Assembly (NCBI GenBank): GCA_023249375.1
Contig: JAHFCT010000001.1
Coordinates: 4,071-68,070 of the forward strand
Source: Gemmatimonadota bacterium
GTDB lineage: Bacteria > Gemmatimonadota > Gemmatimonadetes > Gemmatimonadales > Gemmatimonadaceae
Direction of reading: 5' to 3'
Length of the DNA: 64,000 nucleotides
This document shows positions 1 through 64,000 of the stretch, piece by piece (within the stretch, counting starts at the first letter, position 1; each line of letters begins with the position of its first letter). A program made the position numbers and the translations under genes. The notes beneath the pieces were generated by a model. That model was not told the origin of the DNA, searched no databases, and saw only the letters and a list, made by a program, of their open reading frames with translations.

Positions 1-40
1 TGCCAACGTGCCAACGTGCCAACGTGCCGAGGTGCCGGGC
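1..40. repeat. 8-bp tandem repeat at window edge
   Basis: Three exact copies of tgccaacg occupy 1-24, followed by two diverged units (tgccgagg, tgccgggc) up to 40. The array runs off the left edge, so its true length is unknown. It lies just downstream of the M61 peptidase gene, and the last unit touches that gene's stop codon. Confidence 0.7.
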
Positions 41-1860
41 TACCGCTCCGTCACGGTACCCGTGAGGATGCCGTTGCGGATGCGCACCGCCTTGGGCGTC
101 GCCGCCGGATCATCTTCGAGCTTCGTGCTGATGAGCGTCGTGAGTCGCACGACCCCGTGGAGCGTCAGCGGCAGTGCATCACGGCGCAGCTCGATGGCAA
201 ACGGCGCGCCGGCGCGGCCACGGGCGCGCTCGCGCCACTTCAGAAAGAAACCGGGATCGGCCACGACGAGGCCGTCGACTTTCGTGAGCACGTCGCCTGC
301 GCGCACGCCGGCGTCCTGCGCCACGCCGCCTGCGCTGACGTCCGTCACCTTCAGGCCGGCAGAATCCGGACCGAGCACTACGCCCAGGCGCGCTTCCGAC
401 AGCGTGTCGCTCTTGAGCCGCCAGCCCGCCTTCGCGAGCCATGCCGTCCACGGATATGGATCGCGGCCATCGACGTAGCGCGCGTTGAAGTCGCGGAATG
501 AGCCGCCGCGGGCGGCGCGCGACACGGCTGCCCACCAGTCGTCCGGCGAAAAGCCGCGGCCCGCTTTGTACGTGGACTGATACAACTCGCGCATCGCGGC
601 ATCGAGCGAGGCGGTGTTATCCGTCGCGTCGCGAATGAGAATGTCGAGGGCCGTCCCCGCCAGCGATCCCTTGTCGTAGTAGATGCCGTTGGTGCCGTCC
701 TTGATGCGCAGCCACGCTTCGAGCGACGCATCTTCGAGCGCGACCGGCGGCAGCTGCGCCACGTGATCGATCTTCTGCTGCGTAAGATCGCGGAACTGCT
801 CGGCGGTGATGACGCCGCCCCGCACCATCGCGAGGTCCGCGTAATAGTCGGTGATCCCTTCGCTCACCCAGAGCCAGGTGGTGGGCTGCGCGGTGCCGTA
901 GCGGTACGGCCACATCTCCGCAGGGCGCAGCCGTTTCACGTTCCAGGCGTGGAAGATCTCGTGCGCGTACACGCTGGGCACGAACGACTCATCGAGAAAC
1001 GACGTGCCGAGCACGCCGACGTTGGAGTTCTGGTGTTCGAGGGCACTCATCCCGTTGCCGAACGACGAGTCGGCGATCTGCATCACGGTGTAGACCGTCC
1101 ACGGCGTCTCGCCGAACACTGCCGCCTCGGTGGGCACCGCCTTGCGAATGGCCGACCAGAGTGCGGCGCGGCGCGGTCCGGATTCGCTGCCGCCGGGGTA
1201 CGTGGCCAGCCGCATCCATTTACCGGCAACTTGCGCGCTGTCGAGGTCGAACACGCCCACGAAGAACGGCGCATCGACGAGTGCGTGATAGCTGGGCGCG
1301 TTGAAGCTGCCGCCGGCGGATGCCGCGAGACCGGTCACGACGCGCCACTGCGGCTCCGTCTGCACGGAAACGGTGGAGGCAAACTCGAGTGCCTGCCCTT
1401 CGGGATAGAGGAAGACGTTTGTGCCGTTGATCAGTGCGAAGTTCTCGGTGGCCCAGTTGAAGGCATTGTCGAGCGAGTCGGCTCGCGCTTCGTAGCGCAC
1501 GGTGATTTCGCGCGCGCCCTCGGGGTGGATGCGCCAGGTGTCGGGGTCGTGCTTATCCCAGCGCAGTGCGCGGGCGCCGGCCGTCGCCGAGAAGGCCGAC
1601 ACGTTGCGGGCGTAGTCACTGATTTCGTACGCGCCGGGTGTCCAGACGGGCATCGAGAGCAGCACGGGGTCGTTCCCGCGCACCGCGAAGGTCATGGTCA
1701 CGCCGATCGAGCGCACGAGGGCATGGGCCGCATCGAATTGCAGGCGGTAGCGCACGTCAGCGATGGGCGCCGAACGCGGTGCGGCCGCTTCGTCGGGGGA
1801 GCGCTGAGCCGCTGCCGGCAGAGCGGCGGCAAGGAGGAGGAGCTGAGTCAGGCGGCGCAT
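40..1860 (-). CDS. Secreted M61-family peptidase with C-terminal PDZ domain
   Basis: This 606-residue protein is probably a periplasmic or outer-surface metallo-aminopeptidase of family M61 (glycyl aminopeptidase-like). The signal peptide ends LPAAA|Q near residue 19. A beta-rich N-terminal domain is followed by a gluzincin-like catalytic domain with the zinc motif HEIFHAW (H300, E301, H304) and a downstream WVSEGITDYYADL segment that should give the third ligand, a glutamate. The C-terminal part (about residues 490-590) looks like a PDZ domain (DVSAGGVAQDAGVRAGDVL). The start is the methionine that opens the signal peptide. A paralogue with the same architecture lies at 5582-7429. The gene diverges from the one at 2043. 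Family assignment is firm; substrate is unknown. Confidence 0.93.
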   Translation of the reverse strand: MRRLTQLLLLAAALPAAAQRSPDEAAAPRSAPIADVRYRLQFDAAHALVRSIGVTMTFAVRGNDPVLLSMPVWTPGAYEISDYARNVSAFSATAGARALRWDKHDPDTWRIHPEGAREITVRYEARADSLDNAFNWATENFALINGTNVFLYPEGQALEFASTVSVQTEPQWRVVTGLAASAGGSFNAPSYHALVDAPFFVGVFDLDSAQVAGKWMRLATYPGGSESGPRRAALWSAIRKAVPTEAAVFGETPWTVYTVMQIADSSFGNGMSALEHQNSNVGVLGTSFLDESFVPSVYAHEIFHAWNVKRLRPAEMWPYRYGTAQPTTWLWVSEGITDYYADLAMVRGGVITAEQFRDLTQQKIDHVAQLPPVALEDASLEAWLRIKDGTNGIYYDKGSLAGTALDILIRDATDNTASLDAAMRELYQSTYKAGRGFSPDDWWAAVSRAARGGSFRDFNARYVDGRDPYPWTAWLAKAGWRLKSDTLSEARLGVVLGPDSAGLKVTDVSAGGVAQDAGVRAGDVLTKVDGLVVADPGFFLKWRERARGRAGAPFAIELRRDALPLTLHGVVRLTTLISTKLEDDPAATPKAVRIRNGILTGTVTER

Positions 1861-1982
1861 CGGCGAGATTGGACGGGGTGCAGAAAAGCTATCGCGGGGC
1901 GTGGCGCGTTGCCGCCGGGCCGCGCGAATCGTTCATTATTAGACACCGGGCCCACGCCCGGGCATTCTTGGTTGCATTCGTG

Positions 1983-2004
1983 GTGGCGGCTCACGGGCCG
2001 CCAC
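1983..2004. other. Short hairpin in the divergent leader
   Basis: Arms gtggcggc (1983-1990) and gccgccac (1997-2004) form a perfect 8-bp stem with a 6-base loop, 38 bases upstream of the start at 2043. The rest of the 182-base divergent gap (1861-2042) shows no promoter I can defend. Confidence 0.4.
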
Positions 2005-2042
2005 TCGTCATACGTTCCCCGCGTTGCGAGGCGCACCGCCGC

Positions 2043-2567
2043 ATGACTGGACCCACCAGAAGCAGCAAGGCCGTTGACTCCAAGCGGCTACATCTGATCA
2101 TGCGCGACACGACGATGCTCGAAGGCGAGATCTACATCGGCGACGACGCGCCGCTCGTGCAGTACCTCGCCAACCGCAAGGGCGGATGGATGAACATGGT
2201 GCATGCCCGCCGCCCGAAACTGAATGAGAATCCGGGCCACCTGATCGTGCAAACCGATCACATCGTGCTCGCGTCGGCGCCGGACGGCAACGTGTTGGTG
2301 CTCGGCCAGTCGGCGATGGGCGTCGGTGAGCGCGGCGTGGACATCATTCTCGTGGGCGGCACGACGGTGAAGGGCATTCTGCCGCTGGCGCCGCAGCAGC
2401 GCCTGAGCGACTACCTGAGTTCGAGCGGCCGCTTTGTCGGCGTCAAGGCGGCGTCGCTGGCATCGGACGGGCGCGCGCTGGGCGATGTCGTCATCCACTC
2501 GTCGGCCATCACGATGCTGCGCGAAGCGCGCGACGCGTCCGGTCCGGCCATCGGCCCCGGGGACTAA
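2043..2567 (+). CDS. Conserved hypothetical protein, cytosolic
   Basis: I do not recognise this 174-residue protein with certainty. The start at 2043 (MTGPTRSSKAV) is preferred; the reading frame is open further upstream, but that part lies in the low-complexity divergent leader. There is no signal peptide or membrane helix. A short polar N-terminus precedes a compact beta-rich core (MLEGEIYIGDDAPL, HLIVQTDHIVLASAPD, VDIILVGGTTVKGILPL), which reads like a small beta-barrel or ligand-binding fold. Strong codon bias supports a real gene. It converges with the hybrid kinase gene, with only three bases between the two stop codons. Function unknown. Confidence 0.7.
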   Translation: MTGPTRSSKAVDSKRLHLIMRDTTMLEGEIYIGDDAPLVQYLANRKGGWMNMVHARRPKLNENPGHLIVQTDHIVLASAPDGNVLVLGQSAMGVGERGVDIILVGGTTVKGILPLAPQQRLSDYLSSSGRFVGVKAASLASDGRALGDVVIHSSAITMLREARDASGPAIGPGD

Positions 2568-2570
2568 CCG

Positions 2571-5564
2571 TCAGCGCCAGAGCGCCGCGCGCACGCGCGC
2601 TTCGAGCTCATCGGGCGTGAACGGTTTCACCAGCAGTTCGGCATCGCCGGCCAGCGCGCCCTCGTCGGCAATGACGTCGGCGGCGTATCCCGACATGAAG
2701 AGCACGCGCGAGTCTGGACGTCCCAGCCGGAAGCGCCGCGCCACTTCGCGGCCGTTGAGGCCCGGCATCACGACGTCGGTGAGGAGTAAGTCAATGCGCC
2801 CATCGTGCGCCGCCGAACGCGTCAGGGCCTCGTCGCCGTCACGCGCCGCCAGCACACGATAGCCGGCGCGGGACAGCGCGGCGCGCACCAACTCGCGCAC
2901 CGACGGTTCGTCTTCCACCACCAGCACCGTGTGCGCCCCGTCCGCCACGGGCGGCACCGCCGCCATCGGAACATCCGGCGTACTCGGCGCAGTGATAACC
3001 AGATAGGGAGCGGGCGCGGCGATGGGAATGAGAATGCGCATCCGCGTTCCCGACCCGACCGCGCTCTCCACCAGAATGGTCCCGCGGTGCTGGCGCACGA
3101 TGCCGTAGGCCGTGGAGAGACCGAGCCCCGTCCCCTTGCCGCGCGGTTTCGTGGTGAAGAACGGATCAAACGCACGGCGCCGAGTCACTTCGTCCATGCC
3201 GACGCCCGTGTCATTGACGCTGATCATGCCGTAGCTGCCGACGGCGATCGGTTCGGGGTCAGACGGATCGGGATGGATGTCGTGCGCGATGCCGACGAGC
3301 ACCTCCACGCGCCCGCCCGCGGGCATCGCGTCGGCGGCATTGAGCACGAGATTCATGAGCACCTGCTGCACCTTGGCGCGATCGGCCTCGACGACGATGC
3401 CCGGCTCGGCGAGCACGCGCAGCTCGTGGCTGACGCCGAGCGAGCGCCGCAGCAGCGGCTCGAACTCGGCAACGACCTCGGCGAGGTCGATGCGACGCGT
3501 GTCGAGTACCTGCGCGCGGCCGAACGCGAGGAGCTGGGCGACCACTTCCTTGGCGCGGCCGGCCGCGGTGCGCACGAGCGCGAGATCCTTGCGCGCCGGA
3601 CTCGCGGCGGGCACACTCGCGATGGCGAGGTCCGTGTACCCGACGATCGGCGTGAGCAGGTTGTTGAAATCGTGCGCGATGCCGCCCGCCAGACGGCCGA
3701 TGCCTTCCATTTTCTGGGCCTGCGCCAACTGCTCGAGCGTCTCCCGGTACTTCGACTCGCTCTGCTCCACGGCGTGCGCATCGGCCTCGCGGCGCGCGCG
3801 GAGCGCGTCGTCCATGCGCAACAGCTGCGCCGCGAGGGCGCGGATCTCCTGGACGGGGCTCGCCCCGAACCGGTCGAGCACCGCATGCGGCACGGGCTGT
3901 CCGCCCGCCAGCTCTTCCGCCATCGCACCGATGGACTGCAGCGGCGCAGCAAGCTGCGCGCCGAGTGTGCGCGCCACGGCGTACACGGCGAGGAGCGCGA
4001 CGAGCATCAGCGCGATCAGCCCGAGCGAGGTCGGAATGAGCGCGCGGTAGACGGTGGAGAGCGGTTCATCGACGAGCACGATGAACGGGAGCGTCGACAC
4101 GCTCTGCGTGATGGTCAGGCGCGGCGCCGTCCGCACGCGAGTCTCCGCGGAGGTCGTGTCCTGCCGCGGCTCGATGGCACGTGCTTCCGCGTCGTTGTCG
4201 AGCAACAGGCTTGCCAGCTCCTGCCCGCGCAGGGTTCCCGGCACCCACTCGGCGCTCGAGCTCGCCACCACCCTGCCCCCGCGGTCCAGCAGTTGCGCCG
4301 CACCTTGGCGGTTGCCGGCGCGCGCGGTGAGGATCGCCTTGAGCGTGGTGGCGTCGAGCGCGCCCATCAGCACGCCCGCGAAAGGCCCCGGCGCGGCGGC
4401 GAGCGGCACGGCAAGCGGGAGAATCGGATCGGGAAGCGGCTGCCCGGCGCGCGGCTGCCGAAGCTGCAGATCTCCGAAAGTCGCGCGCTCCGAGGTGCGC
4501 GCCTCCTCGAAATACGGCCGGCGGCTGAGGTCGCGCCCGACATACGGCTCGCCCGCAGGTGATTTCGCGGGCGCGGCCGCTGCCACGCGACCTGTGGCGT
4601 CCGTGACAAAGACGTAGAGGAACTCGGGGTGCGACGCCTGAAAATCCGCGAGGAGCCGCACCGCCGGACCTCGCGCCGTCTTGGCCGCCGCGTTCAACTC
4701 ACGGTGCAGCGCCGCGAGAGATGCGAGCCGGTTCTGCAGAAAGAGGTTGGCTCCCTTCTCGGCATCCGTCGCCGACTGGCGAAGCTCACTCGCCATCTGG
4801 TTCCGCTCGGCCTCGTGCGAGGCGCGCGCAAGCAGCAGCACGATGACCGTCATCGGCACCATCACGAGCGGCACCGAGCGATCGAACAGCACCTCCTGCC
4901 ACGTGCGCGCCGGATCGGATGGGAGGCCGAGCCCCAGGCGCACCGCGCGCGAGCGCGCCACGATGTCGGCGACGACGGCGTTCATCACCCCGTTGAGGAT
5001 CTGGCGCACCGCGAGCAGCAGTACGTATCCCGGGGCCAGTCCCATCCACCAGAGGAAGACCAGCGCGTTAAAGACGGCGCCGCCCGTCAGCCAGAACACC
5101 ACGTCGCCGACGACCAGGCTGCGCGTGCGTTCGGCCGCTCGCGCGGCAACCAGACCTTCGGTGGTGTGCAGCACGACCCCGATGAGCGCCATCTCCGTGA
5201 CGCCGCCGTGCGACGCGTAGCCGAGCGCCGCGGCCACCATGCCGGGCACCACGCCGAGCGAGCGAAACGCGAAGAGCACGAGGATGCCGCCGAAGATGAA
5301 CGGCATCAGCTCGGTCGCGATCAGCGGCGCGGGCAGCGCGTTGAGCGCATACGCCGCCGCGCCGCAGGCGACGCCCAACGCAATGCGCTGCGCGAGCGGG
5401 CGCGTCGAGACGGTGCGGTTCACCAGCGGGGCCGTCACGTCAAAAGGCGGCGCGATTTCATGCGCATAGATATCGGCTGTCGCGGCCGCACCGGCAATGT
5501 CTGGCCGCGGCTCCATCCGCGGGACATCTTCCGGCACGCGACAGTCCGGATCGCCATCCCCCAC
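2571..5564 (-). CDS. Membrane hybrid sensor histidine kinase with C-terminal receiver
   Basis: This 997-residue hybrid kinase has several membrane helices at about residues 55-240, resembling a MASE-type sensor module. An extracytoplasmic Cache-like sensing segment follows (about 255-500), then another helix and a HAMP-like linker. The HisKA domain has its H-box at H631 (GGIAHDFNNLL). The HATPase domain carries N, G1 and G2 boxes (LVLNAADAM, NDTGVGMD, GKGTGLGLS). The receiver ends the protein with phospho-acceptor D930 (LLLTDVVMPG) and a conserved KP pair. The start at residue 1 leaves only 17 bases to the divergent M61 gene at 5582; an internal start at residue 17 (MEPRPD) is possible. No dedicated response regulator lies beside it, so output is probably by phosphorelay elsewhere. 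Ligand unknown. Confidence 0.92.
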   Translation of the reverse strand: MGDGDPDCRVPEDVPRMEPRPDIAGAAATADIYAHEIAPPFDVTAPLVNRTVSTRPLAQRIALGVACGAAAYALNALPAPLIATELMPFIFGGILVLFAFRSLGVVPGMVAAALGYASHGGVTEMALIGVVLHTTEGLVAARAAERTRSLVVGDVVFWLTGGAVFNALVFLWWMGLAPGYVLLLAVRQILNGVMNAVVADIVARSRAVRLGLGLPSDPARTWQEVLFDRSVPLVMVPMTVIVLLLARASHEAERNQMASELRQSATDAEKGANLFLQNRLASLAALHRELNAAAKTARGPAVRLLADFQASHPEFLYVFVTDATGRVAAAAPAKSPAGEPYVGRDLSRRPYFEEARTSERATFGDLQLRQPRAGQPLPDPILPLAVPLAAAPGPFAGVLMGALDATTLKAILTARAGNRQGAAQLLDRGGRVVASSSAEWVPGTLRGQELASLLLDNDAEARAIEPRQDTTSAETRVRTAPRLTITQSVSTLPFIVLVDEPLSTVYRALIPTSLGLIALMLVALLAVYAVARTLGAQLAAPLQSIGAMAEELAGGQPVPHAVLDRFGASPVQEIRALAAQLLRMDDALRARREADAHAVEQSESKYRETLEQLAQAQKMEGIGRLAGGIAHDFNNLLTPIVGYTDLAIASVPAASPARKDLALVRTAAGRAKEVVAQLLAFGRAQVLDTRRIDLAEVVAEFEPLLRRSLGVSHELRVLAEPGIVVEADRAKVQQVLMNLVLNAADAMPAGGRVEVLVGIAHDIHPDPSDPEPIAVGSYGMISVNDTGVGMDEVTRRRAFDPFFTTKPRGKGTGLGLSTAYGIVRQHRGTILVESAVGSGTRMRILIPIAAPAPYLVITAPSTPDVPMAAVPPVADGAHTVLVVEDEPSVRELVRAALSRAGYRVLAARDGDEALTRSAAHDGRIDLLLTDVVMPGLNGREVARRFRLGRPDSRVLFMSGYAADVIADEGALAGDAELLVKPFTPDELEARVRAALWR

Positions 5565-5581
5565 ACGACTCGCCTCCCCAG

Positions 5582-7429
5582 ATGCGCCTCGCCTGCCCTG
5601 CTCTTCTCTTCGCCCTTCCAGCGCTTCTGGTCGCCCAGCGTCCGGCGCCGGTGCACTACGATGTGTCGTTCCCCAACGCCGTGCATCACGAAGCGACAGT
5701 CACGGTGGAGTTCACCGGCGTGCCGGCCGGCACGCTCGCGCTGCGCATGAGCCGCAGTTCGCCCGGACGCTACGCGCTGCACGAGTTTGCGAAGAACGTC
5801 TACGCCGTTCGCGCCGTCGATGGCGAAGGAAAGGCGCTGCGCATTGCGCGGCCGAACCCGCACCAGTGGAACGTCTCCACCGCGGGTGGCACCGTGCGCG
5901 TGAGCTACGTGCTCTTCGGCGACCGGGTGGACGGCACCTACGCCGGCATCTCGACGGCGTACACGCACCTGAACATGCCGGCGACGTTCATGTGGGCGCG
6001 CGGCTTCGAATCGCGCCCCATCAGCGTGACGTTTCATCCGCTGCCGGGGTGGCGCGTGGCGACGCAGCTCGCCCCGTCGGCAGACTCCCTGACATTTACC
6101 GCGCCGCACCTGCAGTACTTCATGGACAGCCCGACAATGCTCGGGCCGCTCTTGGTGCGCTCGTGGACCGTGGCCTCGCAGGGACGCACGACGCAGTTTC
6201 GCGTCGCACTGCGGCACGAAGGTACCGACGCCGAGGCCGACGCCTTCACCGACGGCGCCAAGCGCATCGTGCACGAAGCCGAGGGCGTGTGGAGCGAACT
6301 GCCAGCGTTCGATTACGGCCAGTACACATTTCTCGCCGCCTACCTGCCGTGGGCGCGCGGCGACGGCATGGAGCATCGCAACTCCACGTCGCTCACGGCG
6401 CCGGCATCGCTCGGGGCGAACACCGTCGGATTGCTGGGGACGGTATCGCACGAGTTCTTTCACGCGTGGAACGTCGAGCGCATGCGGCCGAAGTCGATTG
6501 AGCCGTTCGATTTCACCGAGGCGAATCCGTCCCAGGAACTGTGGCTCGCCGAGGGTTTCACCTCGTATTACGGGCCGCTCGTCATGACGCGCGCTAGACT
6601 GACGACGGTGCCCTCGTTCATCCATTCGATTGGAGCGAACGCCGACGACGTGGTCAACGCGCCCGGACGCCGCTGGTTTAGCGCCGTGGAGATGAGCGAG
6701 CAGGCGCCGTTTGTTGACGCGGCCGCGTCGGTGGACCCGCAGAACAAAGAGAACACATTCGTCTCGTACTACTCGTGGGGAGCGGCCATCGCACTCGGAC
6801 TCGACCTTGCGCTGCGTGCACGGGCCGACACGCTCTCGCTCGACACGTTCATGCGCGCCATGTGGAGCGACTTCGGCCGCCCGCAGGTGAACTTCAATCC
6901 CGCCAAGCCGTATCGTGTGGACGATGCGCGGCGCGTGCTCGGCCGCGTCGCCGGAGACACGGCGTGGGCCAATGATTTCTTCGCGCGCTTCGTGACCGGG
7001 CGCGACGTGCCCGACTACGCCGCGCTCGCGGCGCGCGCCGGCGTCGTCGTTCACAAGGCGCACGCGGGCCAGGCATGGATCGGCGATTCGCGGCTGCGCC
7101 TGCAGGGGACCGACGTAACAGTGGCATCCGCAGTCCAGCAGGGATCACCGCTGTACGACGCCGGCGTGGAGCGCGACGATCGCATGGCGCAGCTCGACGG
7201 TGCGCCGGTGCGCAGCGCCGCGCAGGTGGACTCCATTGTCGCATCCCATCGCCCCGGCGACCGCATCCCGCTGGTATTTTTCAGCCGGTCCGGCACCACG
7301 CAGACGGTGCTCACGCTCGCCGAGAATCCGCATATTGAATTTGTCCTTGGCGAAGACGCCGGACAGCCGCCCACCGCCGCGCAGCTCGCATTCCGCCAGC
7401 GCTGGCTCGCTTCGACCCGTAAGGACTGA
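5582..7429 (+). CDS. Secreted M61-family peptidase with PDZ domain (paralogue)
   Basis: This 615-residue protein is a second M61 peptidase with the same architecture as the gene at 40-1860. The signal peptide ends ALLVA|Q near residue 18. The zinc motif HEFFHAW lies at H290, E291 and H294, with the downstream LAEGFTSYYGPL segment supplying the expected glutamate ligand. A PDZ domain sits at about residues 490-590 (VASAVQQGSPLYDAGVERDDRM). It is likely exported and involved in trimming peptides. It diverges from the hybrid kinase and is followed 25 bases later by a secreted amidohydrolase, probably cotranscribed. Confidence 0.93.
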   Translation: MRLACPALLFALPALLVAQRPAPVHYDVSFPNAVHHEATVTVEFTGVPAGTLALRMSRSSPGRYALHEFAKNVYAVRAVDGEGKALRIARPNPHQWNVSTAGGTVRVSYVLFGDRVDGTYAGISTAYTHLNMPATFMWARGFESRPISVTFHPLPGWRVATQLAPSADSLTFTAPHLQYFMDSPTMLGPLLVRSWTVASQGRTTQFRVALRHEGTDAEADAFTDGAKRIVHEAEGVWSELPAFDYGQYTFLAAYLPWARGDGMEHRNSTSLTAPASLGANTVGLLGTVSHEFFHAWNVERMRPKSIEPFDFTEANPSQELWLAEGFTSYYGPLVMTRARLTTVPSFIHSIGANADDVVNAPGRRWFSAVEMSEQAPFVDAAASVDPQNKENTFVSYYSWGAAIALGLDLALRARADTLSLDTFMRAMWSDFGRPQVNFNPAKPYRVDDARRVLGRVAGDTAWANDFFARFVTGRDVPDYAALAARAGVVVHKAHAGQAWIGDSRLRLQGTDVTVASAVQQGSPLYDAGVERDDRMAQLDGAPVRSAAQVDSIVASHRPGDRIPLVFFSRSGTTQTVLTLAENPHIEFVLGEDAGQPPTAAQLAFRQRWLASTRKD

Positions 7430-7454
7430 CGTCCCTCACCCCGGACCCGCTTCC

Positions 7455-9131
7455 ATGCTTCGCTTGATCTCGCGCGGCCTGCTCTTCGCCGCCATCGCTG
7501 GCACCGCGATCGCGCAGGGGACCGCGCCGACTGCTGACCTGATTGTCACGAACGCGCGCATTTACACCGCTGACGAAACGCGTCCGGTGGTGGAAGCGGT
7601 CGCCGTATCGGGCGGTCGCGTGCTCTTCGCCGGCAACGCCACGGGTGCGATGGCGCTCAAGGGCGCCGCCACCAAGATCGTGGATCTCGGCGGGCGCACG
7701 GTGATCCCGGGCATGGTCGACGCGCACGGGCATGTGTCGGGGCTCGGCGACGCCCTGCACATCGTCGACCTCACGGGGACCACATCGTACGATGAAGTCG
7801 TCGCGCGCGTCGCGGCGCGCGCCCAGAAGACGCCGAAAGGCCAGTGGGTGCTCGGTCGCGGGTGGGATCAGAACGACTGGGGCGACACCCGCTTCCCGAC
7901 GCACGACAAGATGACGGCCGCGGTGCCCGATCATCCGGTGTACATCGTGCGCGTCGATGGCCACGCCGGACTCGCGAACCTCAAGGCCATGCAGGCCGCC
8001 GGTCTCACCGCCGCGACGCAGGATCCCTCGGGCGGGCACATCGAGCGCGCCGCCGACGGAAGTCCCGCCGGCGTCTTCGTGGACAACGCGCAGGGGCTCG
8101 TGCGGCGTGCGATTCCGCGCCAGACGCGCGACGAAGTCAAGACATCCATCGTCGATGCCGTGCATGAAGCGCAGCGCTGGGGACTCACGGGCGTGCACGA
8201 CGCCGGTGCGGGCGCCACCGAACTCGACGTGTACGAAGAACTCGCCAGGAGCGGGCAGCTCAAGTTCCGCATCTATGCGATGATCAGCGACAACGCGCCG
8301 ACCATCGACGCGTGGTTCAAGCGCGGGCCGCTGATGGACGGCTACAACGGATCGCTGTGGGTGCGCTCCATCAAACTGTACGCCGACGGCGCCCTCGGTT
8401 CGCGCGGCGCCGCACTGCTCGAGCCGTACAGCGACGACGCGAAAAACACCGGACTGCTCGTCTCAGCTCCCGCGCACATTCAGGATGTCGCGACGCGTGC
8501 GCTCAGGGCCGGGTTTCAGATCAACACGCACGCGATCGGCGACCGCGGCAATCGCCTCGTGCTCGATGCATACGAAGCGGCGCTCAAGGCCGTGCCGACG
8601 GCCGATCACCGGTTCCGCGTGGAGCACGCGCAGATCCTCAACTTCGACGACATTCCGCGCTTCGCCGCGCTGGGGGTCATCCCCTCGATGCAAGCGAGCC
8701 ACCAGACGAGTGACATGTACTGGGCCGGCGCGCGTCTCGGCGCGGGCCGGTTGCTCGGCGCGTATGCGTGGCGTTCGCTGCTGAACACCGGTGTCGTCGT
8801 GCCCAATGGCAGCGACTTTCCCGTGGAGAATGTGAACCCGCTCATCTCGTTCCACTCGGCCGTTTCGCGGCAGGATGCACGCGACTGGCCGCCCGGCGGC
8901 TGGTATCCGGCCGAGCGCATGACGCGCGACGAAGCGCTCAGGGCGATGACTATCTGGCCCGCCTACGCGGCGTTTCAGGAAAAGGTCCTCGGCTCGCTGA
9001 CACCGGGCAAGTACGCAGACTTCGTCGTGCTGGACCAGGACATCATGCGCGTGCCGGCCGAGCTGATCCTGCACACGAAGGTGCTGTCGACGTGGGTCGG
9101 AGGAACCCGAGTCTACGAGGCGGCGCCGTGA
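7455..9131 (+). CDS. Secreted amidohydrolase, YtcJ-like (Amidohydro_3)
   Basis: This 558-residue metal-dependent hydrolase belongs to the amidohydrolase superfamily. The start at 7455 opens a clear signal peptide (MLRLISRGLLFAAIAGTAIA|Q). The core has the first metal-binding HxH at H91 and H93 (GMVDAHGHVSG), later conserved histidines (INTHAIGDRG, FRVEHAQIL) and the terminal aspartate motif (VVPNGSDFPVE). The C-terminal small beta domain carries the typical LTPGKYADFVVLDQD sequence. The family hydrolyses N-acyl or imide-type bonds, but the substrate cannot be read here. Its stop overlaps the next start as GTGA, so translation is likely coupled. Confidence 0.9.
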   Translation: MLRLISRGLLFAAIAGTAIAQGTAPTADLIVTNARIYTADETRPVVEAVAVSGGRVLFAGNATGAMALKGAATKIVDLGGRTVIPGMVDAHGHVSGLGDALHIVDLTGTTSYDEVVARVAARAQKTPKGQWVLGRGWDQNDWGDTRFPTHDKMTAAVPDHPVYIVRVDGHAGLANLKAMQAAGLTAATQDPSGGHIERAADGSPAGVFVDNAQGLVRRAIPRQTRDEVKTSIVDAVHEAQRWGLTGVHDAGAGATELDVYEELARSGQLKFRIYAMISDNAPTIDAWFKRGPLMDGYNGSLWVRSIKLYADGALGSRGAALLEPYSDDAKNTGLLVSAPAHIQDVATRALRAGFQINTHAIGDRGNRLVLDAYEAALKAVPTADHRFRVEHAQILNFDDIPRFAALGVIPSMQASHQTSDMYWAGARLGAGRLLGAYAWRSLLNTGVVVPNGSDFPVENVNPLISFHSAVSRQDARDWPPGGWYPAERMTRDEALRAMTIWPAYAAFQEKVLGSLTPGKYADFVVLDQDIMRVPAELILHTKVLSTWVGGTRVYEAAP

Positions 9132-9523
9132 ACGGGCGCGTCGTGCCGGGGCCGCGCGTGTTCTTCCTGATTCGCGCGGCGATGGTGGCGGGCGTCACGA
9201 CATTCATCCTCGTCGCCTGGTTCCTGCACGGGCGCGGTCAGCCGCCGGCAGTGGCCGCATCGTCGATCGCGCCGCTCACGACCGCGATGTACGTCGCCGT
9301 TGGCGTGGCGGCCGCGGTGGTCATGGCGCTGCGGCTGCGCATCAACGACGCCGAGCCGGCGATGCAGCGCTCACTATCCGTGGTCAGCTGGGCGGTCGGT
9401 GAATTCGCCGCGCTCTTCGGTGGCGTACTGCTCTTTCTCACGGGAGAATGGCGCCTCGTGCTGCCCGGCGCGCTGGTGTTCGCGATGGCGCTGGCGGTGG
9501 TGCGAATGCCGTCGGACGTCTAG
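9128..9523 (+). CDS. Small membrane protein of unknown function
   Basis: This 131-residue protein begins with GTG at 9128, overlapping the amidohydrolase stop (GTGA). Four hydrophobic segments are visible (about residues 12-30, 46-65, 82-102 and 107-124), so it should be a small inner-membrane protein. I do not recognise the family. The final TAG is read from the palindrome CTAG, which also gives the stop of the convergent TauE-like gene, so the genes overlap by four bases tail to tail. Confidence 0.72.
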   Translation: MNGRVVPGPRVFFLIRAAMVAGVTTFILVAWFLHGRGQPPAVAASSIAPLTTAMYVAVGVAAAVVMALRLRINDAEPAMQRSLSVVSWAVGEFAALFGGVLLFLTGEWRLVLPGALVFAMALAVVRMPSDV

Positions 9524-9876
9524 CCCATCCACATCTTCACCGCGACACCGACGAGCAGCACCGCAAACAGCCGCCGCAGACTGACGTCGCCAATCGTCTG
9601 CGCGAGGCGCGCGCCAATCCACGCGCCAAAGAACAGCCCCAGCGCCACCCAGAGCGACGCGCGCCATTCGAGTTGCCCACTGCGATAGTACGACCACGCG
9701 CCGAGCGCACCGACGGGGAGGAGCAGCGCGCCGAGTGACGTGCCGATCGCGCTGGTCAGCGGCATGCGCGCGACGTACACCAGCGCCGGGACGATGACCA
9801 CGCCGCCGCCGATGCCAAAAAGACCCGCCAGCACACCCGCTACCAGTCCGACGACTACGAGCAAGGTCCAGTCCAT
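9520..9876 (-). CDS. Half-size TauE/SafE (TSUP) membrane transporter
   Basis: This 118-residue protein has about four membrane helices and matches the N-terminal half of the TauE/SafE sulfite exporter family (GLVAGVLAGLFGIGGGVVIVPAL, shown by the short GIGGG signature). Full-length members are about 250 residues with seven or eight helices, so this is a half-size form that may act as a dimer. Family members export sulfur-containing or other small organic anions; the substrate here is unknown. The start MDWTLL sits after a short gap from the HEAT-repeat gene on the same strand. Confidence 0.8.
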   Translation of the reverse strand: MDWTLLVVVGLVAGVLAGLFGIGGGVVIVPALVYVARMPLTSAIGTSLGALLLPVGALGAWSYYRSGQLEWRASLWVALGLFFGAWIGARLAQTIGDVSLRRLFAVLLVGVAVKMWMG

Positions 9877-9932
9877 GGCTCCGCCATCTCCGTGGGGGTT
9901 GGTGGTGCTGTCGCGCCGCGGTGGCGGCGCGC

Positions 9933-11747
9933 TTAGGAATCGCTGACGACAGGAATGCCCGCGGTTGCAGTCGTGAGCCGGCGGGCACGGGTGTAGAGGC
10001 GTGCCGCGGCCTCGCGCACTTCCTTGTCGCGGTCTTCGAGCAGCTTCTGCAGGGCGATCATCGAGGCCGGCGTGCGCGCTTCACCGAGCGCCTCGATGGC
10101 GCCCAGCCGGAGAACCGGCATGTTGCGGCGCCGCAGCAACCGCTCGTTCGGGTTCGCCATGGAGATGAGTTTCTGCACGCCCTCGGGCGCGGCAAGGCGA
10201 CCGAGCGCAATGATCAGGGCGAGCTGCACATCGAGTTCGGGTTCGTCGTCGAGCCGCGTCACGAGTGACGGCGCGAGCCGCGCCTCGCGCCGCGACTGCA
10301 ATCCGACGGCCGCCGCGAGCCGCACCTCAGGCGACGCATCCTGCACGGCGCGCACCAGCGCGTCGGCCGCGAATGCCGATCCGGTTGCCGCGCCAAGGCC
10401 GCGCGCGGCCGCCTGGCGCACGCGTGCGCCGCGGTGGCTCAGCTGCTCGCCCAGTTGGCGTTCCATGTCGGGATGGCCCAGTTCAACCATCAAGCCGATG
10501 GCGCGTTCGACGATGATCTCGCGTTCGTCATCAAGCATCGACAGGAGCGCATCATTGGTGCCTGGCAGCCGGCGCAGCAGCGCGGCATAGGCCGCACGCC
10601 GCTCGCTCGTCGGTGAACTGCCCACGCTGTCGGCCACCGCTTCCGCGCCGTCCTCGGCAAATCGCGCGAGCGCCTGCTCTACTTCGTCGCGGTCCTCCGG
10701 CTTCTCCGCATACAGCATCGCGAACGCGCGCAGCAGCGTCGGTTTCGTGAGGCGGCGGACGGCGACGAAGAACTGGCGGCGCATCTCGTCGTCGGTGGCG
10801 CATGCCTCGCAGGCAAACATCGCCAACAGCAGACGCACGGACACCGTCGTCGATCCCTCGCGAACCGTCTGCTCGATGGCTGCGAGCACGGGTTCGAGCA
10901 GACGGCGCAGCGTGCCCGGCTCGCTCGACGTGATGAGGCGCTCGAAGAGCTGCACGTACACCGGAGCCAGGATACGTGAGATGACCGCGGGGAGTTCCGT
11001 CGCCAGCGGCCCTCGCTCGGATTCGAGCGCAGCCGGTTCCGCGGTCGGTTCGTCCGCTGGAATCGCGGCCGCGGTACTCGCTTCCGCAGGCGCCGCGTCA
11101 TCACTCGCCAGGGCCACCGCCGCCTTGGCATCGGCTTCGTTGGGCGTCTGCTCGGCGGTGCCCTCTGCGCGGTCCGCCGGCTCATCAGCGACGGCTGGTG
11201 CAGCGACGGCGGCATCAACGGCGGCTGCATCAGCAGCGACTTCATCAGCATCGGCTGCATCGGCAACCGCTGCGTCCGCGGCGGTCGCTGAAGAGATCGT
11301 GGTCGTGACCGCGGTCTGTTCCGCCGCCATGACGTCGTCGACGGCGGGCACCCCGGCGGCAAACACGGTGCGCACCTCAGACCACTGTTGCCCGTCCACC
11401 GCGGCGCGCACGCCGTCCGCCGCCAGCCGCCCGCCGAAAACGCTCCCGAGCAGTACCGCGACGGTTTTGATCTCATCCTGCTTGGCGTGGTGCTCGACAC
11501 GCAGCGCCGTGACACCCGCGGTGGTCAACACCGCCTGGAGCGCAGCGATCTCGGGCGGGATTGTCTCGAACTCCTGGTGTCCCGCGCGAAAAACGCCATC
11601 AATCAGCGAGAGGTCAATCGCGCCGTGCTTGGCCGCCGCGCGCGCCGCGCGCAGCGCCGCCTTTTCGGCGGCGTGGTCCACCGGGTCCTGCGCGTAGAGC
11701 GCGACCAGGTGCGACAGCTGCGTGACGAACTCGACGTTCCGGTCCAT
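9933..11747 (-). CDS. HEAT-repeat protein with long Ala-rich linker
   Basis: This 604-residue, apparently cytosolic protein has an N-terminal alpha/beta region (residues 1-140), an Ala/Asp/Glu-rich low-complexity linker (about 145-242) and a C-terminal series of HEAT-type helical repeats (about 250-590). The repeats contain phrases such as VRQAAARGLGAATGS, PEVRLAAAVGLQSR and LRLGAIEALGEAR. HEAT arrays are usually protein-binding scaffolds, and no enzymatic motif is visible. It diverges from the M28 peptidase at 11838, leaving a 90-base gap in which I see no certain promoter. Role unknown. Confidence 0.82.
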   Translation of the reverse strand: MDRNVEFVTQLSHLVALYAQDPVDHAAEKAALRAARAAAKHGAIDLSLIDGVFRAGHQEFETIPPEIAALQAVLTTAGVTALRVEHHAKQDEIKTVAVLLGSVFGGRLAADGVRAAVDGQQWSEVRTVFAAGVPAVDDVMAAEQTAVTTTISSATAADAAVADAADADEVAADAAAVDAAVAAPAVADEPADRAEGTAEQTPNEADAKAAVALASDDAAPAEASTAAAIPADEPTAEPAALESERGPLATELPAVISRILAPVYVQLFERLITSSEPGTLRRLLEPVLAAIEQTVREGSTTVSVRLLLAMFACEACATDDEMRRQFFVAVRRLTKPTLLRAFAMLYAEKPEDRDEVEQALARFAEDGAEAVADSVGSSPTSERRAAYAALLRRLPGTNDALLSMLDDEREIIVERAIGLMVELGHPDMERQLGEQLSHRGARVRQAAARGLGAATGSAFAADALVRAVQDASPEVRLAAAVGLQSRREARLAPSLVTRLDDEPELDVQLALIIALGRLAAPEGVQKLISMANPNERLLRRRNMPVLRLGAIEALGEARTPASMIALQKLLEDRDKEVREAAARLYTRARRLTTATAGIPVVSDS

Positions 11748-11837
11748 GAGTGTGCGTGCGGCTCCGTTGTCTGGCTTTCGATCTCCTCTCCGCCTAACAT
11801 ACGCGGGTCCCCCCGGTCCTCAACACCCATCTCTGCA

Positions 11838-13169
11838 ATGCGCGCACCTTTCTGCTCGGGCGGCGCCCTCATCGGTGCCGTCGTTCTGTTTGCCGGGGCC
11901 TGTCATCCCGCCCGTCCTTCATCCTCCGTTCTGCTGAGCACGCCGCCAGCCGACCAGCTGCGCGCCGACATCACCTACCTCGCCGGCGCGCCGCTCGAAG
12001 GGCGCGGCACCGGCACGCCCGGCAACGATTCGGCGGCGTCCTTCATCGCGCGTCGCTACAGTGCGCTGCACCTCGCCAGCTTCCCTCAGGCCGACCGGCC
12101 CGCATGCGCCAAGGGTGGCGTCACCGGCAAGGCCGAGTGCTTCGTCTTTCCGTTTGTCGCCAGCGTCGCGGTGCGCAACAGCACGCCGCGCGCCCTCAAG
12201 ACGCAGAACGTCGCCGCGCTCATTCCCGGCCACGGTCCGCTCGCCAGCGAGTACGTCATCGTCGGCGCGCACTTCGACCACCTCGGCCGCGATTCCGCCA
12301 ACGCGCGCGATCCCGAGAAAGGGCACGTCATTCACCCAGGGGCCGATGACAACGGCTCTGGCACTATCGCCGTGCTCGAACTCGCGCGGCGTATCGCGCG
12401 CCACCCCACGTCCCGCTCCGTCATCATCGCGAACTTCACCGGCGAGGAACTCGGCCTGCTGGGCAGCGAGCAGTTCGCCAATCACCTCCCGGTGCCGAAA
12501 GAGAAGGTGCAAGCGATGGTCAACCTCGACATGGTTGGCCGCATGAAGAACGACAAGCTCATCGTCTATGGCGTACTCACCGCCACCGAGATGAAGGGCA
12601 TTGTTGACAGCGCGAATGTGGCGCCCAAGCTGAACATCGCCGCGGTGGGCGATGGCGAAGGGCCGAGCGATCACGCGGCGTTCTACCGCAAGGACCTCCC
12701 CGTGTTGCACCTCTTCACCGACTTGCACGACGACTACCATACCGCGGCCGACGTCGCCGAGAAGCTCAACATCGACGGCATCGTGCGCGTGGCCGATTTT
12801 ACCGAGCGTGTCGTGCGCACGCTCGCGGATCGCCCGGCGCGGCTCACGTTCCAGCGCGTGCAGACCGCGGGTGCCAACCGCCCGTCAGAGCGGCAAGGCG
12901 GCGGCGCGTACTTCGGCAGCATTCCCGACATGGCGGCTGGTGACACCAAGGGCATGCCGCTCTCCGGCGTGCGCGCCGGCGGCCCCGCCGACAAGGCTGG
13001 GCTCAAGGCCGGCGACATCATCATCAAGTTCGGCGATAAGGCAATCACCAACATCTACGACTACACCGACGCACTCGGCGGCCATAAGCCGGGTGACATG
13101 GTCGACGTCGTGGCGCTGCGCGCCGGCAAGGAAGTCACGTTCAAGGTCGCATTGACCGCACGTCCCTAA
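11838..13169 (+). CDS. M28-family peptidase lipoprotein with PDZ domain
   Basis: This 443-residue zinc exopeptidase has a lipobox near residue 22 (LFAGAC), so it should be lipidated. The start at 11838 is the methionine opening that signal. The M28 core shows the expected ligand and catalytic motifs in order: GAHFDHLG (H145), HPGADDNGSG, FTGEELGLLGS, NLDMVGRM and DLHDDYHTAAD. A C-terminal PDZ domain (about 355-435, VRAGGPADKAGLKAGD) follows. Family members release N-terminal amino acids or process dipeptides outside the cytoplasm. It is followed 19 bases later by another exported hydrolase, probably in one transcript. Confidence 0.93.
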   Translation: MRAPFCSGGALIGAVVLFAGACHPARPSSSVLLSTPPADQLRADITYLAGAPLEGRGTGTPGNDSAASFIARRYSALHLASFPQADRPACAKGGVTGKAECFVFPFVASVAVRNSTPRALKTQNVAALIPGHGPLASEYVIVGAHFDHLGRDSANARDPEKGHVIHPGADDNGSGTIAVLELARRIARHPTSRSVIIANFTGEELGLLGSEQFANHLPVPKEKVQAMVNLDMVGRMKNDKLIVYGVLTATEMKGIVDSANVAPKLNIAAVGDGEGPSDHAAFYRKDLPVLHLFTDLHDDYHTAADVAEKLNIDGIVRVADFTERVVRTLADRPARLTFQRVQTAGANRPSERQGGGAYFGSIPDMAAGDTKGMPLSGVRAGGPADKAGLKAGDIIIKFGDKAITNIYDYTDALGGHKPGDMVDVVALRAGKEVTFKVALTARP

Positions 13170-13188
13170 CCGTCTCACCCGCCCCCAC

Positions 13189-14499
13189 ATGAAGCCGATT
13201 CGATTCGTCGTCGCGCTGGCCGCACTCGTCACCGTGGCCGGCGCGCTTCGCGCCCAACAGACGTCCGCTCCGCAGGTCACCGTGCTCAAGGCGGCACGCT
13301 TGTGGGACGGCACCGGCAAAGGGATGATCGCCAACGGCGTGGTGGTCGTTGAAGGTGATCACATCGTCAACAGTGGCGCCGCTTCGTCGGTGAAGGTCCC
13401 GGCCGGCGCCAAGGTCATCGACTTGGGCGATGCCACCTTGCTGCCCGGATTCATCGACGCGCACGTGCATCTCACGGGCCGACAGCTCGAGGAGCCCGGT
13501 GCGCAGGAGCAGGTCACCAAGGATTTTCCGGGCATGGGCGCCATCCTCGGCGCGGCGCACGCGCGCAGCACGCTGATGGCCGGCTTCACGTCGGTGCGCG
13601 ACGTCGGCGGCGATGAGTTCTATCCGATGGCGCTGCGCAAGGCGATTGATGAGGGGTTTGTCCCCGGGCCGCGCATGCAAGCCGCCGGCTACTCCATTGG
13701 CATCACCGGCGGTCACTGCGACGAAAGCGGCTACAAGCCGGGGCTGTTCGACGGGTCGCCCAAGACAGGAATCGCGGACGGCCCGGAGCAGGTACGGCAG
13801 GCCGTTCGCTACATGGCCAAGTACGGCGCCGACGTCATCAAGACGTGCGCCACCGGCGGCGTGCTCTCGGCGGGCGACGCGGTGGGCGTGCCGCAGTACA
13901 CGTATGAGGAACTCAAGGCGATGGTCGATGAGGCCACCAAGCTCGAGCGCCACGTTGCCGCGCACGCCCATGGCACCGAAGGGATCAAGATCGCGGTGCG
14001 CGCCGGCGTCACGTCCATCGAGCACGGTTCGTTTCTCGATGACGAGGGCGCCCGCCTGATGGTGGAGCACGGCACGTATCTCGTCCCGACGATGATGGCC
14101 GGCGAGACGACGGAACGCGCGGCGAAGAGCGGGTTGCTCAAGGGACTGATGGCGGAGAAGGCGCTCGCCGCGGCCGCGGCCATGCGCTCGGCCACGCCGC
14201 GCGCCAAGAAGTACGGCGTGAAGATCGCCTTGGGCACCGACGCCGGCGTCGGCGCACACGGCAGGAATGCGCACGAGTTCTGGCTGCTCGTCAACTGGGG
14301 CGGGCTGTCGCCCGAGGAAGCGCTGACCGCCGGCACGCGTACGGCCGCGGAGCTGCTCGGCTGGAGCAAGCGCGTGGGCACGATCGAAGCCGGCAAGTGG
14401 GCCGACATCGTCGCGGTGCCTGGCGATCCGATCAAGGACATTTCCGCTACGGAACGCGTGGCGTTCGTGATGAAGGGTGGAGTGATATACAAGAACTGA
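13189..14499 (+). CDS. Secreted amidohydrolase (imidazolonepropionase/prolidase-like)
   Basis: This 436-residue amidohydrolase-superfamily protein has a signal peptide ending GALRA|QQ near residue 23. The metal site includes HxH at H92 and H94 (FIDAHVHLTG), a lysine in DVIKTCATGG that could be the bridging carboxylated residue, AAHAHGTEGI, SIEHGSF and the aspartate in LGTDAGVGAHG. This pattern fits the imidazolonepropionase-like or Xaa-Pro dipeptidase-like branch. It follows the M28 peptidase closely, consistent with a role in extracytoplasmic dipeptide hydrolysis, but the substrate is not determined. Confidence 0.9.
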   Translation: MKPIRFVVALAALVTVAGALRAQQTSAPQVTVLKAARLWDGTGKGMIANGVVVVEGDHIVNSGAASSVKVPAGAKVIDLGDATLLPGFIDAHVHLTGRQLEEPGAQEQVTKDFPGMGAILGAAHARSTLMAGFTSVRDVGGDEFYPMALRKAIDEGFVPGPRMQAAGYSIGITGGHCDESGYKPGLFDGSPKTGIADGPEQVRQAVRYMAKYGADVIKTCATGGVLSAGDAVGVPQYTYEELKAMVDEATKLERHVAAHAHGTEGIKIAVRAGVTSIEHGSFLDDEGARLMVEHGTYLVPTMMAGETTERAAKSGLLKGLMAEKALAAAAAMRSATPRAKKYGVKIALGTDAGVGAHGRNAHEFWLLVNWGGLSPEEALTAGTRTAAELLGWSKRVGTIEAGKWADIVAVPGDPIKDISATERVAFVMKGGVIYKN

Positions 14500-14504
14500 G
14501 ATTC

Positions 14505-14614
14505 AGGACAGGGATCACGGATTGCGATCGCGGATCACGATTCCGGAATCCGAAGGCGATCGCCATCGCTCTCCTCAATCCAAGTCCTCATTCGTAATCC
14601 GTGATCCCTGTCCT
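14505..14614. repeat. 19-bp perfect inverted repeat flanking a palindrome-rich spacer
   Basis: The left arm (14505-14523, aggacagggatcacggatt) and right arm (14596-14614) are exact reverse complements separated by 72 bases. The spacer contains further palindromes: gcgatcgc (14524-14531), gattccggaatc (14539-14550) and ggcgatcgcc (14555-14564). The right arm ends two bases before the start codon at 14617. No transposase or target-site duplication is visible. Confidence 0.8.
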
Positions 14615-14616
14615 CA

Positions 14617-15480
14617 ATGCCGTTTACCGTTTCGACTCCCGTCCCGCTCTACTGGACTGCGTACGGTCCCAAAGGGGGCGAACGCCTGCTCGTCCTGCAC
14701 GGCGGCCCCGGCGCGCACCACGATTACCTGTTGCCGCAGATGCTCGACCTCGCGCGCGAGCGCGAGGTGGTCTTCTACGACCAGCGCGGTGGCGGGCAGT
14801 CGCGACACGACGACGACCGAGCGGTCATCACGTGGGAATCGCAGGTGCGCGAGATGGAAAGCGTGGTGCGCGAGCTCGCGCTCGAACCGCTGACGCTCGT
14901 CGGCTACTCGTGGGGCGGTCTCCTCGCGCTGCTCTACAGCGTACAGGCCGCGCACGGACACGCGGGGCCACCGCCGGCGCGTCTCGTCCTTATTGATCCG
15001 GCGCCGATCTCGCGCGCCTGGCGCGCCGAGTTCGACAGCGAGTTCACGCGCCGTCAGCAGTCACCAGCGGTGCAGGTGCTCCGCGCCGAGCTCGCCGCAT
15101 CGGGTCTTCGTGAGTCGGACCCGGCGGCCTATCGCCAGCGCGCGTTCGAACTGAGCGTCGCCGGCTACTTCGCCGATCCGCGCGAGGCGCACGCGCTCAC
15201 GCCCTTCCGCGTGACGGGCCGCGTGCAGCAGTCCATCTGGGACTCGCTGGGTGACTTTGACCTCGTCCCTGCCCTGCGTGACGTCCGTTGTCCCGCCCTC
15301 GTCGTACACGGAAAGGAGGATCCCATCCCCCTTGATTCCGCGCGTGCCGTAGCCGAAGCTCTTCAGGCAGAGTTGGTCATACTGGATGACTGCGGCCACG
15401 TGCCGTATGTTGAGCAACCACAGAAGCTCTTCGGCGCCATCCGCACGTTCCTCGACCGCACTTCGCCCACCCGCGCCTGA
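14617..15480 (+). CDS. Alpha/beta hydrolase, proline iminopeptidase-like
   Basis: This 287-residue cytosolic alpha/beta-fold hydrolase resembles proline iminopeptidases (family S33). The oxyanion motif HGGPGAHHD lies at residues 28-36, the nucleophile elbow is GYSWGG with S98, and the remaining triad residues are probably D235 (HGKEDPIP) and H261 (DDCGHVPY). The YDQRGGGQS segment is typical of the family. It may complete cytosolic breakdown of imported proline-containing peptides, but related folds also include haloperoxidases and lactonases. The start lies immediately after the inverted repeat, leaving no ordinary ribosome-binding site. Confidence 0.85.
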   Translation: MPFTVSTPVPLYWTAYGPKGGERLLVLHGGPGAHHDYLLPQMLDLAREREVVFYDQRGGGQSRHDDDRAVITWESQVREMESVVRELALEPLTLVGYSWGGLLALLYSVQAAHGHAGPPPARLVLIDPAPISRAWRAEFDSEFTRRQQSPAVQVLRAELAASGLRESDPAAYRQRAFELSVAGYFADPREAHALTPFRVTGRVQQSIWDSLGDFDLVPALRDVRCPALVVHGKEDPIPLDSARAVAEALQAELVILDDCGHVPYVEQPQKLFGAIRTFLDRTSPTRA

Positions 15481-15484
15481 CCGC

Positions 15485-15940
15485 ATGAGCGCTTACGACG
15501 AAATCTCACAGCCGTACGTTGCCACGATCGAGACCGAGGGGAAGCGGTACACGGTCTCGGTGCGCATCACGTTTGACGGCATCGAGTATGTCGGCCGCCT
15601 CTGGTTCGCCGACGAGTCGTGGGATGACCTCGGCCTTCCCGACCGCGGCGCGCTGCCGGGGCGCACCAAGGACGAAGCGCTCGCGCTCGCCCGTCGCATT
15701 GGGCCCGACGAACTCGTGCGCCGGCATCGGCGCGCCCTCGCGGAAAAGCGCCGGTACCACGGCCTGCGAAAGGCGACCGACGAGATCCTCGCCAAGATCC
15801 GCTATCTCAATCAGGTGGCCATCTCCATGCGCGCCGGCTTGCTGGACGTCGAAGGCGCGGCGCAGGAGATCGACCTCACCGAGAAGCAGCTGCACGCCCT
15901 CATCGACCGGCTCGCCATTCACGCGGGGATCGAGGAATAA
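15485..15940 (+). CDS. Conserved hypothetical protein
   Basis: I do not recognise this 151-residue protein. The start at 15485 lies four bases after the hydrolase stop. It has no signal or membrane helix. The N-terminal half looks beta-rich (KRYTVSVRITFDGIEYVGRLWF); the C-terminal half is helical and highly charged (LVRRHRRALAEKRRYHGL) and ends in a possible coiled segment (DLTEKQLHALIDRLA). A strong terminator follows, so it is the last gene of the unit. Confidence 0.68.
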   Translation: MSAYDEISQPYVATIETEGKRYTVSVRITFDGIEYVGRLWFADESWDDLGLPDRGALPGRTKDEALALARRIGPDELVRRHRRALAEKRRYHGLRKATDEILAKIRYLNQVAISMRAGLLDVEGAAQEIDLTEKQLHALIDRLAIHAGIEE

Positions 15941-15964
15941 GCGGCCGTTCGCGTCGCCAACGGA

Positions 15965-15994
15965 CCCCGGCGGACTCCGCCGGGGTTATTTTTT
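15965..15994 (+). terminator. Intrinsic terminator abutting the nth start
   Basis: Arms ccccggcgg (15965-15973) and ccgccgggg (15977-15985) form a perfect 9-bp stem with a 3-base loop, followed by the T-rich run ttatttttt (15986-15994). It is the most canonical Rho-independent terminator in the window. It ends only six bases before the ATG at 16001. Confidence 0.88.
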
Positions 15995-16000
15995 GAGGTT

Positions 16001-16768
16001 ATGAGAAAGCCCGTCCACAAGCGCGCCTCGCGCCGTACGTCCGTGACCAAGCGTCCGGCTGCCAAGACTTCCCGCGCATCGGCACCGACGAAGCCCGCGG
16101 CAGCCAAGCGCGCACCGCGAGCCGGATTGTCGGGCGCCGTGCTCGCGGTGCACGCGCACGAGATCGAGCGCCGGCTGGCACTGCTCTATCCCGACGCGCA
16201 CTGCGAGCTCGATTTCCGCTCTCCGTTCGAGCTGCTCTGCGCCACCATCCTCTCCGCGCAGTGCACCGACAAGCGCGTCAACCTCGTGACACCGGCGCTG
16301 TTTCGCCGCTGGCCGAATGCCAGCGCACTCGCCGCAGCGGACGCGCTCGATGTCGAGGACGTCATTCGCAGCACCGGTTTCTTTCGCAGCAAGGCCAAAT
16401 CACTCATTGGCATGGCGCGCGCCCTGGTCGAGTCGCACCGCGGCGAGGTGCCGGAAGAAATGGACGCGCTCACGGCCCTCCCCGGCGTGGGACGCAAGAC
16501 GGCCAATGTGCTCCTCGGCAACGCCTTTGCCCGCAATGAGGGTATCGTCGTCGATACGCACGTCGCGCGACTGGCGGCGCGTTTCGGCCTGACCCGCGAA
16601 ACCGACGCGGTAAAGATCGAGCAGGCGCTCATGCCGCTCTTCAATCGCGACGGCTGGGCGCGCCTCTCGCACCTGCTCATCTGGCACGGTCGCCGCGTTT
16701 GCGACGCGCGTAAACCGCGCTGCGCCGAATGCACGCTTGCCGACATCTGTCCCTCGGCTGCCTCCTGA
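16001..16768 (+). CDS. nth: Endonuclease III (DNA glycosylase/AP lyase)
   Basis: This 255-residue enzyme removes oxidised pyrimidines and nicks abasic sites in base-excision repair. The helix-hairpin-helix motif LPGVGRKTANV carries catalytic K166, and VVDTHVARL carries catalytic D185. A [4Fe-4S] site is formed by C234, C241, C244 and C250 (spacing 6-2-5). It is longer than typical bacterial Nth (about 210 residues) because of a Lys/Arg/Ala-rich N-terminal tail of about 45 residues. The annotated ATG lies only six bases after a canonical terminator, so either expression starts at a downstream GTG (for example near residue 48) or the leader is unusual. Confidence 0.95.
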   Translation: MRKPVHKRASRRTSVTKRPAAKTSRASAPTKPAAAKRAPRAGLSGAVLAVHAHEIERRLALLYPDAHCELDFRSPFELLCATILSAQCTDKRVNLVTPALFRRWPNASALAAADALDVEDVIRSTGFFRSKAKSLIGMARALVESHRGEVPEEMDALTALPGVGRKTANVLLGNAFARNEGIVVDTHVARLAARFGLTRETDAVKIEQALMPLFNRDGWARLSHLLIWHGRRVCDARKPRCAECTLADICPSAAS

Positions 16769-16793
16769 TTCCCATCTTCCCCAACTCAGTCAC

Positions 16794-17264
16794 GTGATCA
16801 ACCGATTTTCCGCCGCGATTGCCGCGCTGCTGCTTGCCGCGTGCGCCGTTCCCAAGCCGGAGCCAGCGCCCGCGCCCGAACCGGTCTCGGCGCCGCTGGC
16901 GAACAGCGACCTGTGCTACCTGGTGCAGGCCGAAGCGGCCAAGCATCCCGACCTCAACGTCGACCGCGCGCCGGACGTCGTGAAGTACGATCCCGCACCG
17001 CTGCAGCGGCCCAAGGGCGGATACCCGCGCAACGTGATTCGCCGCGACGGCACCACGAAAGTGAAGGTCTCGGTCGTGGTCGACACCGTCGGCAAGGCCG
17101 ACATGTCCACTTTTGCCGTGGTCGAGACCACGCATCCCTGGCTCTCCGACAACCTCAAGGGGCTCATCCCCAAGTGGACGTTCACGCCGGCGTACAAGAG
17201 CGGCTGTCGCGTGGCCGGACTCTGGGTCTTCACCGCGGCGCCAGGCGCGCCAAAGAAGCGGTAG
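16794..17264 (+). CDS. Lipoprotein with TonB C-terminal-like domain
   Basis: This 156-residue protein starts with GTG at 16794 (VINRFSAAIAALLLAAC), which opens a lipoprotein signal with a lipobox at about residue 17. A short Pro/Ala/Glu-rich spacer (PKPEPAPAPEP) precedes a C-terminal domain resembling the TonB C-terminal fold (TKVKVSVVVDTVGKADMSTF, ETTHPWLSDNLKG, IPKWTFTPA). Classical TonB is anchored by an inner-membrane helix; here lipidation replaces it. The same ETTHPW/ETNHPL pattern occurs in the TonB-family protein at 55122-55817. Function unknown; it may bind envelope partners rather than energise receptors. Confidence 0.75.
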   Translation: MINRFSAAIAALLLAACAVPKPEPAPAPEPVSAPLANSDLCYLVQAEAAKHPDLNVDRAPDVVKYDPAPLQRPKGGYPRNVIRRDGTTKVKVSVVVDTVGKADMSTFAVVETTHPWLSDNLKGLIPKWTFTPAYKSGCRVAGLWVFTAAPGAPKKR

Positions 17265-17333
17265 CGCGTTTCCTCGCGGGCGACGACCCGACTATCTTTC
17301 TCTCTCAATCGACTTCCCCCTCCCGACTCTCCC

Positions 17334-17792
17334 ATGAAGACCGCCACGTTCGAGACAAACCTCGGCACCATCGTCGCCGACTTGTATGACGACGCCGCGC
17401 CGATCGCGGTTGGCAATTTCGAGAAGCTGGCCAATGAAGGCTTCTACGACGGCGTGAAGTTCCATCGCGTGATCGCCGACTTCGTGGTTCAGGGCGGTGA
17501 TCCGCTCTCCAAGGAGCTGCCCGACGGACATCCGCGCGTCGGCACTGGCGGCCCCGGATGGACCATCAAATGCGAGACGAAGGGCAATCCGCACAAGCAC
17601 GCGGTGGGCGCGCTCTCCATGGCGCACGCCGGCAAGGACACCGGCGGCAGCCAGTTCTTCATGGTGCTCAGCGAGTCCAACACGCGGCATCTCAACGGCG
17701 TGCACACCGTCTTCGGCCAGATCACCAGCGGCCTCGACGTGATGAAGAAGATCAAGCAGAACGATTTCATGACCAAGGTGCGCGTCGCCTAG
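17334..17792 (+). CDS. Cyclophilin-type peptidyl-prolyl isomerase
   Basis: This 152-residue protein is a compact single-domain cyclophilin. It carries the family motifs [34 protein letters not shown] and [17 protein letters not shown], with the catalytic arginine in FHR. It lacks a signal peptide, so it should act in the cytosol on proline bonds during folding. The length fits bacterial PpiB-type enzymes. Confidence 0.95.
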
Positions 17793-17832
17793 CGGCGAGC
17801 ACGGCCGCGCCCCCCATCCCTCGAGGAGCCGC

Positions 17833-17991
17833 ATGAGCGCCAGCACGCATCACCCTGAAGACCGCCGCGCCGCATTCACCGGACTCATTGTCGGCGCGGT
17901 TGCCCTCCTCATTCTCGTCTTTGCCATCGTCAAGCTCACGAACGCGAAGTACGCGTCGCACGAGAAGCCGGCGGCCGAAGCCGCCAAGTAG
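17833..17991 (+). CDS. 52-residue single-pass membrane protein
   Basis: This small gene runs from ATG 17833 to TAG 17991. A good ribosome-binding site (gaggag, 17823-17828) precedes the start. The product has a short charged N-terminus (MSASTHHPEDRRA), one strongly hydrophobic helix (about residues 15-34, TGLIVGAVALLILVFAIV) and a Lys/Ala/Glu-rich tail. It lies eight bases before the P1B ATPase gene, so it is probably cotranscribed and may be a small subunit or modulator, though nothing in the sequence proves it. Confidence 0.72.
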   Translation: MSASTHHPEDRRAAFTGLIVGAVALLILVFAIVKLTNAKYASHEKPAAEAAK

Positions 17992-17999
17992 GCCGCCAA

Positions 18000-19871
18000 A
18001 TGATGCAGACCGAGCGCTCCCCCGCCGCCCGCGTGGGAGCGCTTTCCATTTCCCGCGGCGCTATGGTGCTGCCCGCGCTGGCCATCGCCTCCCTCGTCGT
18101 CGGCGGCGTGGTGCGACTGGCGAACCCGGAGAATCCGTGGGTCTGGCGCACGTGGATGGCGGTGCTCGTCGCCGCCGGCGTGCCCGTGGTCGTGCGAACC
18201 ACCCGCGGCCTGCTGAAGGGCAACTTCGCCGCCGACGTGGTCGCCACGCTCTCCATCCTTGGCGCCGTCGGGCTCGGACAGCCGGTCGCCGGGCTGGTCA
18301 TCGTGCTCATGCAGACCGGCGGCGAATGGCTGGAGCACTACGCTGAAGGGCGTGCCTCCAACGCGGTGCGCGCGCTGGAAGAAGCCGCGCCGCGCACGGC
18401 GCACCGCCAGCGCGCCGATGGACAGCACGACGATATCGAAGTCTCGGAGATCGTCACCGGCGACCTGCTCCTCGTGCGGCCCGGCGAAATGCTTCCGGCA
18501 GACGGTGTCGTGGAACGAGGGCGGTCGCATCTCGATGTCTCGCGCCTGACCGGCGAAGCGCCGCCAGACCTGGTGCAGCACGGCAGCGACGTGCGCTCCG
18601 GCGCCGTGAATCTCGAAGGGGCAATAGTTGTGCGCGCAACGCGTCCGGCCAGCGAATCGCTGTACGCCCGCATCGTCGAGCTCGTGCGCACGGCGCAGTC
18701 CGAGAAGTCGCCCATTCAGCGCCTCGCCGACCGCTACGCCATTTGGTTCACGCCGCTCACCATCGCCGTCTGCGCGCTCGCCTGGTTTGCCACGCATGAC
18801 GCGCTGCGCGTACTCGCCGTGCTCGTGGTCGCGACGCCGTGCCCGCTGCTTCTCGCCACCCCCGTGGCGATCATCGGCGGCATCAATCGGTGTGCACGGC
18901 ATCAGGTGATCGTGCGCAGCGGCGGCGCGCTTGAGCGGCTGGCCAGCGTGGACACCGCCGTCTTCGACAAGACGGGGACGCTGACGATCGGACGCCCGGA
19001 GGTAGTGGCGGTGGATGCGCTGGCTCCGTGGACGGAAGCCACGATGCTGCGCCTCGCGGCGTCGGTGGAGATTGGCTCCGGCCACCATCTGGCGCGCAGC
19101 ACGGTGGACGCCGCCGCCCGGCGTGGCATCGCACTTCCCACACCGGCGAATGTCGTCGACTCGCCCGGACTTGGCGTGCGGGGCACGGTGGACGGACAAG
19201 ATGTGGCCGTCGGGGCGGCCGCTTGGCTGACGACGCTCTTTCCCGAGAAGCGACAACAGATCCTGGCCGCCCGGGGCGCCGGCATGCGTGGCGTGGTCGC
19301 CGTCGACGGCGAGATCGCCGGCGCCATTGAATACGCCGACCACGCGCGCGAGGGACTGCACGGCTTCTTCGACCGATTGCATCGGCTTGGACTGCGGCAC
19401 CTCGTGCTCCTCTCGGGCGACCATCAGGCCAACGTCGACACCATTGCGCGCGCCGTTGGCATCGAAGACGCCCGCGGCGACCTGCTGCCGCAGCAGAAAG
19501 TGGAAGCGGTGCAGCAACTGATGCAGGCGGGACGCCGCGTGCTGATGGTCGGCGACGGCACCAACGACGCCCCCGCGCTCAGCGCCGCGACCGCGGGCAT
19601 AGCGCTCGCCGCGCATGGCGGCGGCATTGCCGCCGAGGCCGCTGATGCGGTGATCCTGTGCGATGACCTGACGCGCGTGGCCGATGCCATTCGCGTTGGA
19701 CGGTACGCGGTGTCCATCGCGCGGCAGAGCATTGTCGTCGGCCTTGGCCTCAGCGGACTGGCGATGGTGGCCGCGTCGTTCGGTTACTTCTCGCCGACGA
19801 CCGGCGCGATGCTTCAGGAAGCGATCGATGTCGCGGTGATCCTGAACGCGGTGCGCGCGTCGTCAGAGTAG
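18000..19871 (+). CDS. P1B-type heavy-metal ATPase with TPCP motif
   Basis: This 623-residue metal-transporting P-type ATPase has the phosphorylated D323 in DKTGTLT, a TGEAPP actuator loop and MVGDGTNDAPAL in the P-domain. The transmembrane metal-site motif is TPCP (T279-P282), not the CPC of copper, zinc or cadmium pumps. There is no N-terminal CxxC metal-binding domain, and the protein is short for the family. TPCP is known from nickel/iron-type P1B pumps, but those usually carry an extra C-terminal metal domain that is missing here. It lies directly upstream of the cbb3 oxidase genes, which have their own copper pump (25868-28366). Metal specificity is uncertain. Confidence 0.9.
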   Translation: MMQTERSPAARVGALSISRGAMVLPALAIASLVVGGVVRLANPENPWVWRTWMAVLVAAGVPVVVRTTRGLLKGNFAADVVATLSILGAVGLGQPVAGLVIVLMQTGGEWLEHYAEGRASNAVRALEEAAPRTAHRQRADGQHDDIEVSEIVTGDLLLVRPGEMLPADGVVERGRSHLDVSRLTGEAPPDLVQHGSDVRSGAVNLEGAIVVRATRPASESLYARIVELVRTAQSEKSPIQRLADRYAIWFTPLTIAVCALAWFATHDALRVLAVLVVATPCPLLLATPVAIIGGINRCARHQVIVRSGGALERLASVDTAVFDKTGTLTIGRPEVVAVDALAPWTEATMLRLAASVEIGSGHHLARSTVDAAARRGIALPTPANVVDSPGLGVRGTVDGQDVAVGAAAWLTTLFPEKRQQILAARGAGMRGVVAVDGEIAGAIEYADHAREGLHGFFDRLHRLGLRHLVLLSGDHQANVDTIARAVGIEDARGDLLPQQKVEAVQQLMQAGRRVLMVGDGTNDAPALSAATAGIALAAHGGGIAAEAADAVILCDDLTRVADAIRVGRYAVSIARQSIVVGLGLSGLAMVAASFGYFSPTTGAMLQEAIDVAVILNAVRASSE

Positions 19872-20059
19872 CGCTAATCGGTGCTGCGCGAACGACTTGC
19901 GACTTCGACTCGCGCTTTCCTGTACAGGGTGTCAGTGAAAACCCTACGCCCTGCGGGGAGTGCGCTGATTGTCGCGCACGGACCCGCTCTAGATAGTTGT
20001 CGCTTGCTCGACGCACTTCCAGAGCGTGTGCGCGTCCTTCCCACCCCTTCGGAGCAGCG

Positions 20060-22300
20060 ATGAACGCTCGCCTCGACTCGTTCTCGTACGACGACGACAT
20101 CGTACGGAAATTCCTGTGGGCCACGATGATCTGGGGCCTGGTCGGCTTCCTGGTCGGCCTCATCATCGCCGTTCAGCTGCCGTATCCCAGCGCGAACATC
20201 GCCCCGTATCTCACGTTCGGCCGACTGCGTCCGCTGCACACCAACGCGGTGATCTTTGCCTTCGCCGGTAATGCGTGGTTCACCGGCGCCTACTACTCGA
20301 CGCAGCGCCTGCTGAAAGCGCGCATGTGGAGCGACGGGCTGAGCAAGTTCCACTTCTGGGGCTGGCAGGCGATCATCGTCTCGGCGGCGCTGACGCTGCC
20401 GTTTGGCATCACGCAGTCCAAGGAATACGCCGAGCTCGAGTGGCCCATCGACATCGCCATCGCGGTGGTGTGGGTTGCGTTCGCCATCAACTTCTTCGTG
20501 ACGCTCACCAAGCGCCGCGAGCGCCACATCTATGTCGCGATCTGGTTCTACATCGCGTCGATCATCACCGTGGCGATCCTGCACATCTTCAACAACCTGT
20601 CGGTGCCGGCCGGCATGTGGAAGAGCTACAGCATCTACGCCGGCGTGCAGGACGCCTTCATGCAGTGGTGGTACGGGCACAACGCCGTCGCATTCTTTCT
20701 GACGACGCCGTTCCTCGGGCTGATGTACTACTTCATGCCCAAGGCGGCCGACCGGCCAGTCTTCAGCTATAAACTGTCGATCCTGCACTTCTGGACACTC
20801 GTCTTCCTGTACATCTGGGCCGGCCCGCACCACCTGCACTACACGGCGCTCCCTGACTGGGCATCGACCCTGGGCATGCTCTTCTCGGTGATGCTGTGGA
20901 TGCCGAGCTGGGGCGGCATGGTGAACGGCCTGCTCACGCTGCGCGGTGCGTGGCACAAGGTGACTGAAGACCCGATTCTCAAGTTCTTCGTGGTCGCCGT
21001 CACCGCCTACGGCATGTCGACGTTCGAGGGCCCGATGCTCTCGATCAAGAGCGTGAATGCGCTGGCGCACTACACCGACTGGATCATCGCGCATGTGCAC
21101 ACCGGTGCGCTCGGCTGGAACGGTTTCTTGACGTTCGGCATGGTGTACTGGCTGGTCCCGCGGCTCTTCCAGACGGAGATGTACAGCAAGAAGCTCGTGA
21201 ACCTGCATTTCTGGCTGGCGACGTTCGGCATCCTGCTCTACGTGGTGGCCATCTACTCGGCCGGCGCCACGCAGGGGCTGATGTGGCGCGCGTTCGACGA
21301 GACGGGGCGGCTGCAGTACCCCGACTTCGTCGAAACGGTGATGCGCCTCATGCCGATGTACTGGGTGCGCGTCGTGGGCGGCCTGCTCTACATCTCGGGC
21401 ATGGTGCTGGGCATCTACAACATCTTCAAGACGTGGGCGAACCGTCCGGCGGCGTATGTGGTACCCGTGATTCAGGCCGCGCCGCTCGAGCCGAACTACA
21501 CCGATGCGCACGCCGCCGCGTCCGGCGGTCTGTGGGCGCGCTTCAGCTCGGCCCGCTGGCACCGCCGCTGGGAAGGCATGCCGCTGTTCTTCAGCGTGAT
21601 GACTGCCGTCGCGGTGATCGTGGCGTCGCTCTTCGAGATCATTCCGACGTTCCTCATCAAGTCGAACGTCCCGACGATCGCCAGCGTCAAGCCGTACACG
21701 CCGCTCGAGCTCGCGGGGCGCGACATCTACCAGCGCGAGGGCTGCTTCAACTGCCACTCGCAGATGATCCGTCCGCTCACGTACGAGACCGAGCGCTACG
21801 GCGATTACTCCAAGCCCGGCGAGTCGGTGTACGACCATCCGTTCCTGTGGGGCTCGCGCCGCATCGGGCCGGACCTCGCGCGCGTGGGCGGCAAGTATCC
21901 CGACCTGTGGCACGTGCGGCATATGTACAATCCGCGCGAAGTCACGCAGAAGTCGATCATGCCGGCGTATCCGAAGCTGCAGACCAACCTCATCGACTTC
22001 CCCACCATCCAGAAGCACGTCGATGCGATGGCGATGCTGGGCGTGCCATACGGCGACGCCATCAACCGGGCGCCCGAGATGGCCAAGGCGCAGGCCGCGC
22101 AGATCGCGGCGTCCATTGAAGCCGCCGGCGGCCCGAAGGGACTGGCTGACAAGGAAATCGTGGCGCTGACGGCGTATTTGCAGCGCCTCGGCCGCGACAT
22201 CAAGAACGCGCCGGCGGGTACGGTGCAGCAGCCGCCGGCGGCGCCGGCGGCCAAGCCGGTGGCGCTCGCCGCGCCGTCCGCGCCACCTGGGGGCCGCTGA
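20060..22300 (+). CDS. ccoNO: Fused cbb3 cytochrome c oxidase subunits I and II (CcoN-CcoO)
   Basis: This 746-residue protein joins the haem-copper catalytic subunit CcoN and the monohaem cytochrome c subunit CcoO. The first 470 or so residues hold about 12 membrane helices with haem and CuB histidines (RPLHTNAVIF, WWYGHNAVAF, WAGPHHLHYT, DWIIAHVHTGALGWNG). After a linker and another helix (about 510-535), the CcoO part carries the haem c site CFNCHSQMIRP (C562). The complex reduces O2 to water with high affinity and pumps protons. The start at 20060 has ggag at 20051-20054. No classical FNR box is seen in 19872-20059. The stop overlaps ccoQ as TGATG. Confidence 0.95.
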   Translation: MNARLDSFSYDDDIVRKFLWATMIWGLVGFLVGLIIAVQLPYPSANIAPYLTFGRLRPLHTNAVIFAFAGNAWFTGAYYSTQRLLKARMWSDGLSKFHFWGWQAIIVSAALTLPFGITQSKEYAELEWPIDIAIAVVWVAFAINFFVTLTKRRERHIYVAIWFYIASIITVAILHIFNNLSVPAGMWKSYSIYAGVQDAFMQWWYGHNAVAFFLTTPFLGLMYYFMPKAADRPVFSYKLSILHFWTLVFLYIWAGPHHLHYTALPDWASTLGMLFSVMLWMPSWGGMVNGLLTLRGAWHKVTEDPILKFFVVAVTAYGMSTFEGPMLSIKSVNALAHYTDWIIAHVHTGALGWNGFLTFGMVYWLVPRLFQTEMYSKKLVNLHFWLATFGILLYVVAIYSAGATQGLMWRAFDETGRLQYPDFVETVMRLMPMYWVRVVGGLLYISGMVLGIYNIFKTWANRPAAYVVPVIQAAPLEPNYTDAHAAASGGLWARFSSARWHRRWEGMPLFFSVMTAVAVIVASLFEIIPTFLIKSNVPTIASVKPYTPLELAGRDIYQREGCFNCHSQMIRPLTYETERYGDYSKPGESVYDHPFLWGSRRIGPDLARVGGKYPDLWHVRHMYNPREVTQKSIMPAYPKLQTNLIDFPTIQKHVDAMAMLGVPYGDAINRAPEMAKAQAAQIAASIEAAGGPKGLADKEIVALTAYLQRLGRDIKNAPAGTVQQPPAAPAAKPVALAAPSAPPGGR

Positions 22301-22482
22301 TGAAGCTCTCCGACATCATGGGCGCGGCGAACCTCTCGGTGTACGCCGAGATCGCGATGATCCTGTTCATCGCGGCGTTCGTTGTGATTGTGATCAAGAC
22401 CTTCGCTCCCGGCCGGCAGAAGACGTTTGATGCCGCCAGCCGGATGCCACTCGACGACGAACATCCTCAGACGCCGCGCTGA
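22300..22482 (+). CDS. ccoQ: CcoQ-like small subunit of cbb3 oxidase
   Basis: This 60-residue protein has one membrane helix (about residues 15-33, AEIAMILFIAAFVVIVIK) followed by a short polar tail. Its ATG overlaps the ccoNO stop by one base (TGATG). Size, topology and position between ccoO and ccoP fit CcoQ, which stabilises the oxidase. Sequence conservation in the family is weak, so the call rests mainly on context. Confidence 0.85.
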   Translation: MKLSDIMGAANLSVYAEIAMILFIAAFVVIVIKTFAPGRQKTFDAASRMPLDDEHPQTPR

Positions 22483-22509
22483 TCACGCGCTGGGCGCACC
22501 GGAGCGCAT

Positions 22510-23124
22510 ATGGCTGACAACGACAACGACCATCTACTCGACCACTCGTACGACGGCATTCAGGAGTATGACAATCCGTTGCCGACGTGGTGGAAGCTCA
22601 TTTTCTACGCCTCCATCCTCGTGGTACCGCTCTATTTGTGGGACCCGCTGGGGATCGGCGTCGGCCCGGGAAAGGAGAAGGCGTACCAGCAGGAGCTTGC
22701 GGCGTTCAATGCGGCGCACCCGAAGGCCGCGGCCAGTTACACGGATGATCAGGTGGCCGCGTTCGCCAAGAACCCGGCGAAAGTGGAAGCGGGGAAGGTC
22801 GTGTACACCACGTATTGCGTGCCCTGCCATCGGCCTGATGGCGGCGGCATCATTGGCCCCAACCTGACGGACGACTTCTGGATTCACGGTGGCCGGCCCA
22901 CCGAGATCATGAAGACGGTCACGGAAGGCGTGCTCGCCAAGGGCATGCCGAACTGGGGCAAGATGCTGAAGCAGGAGCAGGTAGAAGATGCGGTGGCGTA
23001 CGTGCAGACGCTCCACGGCACTAATCCGGCGAACCCCAAGGAACCGCAAGGCACCAAGTATCCGTCCGATTCCGCGGCCGCCCCGGCAGCCGCGGCTCCG
23101 GCTCCAACGAAGAAGGGGAAGTGA
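22510..23124 (+). CDS. ccoP: Single-haem CcoP-type cytochrome c subunit
   Basis: This 204-residue protein starts with the CcoP hallmark YDGIQEYDNPLPTWW and one membrane helix (about 33-54). It has one haem c site, CVPCH (C103-H107), with a later methionine (KGMPNW) as likely axial ligand. Standard CcoP has two haems, so this is a shortened subunit. The C-terminus is an Ala/Pro/Lys-rich tail. Encoded 27 bases after ccoQ, it should pass electrons to the CcoO haem. Confidence 0.92.
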   Translation: MADNDNDHLLDHSYDGIQEYDNPLPTWWKLIFYASILVVPLYLWDPLGIGVGPGKEKAYQQELAAFNAAHPKAAASYTDDQVAAFAKNPAKVEAGKVVYTTYCVPCHRPDGGGIIGPNLTDDFWIHGGRPTEIMKTVTEGVLAKGMPNWGKMLKQEQVEDAVAYVQTLHGTNPANPKEPQGTKYPSDSAAAPAAAAPAPTKKGK

Positions 23125-23135
23125 ACCCGCGCTGA

Positions 23136-23160
23136 GGACGCGCGGATGCTCCGCGCGTCC
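23136..23160 (+). terminator. Strong hairpin after ccoP
   Basis: Arms ggacgcgcgga (23136-23146) and tccgcgcgtcc (23150-23160) form a perfect 11-bp stem with a 3-base loop. Only a weak T content follows (gttcaattcc), so it could be a partial terminator or an mRNA-stabilising stem separating structural (ccoNOQP) from assembly (ccoGHIS) genes. Confidence 0.55.
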
Positions 23161-23201
23161 GTTCAATTCCTCATGCCCCCCAGCTTCACCCAGAGTTGAC
23201 C

Positions 23202-24641
23202 ATGTCTGCCCCGGTCGCACCCGTTGCACCGGGTCGGGTTCTCCCGACCCTCAATGAAGACGGCACCCGACGCTGGCTTCGCCCCAAACCGTCCAGCGGC
23301 CAGTGGCTCAGCCGACGGACGATTGTGGCGTGGGTGCTCATCGTCATTTATCTCGCCATTCCCCACGTGTTCGTTGACGGGAAGCCGGCGATTCTGCTCG
23401 ACCTCCAACGCCGCGAGTTCACCTTCGTCGGCACGACGTTCCTGCCGACGGACACGCTGCTGCTGATGCTGCTCGCCATCAGCGTCGTAATCGCGATCTT
23501 CCTCGCGTCGGCGCTGGCCGGACGCGTCTGGTGCGGCTGGGCGTGCCCGCAGACGGTGTACATGGAGTTCGTCTTCCGTCCCATCGAGCGGTTCTTCGAG
23601 GGCGGCGCGCGCGGTTCGCTGCAGATCGACCAGGCGAACCGCGCCTTTCATCCGCGCCGATTCGCGAAGCACGTCACGTATCTCGTGATCGGCTCGTTCC
23701 TCGCGCACACCTTCCTCGGCTATTTCGTCGGGTGGGACCAGGTCGTGCACTGGGTGTTTGGCAGTCCCAAGGCGCATCCCGTGGGCTTCACGATCGTCAC
23801 CATCACGACGATCGCCATCATGCTCGACTTCGTGTACTTCCGCGAGCAGGTGTGCATGGTCGCGTGCCCATACGGCCGCTGGCAGTCGGCGCTGCTCGAC
23901 ACGGATTCGCTGATCGTTGCCTACGACTACAATCGCGGCGAGCCGCGCGGCCTCGGCAAGGATCGCACCGGCAAGGGTGACTGCGTGGCCTGCCAGGCGT
24001 GCGTCACGACGTGCCCCACGGGCATCGACATTCGCAATGGCCTGCAAATGGAGTGCATCCATTGCACGCAGTGCATCGACGCCTGCGACGCGGTGATGCG
24101 CAAGGTCGGCAAACCCGAAGGACTCATTCGCTACACGTCGCTCGCCGCGCTCAAGGGACAGGGCAAGCACTTCCTGCGCGTGCGCACCGTGCTGTACCCC
24201 ATCGCGTTTGCCGGCGTCTTCGGCACGTTCCTCTACCAGCTCGAGTTCAAGGACGCGGCCGACATCACGCTGCTGGGCGCGGCCGGCGCACCGTTCGTCG
24301 TGCAGCCCGATGGACACGTCACCAACCAGCTGCGCGTCCGCATCGCCAATCGCTCGGGCATCGCGCACGCCTACGCCGTCGACGTGACGGGCACGGACAG
24401 CCTGCAGGTGATCGCGCCAATGAACCCGCTGCCCGTGCAGCCCGGCCGCACCGAGACGATGCCGCTGTTCGTGACGCTTCCGCACGATGCCTTTGTGGAA
24501 GGCGTGCGCACCGTCACCGTGCGGGTGACAGACGGCGGCAAGTACGCCGGCGCCTTCCCCTACCGGCTCGCGGGCCCCATACGAGACAAGGACGACGAGA
24601 ACGAGCACAAGAACGAACGCGACAGCGGGAAGCGGCAGTGA
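23202..24641 (+). CDS. ccoG: CcoG/FixG-type 4Fe-4S membrane protein for cbb3 assembly
   Basis: This 479-residue protein has membrane helices in the N-terminal half, a first cysteine cluster (GRVWCGWACPQTVYMEF) and a ferredoxin-like pair of CxxCxxCxxxC motifs (CVACQACVTTCP, CIHCTQCIDAC). A C-terminal Ig-like extracytoplasmic domain follows (about 365-460). CcoG is known to reduce Cu(II) to Cu(I) for oxidase maturation. The ATG at 23202 is preferred over an upstream TTG six bases earlier. The stop overlaps fixH as GTGA. Confidence 0.94.
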   Translation: MSAPVAPVAPGRVLPTLNEDGTRRWLRPKPSSGQWLSRRTIVAWVLIVIYLAIPHVFVDGKPAILLDLQRREFTFVGTTFLPTDTLLLMLLAISVVIAIFLASALAGRVWCGWACPQTVYMEFVFRPIERFFEGGARGSLQIDQANRAFHPRRFAKHVTYLVIGSFLAHTFLGYFVGWDQVVHWVFGSPKAHPVGFTIVTITTIAIMLDFVYFREQVCMVACPYGRWQSALLDTDSLIVAYDYNRGEPRGLGKDRTGKGDCVACQACVTTCPTGIDIRNGLQMECIHCTQCIDACDAVMRKVGKPEGLIRYTSLAALKGQGKHFLRVRTVLYPIAFAGVFGTFLYQLEFKDAADITLLGAAGAPFVVQPDGHVTNQLRVRIANRSGIAHAYAVDVTGTDSLQVIAPMNPLPVQPGRTETMPLFVTLPHDAFVEGVRTVTVRVTDGGKYAGAFPYRLAGPIRDKDDENEHKNERDSGKRQ

Positions 24642-25114
24642 AGAAGGGCATGCAGTGGCCCATCGGCGTCGTCGTCGTGCTCGTGCTGACCGTCGCGGCC
24701 AACATCTACGTCGCCGTGCGCGCCAACGACGATCCGTCGGTGCACGTCGAGAGCGACTACTACCAGAAGGCCGTGCGGTTCGACGCCGATCTTGCGCTGC
24801 GTCGCCGCAGTGAGCGGCTGGGCTGGCATGTGTCGCTCGCGGCAACGCGCACCACCGCCGGCGAAGCCACGGTGATCGCCGCGCTCGTCGACTCGGTTGG
24901 TGCGCCCGTGCAGGGCGCCGTTGTACGATTCACGGCGCGCGCGGTGGCTCGCGCCAACGACTCCTTCACCGCGACCGCGCATCCAGACAGCGGCCGCTAC
25001 GTCGCGACGATGCCCATGGGACGCCGCGGCTTGTGGGACGTGGACATCGAGGCCGTGCGCGGCGGAGAGCGGTTCGTCGCGGCCCAACGCCTCGACCTGC
25101 CGGACGTGCGGTAA
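24638..25114 (+). CDS. ccoH: FixH-family cbb3 assembly protein
   Basis: This 158-residue protein starts with GTG at 24638, overlapping the ccoG stop; an ATG at 24650 is an alternative. One N-terminal helix (about residues 7-27) is followed by the FixH hallmark SDYYQKAVRFD and a periplasmic beta-sandwich. FixH homologues are needed for oxidase assembly. Position between ccoG and ccoI supports the call. The stop overlaps the next gene (TAATG). Confidence 0.88.
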   Translation: MKKGMQWPIGVVVVLVLTVAANIYVAVRANDDPSVHVESDYYQKAVRFDADLALRRRSERLGWHVSLAATRTTAGEATVIAALVDSVGAPVQGAVVRFTARAVARANDSFTATAHPDSGRYVATMPMGRRGLWDVDIEAVRGGERFVAAQRLDLPDVR

Positions 25115-25884
25115 TGTTCGCGCTCGTCGGCGCCGTGTTCGTGGCAAGCCTGCTCGGCTCGGCCCACTGCGCGGGCATGTGCGGTCCGTTCGTCTGCTTC
25201 TATGCCGGCGCCGACGCGCGCTCCAGTGCGTGGGGCCATGCAGCCTACAACGGCGGCCGGCTCCTCTCGTACTGGTTGCTCGGCGCGATGGCCGGCGCGC
25301 TTGGCGCCGGCGTGGAGCAGGTTGGCATCGGCGTGGGCGTGGCGCGCGCATCGGGAGCGCTTGCCGGCGTGCTGATGATCGTGTGGGGCGCCGTGACGCT
25401 GCTCGCCCTGCGCGGCGTCGCCATTCCCACGCCCGCGCCCATTGCCGGCGTGCAGCGCTGGATGGCGGCGCGGCTGCGCGACGTGCGCAACTTGCCGCCG
25501 GTCGCGCGCGCACTCACGGTGGGCCTGCTCACCACGCTGATGCCGTGCGGGTGGCTCTATGCGTTTGTGCTCACCGCCGCCGGCACCGGCAGCGTGGGCG
25601 GCGCCATGATCGTGATGACCGTCTTCTGGGCCGGCACGCTGCCGATGATGCTCGCCATCGGCGTCAGCGTGCGCCGCGTCGCGGGTCCCCTGCGCGACCG
25701 ACTGCCCGTGATCAGCGCGTTGACGCTCGTGGTGATCGGCATTCTCTCGTTGAGCGGCCGAGCGCGTCTGGATCCCTCGATGGTCGCCGCGCACGCGCGG
25801 CGCATGATGCCCGCCTCGTTGCAACCGGCGGCTGCGCCCCTGAACACGCCAACCGTCAGCCCCCCCGATGAGCATCGTCACTGA
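25114..25884 (+). CDS. SafE/DsbD-like membrane protein in cbb3 assembly locus
   Basis: This 256-residue membrane protein has six or so helices and two cysteine motifs, SAHCAGMCGPFV near the N-terminus and LMPCGWLYAF near residue 145. These are typical of the SafE-type or DsbD-type proteins found in cco assembly loci and sometimes annotated as sulfite exporters. It probably supports copper or electron handling for the oxidase, an inference from context. The ATG overlaps the ccoH stop, and its own end overlaps ccoI by 17 bases. Confidence 0.86.
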   Translation: MFALVGAVFVASLLGSAHCAGMCGPFVCFYAGADARSSAWGHAAYNGGRLLSYWLLGAMAGALGAGVEQVGIGVGVARASGALAGVLMIVWGAVTLLALRGVAIPTPAPIAGVQRWMAARLRDVRNLPPVARALTVGLLTTLMPCGWLYAFVLTAAGTGSVGGAMIVMTVFWAGTLPMMLAIGVSVRRVAGPLRDRLPVISALTLVVIGILSLSGRARLDPSMVAAHARRMMPASLQPAAAPLNTPTVSPPDEHRH

Positions 25885-28366
25885 CGCCAAGGGCGTGAAC
25901 GCACCGGCGCTGGTGCCGTGCGCGCACTGCGCACTCGATGTGCCGGCCGGGCTCATCGACGCAGGCGCGGAGCGGCAGTTCTGCTGTACGGGATGCCGCA
26001 CGGCGTACGCCATCCTGCACGAACACGGCCTCGGGCAGTACTACGCGTTCGGTGAGAAGCGCGACACGCCAGTGCGGCCAACGGGCAAGAAATACGAAGA
26101 GTTCGATCACGAGGCGTTCCATTCGCTGTATGTGAAGCCGCTCAAGGGCGGACTGTGCACCGCCGAGCTCTACCTCGAAGGCGTGCACTGTTCATCGTGC
26201 GTCTGGCTGGTGGAGCGCGTGCCGCTGCTCCTCACCGGCGTCGTGCGCGCCGAGCTCGACATCCGCCGTTCACGCGCGCATGTCGAGTGGGACCCGGCCG
26301 TCGTCACGCTCTCGGCCATTGCGCAGCAGCTCGACGTGCTCGGCTACGCACCGCATCCGTACCGTGGGGTTGCCGCCGAGACGATGCGCCGCAAGGAAGA
26401 CCGCGCGATGCTCATGCGCATCGGCATCGCGGGAGCGCTGGCCGCCAACATCATGCTGCTGGCGCTGGCACTATACAGCGGGTGGTTCAGCGGCATGGAA
26501 GCGGAGTACGAGCGCTACTTCCGCTTCATCTCACTGATGCTGACCATCCCGTCGCTCTTCGGGCCGGGCTGGCTATTCTTTCAGGGCGCGCTCGCTTCGC
26601 TGCGCACGCGGCGGCTGCACATCGACCTGCCCATCGCCATCGCGCTCGCGGCGGGCTTTGCGCGCGGCGCGGTCAACACCGTCAGCGGCAGCGGTCCGAT
26701 CTATTTTGACGCCGTCGGCACGCTGGTCTTCCTGCTGCTGAGCGGCCGCTTTCTGCAGAACCGCGGCCAGCGCGCTGCCGCCGACGCCGCCGAACTGCTC
26801 GGTTCGCTCGCACCCGATGCGGCGCGTGTGGTGGATGACGCCAGCGAGCGCGAGGTGCCCGTGGAGGCGCTCCTCCCCGGCATGGTGATGCTGGTGCGCT
26901 CGGGCGAAACGTTCGCCGCTGACGGCGACGTCGTCGACGGTCGCTCGGCGGTGGATTGCTCGCTGCTCACGGGCGAGCCGCGCCCCGAGGCGGTTGATGT
27001 TGGGTCGCACGTGTTTGCCGGCACCGTGAATCTCACGGGCCAAGTGCGGGTGAAGGTCACGCAGGCTGGCGAGATGAGCCGCTTGGGGGCGCTGCTGCGC
27101 CGAATGGAAGAAAGCGCGCGCCGCCGTGCCCCGGTGGTACAGCTCGCCAACTCGATTGCCGGGTGGTTTGTCGCCGCGGTGCTCGTGGTGGCCGTCGCCA
27201 CGTATGTCTACGGGCTGCGGCACGACCCCGCGCGTGCGCTCGACAACGCCATCGCACTGCTCGTGGTCACCTGCCCCTGCGCGCTTGGTCTCGCGACGCC
27301 GCTCGCCATCACGGTTGGCATTGGTCGCGCCGCTAAGGGCGGCATTCTCATCAAGGGCGGCGATGCGATTGAGGCGCTCAACCGACCGGGGCTGATTCTG
27401 CTCGACAAGACCGGCACCGTCACCGAGGGGCGCGTGCGACTGGTACGCTGGGAAGGATTGGACGCCGCCAAGCCGCTCGTCGCGGCGCTCGAGCGCGAGA
27501 GCAGTCACCCGATTGCCATCGCCGTGCAGCAGGCGTGGCCCGTGGTCGAAGTGCTCGATGCGTCCGACGTGCATCAAACCGTCGGTGGCGGCATTGAAGG
27601 AACGGTCGGCAGCCGCCATGTGGTTGTCGGCGCGCCGACGTTCGTCGCGCGACGCACCGGTGCGGCGGCCGACGCACCCGACGTGCGCATCGAAGCGTTC
27701 GCCGAGGAAGGACTCACGCCCGTGTGGGTGGCGGTGGATGGCGCGGTCGTCGCGCGCGCCGGTTTCGGCGATCCGCTGCGCGCCGACGCACTTCCATCGC
27801 TCAATCGATTGCGTTCGCTCGGCTGGCGCGTGGCGCTGCTCAGCGGCGACCATCCGGCCGTGGTGCGCAGCACGGCGCGGCGGCTCGGCATCGATCTCGC
27901 CGACGCGATTGGCGGCGCTTCGCCCGAGGACAAGCTGCGCCGGGTCGAGGACGCGCGTACGCGCGGCACGGTGCTGATGGTTGGTGATGGCGTGAATGAC
28001 GCCGCGGCCATCGCGGCCGCTACCGTCGGCGTGGGCGTGCACGGCGGCGCCGAGGCATCGATGAACGCGGCGGATGTGTACCTGTCACGCCCCGGGCTCG
28101 CGCCGCTGGTGGAACTGGTGGAGGGCGCACACCGCACGATGCTGGTAATTCGCAACAACATCATCTTCTCCGTCGCCTACAACTGCCTTGGCGCCACGCT
28201 CGCCTTGCTGGGCATGCTTGATCCGCTCATCGCGGCGGTGCTGATGCCCATGAGTTCGCTCAGCGTCGTTCTGACCAGCTGGCGCAGTCGGACCTTTGAT
28301 GCGGTTGCGCCCGTGGCCGCCCGCGTGCATTCATCGGGCGTCGTCCAAGAGGAGCCGGCCGCGTGA
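25868..28366 (+). CDS. ccoI: CcoI/FixI copper-exporting P1B ATPase
   Basis: This 832-residue pump delivers copper out of the cytosol for the cbb3 oxidase CuB site. The N-terminus has the FixI-type cysteine cluster (PCAHCALDVP, FCCTGC), then a heavy-metal-associated domain with CSSC (EGVHCSSCVW). The transmembrane copper site is C469-P-C471, the phosphorylated residue is D513 (DKTGTVTEG) and the hinge is GDGVNDAAAI. Length matches the family. Its stop overlaps ccoS as GTGA. Confidence 0.95.
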   Translation: MSIVTDAKGVNAPALVPCAHCALDVPAGLIDAGAERQFCCTGCRTAYAILHEHGLGQYYAFGEKRDTPVRPTGKKYEEFDHEAFHSLYVKPLKGGLCTAELYLEGVHCSSCVWLVERVPLLLTGVVRAELDIRRSRAHVEWDPAVVTLSAIAQQLDVLGYAPHPYRGVAAETMRRKEDRAMLMRIGIAGALAANIMLLALALYSGWFSGMEAEYERYFRFISLMLTIPSLFGPGWLFFQGALASLRTRRLHIDLPIAIALAAGFARGAVNTVSGSGPIYFDAVGTLVFLLLSGRFLQNRGQRAAADAAELLGSLAPDAARVVDDASEREVPVEALLPGMVMLVRSGETFAADGDVVDGRSAVDCSLLTGEPRPEAVDVGSHVFAGTVNLTGQVRVKVTQAGEMSRLGALLRRMEESARRRAPVVQLANSIAGWFVAAVLVVAVATYVYGLRHDPARALDNAIALLVVTCPCALGLATPLAITVGIGRAAKGGILIKGGDAIEALNRPGLILLDKTGTVTEGRVRLVRWEGLDAAKPLVAALERESSHPIAIAVQQAWPVVEVLDASDVHQTVGGGIEGTVGSRHVVVGAPTFVARRTGAAADAPDVRIEAFAEEGLTPVWVAVDGAVVARAGFGDPLRADALPSLNRLRSLGWRVALLSGDHPAVVRSTARRLGIDLADAIGGASPEDKLRRVEDARTRGTVLMVGDGVNDAAAIAAATVGVGVHGGAEASMNAADVYLSRPGLAPLVELVEGAHRTMLVIRNNIIFSVAYNCLGATLALLGMLDPLIAAVLMPMSSLSVVLTSWRSRTFDAVAPVAARVHSSGVVQEEPAA

Positions 28367-28530
28367 GCATCATGTACGTCATTCTGCCCGTGGCGCTGAT
28401 CGTGGTGTTCGCCGCGGTCATCGCGTTCGTGTGGGCGGCGCGGCGCGGGCAGTTCGATGATCTCGACACGCCGGCCATGCGCGCGTTGCATGATGACGTC
28501 GGGGAGAAGCAACCTCCCGAAGTACCCTAA
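28363..28530 (+). CDS. ccoS: CcoS, small cbb3 maturation protein
   Basis: This 55-residue gene runs from GTG 28363 to TAA 28530; an in-frame ATG at 28372 (MYVILPVAL) is the alternative start. One membrane helix (about residues 4-24) is followed by the CcoS signature WAARRGQFDDLDTPAMR. CcoS is required for insertion of cofactors into cbb3 oxidase. It overlaps the ccoI stop, closing the assembly operon. Confidence 0.9.
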   Translation: MSIMYVILPVALIVVFAAVIAFVWAARRGQFDDLDTPAMRALHDDVGEKQPPEVP

Positions 28531-28582
28531 GCGGACTTCGCGCGTCGCCGCGGGGGCGTGCGTACGGCGCCTGGGCGGTGTG

Positions 28583-29989
28583 TCATCTGGTCGCTCCGGC
28601 CACCGGCAGGCTCACGCGGAACCGTGTCTGCCCCGGGCGCGAGACAACCTCCACCTCGCCGTCATGGTGCTGAAGGATGCGCCGCACGATGTCGAGGCCG
28701 AGCCCCGTTCCCTTCCCCACGTCCTTGGTTGTAAAGAATGGATCGAAAATTCGGTCCACGACGGCCTCGGGAATGCCGGCGCCGTCATCGGTGATGTCCA
28801 CGATCACACGTTCGCGTTCGTGCCTGGCCGACACGCTGACGTGGCCACCGGCGGCCACGGCGTCAATCGCGTTGTCGATGAGGTTCATCCATACCTGGTT
28901 TAGTTCAGCGCCCACCGCAAACGCGCATGGCAGGTCGTCGGCAAAGGAGAGCGCCACCTCGACTCCCTTCTGCCGCAGTTTCGAGGCCAACATCGTAAAT
29001 GTGTCGTTGACGCCCTTCCGCACATCCACACTCTCTGGCGTCCGCGCACGATCCATGAAGGTGAAGCCCTTCACGCTGTTGACGAGGTCGTAGATGCGTG
29101 ACGCCGCCGTCTCGATCTCCGACGTCAGCGCGCGCACCGAGCAACCCGCTGCAATCCAGCAGACCGTGGCGTCGAGCGACTCCTGCGGAACCGCGTTGGC
29201 GAGTGCGCCGAGCTCCGCGGTGGTCACGCCGGTCTCGGCGAGTGGCGCCGCACACTCCTCGTCGATACCGTGTGCGGCGAGCCAGTCGGTGAGCGCATCC
29301 TCGCGGTCCGCCAGCGCGATGGGCGAACGCATCTCGGCCGTCAGGTGCCCCGAACAAAAGGCCTGCACCCGGTTGATCTCGGCCCACTGCGCGTCAGTGA
29401 GTCGCGCGGCGCCGATGGCCATCGCGGCTTTTTCCGCGCCCGCCAGACTCTTCGCGAGCAGCTTGGAACTCCGGACCACGGCGGATGCTGGATTGTTCAG
29501 CTCGTGCGCCAGCCCCGCGGCCAGCTTGCCCAGCGACGTCAGCTTTTCGTCGTGCAGGTCGCTGATCTTGAACTGGCGCGCGCGGTCGAGCATGGCGTGC
29601 ACCATCTCCGCGGTGCAGGCCGGGCACTCATGGGTCAGCTCCTGGAGAAACTCGTCCGGGATTGCGAGGTACTCGACATCTTCCTCCACGACGACGTCGC
29701 CGGGCGGGCCGCCCATCCGCGAATACGGCAAGTGCCCGCTCAGGTCACCAGCGCCGAACTCAAACACCTTGTGCGAGCCGGCACCGCGGTCGTGCCGTAC
29801 GGTCATCCGGCCCGTGAACACGATGAAGGCGTCCGGCACCAATACGCCCTTTGGCGCGACGACCTCCCCGATCGCCGCGCACCGGAATTCGCCGTGCGCC
29901 ACGAGCCACTCATGTTCGTGGACGGGTATCGACCCGAGCGCGCGATGCTGTGCGAGGAGCGCCATCAGCCCGGCTTTCGTGGGAGCCAT
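28583..29989 (-). CDS. Soluble histidine kinase with cyclic-nucleotide-binding-like sensor domain
   Basis: This 468-residue kinase lacks membrane helices. Residues 25-120 resemble a Crp-type cNMP-binding beta-barrel (KGVLVPDAFIVFTGRMTV, FEFGAGDLSGHLPYS). A small segment with ECPAC (about 121-125) follows. The H-box is GLAHELNNPAS with H162, and the C-terminal ATPase domain has LIDNAIDAV, DDGAGIPE and GKGTGLGLD. It lies two bases after the receiver fusion gene on the same strand, so the two should form a cognate pair. The ligand of the sensor domain is unknown, and the usual cAMP phosphate-binding arginine motif is not obvious. Confidence 0.88.
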   Translation of the reverse strand: MAPTKAGLMALLAQHRALGSIPVHEHEWLVAHGEFRCAAIGEVVAPKGVLVPDAFIVFTGRMTVRHDRGAGSHKVFEFGAGDLSGHLPYSRMGGPPGDVVVEEDVEYLAIPDEFLQELTHECPACTAEMVHAMLDRARQFKISDLHDEKLTSLGKLAAGLAHELNNPASAVVRSSKLLAKSLAGAEKAAMAIGAARLTDAQWAEINRVQAFCSGHLTAEMRSPIALADREDALTDWLAAHGIDEECAAPLAETGVTTAELGALANAVPQESLDATVCWIAAGCSVRALTSEIETAASRIYDLVNSVKGFTFMDRARTPESVDVRKGVNDTFTMLASKLRQKGVEVALSFADDLPCAFAVGAELNQVWMNLIDNAIDAVAAGGHVSVSARHERERVIVDITDDGAGIPEAVVDRIFDPFFTTKDVGKGTGLGLDIVRRILQHHDGEVEVVSRPGQTRFRVSLPVAGATR

Positions 29990-29991
29990 CG

Positions 29992-31653
29992 CTACACCGT
30001 CCGCAGGTAGCGGTGCACTGAGTAGATCGCGGCGGAGCCCTCGCCCACGGCCGCCGCCACGCGGCGATTGGCACCTGAGCGCACGTCCCCCGCGGCGAAG
30101 ACGCCGGGAATGTTCGTCTCGAACGCGTACGGTTCGCGCGCCAGGCCCCAGCCGCGCGGCCGGCCGTGCTCGAGCGAGAGGTCCGAGCCGGTCACGAGGA
30201 ATCCCGCGCTGTCGAGCTCCAGCACGCTCGCAAATTCCTCCGTGTGCGGTCTCACGCCGATGAAGATGAACATCGCCGCGGAGGGAATCGCGCGCGTCTC
30301 GCCGGTCTTCACCTCCTTCGCCGTGACCAGCTCCAGCGCGCGCTCACCCGCAACAGCGCTCACTTCCACGCCCGTGACCACTTCGATGTTCGGCGCCGCG
30401 CGAATGCGGTCCACCAGGTATTGCGACATCATCGGCAACAGGTCGCCGGCGCGGACGAGCATCGTCACCTTCCGCGCGTAGCGCGAGAAGAAGAGCGCGC
30501 CTTGGCCTGCCGAGTTGGCGCCGCCGACAATGCAGATGTCCTTCGCGCGATAGCGCGCCGCCTCCGACATCGCTGCGCCATAGTACACACCCTGACCCTG
30601 CAGCACCTCGAGGCCCGGCACGTTCAACGTGCGCGCGGCCATTCCGGTCGTGATCAGCACGCAGTACGCGTTGAGCTCCGTGCCGTCGGCGAGCGTCACC
30701 ACGCGGTACGGATCCTCGCGTCGGATGCTCGTGACTGCCTGTCCTGCGAGCACCTCGGCGCCGAATCGTCGGGCCTGGGCGGTGGCGCGGCTGGCGAGGT
30801 CGGCGCCGGTCACGCCGGAAGGAAAGCCGAGATAATTTTCGATCAGCGAGCTGGTACCGGCCTGCCCTCCGGTGGCGTGCGATTCGACGATCACCATCCG
30901 GAGCCCCTCGGACGCGCCGTACACCGCGTTCGCGAGTCCCGCCGGTCCGCCACCGACGACAATCACGTCGTAGAACGGCCGGGTGGCCTGCGTCTGGAGA
31001 CCCGACTTCGCTGCGAGGGCCGTGTGAGTCGGCGCCACCAGGTGCGTGCCGTCGGGGAAGACGATGATCGGGAGGTGCGTCAGGTCGCCCGTGAGCTGCT
31101 CTGCCAGCGCTCGCGCCTGCTCGTCGCGGTCGAGGTCGACCCACTGGTACGGCACGCGGTTGTGCGAGAGGAACTCCTTCGCCTCGAACGACGCCGCGGA
31201 CCATTCGGAACCCATCACGCGGATGCCGTCGAACGACGGCTGCACGCGCGCGCGCCACTCACCGAGCAGGTCATCGAGCACCGGGTAGAGCCGCTGCTCC
31301 GGCGGGTCCCACGGCTTCATCAGATAGTGGTCGAGGCCGATCTGGTTGATTCCAGCGATCGCGACGTCCGTGTCGGCGTAGGCCGTGAGGAGCACGCGGC
31401 GCGATTCCGGGTGGAGCGAGGTCACTTGAGCGAGCAGCTCGAGGCCCGTCATCTCCGGCATCCGTTGATCCACGAGGAAGAGCGCGACCTGCGCGTTGCG
31501 CGCCGCGAGTTCCTTTGCCGTCTGCAGTCCCGCGGCAGGCGAGTCGGCCTTCATCACGCGGTAGTCGGCACGGTAGCGCTGGCGCAGGTCGCGCTCGATC
31601 GCGCCGAGCACGGCGGCATCGTCGTCAACGGCGAGGATGACGGGCTTCGGCAT
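29992..31653 (-). CDS. Receiver / glutaredoxin-like / thioredoxin-reductase-like fusion
   Basis: This 553-residue fusion starts with a CheY-like receiver (residues 1-125; acidic pocket VDDDA, phospho-acceptor D62 in LVDQRMPEM, K113). A glutaredoxin-like domain follows (about 143-220), with GSEWSAASFEAKEFL where CPYC is expected, and cis-proline region LPIIVFPDG. The rest (about 226-553) is a thioredoxin-reductase-like flavoprotein with FAD motif VVGGGPAGLA (232-241), NADPH motif GGANSAGQG and terminal FAAGDVRSG. The usual redox pair CATC is replaced by GAAM at 359-362. Similar fused genes exist in other bacteria. FAD and NAD(P)H binding seems intact, but dithiol chemistry looks lost, so the protein may be a flavin-based sensor or oxidase. 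Confidence 0.9.
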   Translation of the reverse strand: MPKPVILAVDDDAAVLGAIERDLRQRYRADYRVMKADSPAAGLQTAKELAARNAQVALFLVDQRMPEMTGLELLAQVTSLHPESRRVLLTAYADTDVAIAGINQIGLDHYLMKPWDPPEQRLYPVLDDLLGEWRARVQPSFDGIRVMGSEWSAASFEAKEFLSHNRVPYQWVDLDRDEQARALAEQLTGDLTHLPIIVFPDGTHLVAPTHTALAAKSGLQTQATRPFYDVIVVGGGPAGLANAVYGASEGLRMVIVESHATGGQAGTSSLIENYLGFPSGVTGADLASRATAQARRFGAEVLAGQAVTSIRREDPYRVVTLADGTELNAYCVLITTGMAARTLNVPGLEVLQGQGVYYGAAMSEAARYRAKDICIVGGANSAGQGALFFSRYARKVTMLVRAGDLLPMMSQYLVDRIRAAPNIEVVTGVEVSAVAGERALELVTAKEVKTGETRAIPSAAMFIFIGVRPHTEEFASVLELDSAGFLVTGSDLSLEHGRPRGWGLAREPYAFETNIPGVFAAGDVRSGANRRVAAAVGEGSAAIYSVHRYLRTV

Positions 31654-31662
31654 CGGCGCGAC

Positions 31663-31953
31663 CTAGCCCTTGTGCGCGGCGATGGCCGCTTCCTGGACCT
31701 TGCCCTGCTCGTCGAGGGTGAATCGATTGAGTTGGATGACCTGCGCCTGCGCGCGAAACTCCATCGGCACGATGTTGAGGGCGTCGTGCCTGTTGTCGAA
31801 ATCCATCGCGATCCACGACTTGTGGACGCCGTCCTTGCAGCCCCAGTCAGCGTGCGTGAGGAAGTGCGAGCCAGTGCGGAGCAAGGCCTGAACGGCCTTG
31901 GTACAGGCAAGCGGAGTGGGCTCGTGGGGAACTTCGACCAGGAAGCGTGGCAT
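31663..31953 (-). CDS. Small conserved protein leading the redox-kinase cassette
   Basis: I do not recognise this 96-residue cytosolic protein (MPRFLVEVPHEPTPLACTKA). It shows an alternating beta/alpha pattern with two cysteines (C17 and one in WGCKDGVHKSW) and several histidines (HEP, GSHFLTHADWG), which could bind a metal or a small ligand. It ends nine bases before the receiver fusion gene on the same strand, so it is the first gene of that cassette. Confidence 0.72.
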   Translation of the reverse strand: MPRFLVEVPHEPTPLACTKAVQALLRTGSHFLTHADWGCKDGVHKSWIAMDFDNRHDALNIVPMEFRAQAQVIQLNRFTLDEQGKVQEAAIAAHKG

Positions 31954-32044
31954 CGTCGGGGGGCCGGGGGGGGTCGGGCAATTGTATAGCAGTCGGACTC
32001 GAGTGCGAAAGGGCGGTGCGCAGACGTTGGGCGCGGTGCGCAGC

Positions 32045-32078
32045 CGCCCGACTCGACGCCTTGTGGTCGAGTCGGGCG
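32045..32078 (-). terminator. Hairpin between the sortilin-like gene and the redox cassette
   Basis: Arms cgcccgactcgac (32045-32057) and gtcgagtcgggcg (32066-32078) form a perfect 13-bp stem with an 8-base loop, 26 bases beyond the stop of the upstream minus-strand gene. There is no T-run, so it may be a Rho-assisted or RNA-processing stem. The rest of 31954-32103 holds C/G tracts (31959-31977) and no gene. Confidence 0.55.
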
Positions 32079-32103
32079 CGGCGTGCTACCTCCCGTCAGC
32101 GCA

Positions 32104-35100
32104 TCACGGCACCACTGGCGCCACACCGCCAATCACATTTGGCACATTCTTTTGGCGCAGCATCGCATTGAATGCCGTGAGGTCTCCTCCGAGCAGTGCC
32201 TCGATGATCGCCACGTTCGCCCTTACTTGCTCCTTCAGCAGCACCTGCACTTCCGTCTGCTGCGTGGTCGGACGGAAATCGCTGCCGGCAAGACCGTTGG
32301 CCAGGTACGACAGATTGGCGAGCAACGCCGCCGCAAACCGGACGCCGTCCTGGCCGTTGCCGGTTTGCCGTAGATCGACCAACGGCATCTCCGCGTCGGC
32401 CAGCTTGGTGCCCAGCACGTCGGCGGCGCGCCTGACGTCGCCGTCGTTGCTCACACGCCGCAGCGCCTCAAGCTGCGCACGCACGACTTCGGCGCGCCCG
32501 ACGGCGGCCGCACCCGCATTCATATCCGCGCGGATCACTTCGAGCATCCGCGTTTGCTCGGCGATTTCCGCCTCGCTTCCGCCCGAGTTCGGGTCCTTGC
32601 GCACCTCAAGCGGACGCGTCTGCACGATATCCCCGGCCGTCAGCTTCACCGTGTACGTGCCGGGCGGCATCAGAACCGACACGCGTGCCGTGCTCGGCGC
32701 GACGCGTCCGTCGGGGCCGGCCGCGATGTACGGTGCATACATCGGACTCGTGAAGAGCCGCGTCTCCACGCTCGGTTCGTCGCGCAAATCCCACGTGACC
32801 CGGTTGATACCGGCCGTGTTGGTGCCGCGCAGCGTGCGCACCAAGCGGCCCTGCGCGTCGGAAATCGTGAGCACCGGCGTCTTCTCGGCGGGCGACTTCA
32901 GCCAGTAGTTGATGCTCGCTCCGTACGCCGGATCATCGCCCGTTGTCGGATCGTCGTAGGAACTCGATGGCGCGGTGATGGGACGGAACCGGTATGCCGC
33001 GCGCAGGGTGAACAGGTGCGCCGCCGCTTGCCTGACGTCCGGCGTCAACTGCTGCAGAGGTCCGATGTCATCGAGGATGTAGAAGCCGCGTCCGTAGGTG
33101 GAAATCACGAGATCGTTGAAGTGCTCCTGCACGACGATCCCGGAGACCGGCGCTTGCGGCAGGTCGTTCTGCAGCGGCAGCCAGCTGTCGCCGGCATCGA
33201 AGGAGACGTAGATGGAGTTCTCGGTGCCGAGGTAGAGCAGGCCGCGCCGCACCGGATCCTCGTAGATGACCTTGGCGTAGCTGAGATTGTTGCGCGGCAA
33301 GCCGTTGGTGATCGCCTTCCACGTCTTGCCGTAATCGGTGGTTCGGTAGACGAACGGATCGCGGCTGTTCATCTGATGGAAGTCCACCGTGAGATACGCG
33401 GTGGCCGCGTCGTACCGAGAGGGCGCGATGCTCCGCACCGAGCCCCAGGCCGGGAGGTTCGGAATGTTGGCCGTGACGTTCGTCCACGTCGTCCCCGTGT
33501 CGCGTGACACGTGCACGAGCCCGTCGTTCGTTCCAACCCAGATCAGCCCGCGCTCCTTGGCCGACTCCGCGATCGAGTAGACGACGCCGGCGTACTCCAC
33601 GCCGATGTTGTCCGGCGTGAGTCCGCCCGAGCTGCCCATCTTGCTGCGGTCATTGAGCGTGAGGTCGGGGCTGATTACCTGCCACGTCTGCCCACCGTCA
33701 CGCGTGCGGTGCACGTGCTGGCTGCCCACATAGATGGTGTTGTGGTCCCATGGGGAGATCTGCAACGGAGAGTCCCACACAAACCGGTACTTCACGCCGG
33801 CTGCCGGCCCGTTGGACTGCTTGGGCCAGATCTCGACCGTGCGGAACTGCCGGCGGTTCTCCTCGAAGCGGACGACGATGCCGCCCACCATGCCCGATCC
33901 GGACGCGGTGGACCAGATGAGGTTCGCGTCGGTGGGATCCGGCGTCGCCCAGCCGCTCTCGCCGCCGCCCACCGAGTGCCACATGCCGCGCACGATGCGC
34001 CCGTTCTGCAGGCGACCGTTGCTCGGGCCGCGATACGTTGGTTCGTCCTGCTTGTTTCCGAGGACGTTGTACGGGATCATGTTGTCCACGGTCACGTGGT
34101 AGATCTGCGCGTTGAGCAGTCGCTGACGGTACCACGTCTTGCCGCGGTTCTGCGAGATGGACAGTCCCTGGTCGTGCGCCACGATCATGCGGTTCGCGTT
34201 CGTCGGGTCGATCCACATGTCGTGATGGTCGCCGCCCGGCGCCTGGCCGCGCTGCAACACGTTGATCGTGCGTCCGCCATCGATGGTCTTGGAGAAGGAC
34301 GCGGTGAGGAAGTACGCCTCGTCTTCGTCGTCCGTCGCCACCGCCATGCGAGAGTAGTAATGCGCGCGCCCCATCACGTTGCGGTCGCGGCTCACCATGC
34401 TCCACTGCCGGCCGCCATCGTCGGAGCGCCAGAGCTGCCCGTTCTCCGTGGGCTCGCCGTTCCACGGGATGCCGTCGCCCGTTTCGATCATCGCGTAGAC
34501 GCGCTGCGGATTGGAGTTCGCGATGCCGAGCGACACCTTGCCCACCGATTTCACGGGCAAGCCATTGCCCTTGAGCCGCGTCCAGGTGAGGCCGCCGTCG
34601 CGGGAGACGAACAACCCGCTGCCCGGACCGCCGCTCGTGCGGCCCCACGTGTGGATTTCGAGCTGCCACATCCCCGCGAAGATGACGCGCGGATTCGACG
34701 GATCCATCGCGAGGTCCGAGCAGCCCGTGTTTTCGTCAACGAAGAGCACGCGGGTCCACGTCACGCCGCCATCGGCGGTGCGGTAGACGCCGCGTTCCTG
34801 CTGCGGACCGTAGGCGTGGCCCAGCGCGCAGGCGAGGACAATGTTGGGATCCTGCGGATGGATCACCACGCGCCCGATGCGCGCCGTCTTCTCGAGCCCC
34901 ATCAGTTGCCACGTCTCGCCCGCGTCGAGCGAGCGGTAGATCCCCTGCCCCACCGAGATGTGACTGCGGATGTGGGCCTCGCCGGTGCCGACCCACACCA
35001 CATTCCGGTCAGAGCGCGCCACGGCGATGGCGCCGATGCTCTGCACGGGCTGCGCGTCGAACATGGGCCGCCAGTTCGTGCCGCCATCGGTCGTCTTCCA

Positions 35101-35349
35101 CACGCCGCCCGACGCGGCGCCGACGTAGTAGGTCAGAGGATCGCCCGGAATGCCGACGGCCGTCGAGAACCGGTTGCCCTCGGGCCCGATGGTGCGCCAG
35201 TGGAGATCCTTCCACGCGTCGGCGGCGGACTGATCCGCGGCCGGTGCCGGTGCAGGCAGGCGCTTGGCGGCCTGCGCCTGCACGGACAGAGAACGCGCCG
35301 CGAACGCAAGCAGCGCCGCGGCGATGAGTGAATGCGTGCGATAGGTCAT
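32104..35349 (-). CDS. Secreted sortilin/VPS10-like beta-propeller protein (BNR repeats)
   Basis: This 1081-residue exported protein has a signal peptide ending SVQA|Q near residue 25. Repeated Asp-box motifs of the form SxDxGxTW mark beta-propeller blades: TTDGGTNW, SLDAGETW, TADGGVTW, SRDGGLTW, SDDGGRQW, TRDGGQTW, SRDTGTTW, TTDYGKTW and SFDAGDSW. After about residue 760 comes a non-propeller C-terminal region with an Ig-like part (RVSVLMPPGTYTVKLTAGD) and a helical end. Such proteins are common in Gemmatimonadota and are often labelled glycosyl hydrolases, but no catalytic residues can be assigned. It probably binds or processes extracellular polymers. Confidence 0.88.
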   Translation of the reverse strand: MTYRTHSLIAAALLAFAARSLSVQAQAAKRLPAPAPAADQSAADAWKDLHWRTIGPEGNRFSTAVGIPGDPLTYYVGAASGGVWKTTDGGTNWRPMFDAQPVQSIGAIAVARSDRNVVWVGTGEAHIRSHISVGQGIYRSLDAGETWQLMGLEKTARIGRVVIHPQDPNIVLACALGHAYGPQQERGVYRTADGGVTWTRVLFVDENTGCSDLAMDPSNPRVIFAGMWQLEIHTWGRTSGGPGSGLFVSRDGGLTWTRLKGNGLPVKSVGKVSLGIANSNPQRVYAMIETGDGIPWNGEPTENGQLWRSDDGGRQWSMVSRDRNVMGRAHYYSRMAVATDDEDEAYFLTASFSKTIDGGRTINVLQRGQAPGGDHHDMWIDPTNANRMIVAHDQGLSISQNRGKTWYRQRLLNAQIYHVTVDNMIPYNVLGNKQDEPTYRGPSNGRLQNGRIVRGMWHSVGGGESGWATPDPTDANLIWSTASGSGMVGGIVVRFEENRRQFRTVEIWPKQSNGPAAGVKYRFVWDSPLQISPWDHNTIYVGSQHVHRTRDGGQTWQVISPDLTLNDRSKMGSSGGLTPDNIGVEYAGVVYSIAESAKERGLIWVGTNDGLVHVSRDTGTTWTNVTANIPNLPAWGSVRSIAPSRYDAATAYLTVDFHQMNSRDPFVYRTTDYGKTWKAITNGLPRNNLSYAKVIYEDPVRRGLLYLGTENSIYVSFDAGDSWLPLQNDLPQAPVSGIVVQEHFNDLVISTYGRGFYILDDIGPLQQLTPDVRQAAAHLFTLRAAYRFRPITAPSSSYDDPTTGDDPAYGASINYWLKSPAEKTPVLTISDAQGRLVRTLRGTNTAGINRVTWDLRDEPSVETRLFTSPMYAPYIAAGPDGRVAPSTARVSVLMPPGTYTVKLTAGDIVQTRPLEVRKDPNSGGSEAEIAEQTRMLEVIRADMNAGAAAVGRAEVVRAQLEALRRVSNDGDVRRAADVLGTKLADAEMPLVDLRQTGNGQDGVRFAAALLANLSYLANGLAGSDFRPTTQQTEVQVLLKEQVRANVAIIEALLGGDLTAFNAMLRQKNVPNVIGGVAPVVP

Positions 35350-35419
35350 GGCGATCCCGGCAGGGGTGACCGGGAGAATCTGCCAGCGACGGGAGCGCGC
35401 GGTAAGACCGTGGTTGCCT

Positions 35420-37315
35420 TTACGGCTTGACCTCCGCGCTCAGCACCTGCACCTGGATGCTGCTGTTTCGATAGACCGTCTGCGTCGCCTTCACAAAATC
35501 CTTGTCGTCGGCCGTGAAGATGTTCGGCACGAACTTCTGCGGGTTGCGGTCGAAGATCGGAAACATCGAACTCTGCACCTGCACCATGATGCGGTGTCCC
35601 TTCTTGAACGTGTGCAGCACGTCCTGAAGCGCCAGCGGCACGTCCGTCACTTTGCCGGGCACCATCGGCGCGGGCGCGTCGAAGCCGTCGCGCCAGCGCG
35701 CGCGCATGATCTCGCTGCGTACCATCTGCTGATAGCCGGCCAGATGGATGTTCTTGTTCGGCATGTATGGATGATCGGGCTGGTTGGACGGATACACATC
35801 CACGAGCTTGACGACGAAATCCGCATCGGTGCCCGACGTTGCCACCTTCAGCTTGATCTTGATCTCGCCGCCCAACGTCACGTCCGCGGCGAGCGGCTCC
35901 GTTTCGTACGTGAGCACGTCGGGGCGCGTGCTGAAGCAGCGCTGGTCGTCGCTCATGTACTGGTACATCGTGAAGCCTTCGATGCTCGGCCCCACGCAGC
36001 GCCCGGGCACGGGCTTGGCCGGATCGCTGACGTAGGCATCGCTGCCGGGCTGCGGCGCGCCATCGATCGCCAGCTTGCCGCCGGACTGGAACGTCAGCGA
36101 TTTCCACTGCGCGTTGTCCGCCGGCCATTTCGCAAAGCGCACCCACTCCTTCTTCCCCGTGTCGAACATGTACGCCTCGGGGAGTCCGGTCTTGCCGTCA
36201 CCCGGGCCTTTCAGAAAGTGCTGGAAAAACGGCGTCTCGATGTCGCGCTGGAACTTCGTCTCGAGTGAATCGCCGAACCAGATGTCGCCGTGCAGCGTGT
36301 GCACCACGTCCTGCGCCGCCCATCCGCCGTGGCGGAAGGGGCCCATGACGATCGTGTTGTAGATGCCGGGGTTCTTCTGCTCGATGGTCTGATAGACCTT
36401 GAGCGGCCCGTAGAGATCTTCGGCGTCAAACCAGCCGCCGACGGCCATCACCGCCGTCTTCACGTTGCTCAGGTGCGGCGCAATCGCGCGGTCCTTCCAG
36501 TGCTTGTCGTAGTTGGGGTGCGCGACCAGCTCCTGCCAGAAGTAATTGTCCTTGTAGTAGCGCTCGGTGGTGTGCTTGAGCGCGCCAAGCCGCAGCTGAA
36601 AATCGTAGTCCGCGGGCAGTCCGTCCTGAATCATCTTGTTGAAGAACCACGCCTGCGGCGTCGGGCCGGTGGGCGAGTCGTAACCGAACACCGGATACGT
36701 ATAGAAGTAGCCTTGGGTCAGTGCACCGTTGTGATGGAAGTCTTCGAAGTAGAAGTCCGTCACGGGAGCCTGTGGCGAGGCGGCCTTGAGCGCCGGATGC
36801 CGCGAGAGAATGCCCGCCGTCGTGAAGAAGCCCGGGTACGAGATGCCCCACTGGCCCATGCGACCGTTGTTGTTCGGCACGTTCTTGATCAGCCAGTCGA
36901 TGGTGTCGTACGTGTCGGTCGCTTCGTCGATGTCGGCTGGTCCCTTCGGATTGTCGATGATGGGCCGGACGTTCGTCCATTTGCCTTCGCTCATGAAACG
37001 CCCGCGCACGTCCTGATAGACCATGATGTACTTGTCGCGCATCATGAACCGGTTGGGTCCGAGCGAGCCGGGGAACTCGCTCTCGCCGTACGGCGCGATG
37101 GAATAGCACGTGCGCTCCATGATCATCGGGTACGTGTGGTCCGATGCGGCGTCCCTGGGCACGTAGACGATCGTATGGAGCTTCACGCCGTCGCGCATGG
37201 CGATGCGGTAGATGTGCTTGGTGTAGTTGGCCTTGATGAACGCGCCGTCACTGTCTTGTGCGGCGAGCGGGGCAGCGACGAGCGAGAGGGCGAGCAGAGC
37301 GCGAAGCAGGCGCAT
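35420..37315 (-). CDS. Secreted S15/CocE-type hydrolase (X-Pro dipeptidyl-peptidase family)
   Basis: This protein of about 631 residues belongs to the CocE/NonD hydrolase family. I place the start at 37315 (MRLLRALLALSLVAAPLAA|Q), which opens a clean signal peptide; the frame extends eight codons further upstream. The nucleophile elbow is GISYPG with S159. A later histidine in GPFRHGGWAAQ probably completes the triad, and a C-terminal jelly-roll domain (about 400-630, VTLGGEIKIKLKVATS, VKLVDVYPSN) is typical. Family members cleave X-Pro peptides or hydrolyse esters such as cocaine and cephalosporin. With the neighbouring peptidases, a peptide role is likely. Confidence 0.9.
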   Translation of the reverse strand: MRLLRALLALSLVAAPLAAQDSDGAFIKANYTKHIYRIAMRDGVKLHTIVYVPRDAASDHTYPMIMERTCYSIAPYGESEFPGSLGPNRFMMRDKYIMVYQDVRGRFMSEGKWTNVRPIIDNPKGPADIDEATDTYDTIDWLIKNVPNNNGRMGQWGISYPGFFTTAGILSRHPALKAASPQAPVTDFYFEDFHHNGALTQGYFYTYPVFGYDSPTGPTPQAWFFNKMIQDGLPADYDFQLRLGALKHTTERYYKDNYFWQELVAHPNYDKHWKDRAIAPHLSNVKTAVMAVGGWFDAEDLYGPLKVYQTIEQKNPGIYNTIVMGPFRHGGWAAQDVVHTLHGDIWFGDSLETKFQRDIETPFFQHFLKGPGDGKTGLPEAYMFDTGKKEWVRFAKWPADNAQWKSLTFQSGGKLAIDGAPQPGSDAYVSDPAKPVPGRCVGPSIEGFTMYQYMSDDQRCFSTRPDVLTYETEPLAADVTLGGEIKIKLKVATSGTDADFVVKLVDVYPSNQPDHPYMPNKNIHLAGYQQMVRSEIMRARWRDGFDAPAPMVPGKVTDVPLALQDVLHTFKKGHRIMVQVQSSMFPIFDRNPQKFVPNIFTADDKDFVKATQTVYRNSSIQVQVLSAEVKP

Positions 37316-37429
37316 GGTGGCGTGGATTGCGGGTGGCATCGTGGGGCGTGCTGATCATACGGCGTTGCGTCGCATTTCGCGGATGGGCCTCTGCCTTCAA
37401 GACCGCAGCGTCGTTGATCTTCTCGAGGA

Positions 37430-37456
37430 TTGACAGGCGATATCAGGTACGATAAG
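37430..37456 (+). promoter_or_regulatory. Candidate promoter of the tetR-efflux operon
   Basis: A perfect -35 hexamer TTGACA (37430-37435) is followed after 15 bases by GATAAG (37451-37456) as a weak -10. The first operator palindrome begins at the last base of this -10, a position where a bound repressor would block initiation. Confidence 0.5.
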
Positions 37457-37475
37457 TTACTGACCAGTCAGTAAC
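37456..37475. promoter_or_regulatory. TetR-type operator palindrome 1
   Basis: Perfect dyad gttactgac-ca-gtcagtaac, with 9-bp arms and a 2-base centre. It lies 69 bases upstream of the tetR start and directly after the candidate -10. Confidence 0.75.
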
Positions 37476-37504
37476 GCAGCCCTTAGCCAAGACTTCAACG
37501 ACTC

Positions 37505-37529
37505 GTAACCTGACCACCCGGTCGGTTAC
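37505..37529. promoter_or_regulatory. TetR-type operator palindrome 2
   Basis: Imperfect dyad gtaacc-t-gacc / ggtc-ggttac (37505-37515 with 37520-37529), with one bulged base. It shares the GTWAC and TGACC/GGTC half-site elements with palindrome 1 and ends 15 bases before the tetR start. Confidence 0.65.
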
Positions 37530-37544
37530 TGAACGGCCCCCCTT

Positions 37545-38201
37545 ATGACCACGCACGTCCCGGCGCACGATCCGCGCTGGCGCCGCCTCCCCGGAGAGCG
37601 CCCCCACCAGCTCATCGACGCCGCGCTCGATGTCTTTTCCGAGCACGGATTCAATGCGGCGAAGCTCGACGACATCGCGCACCGCGCCGGCGTGTCCAAG
37701 GGCACCATCTATTTGTACTTCGCCAGCAAGGAAGAGCTGTTCAAGGCGGTCGTCAACGACGTCATCGCCGCGCAGCTCTGGACGTCGCGCGACGGCAATG
37801 CGCCCACGTCGGCCGCGGAGTCGCTGGAGCGCGCCCTGCGCGCCCACTGGACATTTACCACGAATGCCAAGTTCGACGGCTGGTTTCGGATCCTCGTCGC
37901 CGAGCTTCCCAAGCACCCCGAACTCCTCGCCTTCTACAATCGCGAGGTGATTGACCGCGCCTGGTCGCTGCTCGAGCAGATCATCGCGCAGGGCGTCGCG
38001 TCCGGCGAGTTCCGGCCCATCGAGCCGCGTCTCGCCGTCGGCTTCACCAATGCGCTCGTCGTCATGCACCGGCACTGGGTGAGCAACTGCTCCATCCGTC
38101 CGGAGTACCAGCAACGCGACCGCCAGCAGCTCATCGACGGCATCGTCGATTTCGCGCTCGCCGCGCTGCGCAATCCCGCCTCCACCCGACCCGCCGAATG
38201 A
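37545..38201 (+). CDS. TetR-family repressor of the adjacent tripartite pump
   Basis: This 218-residue regulator has an N-terminal TetR helix-turn-helix (about residues 22-66; LDVFSEHGFNAAKLDDIA, AGVSKGTIYLYF) and a helical ligand-binding C-terminal half. It is the first gene of the unit and overlaps the TolC gene as ATGA. Two palindromes upstream suggest autoregulation and control of the whole pump operon. Inducer unknown. Confidence 0.92.
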   Translation: MTTHVPAHDPRWRRLPGERPHQLIDAALDVFSEHGFNAAKLDDIAHRAGVSKGTIYLYFASKEELFKAVVNDVIAAQLWTSRDGNAPTSAAESLERALRAHWTFTTNAKFDGWFRILVAELPKHPELLAFYNREVIDRAWSLLEQIIAQGVASGEFRPIEPRLAVGFTNALVVMHRHWVSNCSIRPEYQQRDRQQLIDGIVDFALAALRNPASTRPAE

Positions 38202-39535
38202 ACTCGATGCGCACCCTTTGTCGCGCCGCGCTGATCGTCCTCCCGGGCGCGCTCGCCGCACAGACTCCGGTCACACTCACGCTGGGCGGCGCCGCTCGAC
38301 TTGCCGCCGCGCAGAGCGGCCCCACCGCCATTGCCCGTACGCGCATTGAACAAGCCGATGCCCGCGTGCGTCAGGCGCGATCGCTGCTTTTCCCCACCAT
38401 CTCCGCTTCCGCCGGCGAGAACGAACGCAACCAGAACACCGCAACCTTCGGATTCGCCTTCCGCGACGCAGCCGGCAAGCCGGTGTTCGACCCGAACGGC
38501 CAGATCCTTCCCGCCGTGAAGGTGCTCGATCTGCGCGGCCGGGCGCAGGCCAACCTCGTCGACCTCTCGGTCGCCGCCAAGCTGGGCACCGTACGCCAGC
38601 AGGTGCGCGTGGCGGAGGCCGACGCGGCGGGCGCCGCCGATCAGGCCGCGTCACAGGCCGCCACCGCCTACGTGCGCGCCGTGCGCGCCGACGCCGCACT
38701 CGGCGCGCGCATCGCCGACTCGACGCTCGCCGCGGAACTGCTGGCGATTGCCAATGATCAGCTGAAGGCCGGCGTCGGCGTCGCGCTCGACGTCACGCGC
38801 GCGCGCAGCCAACTGGCCGCCTCGCGCGCGCAGTTGATTTCGGCGCGCGCCGAACGCGACCGCGCGCGGCTCGACTTGCGCCGCATTACGAGCCTCGACC
38901 CCTCGGCGGATCTCGTGCTCTCCGATTCACTGATGCTGCTGCCAGTGAGCGGCGGGCTGCCGACCGCCGATGACGCGACACGCGTGGCGCTCTCGCGCCG
39001 CGCCGATCTCCGCACCGTGGCCGCGCAGAAGATTGCCGCGGAACAAACCGTCGCCGCCACGCGCATGGAGCGGTTGCCGACGCTGGGCATCTTCGGCGAT
39101 CAGGGCGCCATTGGCAACTCGAGCGCGCACCTGCTCAACACATACACCTGGGGCCTGCAGCTGTCGGTCCCGATCTTCGACGGTTTCCGCCGTGAGGCGC
39201 GCGTGCAGGAGCAGCGCGCTCAGGTGCACGAAACGGATGCGCGCCGTCGAGACCTTGAGGCACAGACCGCCATCGAGGTTCGCGCAGCGCTTCTCGATCT
39301 TGCATCCGCGCGCGAACTGCTCGCCGCCGCCGACGAGCGGTTGATGTTGGCACAGCAGGAACTCGAACAGGCACGTCAGCGGTTCACCGCGGGCGTGAGC
39401 GGCAATGCCGATGTCATCACCGCATCGCTTGGCATCAATGCGGCGCGCACGCAGGTGGTCGACGCGCGCGCCGCGTACCAGACGGCGCGCGTTACGCTGG
39501 CGCGTGCGCAGGGCACCGTGACCGACCTGCCGTAA
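38198..39535 (+). CDS. TolC-family outer membrane efflux protein
   Basis: This 445-residue protein has a signal peptide ending ALAA|Q near residue 22 and the helical repeat pattern of outer membrane efflux channels (long Ala/Arg/Gln-rich amphipathic helices, ending RFTAGVSGNADVITA). It should form the outer membrane duct for the EmrA/EmrB-type pump encoded next. Its ATG overlaps the tetR stop. Confidence 0.92.
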   Translation: MNSMRTLCRAALIVLPGALAAQTPVTLTLGGAARLAAAQSGPTAIARTRIEQADARVRQARSLLFPTISASAGENERNQNTATFGFAFRDAAGKPVFDPNGQILPAVKVLDLRGRAQANLVDLSVAAKLGTVRQQVRVAEADAAGAADQAASQAATAYVRAVRADAALGARIADSTLAAELLAIANDQLKAGVGVALDVTRARSQLAASRAQLISARAERDRARLDLRRITSLDPSADLVLSDSLMLLPVSGGLPTADDATRVALSRRADLRTVAAQKIAAEQTVAATRMERLPTLGIFGDQGAIGNSSAHLLNTYTWGLQLSVPIFDGFRREARVQEQRAQVHETDARRRDLEAQTAIEVRAALLDLASARELLAAADERLMLAQQELEQARQRFTAGVSGNADVITASLGINAARTQVVDARAAYQTARVTLARAQGTVTDLP

Positions 39536-39599
39536 TCGTCAATCTGCATCGAATTCGCCATCCGTTATTCCCATCCGACAGCCGAAATCCGGAATCGAA

Positions 39600-40634
39600 A
39601 TGAAGAAGCCCCTTATCCCCATCGTCGTCGTCGCCGCCGTGGTTGCTCTTTTCTGGGTGGCCAAGACGACGCTTTACAACCGCGTGCACGAGAGCACGGA
39701 CAACGCGCAGGTGGACGGCTCGATCGTCCCCGTCCTCGCCAAGGTTGGCGGCTTCGTGTCGCAGCTCGCCGTGGTCGAGAACCAGCCCGTCAAGGAAGGT
39801 GACGTGCTCGTTCGCATCGACACGTCGGAGTACGTCGTGCGCGTCGCGCAGGCGCAGGCCGAGTACGACGCCGCGGCTTCGGTGGCGGGCGGACGCGGCA
39901 TGAGCGGTCAGGCGGAAGCGCAGATGCACGGCGCGGAAAGCCAGCGGCAGGTGGTTGGCGCGCAGATTGACGCCGCCAAGGCGCAGGTGGCCAAGGCGTC
40001 GGCCGATCTCGCGCGCGCCAAGGAGCTCGTCGCCAAGCAGATTGTCAGCCGGCAAGCGCTCGATGCCGCGCAGTCGTCGTTTGATCAGGCGACGGCGAGC
40101 GAGCTGGCAGTCGAACGTCAGGCGCGTGCCGCCGATGCGCAGCTTAGTGGAGCGCAGGCCGGTGCACGCCTTGCGCAGGCGCGGCTGGCCGCGGCGCGCG
40201 CCGCGCTCGACAACGCCAAGCTCCAGCTCGCGTACACGAGGGTGCCGGCGCCGTTGACCGGCGTCGTGTCACGCAAGCAGGTCGAGGTCGGACAGCTGGT
40301 CTCGCCGGGGCAGCCGCTGTTGACCATCGTGGACGGCGTGCATCCGTGGATCACGGCGAACTTCAAGGAAACGCAGCTCGCTGACGTGCGCGTCGGCCAG
40401 TCCGTGAGCCTCGACGTGGATTCGTATCCCGGCTGCGACGCAGAAGGAAAAGTGGAGAGCCTCGGCGCGGCGACAGGGGCGCGCTTTGCGCTGCTGCCGC
40501 CCGACAACGCGACGGGCAACTTCACCAAGGTCGTGCAGCGCGTCCCGGTACGCATCGCGCTCACCAAGGGCTGCGGCGAGTCGCGGCCCCTGATGCCGGG
40601 GATGAGCGTGCTGGCGCACGTGAAGATCAAGTAG
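39600..40634 (+). CDS. EmrA/HlyD-type periplasmic adaptor
   Basis: This 344-residue adaptor has an N-terminal membrane anchor (about residues 5-24), lipoyl/barrel-sandwich halves (DNAQVDGSIVPVLAKVGGF, LAYTRVPAPLTGVVSRK), a coiled hairpin rich in Ala/Gln between them (about 85-200) and a beta-barrel (HPWITANFKETQL, VGQSVSLDVD). It links the EmrB-like transporter to TolC. The 64-base gap before it (39536-39599) is comparatively AT-rich and holds no gene. Confidence 0.93.
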   Translation: MKKPLIPIVVVAAVVALFWVAKTTLYNRVHESTDNAQVDGSIVPVLAKVGGFVSQLAVVENQPVKEGDVLVRIDTSEYVVRVAQAQAEYDAAASVAGGRGMSGQAEAQMHGAESQRQVVGAQIDAAKAQVAKASADLARAKELVAKQIVSRQALDAAQSSFDQATASELAVERQARAADAQLSGAQAGARLAQARLAAARAALDNAKLQLAYTRVPAPLTGVVSRKQVEVGQLVSPGQPLLTIVDGVHPWITANFKETQLADVRVGQSVSLDVDSYPGCDAEGKVESLGAATGARFALLPPDNATGNFTKVVQRVPVRIALTKGCGESRPLMPGMSVLAHVKIK

Positions 40635-40678
40635 CGGCCTGCCGTCCACCGTCTTCTCCTTCCGCCAGCCCCTCGCGC

Positions 40679-42244
40679 ATGTCCGCCTCGACCGACGACA
40701 AGTACAAACACAAATACCTCATCGCCATCGCCGTCACGATGGCGGCGATGCTCGAGCTCATCGATACGTCGATCGTGAACGTCGCCATCCCGCACATGAT
40801 GGGGAACCTCGGCGCGACGCTCGACGAGATTTCGTGGGTGAGCGTTGGCTACATCATTGCCAACGTCATCGTCATCCCGATGTCGAGCTGGCTGTCGGCG
40901 TATTTCGGGCGGCGGCGCTATCTCACGGCCTCCATCCTGCTTTTCGTCGCGGCGTCGTTCTTCTGCGGCGCGTCCACCACGCTGCTGCAGCTTGTGGTTT
41001 GGCGCGTCATCCAGGGCATCGGCGGCGGCGCGCTGCTGTCCACGGCGCAATCCACGCTGTGGGAGGCGTTCCCTCCCTCTGAAGTCGGCATTGGGCAGGC
41101 GATGTTCGGCGTCGGCGTGATGGTGGGCCCGACGCTCGGGCCCACGCTCGGCGGCTTCATCGTCGACAACTGGAACTGGCCCTGGATCTTCTACATCAAC
41201 TTGCCGCTCGGCCTCGCGGCCGCGGCGCTCGTGTGGACGTATGTCACCGACTCGGAGCATCAGGAGCGCGCCGAGAAAGTCGACTGGCTCGGCATCAGTC
41301 TGCTGACGGTGGCGGTGGGTTCACTGCAGTGGATGCTCGAGCGCGGCGAGCGCTACGACTGGTTCGACTCCCAGTTCGTCATCACGCTGGGCGTGGTCTC
41401 GGCCGTGTCGTTCATTTGGCTCGTTTGGCACGAGCTGCGCACGGACGAGCCGGTCATTGATTTTCATCTATTGAAGAACCGGCAGCTCGCCACCGGCGTC
41501 CTGATGGGGGCCGTGCTCGGCTTTGCCCTCTTCGGATCGGTCTTCGTGCTGCCGGTCTTCCTGCAGGCGCTGCACGGCTTCACCGCGAACCAGACCGGCA
41601 TGGTCATCTTGCCGGGCGCCATTGCGTCAGCCGTGACGATGGCGGTGATGGGGCGCCGCTTGCGCATGGTGCCGGACGGCCGCCCCGTGATCCTGCTTGG
41701 TGCGTCGCTGTTCTTCGTGTGCATGTACATGCTGGCGGCGCTCACGTTTGACAGCGGCAAGGGGGACCTGTTCTGGCCGCTCATCATCCGCGGCGTGGCG
41801 CTGGGCATGATGTTCATTCCGCTGAACGCGATTGCGCTGGCCGAGCTTGCGCCGCGCGACATGGCGGCGGGCACCGGTCTGTTCAACCTCATGCGCCAGC
41901 TCGGCGGCTCCATCGGCATTGCCGTGATGGCCACGCTGCTCAGCCACCTGACCAAGGCCAAGAAAGCGGTGTTGGCCGATCACATGGTGGCGACGGCGCC
42001 CGACGTCCAGGCGCGCCTTGAGGGACTGACGCACGCCTTGATGGCCAAAGGCACCAGCCTGAGCGTCGCGCATCAGCAGGCGCTGATGATCATGGATCGC
42101 ATGGTTGGTGCGCAGGCGAGCGTCCTCGCCTTCTCGCGCATCTACTGGATTAGCGGCCTGGTGCTCCTTGGCTCCATGCCATTGATGATCTTCTGGCATA
42201 ACGGCCGGCCGCGCGGCATGGTAGTGAGAGACGGCGGTCACTAG
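40679..42244 (+). CDS. EmrB/QacA-type MFS drug transporter (DHA2, 14 helices)
   Basis: This 521-residue major facilitator has about 14 membrane helices and DHA2 motifs: LIDTSIVNVAIPHM in helix 1, WLSAYFGRRRYL (motif A) and GVMVGPTLGPTLGGFI (motif C of drug/H+ antiporters). With the preceding adaptor and TolC it forms a tripartite drug or toxin exporter under the TetR gene. Specific substrates cannot be read. Confidence 0.94.
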   Translation: MSASTDDKYKHKYLIAIAVTMAAMLELIDTSIVNVAIPHMMGNLGATLDEISWVSVGYIIANVIVIPMSSWLSAYFGRRRYLTASILLFVAASFFCGASTTLLQLVVWRVIQGIGGGALLSTAQSTLWEAFPPSEVGIGQAMFGVGVMVGPTLGPTLGGFIVDNWNWPWIFYINLPLGLAAAALVWTYVTDSEHQERAEKVDWLGISLLTVAVGSLQWMLERGERYDWFDSQFVITLGVVSAVSFIWLVWHELRTDEPVIDFHLLKNRQLATGVLMGAVLGFALFGSVFVLPVFLQALHGFTANQTGMVILPGAIASAVTMAVMGRRLRMVPDGRPVILLGASLFFVCMYMLAALTFDSGKGDLFWPLIIRGVALGMMFIPLNAIALAELAPRDMAAGTGLFNLMRQLGGSIGIAVMATLLSHLTKAKKAVLADHMVATAPDVQARLEGLTHALMAKGTSLSVAHQQALMIMDRMVGAQASVLAFSRIYWISGLVLLGSMPLMIFWHNGRPRGMVVRDGGH

Positions 42245-42338
42245 CTGGACGCCAGCACGGCGCCTCTCTCGCGCGTTCATATTAAGACGGGCATTCTCAA
42301 TCCGTCCCACTCATTCGCACTTCATTACGGAGGCGTCC

Positions 42339-42953
42339 ATGCGCCTGCGCGTCTCGTTGATGGTTCTTGCCTTCGCCGCGATTCCCTCGGTCGCCGCCGC
42401 GCAACGCGGCGGTGCCGGCCGCGGCGCCCAGATTCCGCATGCCTCGGAACTCGAGGACCACAGCCCCGTGGGCGTGGTGCTCGACAAACGGAAGAAACTC
42501 TCCCTCTCGGACAGTCAGCTGACGGCGTTGAAGGGTATCGCCAAGGCGCTGCACGAAAAGGACGCTGACGCCTACAAGATGTGGGACTCCCTGCGCCTCG
42601 CGATGAACTCGGCGGGTGGCAGTCAGCTCGCCACCGGCGCGCCACGCGGCCGTTCCGCGCGCACTGGTCCGATCAGCGGCCGCAGCGGTGGCGGCAGCAG
42701 TGACGCCGGCGTCGCGCTGTCTGGCGGCGGAGCCAGCGACGCCAAGATGGTTGAAGCACGCAGCATGATGCAGGCGCTCGTTGGTCCGCTGCAGGACAAT
42801 GACGAGTGGTCGCGCCAAGAAGTGCTCAGGCTGCTCACTGACGAGCAAAAGGCCAAAGCCGAGCAACTCTGGAAGGATGATGCCGACGACTTCAAGAACG
42901 GCATCGCGCGCCCGCGCGGCGGGCCGGGCGGCGAACGGCCCCCGGGAGTCTGA
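42339..42953 (+). CDS. Exported LTxxQ-motif protein with Gly/Ser-rich insert
   Basis: This 204-residue periplasmic protein has a signal peptide ending VAAA|Q near residue 21 and a good ribosome-binding site (ggagg, 42329-42333). Two LTxxQ-like motifs are visible: LSDSQ (56-60) and LTDEQ (166-170), within helical segments. They are separated by a Gly/Ser/Arg-rich insert (about 92-135). The pattern resembles Spy/CpxP or metal-resistance sensor proteins. It lies just before an ECF sigma cassette that encodes two more LTxxQ domains, suggesting a shared envelope function. No metal-binding cluster is evident. Confidence 0.75.
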   Translation: MRLRVSLMVLAFAAIPSVAAAQRGGAGRGAQIPHASELEDHSPVGVVLDKRKKLSLSDSQLTALKGIAKALHEKDADAYKMWDSLRLAMNSAGGSQLATGAPRGRSARTGPISGRSGGGSSDAGVALSGGGASDAKMVEARSMMQALVGPLQDNDEWSRQEVLRLLTDEQKAKAEQLWKDDADDFKNGIARPRGGPGGERPPGV

Positions 42954-42980
42954 GTGGCTCACGTCCGACACACCCCGCAG

Positions 42981-43007
42981 CCGGGCGCGCCTAACGGTCG
43001 CGCCCGG
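42981..43007 (+). terminator. Hairpin before the first ECF sigma gene
   Basis: Arms ccgggcgcg (42981-42989) and cgcgcccgg (42999-43007) form a 9-bp stem with a 9-base loop, followed by ttgcgtgtttg. It lies between the LTxxQ gene and the ECF sigma start and could be a weak terminator or a leader structure. Confidence 0.5.
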
Positions 43008-43027
43008 TTGCGTGTTTGAATACTCGG

Positions 43028-43606
43028 ATGCGAGAGCCCACCCGCGAGCCGGCAACCGACGCGACCGAAACGGCGTTGGTCGTGCGTGCACGTGGCGGCG
43101 ACCCGGCGGCGTTTGACGCGCTGGTCCGTCGCCATCTCCCGGGCGCTCTCGTTGCCGCCGAGCGACTGTTGGGTGACCGGATGGAAGCGGAGGATCTCGT
43201 GCAGGATGCGTTTCTGCGCGCGCTCGACCGCCTGCCCATGCTAGATCCCAGCCGGCCGTTCGGGCCGTGGTTCTTCACGTTGCTGCGCAACCTGGGCATC
43301 AACCAGCTGCGTGCGCGGCGGGTGCGGCACACCGAGCCAGAGTCGCTCGACGCCGCCTCGCCGGACGCGCTGCCGGACGAAGCCCTGATCAATACCGAAG
43401 TGCGTGAACGATTTGATGCGGCCCTGGCGGCGCTCACGCCGCGGCAGCGCGAGATCGTGATGCTGTTCGAAGTGGAAGGCTGGAAGGGCGTCGAGATTGC
43501 CGAACATCTCGGCCTGACGCCGGAGAACGTGCGGTGGCACCTGCATCAGGCGAAGAAGAGCCTGCGCGTGTCGCTCGCACCGCTGCGGGATGAGGGAGGC
43601 ACATGA
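43028..43606 (+). CDS. ECF sigma factor (cassette 1)
   Basis: This 192-residue sigma factor has region 2 (ALVRRHLPGALVAAERLL, EAEDLVQDAFLRALD) and region 4 (LTPRQREIVMLFEVEGWK, IAEHLGLTPENVRWHLH) with no region 1 or 3. I use ATG 43028; an in-frame TTG 12 bases earlier is possible. It overlaps the next gene as ATGA. It should direct RNA polymerase to a small envelope regulon, probably including its own operon. Confidence 0.93.
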   Translation: MREPTREPATDATETALVVRARGGDPAAFDALVRRHLPGALVAAERLLGDRMEAEDLVQDAFLRALDRLPMLDPSRPFGPWFFTLLRNLGINQLRARRVRHTEPESLDAASPDALPDEALINTEVRERFDAALAALTPRQREIVMLFEVEGWKGVEIAEHLGLTPENVRWHLHQAKKSLRVSLAPLRDEGGT

Positions 43607-43998
43607 CCAACGATCCGTTTGACCCAACCGACCGACTTTTCGGCGACGATCCTGAACGCGATGCGGCGCTTGGCGCACTGCTGCGCGAGCATCGGCTGCA
43701 CGAACGCATCATCGTGGCCGCCCGCCGGCAGCGGATGCGGCGCGTGGAAACGCCGTGGTACGGCTGGGTGGCTCGCTACGGGCGTGCCGCCGTGCCCATC
43801 GGTATCGCCGCAGCGCTGATTGCGGCGGTGATCCTCAACCGCTCGGTACGCACCGACGCCGAGTATGCGGCGCAGTCCGCGTCGGCTTCGTCCGACCTGC
43901 GCGGCGCCGTGGCTGGTGGATCGCGTGCCGCGGTCACGGACGCGGTGGTTGGCCCCGACTCCACGGAGTTCCTCATCGCCATGGCCGTAGAACGATGA
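43603..43998 (+). CDS. Short one-helix putative anti-sigma factor (cassette 1)
   Basis: This 131-residue protein has a cytosolic Asp/Arg-rich N-terminus (1-58), one membrane helix (about 60-79) and a short periplasmic tail. It has no zinc-binding HxxxCxxC motif. The ATGA overlap with the sigma gene and the topology suggest an anti-sigma factor like the small membrane-bound type exemplified by CnrY. Sequence alone does not prove binding. Confidence 0.78.
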   Translation: MTNDPFDPTDRLFGDDPERDAALGALLREHRLHERIIVAARRQRMRRVETPWYGWVARYGRAAVPIGIAAALIAAVILNRSVRTDAEYAAQSASASSDLRGAVAGGSRAAVTDAVVGPDSTEFLIAMAVER

Positions 43999-44510
43999 CC
44001 GACAACACCTCAATCGATTCCGCCGACGACATCGCGGCCGCTCCGCCCGTGCGTTCCACGCGGCTGCTGGCGGTTGGCGTCCTGCTCGTCGTGGCGCTCG
44101 CCGGCCTCATCGGCGGCGTGACGCTTGAGCGCACGGTGCTGCGACCGCACGGCTGGATGCCTCGCGTCGGCATGCCGCGCGCCGGCGATCGCCGCCCCGG
44201 GCCGCGTCGTCCGAGCGCAATGCTCGGCGCCGAACTCAAGCTGACGGAAGACCAGGCCGTGCGCATCGACACGCTCATCGAGCACCAGATGCGCGGCTTC
44301 CGTGACATCCGCCAGTCGACGCAGCCGGCCATCGATTCGCTGATGGCGCAGACCCGACGCTCGATTGACAGCATCCTGACGCCGATGCAGCGCGCCATGC
44401 TCGACTCGGCGCGCACCAAGCGCGAGGCCGAGTTCAAGAAGCGCTTCCCCAATGGCGGACCGGCGCGCGGTCCCGGCGACTGGGGCCGCCCCCCGATGCC
44501 CCGACCCTGA
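43995..44510 (+). CDS. Membrane-anchored LTxxQ (Spy/CnrX-like) sensor protein (cassette 1)
   Basis: This 171-residue protein starts at ATG 43995, overlapping the preceding stop. One membrane helix (about 23-45) anchors a periplasmic helical domain with LTEDQ (83-87) and LTPMQ (128-132), 45 residues apart. The same 45-residue spacing occurs in the protein at 50218-50583. It resembles metal-resistance sensors such as CnrX. Only two histidines (H52, H97) and a few methionines are available as possible ligands. Position after sigma and putative anti-sigma suggests it senses an envelope signal. Confidence 0.8.
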   Translation: MTDNTSIDSADDIAAAPPVRSTRLLAVGVLLVVALAGLIGGVTLERTVLRPHGWMPRVGMPRAGDRRPGPRRPSAMLGAELKLTEDQAVRIDTLIEHQMRGFRDIRQSTQPAIDSLMAQTRRSIDSILTPMQRAMLDSARTKREAEFKKRFPNGGPARGPGDWGRPPMPRP

Positions 44511-44527
44511 TTGCAACGGCTCCCCCC

Positions 44528-47500
44528 ATGCGACTTCGACTCTCTCTCGCCAGCGTGCTTCTGCTTCTGGCGCCACGGTTCGCCGCGGCGCAGGTAGGCA
44601 GCACCACCGACATCATCACCGGCACCATCCGCAACGCCGAGAACCGCCCGGTTCCCAGTGCGCGCGTTGAGGTGATGTCCATCGAACTCGGCACCACGCG
44701 CGTCCGCACGACGAACGAAAAGGGGCAGTACACGCTGCTCTTCCCCGACGGCGGCGGACAGTATCGCGTGACGGCCCGGGCCATCGGCCTGCAGCCGGCG
44801 TCGGTGACGCTCAGCCGGCTCTCGGACGAAGACCGGCTCGTTGCCGACTTCCGTCTGTCACCAACGATTGCAAGCCTCGGCGCCGTGGTCGTGAGTTCCA
44901 AGCAGACGCCGCGCTCAAACGACAATCAGCCGACCCCCGGCAGCACCGAACGGTCGCTCTCGGGCGAGCAGTTGATGCGCCTGCCTGTCGACGCGTCCGA
45001 TCCCAATGCGATCGCTGCGCTCTCGGCGGGCGTGGTGGGCATCGCGGGCACGGATACGTCGTCGGCCGGGTTTTCGGTGGCCGGGCAGCGCGCCGATCAG
45101 AACCTCGTGACGCTCGATGGCCTGTCGTTCGGCGGCAGCGTGCCGGCCGAAGCGGTGCGCAACACGCGCGTGATTACGAGCACGTACGACATCGCCCGCG
45201 GGCAGTTCACCGGCGGACAGGTTGCCTCAACGACGAAGGGTGGCACCAACGACTTGTCCGGATCGTTTGGATACGCGTTGCGCGACCCCAATCTCGAGTT
45301 CGCCACCGGTGACAACACCGGCACGACGACCTTCAGCGGCGCCTACACGCAGCATCAGCTCAGCGGCGGCGTCGGCGGCCCAATCGTCAAGGACAAGACG
45401 TTCTGGTTTGGAAGTTTTCAGGTGCGGCGACGGATGGATGCCCTGCAGTCGCTGCTCGGCGCGGGCGCGCAGACGCTCGAGGCGCTGAACGTCCAGCCGG
45501 ATTCCGCGGCACGCTTTCTGTCGCTCCTCCAGCGCTACGGGCTGCCGCTCCGAAACTCGCTGGTGCCCGACGACCGCACCACCGATGACGTGACCGGCAT
45601 CGCCCGGCTTGATCAACAGATCACGGAGGGCCACTCGCTCTCGCTGCGAGGGAACGTCTCGGGAAGCCTCCTCGACGGTTTCCGGAGTTCGGCGCAGAGT
45701 GTGCCAACGCACGCCGGCGAGCAGAAGGGGGCGAGTGTCGGCGGGCAGTTGTCGCTGTCGTCCGTGATGGGCCAGTTCCTCAACGAACTCAAGGGGACGT
45801 ATTCGTTGACCACACGCGGCGCCAACCCGTACCTACGGCTGCCGGAAGCGCGCGTCCTCGTCGGCAGCACGTTGTCGAGTGGGCAAGTGGCTCTCACCGG
45901 CCTCGATTTCGGCGGCAACGGCGCACTTCCCAATGACAACGCAACCACCGCGCTCGAAGCCACCGACGAGCTGTCTTGGCTTTCCGGCGGCGGCAAGCAT
46001 CGATGGAAGCTGGGCGGGTTGATCAACCGTTCCGGTTTCCGCACCACCGCGGGTTCCAACCGCTCGGGAAACTTTCAGTTCCAGTCGCTCGCCGACCTCG
46101 ACGCGAACCGTCCAAGCCAGTTCACGCGTTCCTTCGCGCCGGCACAGCGCGAGGGCGGCGCCATGACGGCGGCGTTGTACCTCGGCGATATCTGGCGCCC
46201 GAATCGCGCCTTCCAGCTCACGTACGGCGCGCGCGCCGAGGGCAGCGGCATTGATGGTCAGCCCGCCTATAATCCGGACATCGACGCCAAGTTCGGCCTG
46301 CACACGGACCGCATTCCATCGGACATGCGCGTCAGTCCGCGCGTTGGCTTCACGCTCACGCTCGGATTGCCGCCGGACACCGGCCGTCGCGCCAACCGTC
46401 CCGGCCAGGGCGGCGCTGGTGAAGGTCGCGGTGGTGGTGGTGGTGGTGGTGAGGGACGCGGCGGGTTTGGCGGCGGCGCCCCCGGCGGCGGCTTTGGCGG
46501 CGCCGGCGGACTCATGCAGATGCTCGGGGGACAGAATCAGCAGCAGCCGCAGATCCCACAGCCATGGATCATCCGCGGCGGAGTCGGAGAGTTCCGCGGC
46601 CGCGCGCCGACGCAGCTATTCTCGTCGGCCATCGACGCCACGGGCCTCCCGGGCGGAGAGACGCAACTCGTCTGCGTCGGGGATGCGGTGCCGACGCCGG
46701 ACTGGGCATCGTATCTGCGCGATTTCTCGACGATTCCGGCCCTCTGCGCCGACGGGTCGGGTCTGTCTGTTCCGCTCAGTCGCACACGACCCAATGTCAC
46801 CGCGTTCGCGTCCAACTTTTCGACGCCGCGGTCCATCAAGGGATCGCTCGGCGTCTCCAAGCGATTTCTCACGCGCTACAACGCGAGCGTCGACGCATCG
46901 TACTCGCTGGGGACCAGCCTGTACGGCGTCACCGACCGCAACTTGACCGAGACGCCGCAGTTCTACCTCGCGGCTGAAGGCAACCGGCCCGTGTACGTGC
47001 CCGCAATGACGATCTTCCCCTCCACCGGCGCGACGACGCTGACCGCTTCGCGGCTGCACCCCGAGTACGGCTACGTCTTCGAGGTCTCGTCACCGCTGCA
47101 GTCGCGGACCACGCAGGTGATTGCGACCGTCGGCGGCAACTCGCTACGGCAGCTGATCTGGAGCCTGTCATACACCTTCACGCGCTCCACTGACCAATCG
47201 TCCTTCTCGGGCGGCAGTGCGGCTGGCGGGTTCTCGTCGCCGACGACGGCCGGCGATCCGAATGTCATCTCCGCCACCACGAGCGACCTTGAGCGGCGCC
47301 ACGGCGTCAACGGCTCGCTGACGTGGCTGGCGCGGCCGTGGCTGGATGTCACCGGCATTCTCCGTGTGACATCGGGACAGCCGTACACGCCGCGCGTCGG
47401 CGGCGACATCAATGGCGACGGCTCGCGCAATGATCGCGCGTTCGTGTTCAGTCCCGCCTTCGCTGCCGATACGGCGATCGCGGGCGGAATGCAACGACTG

Positions 47501-48397
47501 CTCGACGTGGCGCCGGACGGTGCGCGCGCGTGCCTGGAATCGCAGACGAACCGCGTGGCTGACCGCAACAGCTGCCACGCCCCCTGGTCCACGTCGCTCG
47601 ACATGCAGCTCAACTTCCGCCCGCAGCTCGGCGCCGCCATCGGCCGGCGCTTGCAGCTGCAGGTGGGACTCGTGAACGCGCTCACCGGCATCGATCAGCT
47701 GCTGCACGGCGCCGATCACCTGCACGGCTGGGGCCAGCCCACGTTCGTGGACAACACGCTGCTCTACGTGAAGGGCTTTGACCCGGCGACGAACAGTTTC
47801 CGCTATACGGTGAACGAGCGCTTTGGCAGCAACGCGATCGCGCGCTCGGCGCTGCGCAATCCGTTCCAGATCTCGCTCACCGCGCGCATGCAGGTGGGCG
47901 TCGACCGCCAGCGCCAGCTGCTCGAGGGAATGCTGAACGCGAGCGGCGGCAACGGTAACCGGCCAGGCATGGACTTCCGCGCGATGGTGCGCCGCCTGGC
48001 ACCAAATCCGGTCACGCCGCTGATGGACCTGAAGGACATTCTCAAGCTGACGCCCGAGCAGATCACGAAGATCAAGCTCATCGGCGATTCACTGGACGCC
48101 AAGACGGCGGAGCTCAGCAAGCGCGTCGAAGCGGAAATGCAGAAGCAGGCAAAGAGCGGCGGCGACTTGCAGACGCTGTTTCCCAAACTGCAGCCGACAC
48201 TGCAGGAAGCGCGCAACAATTACGTGCAGGCCACACAGTCGCTTCAGAAGGTCCTCACGCCCGAGCAATGGGCCGAGGTCCCGGAATCAGTGAAGAACCC
48301 AACGCTTCGTCCTGGCGGTGGTCAGGGCGGCCAAGGCGGGAGACGGCCCGATGGTGCGGCCGGCGGTTCCGGCGCTGCTGGACGCCGCATCCCGTAG
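44528..48397 (+). CDS. TonB-dependent receptor with carboxypeptidase-like N-domain and C-terminal LTxxQ extension
   Basis: This 1289-residue outer membrane protein has a signal peptide ending FAAA|Q near residue 22. An N-terminal carboxypeptidase-regulatory-like beta-sandwich (about 28-115, GTIRNAENRPVPSARVEV) precedes a plug domain (about 130-250, LDGLSFGGSVPAEAVRNTRV) and a long beta-barrel. A Gly-rich loop (about 615-665) includes seven GGT codons. After the barrel a helical tail (about 1165-1289) carries LTPEQ at 1174-1178 and 1243-1247 and a coiled Lys/Gln-rich segment, ending in a Gly-rich tail. Such an extension beyond the last barrel strand should lie in the periplasm. Substrate unknown; likely controlled by the adjacent ECF sigma. 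Confidence 0.88.
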   Translation: MRLRLSLASVLLLLAPRFAAAQVGSTTDIITGTIRNAENRPVPSARVEVMSIELGTTRVRTTNEKGQYTLLFPDGGGQYRVTARAIGLQPASVTLSRLSDEDRLVADFRLSPTIASLGAVVVSSKQTPRSNDNQPTPGSTERSLSGEQLMRLPVDASDPNAIAALSAGVVGIAGTDTSSAGFSVAGQRADQNLVTLDGLSFGGSVPAEAVRNTRVITSTYDIARGQFTGGQVASTTKGGTNDLSGSFGYALRDPNLEFATGDNTGTTTFSGAYTQHQLSGGVGGPIVKDKTFWFGSFQVRRRMDALQSLLGAGAQTLEALNVQPDSAARFLSLLQRYGLPLRNSLVPDDRTTDDVTGIARLDQQITEGHSLSLRGNVSGSLLDGFRSSAQSVPTHAGEQKGASVGGQLSLSSVMGQFLNELKGTYSLTTRGANPYLRLPEARVLVGSTLSSGQVALTGLDFGGNGALPNDNATTALEATDELSWLSGGGKHRWKLGGLINRSGFRTTAGSNRSGNFQFQSLADLDANRPSQFTRSFAPAQREGGAMTAALYLGDIWRPNRAFQLTYGARAEGSGIDGQPAYNPDIDAKFGLHTDRIPSDMRVSPRVGFTLTLGLPPDTGRRANRPGQGGAGEGRGGGGGGGEGRGGFGGGAPGGGFGGAGGLMQMLGGQNQQQPQIPQPWIIRGGVGEFRGRAPTQLFSSAIDATGLPGGETQLVCVGDAVPTPDWASYLRDFSTIPALCADGSGLSVPLSRTRPNVTAFASNFSTPRSIKGSLGVSKRFLTRYNASVDASYSLGTSLYGVTDRNLTETPQFYLAAEGNRPVYVPAMTIFPSTGATTLTASRLHPEYGYVFEVSSPLQSRTTQVIATVGGNSLRQLIWSLSYTFTRSTDQSSFSGGSAAGGFSSPTTAGDPNVISATTSDLERRHGVNGSLTWLARPWLDVTGILRVTSGQPYTPRVGGDINGDGSRNDRAFVFSPAFAADTAIAGGMQRLLDVAPDGARACLESQTNRVADRNSCHAPWSTSLDMQLNFRPQLGAAIGRRLQLQVGLVNALTGIDQLLHGADHLHGWGQPTFVDNTLLYVKGFDPATNSFRYTVNERFGSNAIARSALRNPFQISLTARMQVGVDRQRQLLEGMLNASGGNGNRPGMDFRAMVRRLAPNPVTPLMDLKDILKLTPEQITKIKLIGDSLDAKTAELSKRVEAEMQKQAKSGGDLQTLFPKLQPTLQEARNNYVQATQSLQKVLTPEQWAEVPESVKNPTLRPGGGQGGQGGRRPDGAAGGSGAAGRRIP
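46430..46450 (+). repeat. In-frame (GGT)7 microsatellite
   Basis: Seven consecutive GGT codons encode seven glycines in a Gly-rich loop of the TonB-dependent receptor. Neighbouring glycines use GGC mostly, so this uniform run stands out. Confidence 0.85.
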
Positions 48398-48411
48398 GCG
48401 CACACCACCCG

Positions 48412-48442
48412 GAGACCGGCAGCCACCTCGGCGGCCGGTCTC
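48412..48442 (+). terminator. Hairpin after the TonB-dependent receptor
   Basis: Arms gagaccggc (48412-48420) and gccggtctc (48434-48442) make a 9-bp stem with a 13-base loop. No clear T-run follows. The rest of the 146-base gap to 48544 shows no gene. Confidence 0.5.
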
Positions 48443-48543
48443 TGCGGCTATATACGCGGGCAGAGGCGTGGCGTAATTTGCTCGTCCGGCGCGCGCCGCC
48501 GGCGACGGCCATCCGTTGCCTCCTCTCCAGCCTCCAGACTCAC

Positions 48544-49125
48544 ATGTCACTCGATCGCACGGCCGCCTGGGATCTCGTCTGCGAATGGACGCAGAGTGAA
48601 TCGCTGCGCAAGCACATGCTCGCCGTCGAGACGGCAATGCGCGCCTACGCGCGCCAGTTCGGCGCCGACGAAGAAGCGTGGGCGGTGGCGGGCCTGTTGC
48701 ATGACTTCGACTACGAGCGCTTTCCCAACGACGCGCACTCGGCGACCGAAGAGCATCCGTCGCACGGCGTGCGCCATCTGCGGGACGCCGGCGTGTCCGA
48801 GGAGATCTGCAGCGCCATCATGGGGCACGCCGAGTACACGCATACGCCGCGGGAGACGCAGATGGCCAAGACGCTGTTCGCGGTGGACGAACTCTGCGGC
48901 CTCGTGACGGCGGCTACCTACGTGCGCCCGAGCAAGAGCATCCTCGACCTCGAGCCGGCGTCCGTGCGGAAGAAGATGAAGGACAAGGGTTTCGCGCGGG
49001 GCGTTTCTCGTGAAGACATCACCAGGGGCGCCGAGGAACTCGGCGTCGAACTCGATACGCACATCGCCTGTGTGGTCGAGGCCTTGAAAGGGAACGCCGC
49101 GGCGCTCGGGCTGGCGGGAGCGTAG
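48544..49125 (+). CDS. HD-domain hydrolase
   Basis: This 193-residue cytosolic protein has an HD phosphohydrolase fold: KHMLAVETAM, GLLHDFDYERFP (the HD pair), HPSHGVRHL and IMGHAEYTHT, with a later aspartate in FAVDELCGLV. It resembles the small HD proteins often annotated as hydrolases of nucleotides; the substrate is unknown. The start at 48544 is chosen because the upstream frame lies in the receptor's antisense-free tail and terminator. Confidence 0.85.
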   Translation: MSLDRTAAWDLVCEWTQSESLRKHMLAVETAMRAYARQFGADEEAWAVAGLLHDFDYERFPNDAHSATEEHPSHGVRHLRDAGVSEEICSAIMGHAEYTHTPRETQMAKTLFAVDELCGLVTAATYVRPSKSILDLEPASVRKKMKDKGFARGVSREDITRGAEELGVELDTHIACVVEALKGNAAALGLAGA

Positions 49126-49145
49126 GTGCAGGCCCGCATCCCCTC

Positions 49146-49171
49146 AACGTTTATTGACGTTCTTGCGTCTC
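49146..49171 (+). promoter_or_regulatory. Possible ECF-type promoter before sigma gene 2
   Basis: An AAC-containing -35-like element (aacgtt, 49146-49151) and a CGTC-containing -10-like element (cgtctc, 49166-49171) are separated by 14 bases, the general layout of ECF promoters. The -35-like element is also half of a small inverted repeat (aacgt-N6-acgtt, 49146-49161). This could be autoregulation, but the match is short. Confidence 0.3.
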
Positions 49172-49198
49172 ATGGGGTGCACCCTGTGACGAGACGCG

Positions 49199-49810
49199 AT
49201 GACAGCAATTGCCTTGCGTCCGACGTTCGTAGCGCCTTCGGGCCGTACCAGCCGACGCGTGACGACGCCTGACCGCCCCGACGACGAGAAGGCCCTCGTG
49301 CTATCCGCCCAGCGCGGAGAACTCGAGGCGTTCTCGGAACTCGTCCGCCGCCACCAGCGGCGCGCGTACGCCGTGGCGCGCGCCATCGTCACCACGCACG
49401 AGGACGCGGAAGACGCGGTGCAGGATGCATTCCTGCATGCCTACCGCGCGCTGCACCGCTTCCTGCCCGACCAGGCGTTCGGCGCGTGGCTGCATCGCAT
49501 CGTGGCCAACGCCTCGCTCGACATCACGCGCCGCCGTAAGGTGCGTGACGCCGATGACCTCCCGGAGACCATCGCCTCGCCGTTCCGTGATCCGGCAGAG
49601 TCGGACGAACTGCGGCGGTTGCTGCGTGCGGCGCTTGCGCGCCTCCCGGAGCGCCAGCGTGCCGTCATCGTTCTTCACGACGTCGAAGGGTTCAAGCACT
49701 CAGAGATCGGCCAAACACTCGGCATTCCCGAGGGGACGGCGCGTTCCGACCTGCACTATGCACGGTCGGCGCTGCGACGCCTTCTCACTCAGCTTCGGAG
49801 TCCCCAATGA
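49199..49810 (+). CDS. ECF sigma factor (cassette 2)
   Basis: This 203-residue sigma factor has region 2 (ELVRRHQRRAYAVARAIV, EDAVQDAFLHAYRAL, FGAWLHRIVAN) and region 4 (LPERQRAVIVLHDVEGFK, EIGQTLGIPEGTARSDLHY). It overlaps the next gene as ATGA. It should drive the envelope and efflux operon that follows. Confidence 0.93.
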   Translation: MTAIALRPTFVAPSGRTSRRVTTPDRPDDEKALVLSAQRGELEAFSELVRRHQRRAYAVARAIVTTHEDAEDAVQDAFLHAYRALHRFLPDQAFGAWLHRIVANASLDITRRRKVRDADDLPETIASPFRDPAESDELRRLLRAALARLPERQRAVIVLHDVEGFKHSEIGQTLGIPEGTARSDLHYARSALRRLLTQLRSPQ

Positions 49811-50187
49811 CCAGCGATTACTCCACCCCGCATCTCGTCCCCGATGAGGGCGATGCGGATCTCACCACCGTGTTGCGCTCGCTGTACGCCGCGCCCGACA
49901 GCGCCGGCTACTGGAGCGCGCTCGAGCAGCGTATCATGGATCGCATCGCCGGCGGCGAGCCGCTCGACGCCTGGTGGTCCGTCCCCACGCAGTGGGTCCG
50001 CATTGGACTCATCGCGGCGGGCTTTGCCCTGATCGTCGCTGGCTCGCTCTTCCTGCGCTCGCGTGCCGAGCAGCGGCAGATGGCATACGAGTCGGTGCTG
50101 GAACCGGGCGCCGTCGGCCCGACGCTTGCCATTCGTGATGCACAGACCGAGCGGCAGGCGACGCTCAATTACATCAACGGGCGGTAG
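49807..50187 (+). CDS. Short one-helix putative anti-sigma factor (cassette 2)
   Basis: This 126-residue protein has an acidic cytosolic N-terminus (1-60), one membrane helix (about 65-84) and a short periplasmic tail. It lacks a zinc-anti-sigma motif. ATGA overlap with the sigma gene and topology match the protein at 43603-43998, so the same role is inferred. Confidence 0.78.
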   Translation: MTSDYSTPHLVPDEGDADLTTVLRSLYAAPDSAGYWSALEQRIMDRIAGGEPLDAWWSVPTQWVRIGLIAAGFALIVAGSLFLRSRAEQRQMAYESVLEPGAVGPTLAIRDAQTERQATLNYINGR

Positions 50188-50217
50188 CCCCAGCGGCGCC
50201 GCGAGACCTCGCCGAAC

Positions 50218-50583
50218 ATGACGCGAACGAAAGGGATGGCCTTGGCGTTTTATCTGGCGGCGGCCGTGGCCGGCCTCGCCATCGGCGTCGCCGTTGACCG
50301 GCTGCTCGTTCCCAGCACCACGGTGCGCGCCACCACGCGCGCCATGCGCGACCGCTTTGCGAAGGACCTCAAGCTGACCGCCGACCAGCGGTCGGCCGTG
50401 GACAACGTTCTTGATGCGCGGTTCCGGTCCGAGTCCATTCTCGTCGTCCCCATTCGCCCCCAGCTCGACTCCGTCCGCGCCGAGGCCCGCCTCAAGATCT
50501 CGGCATTACTCACGCCCGAGCAGCAACGCGTGTATGAACAAATGCAGCGGGACCAGAAAGCCCGCGCGCAGGAGAAGAAATAG
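50218..50583 (+). CDS. Membrane-anchored LTxxQ (Spy/CnrX-like) sensor protein (cassette 2)
   Basis: This 121-residue protein has an N-terminal helix (about 7-27) and a periplasmic helical domain with LTADQ (53-57) and LTPEQ (98-102), 45 residues apart as in the protein at 43995-44510. It contains no Cys or His and few Met, so a metal ligand set like CnrX is not evident. It is three bases before the TolC gene, so it is part of the same transcript. Confidence 0.8.
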   Translation: MTRTKGMALAFYLAAAVAGLAIGVAVDRLLVPSTTVRATTRAMRDRFAKDLKLTADQRSAVDNVLDARFRSESILVVPIRPQLDSVRAEARLKISALLTPEQQRVYEQMQRDQKARAQEKK

Positions 50584-50586
50584 GAC

Positions 50587-51891
50587 ATGATGCGCGTTTC
50601 AATGCTCTTGATCGCCGTGCCTTTTGCCCTCGCCGCCCAGCAGCCGGCGGGCGACGGCGCACGCCCCATTCCGCTCGACGAGGCCGTGCGCCTCGCCCAG
50701 CGCAACAATCCGGCCGCCGTCACCGCCCGCAACGCGCTGCGCACCACGACCGCCGCGGTGCGCTCGGCGTACGGCCAGTACCTGCCGTCGTTCTCCGCCA
50801 ACGGCTCCGGCTCGCGGTCGGGCGGCGAGACGTTCTTTCAGGGCAAGCTCGTGCCGTACAGCGGCGCGCCCTGGTCGTACTCGCGCGGTCTTTCCACCAG
50901 CCTCGAGCTGTTTGACGGCGGCCGGCGCTGGTACAACCTCAAGTCGGCGCAGGCGAATGTTGATGCCGCCGACGCGAGCGAGACCTCGCAGCAGTTCAGC
51001 CTCAGCCTGCAGGTGAAGCAGCAGTACTTCGCCGTGCTCGCCGCGCGCGAAAGCCAGGCCGCGGCCCAGCGCCAGCTCGAGCAGTCCGCCGAGCAGCTGA
51101 AGTCGTCCACCGCCAAGGTGCGTGCCGGTGCGGCCACCAAGAGCGACTCGCTGCGCAGCATCATCCAGGTAGGTAATGCGCGGCTCGCGCTGCTCACGGC
51201 CGAGAACAACATGCGCGTGGCCAACGCCGCGCTCAGCCGCCTGATCGGCTCCACCGAAGTTGTCACGGCCTCGCCGGCCGACACGGCCGAGATGGGCCGC
51301 ATCGTCCTCGATAGCGCCGCGCTCATCACGCTCGCGTTGCAGGGCCCAACCGTCCGCTCGGCCGAGTCGGCACTGCTGGCGGCGCAGGCCGCACGCAAAG
51401 CGTCGCGCACACCGTACATGCCGACGGTCTCCTCGTCCTATAGTCTCAGCGGCAACAACACCTCCGACGGGTTCGACTTTGGCAGCGGCCGCATTCCGAA
51501 GCAGACGAGCCTCCGGCTGACGCTGAGCTGGACCCTGTTCAACAACTTCACGCGTGAGGAGAACCTCATGCGCTCGACCGTGGCCGAGGACAATGCCACG
51601 GCGTCGCTCCGCGATGCCAAGCTCGCCCAGCAGCAGTCGCTGGTGCAGTACCTCGGCGCGTTCCGCACCGCCGAAGAGCGTGTGGCGATTCAGCTGTCCA
51701 CCATCGCCGCCGCCGACGAAGACCTGCGCGTGCAGCAGCAGCGCTACGCGCTCGGCGCGTCCGTGCTGCTGGACCTGTTGACCTCGCAGACGACGCTTGA
51801 TCAGGCGCGCGCCGCGCTCATTCAGGCACGGTATGACGCCCGTATCGCCAAGGCACAGGTCGAGGCCCTCGTCGGCCGCGATCTCAAGTGA
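50587..51891 (+). CDS. TolC-family outer membrane efflux protein
   Basis: This 434-residue channel protein has a signal peptide ending ALAA|Q near residue 17 and the TolC helical pattern (IPLDEAVRLAQRNNPA near the N-terminus, RYALGASVLLDLLTSQ near the C-terminus). It should form the outer membrane exit duct for the following adaptor and permease. The stop overlaps a possible upstream GTG of the adaptor gene. Confidence 0.92.
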   Translation: MMRVSMLLIAVPFALAAQQPAGDGARPIPLDEAVRLAQRNNPAAVTARNALRTTTAAVRSAYGQYLPSFSANGSGSRSGGETFFQGKLVPYSGAPWSYSRGLSTSLELFDGGRRWYNLKSAQANVDAADASETSQQFSLSLQVKQQYFAVLAARESQAAAQRQLEQSAEQLKSSTAKVRAGAATKSDSLRSIIQVGNARLALLTAENNMRVANAALSRLIGSTEVVTASPADTAEMGRIVLDSAALITLALQGPTVRSAESALLAAQAARKASRTPYMPTVSSSYSLSGNNTSDGFDFGSGRIPKQTSLRLTLSWTLFNNFTREENLMRSTVAEDNATASLRDAKLAQQQSLVQYLGAFRTAEERVAIQLSTIAAADEDLRVQQQRYALGASVLLDLLTSQTTLDQARAALIQARYDARIAKAQVEALVGRDLK

Positions 51892-51926
51892 CCCGCCACC
51901 GACCGACGCCCCTTTTGGAGCTCCTC

Positions 51927-53816
51927 GTGAACCGCCGATTCCTCTTTGCGCTCGCCGCAATCTCGTCCCTCGCCGCCTGCGGCAAGAAGGCCGAAAAAAC
52001 GGTCCCCATCCAGACCGCGCCCGTCACGCGCCGCGACATCGTGGTCGACGCCACGGCCACCGCGATCATTGAGCCCATCAACGTCGTCGAGGTCAAATCC
52101 AAGACGGCGTCGGGGCAGATCACCAAGATGACCGTCGAGGTCGGCTCCTACGTGAAGCCGGGCGATCTGATTGTCCAGATCGACACGCGCGACCTCATCA
52201 ATGCGTCCAATCAGGCGCAGGCGGACTTCGACGCCGCGCAGGCCAAGCTCAACACGTCGACGGCGCAGAAGAAGCGCTCGGATGACTTGTTCAAGCAGCG
52301 CATCATCACGGCGACCGAGAACGAAACCGCCAACCTCGACTTCGCCAACTCGCAGGCCAGCTTCGTGCGCGCCAAGACGTCGCTCGACCTCGCCCAGCAG
52401 CGTCTCGAGGACGCCACGGTGCGCGCGCCGGTCGAAGGCACGGTCATCGACAAGACCGTTTCGCTTGGCCAGGTCATTCAGGCCGGCACGTCATCGGTCG
52501 GCGGCGGGTCCACCATTCTCAAGATGGCCAACCTCCAGCGCGTGCGCGCCCGTGCCCTCGTCAACGAAACGGACATCGGGCAGATCATGGCGGGGCAGGA
52601 AGCTACGGTGACCGTGGACGCGTTTCCCGACCGCCCGTTCCACGGCAAGGTCGAGAAGGTCGAGCCGCAGGCGGTCGTGCAGCAGAACGTCACGATGTTC
52701 CCCGTGCTCATCTCGCTCACCAACGAAGAAGGACTGCTCAAGCCCGGCATGAACGGCGAGGCGGCCGTGCTGGTCGACCGCCGCACCAGCGTGCTCGCGA
52801 TCCCGAATGACGCCGTGCGCAACATGCGCGAAGTCCAGACCGTCGCGCCGCTGCTCAACCTCAACCCCGACAGCGTGCGCGCGCAGCTGCGCTCGAGCAT
52901 GGGCGGCGGCATGGGTGGCTTCAACGGCGGCGGCGGACGCGGCCAGGGCGGACAGGGCGGACAGGGCGGCAACCGCGGTGCACAGGGACGCAGCACGCAG
53001 ACCAGCAATGGCGACGTCGATCTGCCGCCGCAGGGCGCTGATCGTCAGGGCGGCGGTGGCGGCGGCTTCCAGCAGGTGGAAGTCACCGACGCCGATTGCA
53101 AGAAGGTGAGCGACGCGCTCAAGAAGCAGCCGGCCGTGGCCAAGCAACTCGACGCGATGCGCGATCAGATGCGCAACCCCGATGCCGATCGCCGCGCGAT
53201 GTTCACGCAGATGCAGGAGTTGTACTCGAAGCTCGGCATGGACCAGCGCATCGTCGGCGCGTGCCGTCGCCGTGAAAGCGGCAACACCGGTGGCGGTGCC
53301 ATGGGTGGCGGACGCGGACAGGGTGGACAGGGCACACAGGGTGGGGCTCAGGGCACCCGCAGTGGCGGCCGCAACGGTAGCGGTCAGAGCGGACAGGGTG
53401 GACAGTCCAGTGGCGCACAGGGCAGCCGCGGTGATCAGGCCGGCCGAAGCGTCGACGTGCCGCAGGCGCCGGGCATGCGCTCACGCACCCGCACGGGTCT
53501 CGTCTTCGTGCAGAAGGCCGATTCCACGTGGGAGCCGCGCATGGTGCGCCTTGGTGTCGCCAACTTCGATTTCACCGAAGTGCTCGATGGCGTGAAGGAA
53601 GGCGAACGCGTGGCCTTGCTGTCGGCCGCGGCGATGCAGGCGCAGCGTCAGGCGCAGAACGACCGCGCTCGCCAGATGATGGGCGGCGGCAGTCCGCTGG
53701 GCGGCGCGACGGCCGGCCCGGGCGGTGGCGGTGCCCGTCCGCAGGGTGGCGCTCCGCAGGGCGGCGGCGCCACCGGCGGCGCCAGCGCTGGCGGTGCGGC
53801 CCGTCGGGGGAATTGA
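51927..53816 (+). CDS. MacA-like periplasmic adaptor lipoprotein with long Gly/Gln-rich insert
   Basis: This adaptor of 629 residues starts with GTG at 51927, supported by ttttggag (51913-51920) and a lipobox SLAAC near residue 18; a GTG at 51888 is the alternative. Residues 30-290 hold the normal lipoyl, hairpin and beta-barrel domains (DATVRAPVEGTVIDK, FPDRPFHGKVEKVEP). Instead of continuing directly to the membrane-proximal domain, it has a Gly/Gln/Arg-rich insert (about 325-520) enclosing a helical island with C391 and C446. A C-terminal Gly-rich tail follows the final domain. Standard MacA is about 370 residues. It probably pairs with the following permease. Confidence 0.88.
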   Translation: MNRRFLFALAAISSLAACGKKAEKTVPIQTAPVTRRDIVVDATATAIIEPINVVEVKSKTASGQITKMTVEVGSYVKPGDLIVQIDTRDLINASNQAQADFDAAQAKLNTSTAQKKRSDDLFKQRIITATENETANLDFANSQASFVRAKTSLDLAQQRLEDATVRAPVEGTVIDKTVSLGQVIQAGTSSVGGGSTILKMANLQRVRARALVNETDIGQIMAGQEATVTVDAFPDRPFHGKVEKVEPQAVVQQNVTMFPVLISLTNEEGLLKPGMNGEAAVLVDRRTSVLAIPNDAVRNMREVQTVAPLLNLNPDSVRAQLRSSMGGGMGGFNGGGGRGQGGQGGQGGNRGAQGRSTQTSNGDVDLPPQGADRQGGGGGGFQQVEVTDADCKKVSDALKKQPAVAKQLDAMRDQMRNPDADRRAMFTQMQELYSKLGMDQRIVGACRRRESGNTGGGAMGGGRGQGGQGTQGGAQGTRSGGRNGSGQSGQGGQSSGAQGSRGDQAGRSVDVPQAPGMRSRTRTGLVFVQKADSTWEPRMVRLGVANFDFTEVLDGVKEGERVALLSAAAMQAQRQAQNDRARQMMGGGSPLGGATAGPGGGGARPQGGAPQGGGATGGASAGGAARRGN

Positions 53817-53819
53817 TTC

Positions 53820-55043
53820 ATGCTTTTCGGTGAAACGATCATGGTGGCGCTGGGCGCGCTGCGCGCGAACAAGCTGCGTTCCCTGCTCACGATGCTTGGC
53901 ATCGTGATCGGCGTCGCCGCCGTGATCGCCGTGGTCGCACTCGGCCGCGGCGCGCAGAAGGCGGTGAATGATCGCATCTCGGCGCTGGGCACCACGCTGC
54001 TGACCGTCAGCCCGGGCCAGGCCATGGGCCAGGGCGGCGTGCGCACCGGCTTCGGCAGCGCGCGCCTCACCATTGAGGACGCCAAGGCGCTTGAAGACCG
54101 CGGCGAGAAGATCCTTGCGGTGCAGCCCGAAATGTCGGGCCAGCTGCAGGTGCAGTACCTGAACAAGAACACCAACACGCAGATCGTCGGCGTCACGTCG
54201 AACTATCCGGACGTCCGCAAGTACGAACTCGCCGCGGGCCGCTTCTTCACGCAGGCCGAGGATAACTCGCGCCAGCGCCTCGCCATCATCGGCCCGACGG
54301 TGCTCGAGAATCTCGGGCTGCAGGCACCCGACGGCATCATCGGCGAGACCATTCGCATTCGCGGCATCCAGTGCACGGTGATCGGCGTGTACAAATCGAA
54401 GGGCCAGGCATCGCCATTCAACAACCCGGATGACCAGGTCCTGATTCCCATTACGACCGCGCGCTTCCGCATCCTCGGTCAGAACCGCGTGCGCTCCATC
54501 AGCGTGCTCTCGCCGTCGGAAGACGACATTCCCGAGACGATGGCCGAGATCCAGAAGATCCTGCGCCGCGAGCACCGGCTGCGCTCGGGCAAGGACGACG
54601 ATTTCAACACGCGGTCGCAGGCCGACTTCCTCAATACGCTCGGCGAGACGACGCAGGTGTTCTCGCTGCTGCTGGCGGGCATCGCCACCGTCTCGCTGAT
54701 CGTCGGCGGCATTGGCATCATGAACATCATGCTCGTGTCGGTCACCGAACGCACCCGCGAGATCGGCATTCGCAAGGCGCTCGGCGCGACGCGGCTGAAC
54801 ATCATGTTCCAGTTCCTCGTCGAGGCCGTCGTGCTCTGCCTGGTCGGCGGCGCCATTGGCATCCTCGTCGGCACGGGCGGCGCCACGGCGTTCACGCGAA
54901 TCATGGGGTGGACCACCGAGGTGGGCTCCACCGCCGTGGCCCTCGCGTTTGGATTCTCGGCGGCCGTCGGCGTCGTGTTCGGCGTGTATCCCGCGCGGCG
55001 GGCCGCAACGATGGACCCGATTGTCGCACTGCGATACGAATAG
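53820..55043 (+). CDS. MacB-type ABC permease without fused ATPase
   Basis: This 407-residue protein has an N-terminal helix (about 22-43, LLTMLGIVIGVAAVIAVV), a large periplasmic MacB core domain (about 50-275) and a three-helix FtsX domain (TERTREIGIRKALGAT at the conserved loop). There is no nucleotide-binding domain, whereas E. coli MacB carries one at its N-terminus. No separate ATPase gene lies nearby. With the adaptor and TolC it should form a MacAB-TolC-like complex once an ATPase is supplied. Confidence 0.93.
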   Translation: MLFGETIMVALGALRANKLRSLLTMLGIVIGVAAVIAVVALGRGAQKAVNDRISALGTTLLTVSPGQAMGQGGVRTGFGSARLTIEDAKALEDRGEKILAVQPEMSGQLQVQYLNKNTNTQIVGVTSNYPDVRKYELAAGRFFTQAEDNSRQRLAIIGPTVLENLGLQAPDGIIGETIRIRGIQCTVIGVYKSKGQASPFNNPDDQVLIPITTARFRILGQNRVRSISVLSPSEDDIPETMAEIQKILRREHRLRSGKDDDFNTRSQADFLNTLGETTQVFSLLLAGIATVSLIVGGIGIMNIMLVSVTERTREIGIRKALGATRLNIMFQFLVEAVVLCLVGGAIGILVGTGGATAFTRIMGWTTEVGSTAVALAFGFSAAVGVVFGVYPARRAATMDPIVALRYE

Positions 55044-55067
55044 CACGGCGGCAGACGCGCAGTGTCG

Positions 55068-55098
55068 AACGGGGGAGGCCTTGATGGCCTCCCCCGTT
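55068..55098. terminator. Strong terminator between convergent genes
   Basis: Arms aacgggggaggcc (55068-55080) and ggcctcccccgtt (55086-55098) form a 13-bp stem with a 5-base loop and a short T tail (55097-55099). It lies between the permease gene and the convergent TonB-family gene and may act in both directions. Confidence 0.75.
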
Positions 55099-55121
55099 TG
55101 TCATGGCCTCGCCTTTAGGCG

Positions 55122-55817
55122 TTACGGCCGTCGAGCAGACCCCGCTGCCTGCCGCAGTATTCGGAAGCCAAATGGAATCTCGACGAGCTGCCGCACTTTG
55201 CCCGCTCCCACCGTGGCCGGGCTGAACTTCATGCGCGGCAGCGCCTCGCGAACGGCGGAGCCAAACAGCGGATGATTGGTTTCAATGACGCGAAACGAGG
55301 ACAGTTCCGCGAGTCCGGTGGTGTCCACGACGAAGCGCACTACCGCCTTGCCTTCGACGCCCCGCTGTTCGAGAAAGACGGGATATCGCGGCACCGCACT
55401 CGACGGATCGCGCACGGCGGCCGAGTCCACGTTGAGCAGTGTGAATGCATTCTGCGCCGCTGCGGCGGTTTCCAGCGTCTCAGGCGTGTAGCTGTCCTCC
55501 GTGTCCGGCTGCCGAACGCCCGCCGGCGCCGGTCGATCAACCCACGCTTCCGGCTCCGCGACTTTCGGCGATCCGGCGTGCATCGACGACCACTTCGCCT
55601 TCACCGCGTCCTTCGCCATCGCGGGCTGGTCGGGAGGTAGCAGGAAGTTGATGGCTGATTCGATGATCGACTCGTGCACAGCGTCCGGCGGCGCGATGGC
55701 ATGCTGCGCCCCGGTCAGCAGCGCCAGCACCAGCGTGGCATGCACGGCAATGCTCACGCCGGCGCCAAGCGGCACACGTTCCTGACTCTGTGGTGGATGC
55801 TGCAAGAGGTCGAACAT
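55122..55817 (-). CDS. TonB-family energy transducer
   Basis: This 231-residue protein has one N-terminal membrane helix (about 17-41, AGVSIAVHATLVLALLTGA) with a histidine like that of TonB's anchor, a linker with moderate Pro content and a TonB C-terminal domain (about 140-225; GKAVVRFVVDTTGLAELSSF, ETNHPLFGSAVREALPRMKFSPA). It could energise the TonB-dependent receptor at 44528. No ExbB or ExbD genes are present in the window. Confidence 0.85.
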   Translation of the reverse strand: MFDLLQHPPQSQERVPLGAGVSIAVHATLVLALLTGAQHAIAPPDAVHESIIESAINFLLPPDQPAMAKDAVKAKWSSMHAGSPKVAEPEAWVDRPAPAGVRQPDTEDSYTPETLETAAAAQNAFTLLNVDSAAVRDPSSAVPRYPVFLEQRGVEGKAVVRFVVDTTGLAELSSFRVIETNHPLFGSAVREALPRMKFSPATVGAGKVRQLVEIPFGFRILRQAAGSARRP

Positions 55818-56002
55818 CGTGCTCCGTGGTGCAACGACTTGTGCTTAGCCTACCCGCGCGAATCAGACAACATCACCGCGACGCAGGGTTCGTCTCACTG
55901 ATTCTATCGTATGTCCCTACGAGGGTGGATTTCAATATGGTCCAACCGTTGGATGGTGACGCGGCGTGCGACCCAGCCTGCCGACGGCTTGGACACCCTT
56001 GA

Positions 56003-56040
56003 TTTCGATATATCTTCGTTATATCTTCGACATATCGAAA
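56003..56040. promoter_or_regulatory. Phased PadR-type operator
   Basis: Outer arms tttcgatat (56003-56011) and atatcgaaa (56032-56040) are perfect inverted repeats. Inside, atatcttcg occurs at 56010-56018 and 56021-56029, and atatcgaaa at 56032, so three related units repeat every 11 bp. The site lies 38 bases upstream of the PadR start in a strikingly AT-rich island. The remaining 55818-56002 shows no gene. Confidence 0.72.
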
Positions 56041-56078
56041 TAGGCAGTACCGTGGGCTTCCGGAACAAGGGGGATCCG

Positions 56079-56678
56079 ATGCGGTTCAGCGAACGATGCG
56101 GGACGCGGGGCGCGGGACGTGGATGGCGTGGATTTGGCGTCGATCCCGACGTCTCCGGTTTCATTTGGAAGATGGCCGGTCATCTGCGTGGCGGCCCATT
56201 CCGCGGCGGACGGTTCTTCGGACACGGCGACCTCAAGCTGGTCATCCTGTCGCTGCTCGAAGAGCGCCCGCGACACGGCTATGACATCATCAAGGCCATT
56301 GAGGAAAAGTCCGGCGGCATGTACCAGCCCAGTGCCGGAACCATCTATCCGACGCTCACGCTCCTCGAGGAGATGGGCTTCGCCCACGCTACGCCCGATG
56401 ACGGCGGCAAGCGCGTCTACGAGATCACCGACGCGGGCCGGCAGCACCTGGCCGAGCATCGGACGACGGTGGATGACATCTTCTCACGCATTGCCCGCAC
56501 CGGGGCAGGCCTCACGAGTGACGCGATGCAGGAGATGAACCGTGCCTTCCGGCACGCCGCGCGCGCCACCTACACGCATGCGACGCACAAGCTAGACGAC
56601 CACGAGTTCCTGCGCGGCGTGGCCAAGGTGCTGGATGAAGCGACCGCCGCCATCGAGAGTCTGGCGACAGGAAAGTAG
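56079..56678 (+). CDS. PadR-family transcriptional regulator
   Basis: This 199-residue regulator has a Gly/Arg/Phe-rich N-terminal extension (about 1-45), the PadR winged helix (LKLVILSLLEERPRHGYDII, AGTIYPTLTLLEEMG, RVYEITDAGRQHL) and a helical C-terminus. The start at 56079 follows aaggggg (56067-56073); a longer reading frame from 55911 would run through the operator and is rejected. Autoregulation through the phased repeats is likely. Target genes beyond itself are unknown. Confidence 0.88.
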   Translation: MRFSERCGTRGAGRGWRGFGVDPDVSGFIWKMAGHLRGGPFRGGRFFGHGDLKLVILSLLEERPRHGYDIIKAIEEKSGGMYQPSAGTIYPTLTLLEEMGFAHATPDDGGKRVYEITDAGRQHLAEHRTTVDDIFSRIARTGAGLTSDAMQEMNRAFRHAARATYTHATHKLDDHEFLRGVAKVLDEATAAIESLATGK

Positions 56679-56723
56679 GGTCGATGCCGCTGGACGCGGC
56701 CGGAGAGCGGCATATGTTACATC

Positions 56724-56751
56724 GGGTCGCGCATCGTGCGCGGCCCGTTTT
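56724..56751 (+). terminator. Terminator after padR
   Basis: Arms gggtcgcgca (56724-56733) and tgcgcggccc (56737-56746), with one G-T pair, form a 10-bp stem, followed by gtttt (56747-56751). A second hairpin, gggcggc/gccgccc (56757-56777), follows before the kup start. Confidence 0.7.
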
Positions 56752-56816
56752 GCTTCGGGCGGCGATGCCAGCCGCCCAACGGCGCGAAATTCATTGGGGC
56801 GGTGCCCCGCGATCAT

Positions 56817-58811
56817 ATGCCGGCTGATTCTCCCAGCCCCTCCCCTGACCCGACAGTCACGCCTGTCAACGGCGTCACGGCGCAGCATCAGGTGCCTCAT
56901 CATGAGCGGCACCACGTGGAACCGAACCCCACGGGAAAGCGGCTCGGCATCCTCACGCTGACCGCGCTCGGCGTCGTCTTTGGCGATATCGGGACGAGCC
57001 CGCTGTATGCGTTGCGCGAGTGCTTCAAGCCGGAGTACGGGCTGACGCCCACGCCGGCGAACGTCTACGGCGTGCTGTCGCTCATCCTGTGGTCGCTGAT
57101 CCTCGTGGTCAGCTACAAGTACATCGGGTTCATCATGCGGGCGGACAACCGCGGCGAGGGCGGGATTCTCGCCATGCTCGCGCTCATCCTGAAGAAGGAC
57201 TCGCAGCGGCGTCGCGGCCGTGCCCTGCTGATTGGCCTCGGCCTGTTTGGCGCGGCGCTGCTCTACGGCGACGGCGTCATTACGCCGGCCATTTCGGTGC
57301 TCTCCGCCATGGAAGGACTGACGGTGCATAACGCGCGGCTGGCATCGCTCGTGGTGCCGCTGACCGTCATGATCATCGTCGGACTCTTCGCGGTGCAACG
57401 ACACGGCACGGCGCGTGTAGGCGCGGCGTTTGGCCCGTTGATGGCTCTATGGTTCCTGTCGATCGGCGCTCTCGGCCTCGCGCAGGTGTTGCGCGACGCG
57501 CACATCCTCGCGGCGATCAATCCCATTTGGGCGGTGCGTTTCTTCGCCTTTCACGACCTGCACGCCATCACGGTGCTCGGGGCGGTGGTGCTGGCGGTGA
57601 CCGGAGCGGAGGCGCTGTACGCGGACATGGGGCACTTCGGTCGCAAGCCCATCCGGACCGCGTGGTTCTGGATGGTCTTTCCGGCGCTGCTGCTGAACTA
57701 CTTCGGGCAGGGCTCGCTCGTGCTGGGCAATCCGGCAGCGGCGGAGAATCCGTTCTTCATGCTGTCGCCGGGGTTCATGCTGTTGCCCATGGTAGCGCTC
57801 GCCACCATCGCGGCGATCATCGCGTCGCAGGCGCTGATTTCGGGCGCGTTCTCCCTGACGCAGCAGTGCATCCAGCTGGGCTACAGCCCGCGCATGTCGA
57901 TCGTGCACACCTCGGCCAAGGAGTACGGCCAGATCTTCGTCCCCGAGGTCAACTACGCGCTCGCGATCGGCACGGTGCTGGTGGTGCTCGGCTTCCAATC
58001 CTCCACCGCACTTGGCGCGGCGTACGGCATTGCGGTCACGGGGACGATGACCATCACGACGATCTTGTTCTTCGTGATCTCGGCGCACCGATGGCAGTGG
58101 CCGATGGGCAAGGTGGTCGCGCTCACGGTGCTCTTTCTCGGGGTGGACCTCAGTTTCCTCGTGGCCAACGCGATCAAGATCGAGCATGGCGGCTGGGTGC
58201 CCGTGATGATGGCCATCGTGCTGTTTACGCTGATGACCACATGGAAGCGCGGCCGTCTCATCCTGCGCGAGCGGCTGCAGGAAATCACGATGCCGCTCGA
58301 TGCCTTCCTGAAGAGCCTGTCATCGGGCAAGATCCTGCGCGTGCCCGGCACGGCGGTCTTCATGACGTCCGAGGCGGGCGGCGCCCCGGTGGTGCTGCTG
58401 CACCACCTGAAGCACAACAAGGTGCTGCACGAGCAGGTCATCCTGTTGTCCATCGGGACCGCCGAGGTGCCCGAAGTGCGCGACGTCGACCGTGTCGACT
58501 TCGAGCGGATGGAGCACGGCTTCGTGCGCGCCAATGCGGTGTACGGATTCATGGAGTCGCCTGACGTCACCGAAGTGCTTGGCCTGCTGCGGCAGCAGGG
58601 GCTGAAGGCGCGGCCGATGGAGACCAGCTACTATCTGGGCCGCGAGCAGCTGATCCCGCGACAGAAGGCGTGGAAAGAAGGCGGCATGACGATGAGCATC
58701 TGGCGCAAGAAACTCTTCGCGTTCATGGCGCGCAATGCGCAGTCGGCAGCCGCGTTCTTCCAGCTCCCGCCGAACCGCGTGGTGGAGCTCGGGACGCAGA
58801 TCGAGTTCTAG
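56817..58811 (+). CDS. kup: Kup-type potassium uptake permease
   Basis: This 664-residue transporter imports K+ with protons. After a polar N-terminus (about 1-42), the family signature GVVFGDIGTSPLYALREC marks helix 1, followed by about 12 membrane helices with YGDGVITPAISVLSAMEGL and TGAEALYADMGHFG. A cytosolic C-terminal domain spans about 500-664. I chose ATG 56817; the frame is open further upstream through the hairpin region, which is unlikely to be translated. Confidence 0.95.
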   Translation: MPADSPSPSPDPTVTPVNGVTAQHQVPHHERHHVEPNPTGKRLGILTLTALGVVFGDIGTSPLYALRECFKPEYGLTPTPANVYGVLSLILWSLILVVSYKYIGFIMRADNRGEGGILAMLALILKKDSQRRRGRALLIGLGLFGAALLYGDGVITPAISVLSAMEGLTVHNARLASLVVPLTVMIIVGLFAVQRHGTARVGAAFGPLMALWFLSIGALGLAQVLRDAHILAAINPIWAVRFFAFHDLHAITVLGAVVLAVTGAEALYADMGHFGRKPIRTAWFWMVFPALLLNYFGQGSLVLGNPAAAENPFFMLSPGFMLLPMVALATIAAIIASQALISGAFSLTQQCIQLGYSPRMSIVHTSAKEYGQIFVPEVNYALAIGTVLVVLGFQSSTALGAAYGIAVTGTMTITTILFFVISAHRWQWPMGKVVALTVLFLGVDLSFLVANAIKIEHGGWVPVMMAIVLFTLMTTWKRGRLILRERLQEITMPLDAFLKSLSSGKILRVPGTAVFMTSEAGGAPVVLLHHLKHNKVLHEQVILLSIGTAEVPEVRDVDRVDFERMEHGFVRANAVYGFMESPDVTEVLGLLRQQGLKARPMETSYYLGREQLIPRQKAWKEGGMTMSIWRKKLFAFMARNAQSAAAFFQLPPNRVVELGTQIEF

Positions 58812-58830
58812 ACGTCACGGTGGTGACCCA

Positions 58831-58859
58831 GGGCGCGACGCGTTGACGGCGTCGCGCCC
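58831..58859 (+). terminator. Hairpin after kup
   Basis: Arms gggcgcgacgc (58831-58841) and gcgtcgcgccc (58849-58859) form a perfect 11-bp stem with a 7-base loop, 20 bases after the kup stop. T content downstream is low. Confidence 0.6.
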
Positions 58860-58949
58860 TCCATCGTCTGCGCAGACGGCGCGCCGGGATTGGCTGAGCG
58901 CACGCACGTGATGCAATTTCCGGAGTTCGTTTCCCTAGCCCGATTTCCG

Positions 58950-61784
58950 ATGCGCCGACTAATGCTCGCCGCCGTTGCCTGCCTCGCCGCCTTGCCGCTC
59001 GCAGCGCAGCGCACGCCCGTCGATTCGCTCCGCGACGACGCCAAGTTCTCGTTCTACGCCAAGGGTCCGTACCGCGCGTCCGTGCCGAAACCGGATGACG
59101 GGCTCGGCTACGCCATTGGCTCGTGGCATACGCAGTACGCCTCGCAGGAGCGCGTGTTGCTGGCCATCGCCGGCGCCGCCAAGGACCGCGTGAGGGTCGA
59201 GGAGATCGGCCGCACCGGCGAGAAGCGCACGATGCGCATCTATGTGGTGTCGAGCCCCGAGAACATCGCGCGTCTCGATGCGATTCGTGCCGACCTCGAT
59301 CGCATGGCCGATCCGCGCGGCGCCAGCGCGGCGGAACTCGACGCCATCGCGGCGCGCACGCCGGCCGTCGTCTGGTTCAGCGGCTCGGTGCATGGCGACG
59401 AAGTGCCGGGCTTCGAGGCGTCGATGGCGTTGCTCTATCACTTCGCGGCGACGGACGATCCCAAGACGCTCGCGTTGCTCAAGGACGCGATCGTCATCAT
59501 CAACCCGTCGTCGAATCCCGACGGGCACGAACGCTTCTCGGTCTGGTCCAACTCGATTGCGGTGGGAAGTGCCGAGCGCGCCGGCCTCGAGCAGCAGCGC
59601 GGCCAGCCGTGGACGATCAGCGGGCGCTACAATCACTACCGGTTCGACATGAACCGCGACCTCATCGCCACCACGCAGCAGGAAGTGCGCAACATTGTCG
59701 GCGGCATGCTGCGCTGGCACCCGATGGTCACGGCGGACTTGCACGGCTACACCACGCAATACTACATGGCCCCGGCGTCGCGCCCGATCAACACCAACAT
59801 CAGCGGCTGGCCAAATAAGTGGGCCGAGGCGGTGGGCGCCGGCAATGCGCACGCGTTCGACGAGTTCGGCTGGCTGTACTACGTGCGCGACCAGTTCGAT
59901 CTCTACTACCCGGGATACTACGACACGTGGCCGGCGCTTAACGGTGCCATGGGCGCGACCTTTGAAACCGACGGCGGCCCGGCGCTGCTGAAGCGCCGCG
60001 AAGATGGCACGCTGCTCTCGCTGCGCGACGGCATCGCCAAGCATTATACGGCCGCGATCGCAACGTTCGAGACCACGGCGGCGCGCGCGAAGGAGCGCGT
60101 GAAGGACTACGTGGCGTTCCGGCAGTCGGCCGTCGCCGATGGCAAGTCCCAGCCGATGAAGCGCGTCGTCTTTGCGCCAGGCAGCGATCCGGCGCGCGCC
60201 GCGGAGCTGGCCGCGGCGCTGCTGCGCGGCGGAGTCGAAGTGCATCGGCTCGTCCAGCCGCTGAACAGCACGAAAGCACACGCGTACAGCGATGACGCCG
60301 TCGCCGCGCGCACGTTCCCGGCCGGCTCATTCGTGGTGGACATGTCGCAGCCGCAGGGACGACTGGCCAAAGCCGTACTTGAGCCCGATCCGGCGCTTGA
60401 TCCCGTCTTCGCCAAGACGCAGCTCGATTACTTCCGGCGCAACATCAACCGCGGCAAGAGCGCCGGCGGCGAGGGCTACGAGTTCTACGACATCACCGCG
60501 TGGGCACTGCCTGTAGCCTACGGCGTCGAGGCGTGGTGGACGGAGGATGCAGCGGCGATGAGCGGTGACAAGTTGTCGCTTCCCGCCGAGCCGGCGCCGC
60601 GCGTGAACGGCGAAGTACTGCCGGTCGCGGTGCGCGGCGGCATCGTCGATGGAGCCAATGCCAAGTCGGCGTATCTCTGGCGCAACGATCGGGCGGGCGC
60701 CTCGCGTCTCGCCGGCCAGCTGTTGCAAGACGGGTACAAGCTGGCGATCGCGAGCGAGCCGATTCAGACAGGCAAGTTGGACTGGCCGCGCGGCACGTGG
60801 GTGGCGCGCGTGTCGCGCAATGACGGCACGCTGCAAGCGCGCGTCGATGCGCTGGCCAAGAGCGCCGGCGTCGAAGTGACCGGCGTCAACACGGCGTTCC
60901 CCGAGACGGCGCAATACGGCACGGGCTCGGAGAGAACCGTTGCGGTGCAGGAACCGAAGATCGCCATCGCCGCCGACCAGGGGATTTCACTCGGCGGGTA
61001 CGGGGCCATCTGGTGGAGCTTTGAACAGCGCTTCGGCATCAAGTTCACGCCGGTCGCGTTGTCGTCGCTCAACGGCGACATGTCGGCGTTCAACGTGATC
61101 ATCATTCCCGACGGCAGCGCCGGCACGCTCGGCAAGGGCGCCGGATTGAAGGCGTGGATGGAGAAAGGCGGCACGCTGATCACGATGGGAGGGGCCACCT
61201 CATGGGCGGCCCGAGAGGAAACGGGAATGACGACGGCGCGCATCCTCACGGCGGATGAGAAGGACGAAAAGCCGAAGGCGGACGACAAGAAGAAGGACGA
61301 CGCGTCCGCCGAGAAGAAAGATGCGCCTGCCAAGAAGGAGGCTGCCGAGAAGAAGGACGCGGCCGCCGTTCCGGCGCCGGGTGCCGACTCACTGCTCGCA
61401 GTGAAGAGTCCGACGGCGAACCCCAACGCGCCGCAACCGATTCCCGGCGCGCACTTCGACGTCGTCTTCGACATGACGCACTGGCTGACGCTCGGCGTGG
61501 AGAAGCAGCGCGCCACGGTGATGATGGAGGGCGATGCGTTCCTGAAGCTCTCGAAGGAGGGATCCAACGTCGCCGTCTTCCCGGCGACCGGCCCGCTCAA
61601 GCGCGCTGGGTTCACGTTCCCCGACAACACGGAACGCCTGCTCAAGGGGACGGCGCTGATCGTCGAGGAATCCGTTGGTCGCGGTCATCTGGTGATGTTC
61701 GCCAACGATCCGATGTTCCGCGGATGGTGGCGCGGGCTGGATCGTGTGGTGATGAATGCGGTGCTGCTGGGAGGGGCGTTCTAA
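58950..61784 (+). CDS. Secreted M14-family zinc carboxypeptidase with C-terminal GATase-like domain
   Basis: This 944-residue protein starts at 58950 (MRRLMLAAVACLAALPLAA|Q). The M14 domain (about 45-400) has zinc ligands in SGSVHGDEVPG and ADLHGY, and the catalytic glutamate in ATFETDGG. A second half contains a Rossmann-like or glutamine-amidotransferase-like domain (about 665-770, KIAIAADQGISLGGYG, GAGLKAWMEKGGTLITMGG). A Lys/Asp/Glu/Ala-rich spacer (about 767-810) follows, then a final beta-rich part. It is probably an exported carboxypeptidase. The role of the second half is unknown. Confidence 0.9.
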   Translation: MRRLMLAAVACLAALPLAAQRTPVDSLRDDAKFSFYAKGPYRASVPKPDDGLGYAIGSWHTQYASQERVLLAIAGAAKDRVRVEEIGRTGEKRTMRIYVVSSPENIARLDAIRADLDRMADPRGASAAELDAIAARTPAVVWFSGSVHGDEVPGFEASMALLYHFAATDDPKTLALLKDAIVIINPSSNPDGHERFSVWSNSIAVGSAERAGLEQQRGQPWTISGRYNHYRFDMNRDLIATTQQEVRNIVGGMLRWHPMVTADLHGYTTQYYMAPASRPINTNISGWPNKWAEAVGAGNAHAFDEFGWLYYVRDQFDLYYPGYYDTWPALNGAMGATFETDGGPALLKRREDGTLLSLRDGIAKHYTAAIATFETTAARAKERVKDYVAFRQSAVADGKSQPMKRVVFAPGSDPARAAELAAALLRGGVEVHRLVQPLNSTKAHAYSDDAVAARTFPAGSFVVDMSQPQGRLAKAVLEPDPALDPVFAKTQLDYFRRNINRGKSAGGEGYEFYDITAWALPVAYGVEAWWTEDAAAMSGDKLSLPAEPAPRVNGEVLPVAVRGGIVDGANAKSAYLWRNDRAGASRLAGQLLQDGYKLAIASEPIQTGKLDWPRGTWVARVSRNDGTLQARVDALAKSAGVEVTGVNTAFPETAQYGTGSERTVAVQEPKIAIAADQGISLGGYGAIWWSFEQRFGIKFTPVALSSLNGDMSAFNVIIIPDGSAGTLGKGAGLKAWMEKGGTLITMGGATSWAAREETGMTTARILTADEKDEKPKADDKKKDDASAEKKDAPAKKEAAEKKDAAAVPAPGADSLLAVKSPTANPNAPQPIPGAHFDVVFDMTHWLTLGVEKQRATVMMEGDAFLKLSKEGSNVAVFPATGPLKRAGFTFPDNTERLLKGTALIVEESVGRGHLVMFANDPMFRGWWRGLDRVVMNAVLLGGAF

Positions 61785-61803
61785 CCACCTGGGTCAGCGA
61801 AGA

Positions 61804-61841
61804 CGGTCGGGGGTGCGGCGAGTGCGCCGCACCCCCGACCG
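61804..61841. terminator. 17-bp hairpin between convergent genes
   Basis: Arms at 61804-61820 and 61825-61841 form a perfect 17-bp stem with loop agtg. No T-run flanks it. It lies between the converging M14 and PDZ genes and probably blocks transcription or stabilises both 3' ends. Confidence 0.65.
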
Positions 61842-61868
61842 CGATGCCGATGCAGTGGCCTGCAGCCG

Positions 61869-62996
61869 CTACATCCGCACGGTCCGCGTCCGCGAATACG
61901 TCACGCGCATGTCCTGCAACTGCTTCCGCGCCGACTCCATGCTGCGCTGCATCTCGATGCGCGCCTTTGGCAGTTCGCTGCGCAGCGTCTGCTCGATCGT
62001 CTTGCGCACGCCGTCCATTTGCAACTGAATCACGGCGGCGTCGCCATCAAACGAACGGTACTGGATGCTCGGCGCGTGCGGTGCCGACGGCGGCGTCGGC
62101 ACCGTGAAGGTCATTCCGGACATCGGCGGCATTGGAGCCATCGGGGCCATTGGTGCCTCCGGCGAGCGGAGAAACATGAAACCGGACGAACCGCCTTCCT
62201 TGAGCGAGGACGCCTTCGCCAGCGTCACCTTCACCGGCCGCGCGCGGCCGCCCGACACGACGGTGAGTTCCACGACGTCGCCCGGCTTGCCCTTGCCCAC
62301 TTCGCGGCTCAGGCGGCTCAACCGCGAGCTTGCCACCCACGAATCCTCGAGATCGTCCTTGGACATCTTGAGCGACACGCCGTTGATCGCGGCGATGCGG
62401 TCACCTTCCATGATCCCGGCCTTCTCGGCGGGACCGTCCTCAGACACCGATGTGACGAACACGCCCATCGTGTCGCGCTTGCTGCCCGTGATGCTGAAAT
62501 TGATGCCGAGCACCGCGCGCTCGTCGCGTTTGATCGCGGACGCGCTCGGACGGTTCAGCTCGTCGGCGGCGACGGTCTTCACTTTGTACGACTTGCTCGC
62601 GCCATCATGCCACACCTGCAGCGTGACCTCGTCACCGGCCTTCGCCTTGCCGAGTTCGCGGGTCAGACGGCGCTGCATGATGCCGCCCATTTCGTCATCG
62701 CCCGCGTCATCGCGGCTCACGCGCAGCGACACCCCGTTGATCGACTGAATGCGGTCGCCCTCGGTGAGCCCCGCCTTTTCCGCGGGCCCGCCTGACGACA
62801 GTGACGAGATCAGCACGCCCAGAGTGTCGCGTCTGCTGCCCGACGAGGTGGACACGCCGATCATGGCGCGATTGCCGTCGGAGCCCGCGCTGGCGATGGC
62901 CCATTCGCCAGAGCCGCCGGGGACGACCCGCACCGATTGTGCCGAGAGCGGCAGGGCGAGCGCAAGACAGCTGGAGAGAAGCAGCGTACGGTACAT
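61869..62996 (-). CDS. Secreted double-PDZ protein
   Basis: This 375-residue exported protein has a signal peptide ending PLSA|Q near residue 20 and two PDZ domains (about 45-140 and 160-260; GGPAEKAGLTEGDRIQSING and GPAEKAGIMEGDRIAAING). A Met/Pro/Ala-rich segment follows (about 280-310, PMAPMAPMPPMSGM), then a helical C-terminus (KTIEQTLRSELPKARIEM). No protease domain is present, so it is probably a scaffold or regulator of envelope proteolysis. The 212-base gap to the next gene (62997-63208) shows no feature I can support. Confidence 0.88.
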   Translation of the reverse strand: MYRTLLLSSCLALALPLSAQSVRVVPGGSGEWAIASAGSDGNRAMIGVSTSSGSRRDTLGVLISSLSSGGPAEKAGLTEGDRIQSINGVSLRVSRDDAGDDEMGGIMQRRLTRELGKAKAGDEVTLQVWHDGASKSYKVKTVAADELNRPSASAIKRDERAVLGINFSITGSKRDTMGVFVTSVSEDGPAEKAGIMEGDRIAAINGVSLKMSKDDLEDSWVASSRLSRLSREVGKGKPGDVVELTVVSGGRARPVKVTLAKASSLKEGGSSGFMFLRSPEAPMAPMAPMPPMSGMTFTVPTPPSAPHAPSIQYRSFDGDAAVIQLQMDGVRKTIEQTLRSELPKARIEMQRSMESARKQLQDMRVTYSRTRTVRM

Positions 62997-63208
62997 TGGG
63001 AGCCTCGGAAGGACGGGAACTGGGTTGCGTCATCCAGTCAGTCACCGGGCCCGGCAGAAGGGTTTCCTGTTCGGTTGCCCCGACGAAGCGCGGAGAGACA
63101 TTCTTATGAGGTGCATCCGCGCGCGCACGACGGCGCCTGTTTTTCCAACGACCCGTTCACCCACATGACCTGGCAGCAAACGACGGCCCGCGTACAATCG
63201 AATCGATC

Positions 63209-64000
63209 GTGCCAAACACGCGGGGCGCGGCCCGCGTGAGCGCCCTCGTTCATCGTATCGGCCACGGCCTGCGGCGCCGGTGGCGCGCCTACCGCATGAA
63301 TGCGTGGGGACCGGAGCCAGCCTGGCGGCGCACGCACGAAGGACTTTGGATGATGCTGCGCGCGCACGACTGGCTGGATGAGATGCTGTTCTTCGGCGGC
63401 TTTGACGTCGCCTTTCCGCGGCACGTCGGCACTCTCGTGCAGCCGGGCGAATGGGCCCTTGATCTCGGTGCGCAGAAAGGCTGGTTCTCGCTGCTGCTGG
63501 GGCGGGCCGTTGGCGCGGGCGGCCGCGTACTGGCCTTCGAGCCCGATCCGCGCGCGTACGCGCACTGCGTGGCGAATCGCGACCGCAACGGGATGACGCA
63601 GATTGTCGCGCTCGCCCTCGCGGCCGGTGATGAAGACGGCACCATTCAGTTCTTCCTCAACGAAACGCTCGGCTGGTCGAGCCGATTCCCCAGCGCCGAT
63701 CAGCAGGCACAACTCGTCCGGGAAGTGACCGTGCGCGTGGCGCCGGTGGATGCCGTGCTCGCTGAGCACCGCCAAGGCGATTCTCCCGCCGTCTCCCTCG
63801 TGAAGATCGATGTCGAGGGCTCCGAGGTCAGGGCGCTGCGCGGTATGCGCGCACTGCTCGAACGCGAAACCCCAACGCTCTGGCTCGAGATCAATCGCAC
63901 CGCGCTCGCCGCCGCCGGAACGAGTGCCGCCGACATCGAGTCGATGCTGGCGCCGCTGGGCTACCGCTTCGCGTGGCCCGAATGGAGCGACCCGGTCATC
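63209..64000 (+). CDS. FkbM-family methyltransferase, truncated by window end
   Basis: The reading frame is open to the right edge. It may begin at GTG 63209 (VPNTRGAARV) or GTG 63236 (VSALVHRIGHG); neither has a clear ribosome-binding site. The SAM-binding core includes WALDLGAQKGWFSLLLG and VLAFEPDPRAYAHC, and the FkbM hallmark SLVKIDVEGSEVRALRG is present. FkbM enzymes O-methylate sugars or secondary metabolites. At least 255 residues are visible. Substrate unknown. Confidence 0.88.
   Translation, partial: MPNTRGAARVSALVHRIGHGLRRRWRAYRMNAWGPEPAWRRTHEGLWMMLRAHDWLDEMLFFGGFDVAFPRHVGTLVQPGEWALDLGAQKGWFSLLLGRAVGAGGRVLAFEPDPRAYAHCVANRDRNGMTQIVALALAAGDEDGTIQFFLNETLGWSSRFPSADQQAQLVREVTVRVAPVDAVLAEHRQGDSPAVSLVKIDVEGSEVRALRGMRALLERETPTLWLEINRTALAAAGTSAADIESMLAPLGYRFAWPEWSDPVI

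Follow-up and report, generated by a model that had tools for sequence, protein, structure and literature searches.

The CnrYXH and NccYXH systems of Cupriavidus metallidurans combine an ECF sigma factor, a short one-TM anti-sigma factor with two cytoplasmic helices, a membrane-anchored helical periplasmic sensor, and efflux genes downstream, all of which are shared with the locus described here. The metal ligands of CnrX include His42, His46, Glu63, and His119. Met123 is a further ligand (PMC7689651), and CnrY has been described with two short helices before its TM helix (PMC4598750).

The window, i.e., the whole stretch of 64,000 nucleotides that was analyzed, comes from a soil-type bacterium of the phylum Gemmatimonadota and carries two three-gene switches that are distantly related to each other. 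Gemmatimonadota are abundant soil bacteria, and to our knowledge, their stress regulation has been little studied. Module 1 covers positions 43028-44510 and module 2 positions 49199-50583. The first-pass annotation had described an ECF sigma factor, a one-TM short protein, and an anchored LTxxQ protein as occurring twice, and all six ORFs were found with matching domains:

43028..43606, + strand: sigma1, ECF sigma factor (P0001); Sigma70_r2, r4_2, and TIGR02937
43603..43998, + strand: antisigma1, one-TM short protein (P0002); ATGA overlap with sigma1, profile homology to antisigma2
43995..44510, + strand: LTX1, inner-membrane-anchored periplasmic LTxxQ protein (P0003); ATGA overlap with antisigma1, family profile
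49199..49810, + strand: sigma2, ECF sigma factor (P0005); ECF models, clade of 42 family members
49807..50187, + strand: antisigma2, one-TM short protein (P0006); ATGA overlap with sigma2, alignment A3, AlphaFold2 model
50218..50583, + strand: LTX2, inner-membrane-anchored periplasmic LTxxQ protein (P0007); alignment A2, AlphaFold2 model, related to Spy by profile

The TIGR02937 scores were 112.9 bits for sigma1 and 111.2 bits for sigma2 (cut-off 42.9), and the presence of sigma70 regions 2 and 4 together with the absence of region 3 assigns the proteins to the ECF group. The expected ATGA overlaps were seen at three of the four intra-module junctions, while antisigma2 and LTX2 are separated by a 30-nt gap; among 41 relatives, about three quarters keep the sigma2/antisigma2 overlap. 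The two LTxxQ motifs are indeed 45 residues apart in both modules (83 and 128 in P0003, 53 and 98 in P0007), as they are in nearly every relative with both motifs recognisable. Among the sequences compared, this spacing is a family constant and not chance, and it is thus no evidence for recent duplication.

All three genes are homologous between the modules. Sigma1 and sigma2 are 40% identical, and the LTX1 and LTX2 families align with a probability of 99.75% in hhalign. The homology of antisigma1 and antisigma2 was seen by profile comparison only (hhalign, 96.9%, E 1.9e-10), with no match by BLASTP. In the sigma tree, sigma1 and sigma2 are placed in separate, deep clades, so the duplication of the module is ancient. 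The proposal of a duplicated module with two different outputs stands in that the modules are homologous throughout and have different neighbors, but not as a local duplication newly attached to them: the sigma tree and synteny rule out a recent local event. Module 2 is the old core locus, and module 1 is an accessory relative that adjoins it in this genus only.

We consider it likely that each module is a transmembrane switch made of an ECF sigma factor, a short anti-sigma factor, and an LTxxQ envelope sensor, with sigma2 driving its own operon. The sigma factor would be held at the inner membrane by the one-TM anti-sigma factor, whose two cytoplasmic helices embrace it, and the anchored relative of Spy/CpxP would read the state of the periplasm and set whether the anti-sigma factor holds or releases. 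Freed sigma2 would transcribe its operon from a CAAC-N17-CGT promoter and raise the sensor along with the co-encoded TolC-adaptor-permease exporter, in this genome and in most relatives. Module 1 would have its own promoter and control the adjoining outer-membrane protein, whose periplasmic tail is Spy-like.

Both short proteins have a single hydrophobic helix. No Pfam family was matched by antisigma1, and no class I anti-sigma domain was found among 39 antisigma members. The structure prediction suggested as a check, run for antisigma2 with AlphaFold2, gave two short, cytoplasmic helices (residues 14-27 and 33-48) ahead of the TM helix (residues 61-98) at moderate confidence (pLDDT 71.5). Such a two-helix cytoplasmic part followed by one TM is the class II (CnrY-like) anti-sigma architecture, which the model thus predicts for antisigma2. 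The putative role of both proteins is to bind their sigma factors and to be coupled to the LTX proteins. Foldseek searches of the antisigma2 and LTX2 models against the PDB returned chance matches only.

In LTX1 and LTX2 alike, a single TM helix at the N-terminus precedes the two LTxxQ motifs, and the AlphaFold2 model of LTX2 has a pLDDT of 82.4. Among solved structures, Spy was first in the profile searches (E 2.3e-7 for LTX1 and 4e-4 for LTX2). Singly, the proteins score about 19.5 bits against Pfam LTXXQ, under the curated cut-off of 24.3; PF07813 is matched at E <= 0.01 by 27 of 39 LTX2 and 17 of 21 LTX1 family members. The two motifs and the profile match place them in the LTXXQ/Spy-CpxP superfamily, as short Spy/CpxP relatives by sequence. 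This kinship makes an envelope-stress signal (damaged envelope, misfolded protein, or amphipathic toxin) more likely than a metal ion.

The same kinship agrees with another explanation, in which regulated proteolysis frees the anti-sigma factor and the role of the LTxxQ protein, as a member of the regulon, is damping rather than sensing. CpxP damps the CpxA response in this manner, and envelope stress systems commonly include such feedback from a member of their own regulon. The periplasmic tail of antisigma2, about 30-40 residues long in alignment A3, could be cut by a protease. Against this, the LTX proteins carry a membrane anchor that CpxP and Spy lack, and their genes always directly adjoin those of the sigma and anti-sigma factors, as the CnrX gene does. 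We regard proteolysis with damping as the less probable course, and favor the anchored LTxxQ protein as the likely sensor.

The layout had been called cnrYXH-like, a description that fails at the gene order, which is sigma-antisigma-LTX in both modules and cnrY-cnrX-cnrH in C. metallidurans (NC_007972). In hhalign, the LTX alignments A2 and A4 gave probabilities of 2.2% and 0.4% with pMOL28 CnrX, and the antisigma families 0.3% and 0.5% with CnrY, single-sequence targets that limit the power of both comparisons. The LTxxQ-like positions of CnrX are 76 apart, versus 45 in LTX1 and LTX2. The metal ligands of CnrX had been noted as not evident, and no His or Cys column is conserved in either family: such columns reach at most 7/39 members in LTX2 and 4/21 in LTX1, and Met-rich columns, the start excepted, 15/39 and 12/21, respectively. 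His and Cys are both absent from the LTX2 of the window. The Metal_resist family had no match in the genome at E <= 0.001. Membership in CnrYXH was rejected on these grounds (CnrX and CnrY undetected by profile, gene order, ligands, and Metal_resist). The modules would work like CnrYXH, yet are not members by the tests run. A metal sensor of that type, in which LTX1 and LTX2 bind periplasmic metal and release the sigma factor for metal efflux, would explain the same three parts and the efflux output, and 15 of 39 LTX2 relatives match Metal_resist at E <= 0.01. The permease of the module 2 exporter is, however, of the MacB ABC type and not a metal RND pump as in CnrYXH/NccYXH. Together with the profile, spacing, and ligand results, this makes metal sensing the least probable of the explanations considered.

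The TolC/adaptor/permease set assigned to module 2 was borne out by domain matches, and an HD-domain gene lies upstream:

48544..49125, + strand: HD-domain protein (PF01966), upstream neighbor of module 2
50587..51891, + strand: TolC-type outer-membrane efflux protein (PF02321)
51888..53816, + strand: HlyD/MacA-type periplasmic adaptor (HlyD_D23, HlyD_3)
53820..55043, + strand: MacB-type permease (MacB_PCD + FtsX; PF12704, PF02687) without an ATPase domain

LTX2 is present in 114 of 118 sampled Gemmatimonadaceae genomes, and related proteins occur in 136 of 150 genomes across the phylum. Sigma2, antisigma2, and LTX2 are together in all 33 loci with room for them; the HD gene is upstream in 28 of these and the exporter downstream in at least 23. 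Other families of the order share this gene order, as does a single locus from a family elsewhere in the class. On this distribution, module 2 is a control module of nearly the whole phylum, in most cases with an efflux pump attached. The exporter operon of this family has no ATPase gene; such a gene adjoins the exporter only in the other families within the order. Elsewhere, the exporter also adjoins two other arrangements of sigma and LTxxQ genes: L098, and L177, where the LTxxQ protein is secreted. In several genera, it is gone from the locus and the module stays. Of six genomes with relocated exporters, one has CAAC-N17-CGT before TolC and five have none before the operon; sigma2 driving the exporter after relocation was rejected on this count, and the exporter may not be an essential target. 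Its loss would fit an account of ordinary neighbors, in which the sigma/anti-sigma pair is real and LTX, the exporter, and the outer-membrane protein are merely co-transcribed, with no part in signaling. This is improbable, since LTX accompanies sigma and antisigma at all module-2 loci examined, those lacking the exporter included, and is kept in both anciently separated modules.

Two upstream elements may bear on the control of the modules:

49145..49169, + strand: module 2 ECF-type promoter CAACGTTTATTGACGTTCTTGCGTC (CAAC-N17-CGTC), motif conserved in upstream regions
42981..43014, + strand: conserved block before sigma1, with the inverted repeat CCGGGCGCG..CGCGCCCGG, TAAC in the loop, then GCGTGTTTGA

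The CAAC-N17-CGT motif was found in 35 of 42 regions upstream of sigma2 with near-constant spacing (5.5 in shuffles, maximum 10), and the module 2 promoter is the only exact match in the window. Its conservation points to autoregulation of sigma2. A wider regulon search of the genome gave three strict matches versus one for a reversed control pattern, which is close to chance; sigma2 may have targets beyond the operon itself. TAAC and GTGTTTGA in the block before sigma1 are invariant across five genomes of the genus, and the sequence farther upstream varies. This block could be the sigma1 promoter (TAAC-N15-CGTG) or a hairpin. An Rfam scan of positions 42000-56000 gave no match, and a sigma-70 promoter scan found none.

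Two LTxxQ parts missed earlier, LTX0 and the C-terminal domain of the outer-membrane protein, lie on either side of module 1:

42339..42953, + strand: LTX0, secreted LTxxQ-like protein (P0008); PF07813, 20.7 bits (cut-off 24.3)
44528..48397, + strand: Oar-like outer-membrane beta-barrel protein (P0004); CarboxypepD_reg, OMP_b-brl_4
48020..48274, + strand: C-terminal LTxxQ (Spy-like) domain of P0004, residues 1165-1249; PF07813, 24.6 bits, above cut-off

LTX0 is located between an EmrB-type permease and module 1, and in relatives of other genera it has the same position between MFS and HD genes (L090, L129). P0004 had been taken for a TonB receptor, which is only partly borne out: it is an Oar-like barrel, and a Pfam scan of it matches neither an STN signaling domain nor a plug. 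Its tail motifs are 69 residues apart, and the spacing is 67-69 in most members of the tail family with both motifs seen. The tail is conserved in 70 of 116 genomes and, among the matches listed, mostly in long (>1200 aa) frames. Tailed proteins adjoin sigma/LTX modules in at least five genera (g1, g25, g31, g32, and g16), in differing order and orientation, where the number expected by chance, roughly estimated for 28 genera with about two module loci in 4 Mb and 16 kb of surroundings, is about 0.2. In the cultured relative Gemmatirosa kalamazoonensis, a tailed protein next to a module is plasmid-borne. These figures would suit cell-surface signaling by module 1, with the tail of P0004 contacting LTX1 and reporting substrate or barrel state in a role like that of FecA-FecR-FecI, though built from other parts. 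We hold this unlikely: 15 of 16 tailed-protein loci not chosen for a nearby module have none, no STN is found, and the tail might serve the barrel as a chaperone-like helper. Slightly more doubtful still is a relay of LTxxQ proteins signaling the outer-membrane state, with one free in the periplasm, one hung from the barrel, and one anchored beside the inner-membrane anti-sigma factor. The tail or the free protein would contact or compete with the anchored one and so inform the ECF sigma factor, and outer-to-inner-membrane signaling would then use parts other than FecA/FecR or RcsF/RseA.

With the transmembrane switch as the preferred reading, a nearly phylum-wide envelope-signaling locus has been identified in Gemmatimonadota, with a testable promoter sequence, and the CnrYXH logic of sigma factor, two-helix anti-sigma factor, and anchored helical sensor would be separated from metal sensing. 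The family of Spy-tailed barrels near such modules in several genera makes the idea of outer-to-inner-membrane signaling directly testable.

Other described systems share single features with the locus. The order sigma - small protein - sensor-type protein is also that of the Azospirillum brasilense operon AMK58_24940-24950 (RpoE8 - hypothetical protein - 'periplasmic heavy metal sensor'), which is likened here by gene order alone and is not characterized as a module in its source (PMC12826043). The module 2 exporter has the TolC, HlyD-type adaptor, and MacB_PCD/FtsX permease of MacA-MacB-TolC exporters, but its permease is without an ATPase domain and its operon without an ATPase gene. As in FecI-FecR-FecA, module 1 has an outer-membrane protein encoded together with an ECF sigma factor and its one-TM partner; unlike there, that protein has its extra domain at the C-terminus, as a Spy-like tail, with no N-terminal STN found, and an anchored LTxxQ protein is added. 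LTxxQ motifs and a helical periplasmic domain are shared with Spy/CpxP/ZraP (LTXXQ, PF07813). The LTX proteins, in contrast, have an inner-membrane anchor, are 28 residues shorter than Spy from one motif to the other when aligned with it, and are encoded with an ECF sigma factor and its partner, whereas Spy/CpxP/ZraP belong to two-component regulons.

Six open reading frames were found in the window, as the two modules of sigma factor, short protein and LTxxQ protein that the first-pass annotation had claimed. The assembly that holds them (G000, Gemmatimonadaceae) comprises 3.8 Mb in 120 contigs, with 95.9% completeness.

43028-43606, sigma1, module 1, sigma70 regions 2 and 4
43603-43998, antisigma1, module 1, short protein, putative anti-sigma
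43995-44510, LTX1, module 1, LTxxQ protein
49199-49810, sigma2, module 2, sigma70 regions 2 and 4
49807-50187, antisigma2, module 2, short protein, putative anti-sigma
50218-50583, LTX2, module 2, LTxxQ protein

The equal spacing of the LTxxQ motifs also held (45 residues in LTX1 and LTX2 alike), and was seen in nearly all other-genus relatives with both motifs readable. The reported ATGA overlaps were present at 3/4 junctions, but antisigma2 and LTX2 are separated by a 30-nt gap. The sole LTX1 match among named genome contigs was from a metagenome-assembled Gemmatimonas sp. (72% identity). The genome of the window (G000) encodes a further, solitary secreted LTxxQ protein (L141, G000:C116:12981-13319), with no sigma gene nearby.

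The earlier proposal of a duplicated module with two outputs stood in that the modules are homologous and have different neighbours. Sigma1 and sigma2 share 40% identity, and LTX1 and LTX2 30% over 112 residues; BLASTP detected no similarity between antisigma1 and antisigma2. In hhalign comparisons of alignments, the short-protein families matched (96.9%, E 1.9e-10), as did the LTX1 and LTX2 families (99.75%). The duplication itself is old: a maximum-likelihood tree of 77 sigmas (quick search) separated a group of 42 family sequences (support 86), sigma2 among them, from the group with sigma1, in which other families of the class were also represented.

The core locus is module 2. LTX2 relatives were found in 114/118 family genomes, and the LTX2 profile matched in 136/150 phylum genomes, not every match being module 2. 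In the 33 loci with sufficient flanking sequence, sigma2 and antisigma2 were always present, an HD gene lay upstream in 28, and TolC, HlyD and MacB-type genes lay downstream in 23 (also in L076, overlooked by the position filter). Other families of the order showed this gene order too, and one locus from another family of the class (L158) had it without the HD gene. In several genera the exporter no longer stood at this site, and LTX2 was followed, directly or at a short distance, by the potassium transporter Kup; a HlyD relative was found elsewhere in 8/9 genomes checked (6 strong, 2 weak with 30% identity; none in the other), and eight further genomes had exactly one each. Therefore, the signalling module, rather than the exporter, is the fixed part of the locus; the output of module 2 would usually be the exporter.

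Kup-adjacent loci with sigma2, antisigma2 and LTX2 kept and the exporter departed were L072, L115, L116, L122, L125, L126 and L128, although TolC was still present in L072. The exporter operon adjoined a sigma1-type sigma with LTX1 in L098, and a sigma and a secreted LTxxQ protein in L177. The TolC-HlyD-MacB-type operon at 50587-55043 contains no ATPase gene, and neither do its counterparts in the other Gemmatimonadaceae inspected; in order-level relatives, a gene for an ABC ATPase separates TolC from HlyD. Just past the exporter (55122-55817, minus strand), the C-terminus of an encoded protein resembles, by eye only, the TonB C-terminal domain.

Two candidate regulatory blocks were located.

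49145-49169, CAAC-N17-CGT motif, upstream of sigma2
42981-43007, GC-rich inverted repeat whose loop contains TAAC, genus-conserved, before sigma1 and 27 nt past the stop of LTX0 (secreted LTxxQ-like protein)

The bipartite motif occurred upstream of sigma2 in 35/42 sequences (mononucleotide shuffles: mean 5.5, maximum 10), and the spacer was 17 in nearly all matches, though 14-18 was permitted in the search. AAC and CGT halves are typical of ECF promoters. The position of the motif implies that sigma2 would be autoregulated. No second exact match was found in the window and strict genome-wide matches were near chance, so the sigma2 regulon may be this operon alone; the relocated exporter lacked the motif in 5/6 genomes. 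The block upstream of sigma1 differs: five genomes of the genus share a conserved TAAC-N15-CGTG within the inverted repeat, which may be the sigma1 promoter or a hairpin.

The outer-membrane protein downstream of module 1 (P0004) is an Oar-like barrel, and its C-terminal LTXXQ domain scored over the curated cut-off. Such tails were found in 70/116 family genomes, the matches listed being mostly in long (>1200 aa) frames; most have a motif spacing of 67-69 and LTPEQW as the second motif. The usual topology of such barrels would put a C-terminal tail, probably including that of P0004, in the periplasm. The tailed protein adjoined a sigma/LTX module in five genera, namely the window genus and the following.

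g25: L102, L210, beside module
g31: L211, beside module
g32: L209, beside LTX module at contig end, sigma gene not in view
g16: L223, Gemmatirosa kalamazoonensis, beside module

Order and orientation varied among genera, and a secreted or lipoprotein LTxxQ gene was also present in the window, g31, g32 and g16. With roughly 0.2 genera expected by chance (our own estimate), the link is real by count but not general; 15/16 tailed-protein loci not chosen for module proximity had no module nearby. The tailed protein would be the output of module 1. Directly upstream of LTX0 and module 1 lies a TetR, TolC, EmrA-type and EmrB-type multidrug operon (37545-42244); in several relatives, module 2 is preceded by a comparable group of TolC, HlyD and MFS genes.

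Spy was the top solved structure for the LTX1 (E 2.3e-7) and LTX2 (E 4e-4) profiles; in the alignment, Spy has 28 extra residues between the motifs. The AlphaFold2 model of LTX2 (pLDDT 82) comprised a transmembrane helix, a short helix, a long helix between the motifs (55-97) and a last helix; near-invariant were the motif Leu and Gln and prolines P78 and P81. CpxP was matched weakly by the LTX profiles, and CpxP-like damping of the response by LTX is the strongest rival to a sensor role. For a Spy-like sensor, the signal is probably not a metal: as the first-pass annotation had noted, CnrX-type metal ligands are not evident, and no His or Cys was conserved in the two LTX families (at most 7/39 and 4/21 members).

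From gene position, overlap and architecture, we infer that the short proteins are anti-sigmas; they matched no Pfam family. In the antisigma2 model, of moderate confidence, a linker connects two short cytoplasmic helices to a transmembrane helix. This predicted arrangement resembles CnrY, which uses two helices to clasp CnrH (PMC4598750), and not the class I domains (PMC7406223).

The modules are best read as an autoregulated, CnrYXH-like switch with a Spy-like sensor. The cnrYXH likeness proposed earlier applies to how they work, but the tests applied here place them outside the CnrYXH group: the LTX profiles did not match CnrX, antisigma profile comparison did not detect CnrY, and the equivalent motif positions of CnrX (pMOL28) are 76 apart, versus 45 in LTX1 and LTX2. 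The three-part module as such is already known, and an operon of like make-up, uncharacterised, has been listed for Azospirillum (PMC12826043). New here are the nearly phylum-wide locus together with its candidate promoter, a family of short, anchored LTxxQ proteins that lack a metal site, and the association with barrels bearing a Spy-like tail.

Follow-up and report, generated by a model that had tools for sequence, protein, structure and literature searches.

Both ends of a TonB-dependent barrel face the periplasm. Spy and CpxP are free proteins of that compartment; proteins of the Spy family bind unfolded proteins and prevent their aggregation, and the binding face of Spy is positive. CnrX is a metal sensor for a sigma system, CnrX-type metal sensors carry conserved His metal ligands, and proteins of the Spy/CnrX fold pair as dimers. 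Among the receptors themselves, one of the known systems closest to the protein considered here is Oar of Myxococcus, which shares its N-terminal architecture and which, according to the accessible text of the survey describing it, is needed to secrete the protease PopC (PMC6434023). In the same text, 34,893 TBDTs were sorted by N-terminal architecture only (PMC6434023). Among titles and the beginnings of abstracts of mostly open papers, no fusion of an LTXXQ domain to a TonB receptor was found, and the two terms occurred together only for a study of Bradyrhizobium nodulation (PMC8125078).

The window, by which we mean the whole stretch of 64,000 nucleotides of Gemmatimonadota DNA that was analyzed, encodes an Oar-type receptor that continues beyond its barrel. 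Its features are as follows (residues are those of the receptor).

44528-48397, + strand: Oar-type TonB-dependent receptor with a C-terminal LTXXQ domain, 1289 aa (open reading frame; PF13620, PF25183, and PF07813 all above cut-off)
44615-44857, + strand: N-terminal CarboxypepD_reg domain, residues 30-110 (PF13620, E 6.9e-14)
44861-44875, + strand: VVVSS, residues 112-116, a TonB-box-like stretch identified by eye, with a putative role in TonB binding
47867-47893, + strand: last predicted barrel strand, residues 1114-1122 (low-confidence AlphaFold model of residues 125-1289; comparison with receptors ending there)
47906-47989, + strand: linker from barrel to tail, residues 1127-1154 (alignment; pN/pS 0.39)
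47990-48301, + strand: LTXXQ tail domain with two long helices, residues 1155-1258 (Pfam, model, 33-row alignment A1)
48047-48061 and 48254-48268, + strand: LTPEQ motifs at residues 1174 and 1243
48311-48394, + strand: Gly-rich C-terminal end, probably disordered, residues 1262-1289 (~28 residues; sequence, pLDDT <50)

Pfam assigned the barrel domain to PF25183 (116.6 bits against a cut-off of 30) and residues 1165-1249 to the LTXXQ family, PF07813. The score for the latter was 24.6 bits when the whole protein was searched (E 4.1e-5) and 29.7 bits when the tail was searched alone (E 1.1e-6), against a cut-off of 24.3. As in the Pfam criterion for LTXXQ, the sequence and the tail model together place two LTxxQ motifs on either side of a helical hairpin. 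The receptor's Pfam matches up to E 1 do not include an STN domain (PF07660), and at E <= 0.01 no NCBIfam family matches the receptor. A Gly-rich insertion (~residues 621-689; window 46388-46594) lies inside the barrel region, and Gly-rich inserts resembling it occur in a MacA-like protein encoded at 51888-53816.

The initial annotation had described a helical extension after the barrel at about residues 1165-1289, with LTPEQ at 1174 and 1243. Translation confirmed both motif positions exactly, and a helical tail is indeed present, but its helical part lies nearer 1155-1258, because the last ~28 residues are Gly-rich and probably disordered. The AlphaFold model of the tail alone was moderate (mean pLDDT 73.9, 12 sequences) and predicted long helices at 1176-1210 and 1214-1242, with LTPEQ at their ends and a short further helix at about 1245-1250. 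The model of residues 125-1289 was poor (mean pLDDT 52, 12 sequences), with the last strand at 1114-1122 and helices only thereafter. A reading of the tail as barrel strands was ruled out by this modeling, in which the tail is predicted to be helical behind the last strand in both cases. Within the window's genus the tail is under purifying selection (pN/pS 0.33, compared with 0.22 for the barrel and 0.39 for the linker).

The receptor is preceded in the window by a cluster that encodes further LTxxQ proteins.

42339-42953, + strand: secreted LTxxQ-like protein heading the cluster (PF07813 below cut-off, 20.7 bits; homologs in the loci of the genus)
43028-43606, + strand: ECF sigma factor of the genus-specific operon (Pfam Sigma70_r2 and r4_2; the open reading frame opens with TTG at 43016, and relatives' gene calls favor 43028)
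43603-43998, + strand: single-span membrane protein of 131 aa, probable anti-sigma partner (position and a hydrophobic stretch seen by eye; no Pfam match; conserved in the genus)
43995-44510, + strand: membrane-anchored LTxxQ protein of 171 aa with a CnrX-like layout (PF07813 below cut-off, 19.9 bits; its family profile matches the tail; anchor seen by eye)

Profile-profile comparison matched the tail to the LTxxQ proteins of the sigma operon with 94% probability (E 1.4e-7, 60 columns) and to the tails of two paralog groups with 97.6% and 94.3%; five control pairs (anti-sigma, sigma, and column-shuffled profiles) gave 0.1-0.3%. On this evidence from sequence profiles, the tail is remotely homologous to the sigma operon's LTxxQ sensor, in agreement with the earlier proposal that the receptor carries its own chaperone-like (Spy/CpxP/CnrX-family) domain related to the LTxxQ proteins of the operon.

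The best solved match for the tail was a VirG-like protein of Salmonella (5ihf/5io8), which was found by sequence profile (E 0.025) and also led the Foldseek results (probability 0.99, E 0.13), neither match being significant alone. Foldseek with the tail returned nothing at E <= 0.001, and P0003 gave no solved relative at a meaningful E-value. PDB matches from the wider profile A1, with E-values up to 0.018, look like chance helical matches and were set aside. In VIA-align the tail scored Z 7.8 with CnrX (99 residues, rmsd 3.0), 7.5 with NccX (107 residues), 6.9 with Spy 3o39 (85 residues, rmsd 3.7), and 6.7 with ZraP, values that unrelated helical proteins equal. Fold similarity alone therefore cannot settle the family of the tail, which is settled by Pfam and the profile comparison. 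Across the 33 aligned rows the tail has no conserved His (the top share of His in any column is 6%) and Cys occurs in one row, which speaks against metal sensing based on His; the net charge averages +1.9 (range -2 to +6), close to neutral.

The combination of barrel and tail is widespread in the phylum. With the barrel end plus tail as query, 198 of 297 phylum genomes gave a match at E 1e-3, a count that includes weak matches (E 1e-3 to 1e-8) that are possibly separate LTxxQ proteins. For this reason we rely on the matches at E <= 1e-12, which were found in at least 150 of the 297 genomes and at least 58 of 119 genera; these are lower bounds based on 11 candidates scored per genome, and a few of the matches are tail-only frames. 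The tail alone as query was matched at E <= 0.01 in 62 of 99 relatives. Named records with homologs were mostly Gemmatimonadetes or Gemmatimonadaceae genomes from metagenomes, together with Gemmatirosa kalamazoonensis (NZ_CP007129.1). Tailed homologs thus occur throughout the phylum. The initial annotation had named a lack of such homologs beyond one strain as grounds for refuting its idea, and the spread seen here rules out a single-strain fusion or an assembly join. The window's own genome encodes two closer paralogs, both with diverged tails, while the other Oar-like receptors there end at the barrel. Outside the phylum, two Bacteroidota plasmid receptors likewise end at the barrel, and no relative was found on viral contigs.

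A profile of the barrel only, applied to 31 genomes, yielded 79 receptor rows, with 51 at 140 bits or above and 28 below. The high-score rows all continue for 139 residues or more past the barrel except one that is cut by a contig end (L178). In these 31 genomes a C-terminal extension is present in all complete receptors of a single barrel clade, and all receptors outside this clade end at the barrel. In a tree of 78 rows, from which the cut row was omitted, 50 extended and 28 unextended rows were split by a branch with support of 100/95, such that one change is needed. Tree labels were assigned by barrel score (140 bits or above, plus the split hit L198), and the score split coincides with the presence of the extension. 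The 50 tailed rows correspond to 48 genes, two genes of genome G040 having entered twice via overlapping loci (L142 and L166), and in three rows (L192, L195, and L198) the extension is present with no match to the tail HMM and was accepted on LTxxQ-like motifs seen by eye. Collectively, these observations indicate that the tail arose once, in one clade of Gemmatimonadota Oar-type receptors, and was then retained.

The two groups also differ at their ends, 5 of the 51 tailed-group rows having an aromatic C-terminal residue versus 21 of the 28 others. This difference, the position of the tail close behind the last strand, and the ability of Spy-family domains to stop aggregation would suit a domain acting in cis on assembly or stability, which would shield its own barrel from aggregation or early folding until insertion by BAM. 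We regard such a role as distinctly unlikely, given that the same genomes also encode receptors of broadly this kind with no tail and that, in a protein described below, the tail is retained with no barrel to assemble.

Linker length differs greatly among relatives, many of which have a Gly-rich linker, while the tail domain is conserved, and tandem arrays of two or more tail domains occur in receptors or receptor ends from four genomes (G146, G178, G297, and G299). Both properties argue that the tail is tethered rather than structural. Tandem LTxxQ tails were seen at loci L219, L221, L222, and L218, the last being a receptor end cut by a contig. Other arrangements include tailed receptors broken by frame breaks that are either assembly errors or pseudogenes (L257, L258, and L259), same-strand tandem pairs of tailed-kind receptors (L063, in which one member is partial, and L069), and two different tailed receptors of G040 lying tail to tail, 46 bases apart (L048/L061). 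Loci L254 and L260 are cut by contig ends.

One genus (g5) encodes a barrel-less protein of ~254 aa in which a signal peptide, a CarboxypepD_reg domain, a TonB-box-like SMVEITG, and the tail domain follow one another with no plug or barrel (L253, 3551-4315, and L263-L270). Pfam finds CarboxypepD_reg and not LTXXQ in this protein, the tail being matched by the tail profile built here. Of 19 genomes of the genus, eight encode it at near full length, one of them with an internal stop, and within the protein constraint is strongest on the tail (pN/pS 0.20 versus 0.30 for CarboxypepD_reg). Its existence speaks for cooperation between the receptor's two periplasmic ends that does not need the barrel and so weakens a purely barrel-assembling role, although the protein could instead be a regulator or decoy.

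The barrel-less protein also bears on a docking role, in which the tail would bind peptidoglycan, a lipoprotein, or TonB/ExbD and thereby position or gate the receptor, by analogy with OmpA and its periplasmic domain. By keeping the N-terminal domain and the TonB-box-like stretch, the barrel-less version could compete for TonB, and the position of the tail on a flexible linker is as a tether would require; yet the receptor matches no peptidoglycan-binding family in Pfam and LTXXQ domains are not known to bind the cell wall, which leaves structural docking improbable in our estimation.

Genomic context separates the window's genus from the rest of the phylum. In all nine genomes of the genus that have the receptor, its gene is immediately preceded by those for the sigma factor, membrane protein, and LTxxQ protein, and the two genomes of the genus without the receptor also lack the LTxxQ protein, save one weak match (5.6e-4) that resembles the protein of a second triad. 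Outside the genus, the triad is upstream of the tailed receptor in 0 of 32 fetched loci, two of which overlap (L048 and L061) and one of which has no upstream sequence (L043). No neighboring gene is conserved outside the genus among the four genes on each side, where the largest cluster comprises seven loci with mixed strands and positions. In G040 a sigma gene and an LTxxQ gene lie on the divergent strand within ~2.5 kb of a tailed receptor, and at L054 a sigma gene lies on the strand opposite the tailed receptor. The sigma/LTxxQ pair is itself widespread, with a sigma gene in all 30 loci fetched with the sensor and 24 distinct anti-sigma-like matches at those loci. Since the tail and the pair are each widespread apart from one another, two old elements met in the window's genus, and the lack of the triad at the 32 outside loci indicates that the tail is older than the sigma link and works without the sigma operon.

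At window 49199-55043, the second triad of sigma factor, membrane protein, and LTxxQ protein is followed by TolC-like, HlyD/MacA-like, and MacB-like genes (named by eye). Its sigma factor has homologs at E 1e-71 or better beside LTxxQ genes at six loci (L240, L242, L244, L245, L248, and L249).

These patterns bear on the suggestion, made with the initial annotation, that the state of the receptor feeds back to the sigma module. Such feedback would have the tail pair with the LTxxQ protein at 43995-44510, so that receptor occupancy or misfolding alters anti-sigma binding of the sigma factor at 43028-43606, as a C-terminal counterpart of the N-terminal STN signaling domain of FecA. The homology of the two LTxxQ domains, the operon order kept throughout the genus, and the sigma gene found with every fetched sensor are as this mechanism would predict, whereas the triad's restriction to the genus, the far greater age of the tail, and the lack of a visible ligand site are not, and we consider the mechanism unlikely overall. 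As a general role, feedback does not hold; at the level of the genus it is possible, because receptor and triad are co-inherited (nine genomes have both and two have neither). If the tail signals, it would offer the cell another route for sensing a TonB receptor from the inner side. An extension of this mechanism would be an LTXXQ code shared across the periplasm of Gemmatimonadota, in which outer-membrane receptor tails, the membrane-anchored LTXXQ subunits of sigma modules, and barrel-less CarboxypepD_reg-LTXXQ proteins report receptor state by pairing between like folds, with receptor, sensor, and sigma factor encoded together in the window's operon. We hold this extension to be doubtful; were it true, the operon would be a C-terminal, LTXXQ-based alternative to STN/FecR signaling.

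Because both barrel ends are periplasmic, so is the tail domain, which has the plug and the CarboxypepD_reg domain as neighbors. Our best explanation, offered tentatively, is that the tail may be a tethered Spy-type binding arm at the receptor's inner mouth. Its helical hairpin would hold a protein there, be it a partner in the envelope or a polypeptide in transit, for which the need of Oar in PopC secretion is a precedent, and would act jointly with the CarboxypepD_reg/TonB-box region at the N-terminus. The receptor gene would, in the window's genus, have been captured by the sigma/anti-sigma/LTxxQ operon, which probably co-regulates it. Several observations weigh against a binding arm: the near-neutral charge of the tail differs from the positive binding face of Spy, no conserved gene among the four on each side points to a client, partner, or cargo, and the fold match is soft, being equaled by unrelated helical proteins. 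Also on this side, the putative chaperone activity of the tail is read from family resemblance, and in CnrX the same fold serves as a sensor. Should the arm hold polypeptides, direct protein transport by Oar-type receptors would become testable through one domain, for which the barrel-less protein offers a soluble handle for experiment.

Compared with known systems, the tail shares with Spy and CpxP the PF07813 family, two LTxxQ motifs around a long helical hairpin, and a periplasmic location, but here the domain forms the C-terminus of an outer-membrane receptor rather than a free protein. The VirG-like protein (5ihf/5io8) has two LTxxQ motifs that align with those of the tail and differs in being a small separate protein. 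CnrX and NccX resemble the tail in helical fold, to a degree that unrelated helical proteins match, and the order of sigma factor, membrane protein, and LTxxQ protein in the window's operon resembles that of Cnr systems; CnrX and NccX are membrane-anchored sensors, whereas the receptor tail lacks the conserved His. The signaling receptors FecA and FpvA likewise carry an extra periplasmic domain on a TonB receptor beside an ECF sigma gene, but the extra domain of the window's receptor is a C-terminal LTXXQ domain and not STN, and its sigma link is limited to one genus. Oar of Myxococcus xanthus shares the signal peptide, CarboxypepD_reg domain (PF13620), and TonB-dependent barrel, and the accessible text of the Oar-type survey does not name a C-terminal LTXXQ domain (PMC6434023). 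A clade of TonB-dependent receptors defined by a C-terminal domain of a chaperone family is a layout different from those recognized by N-terminal sorting.
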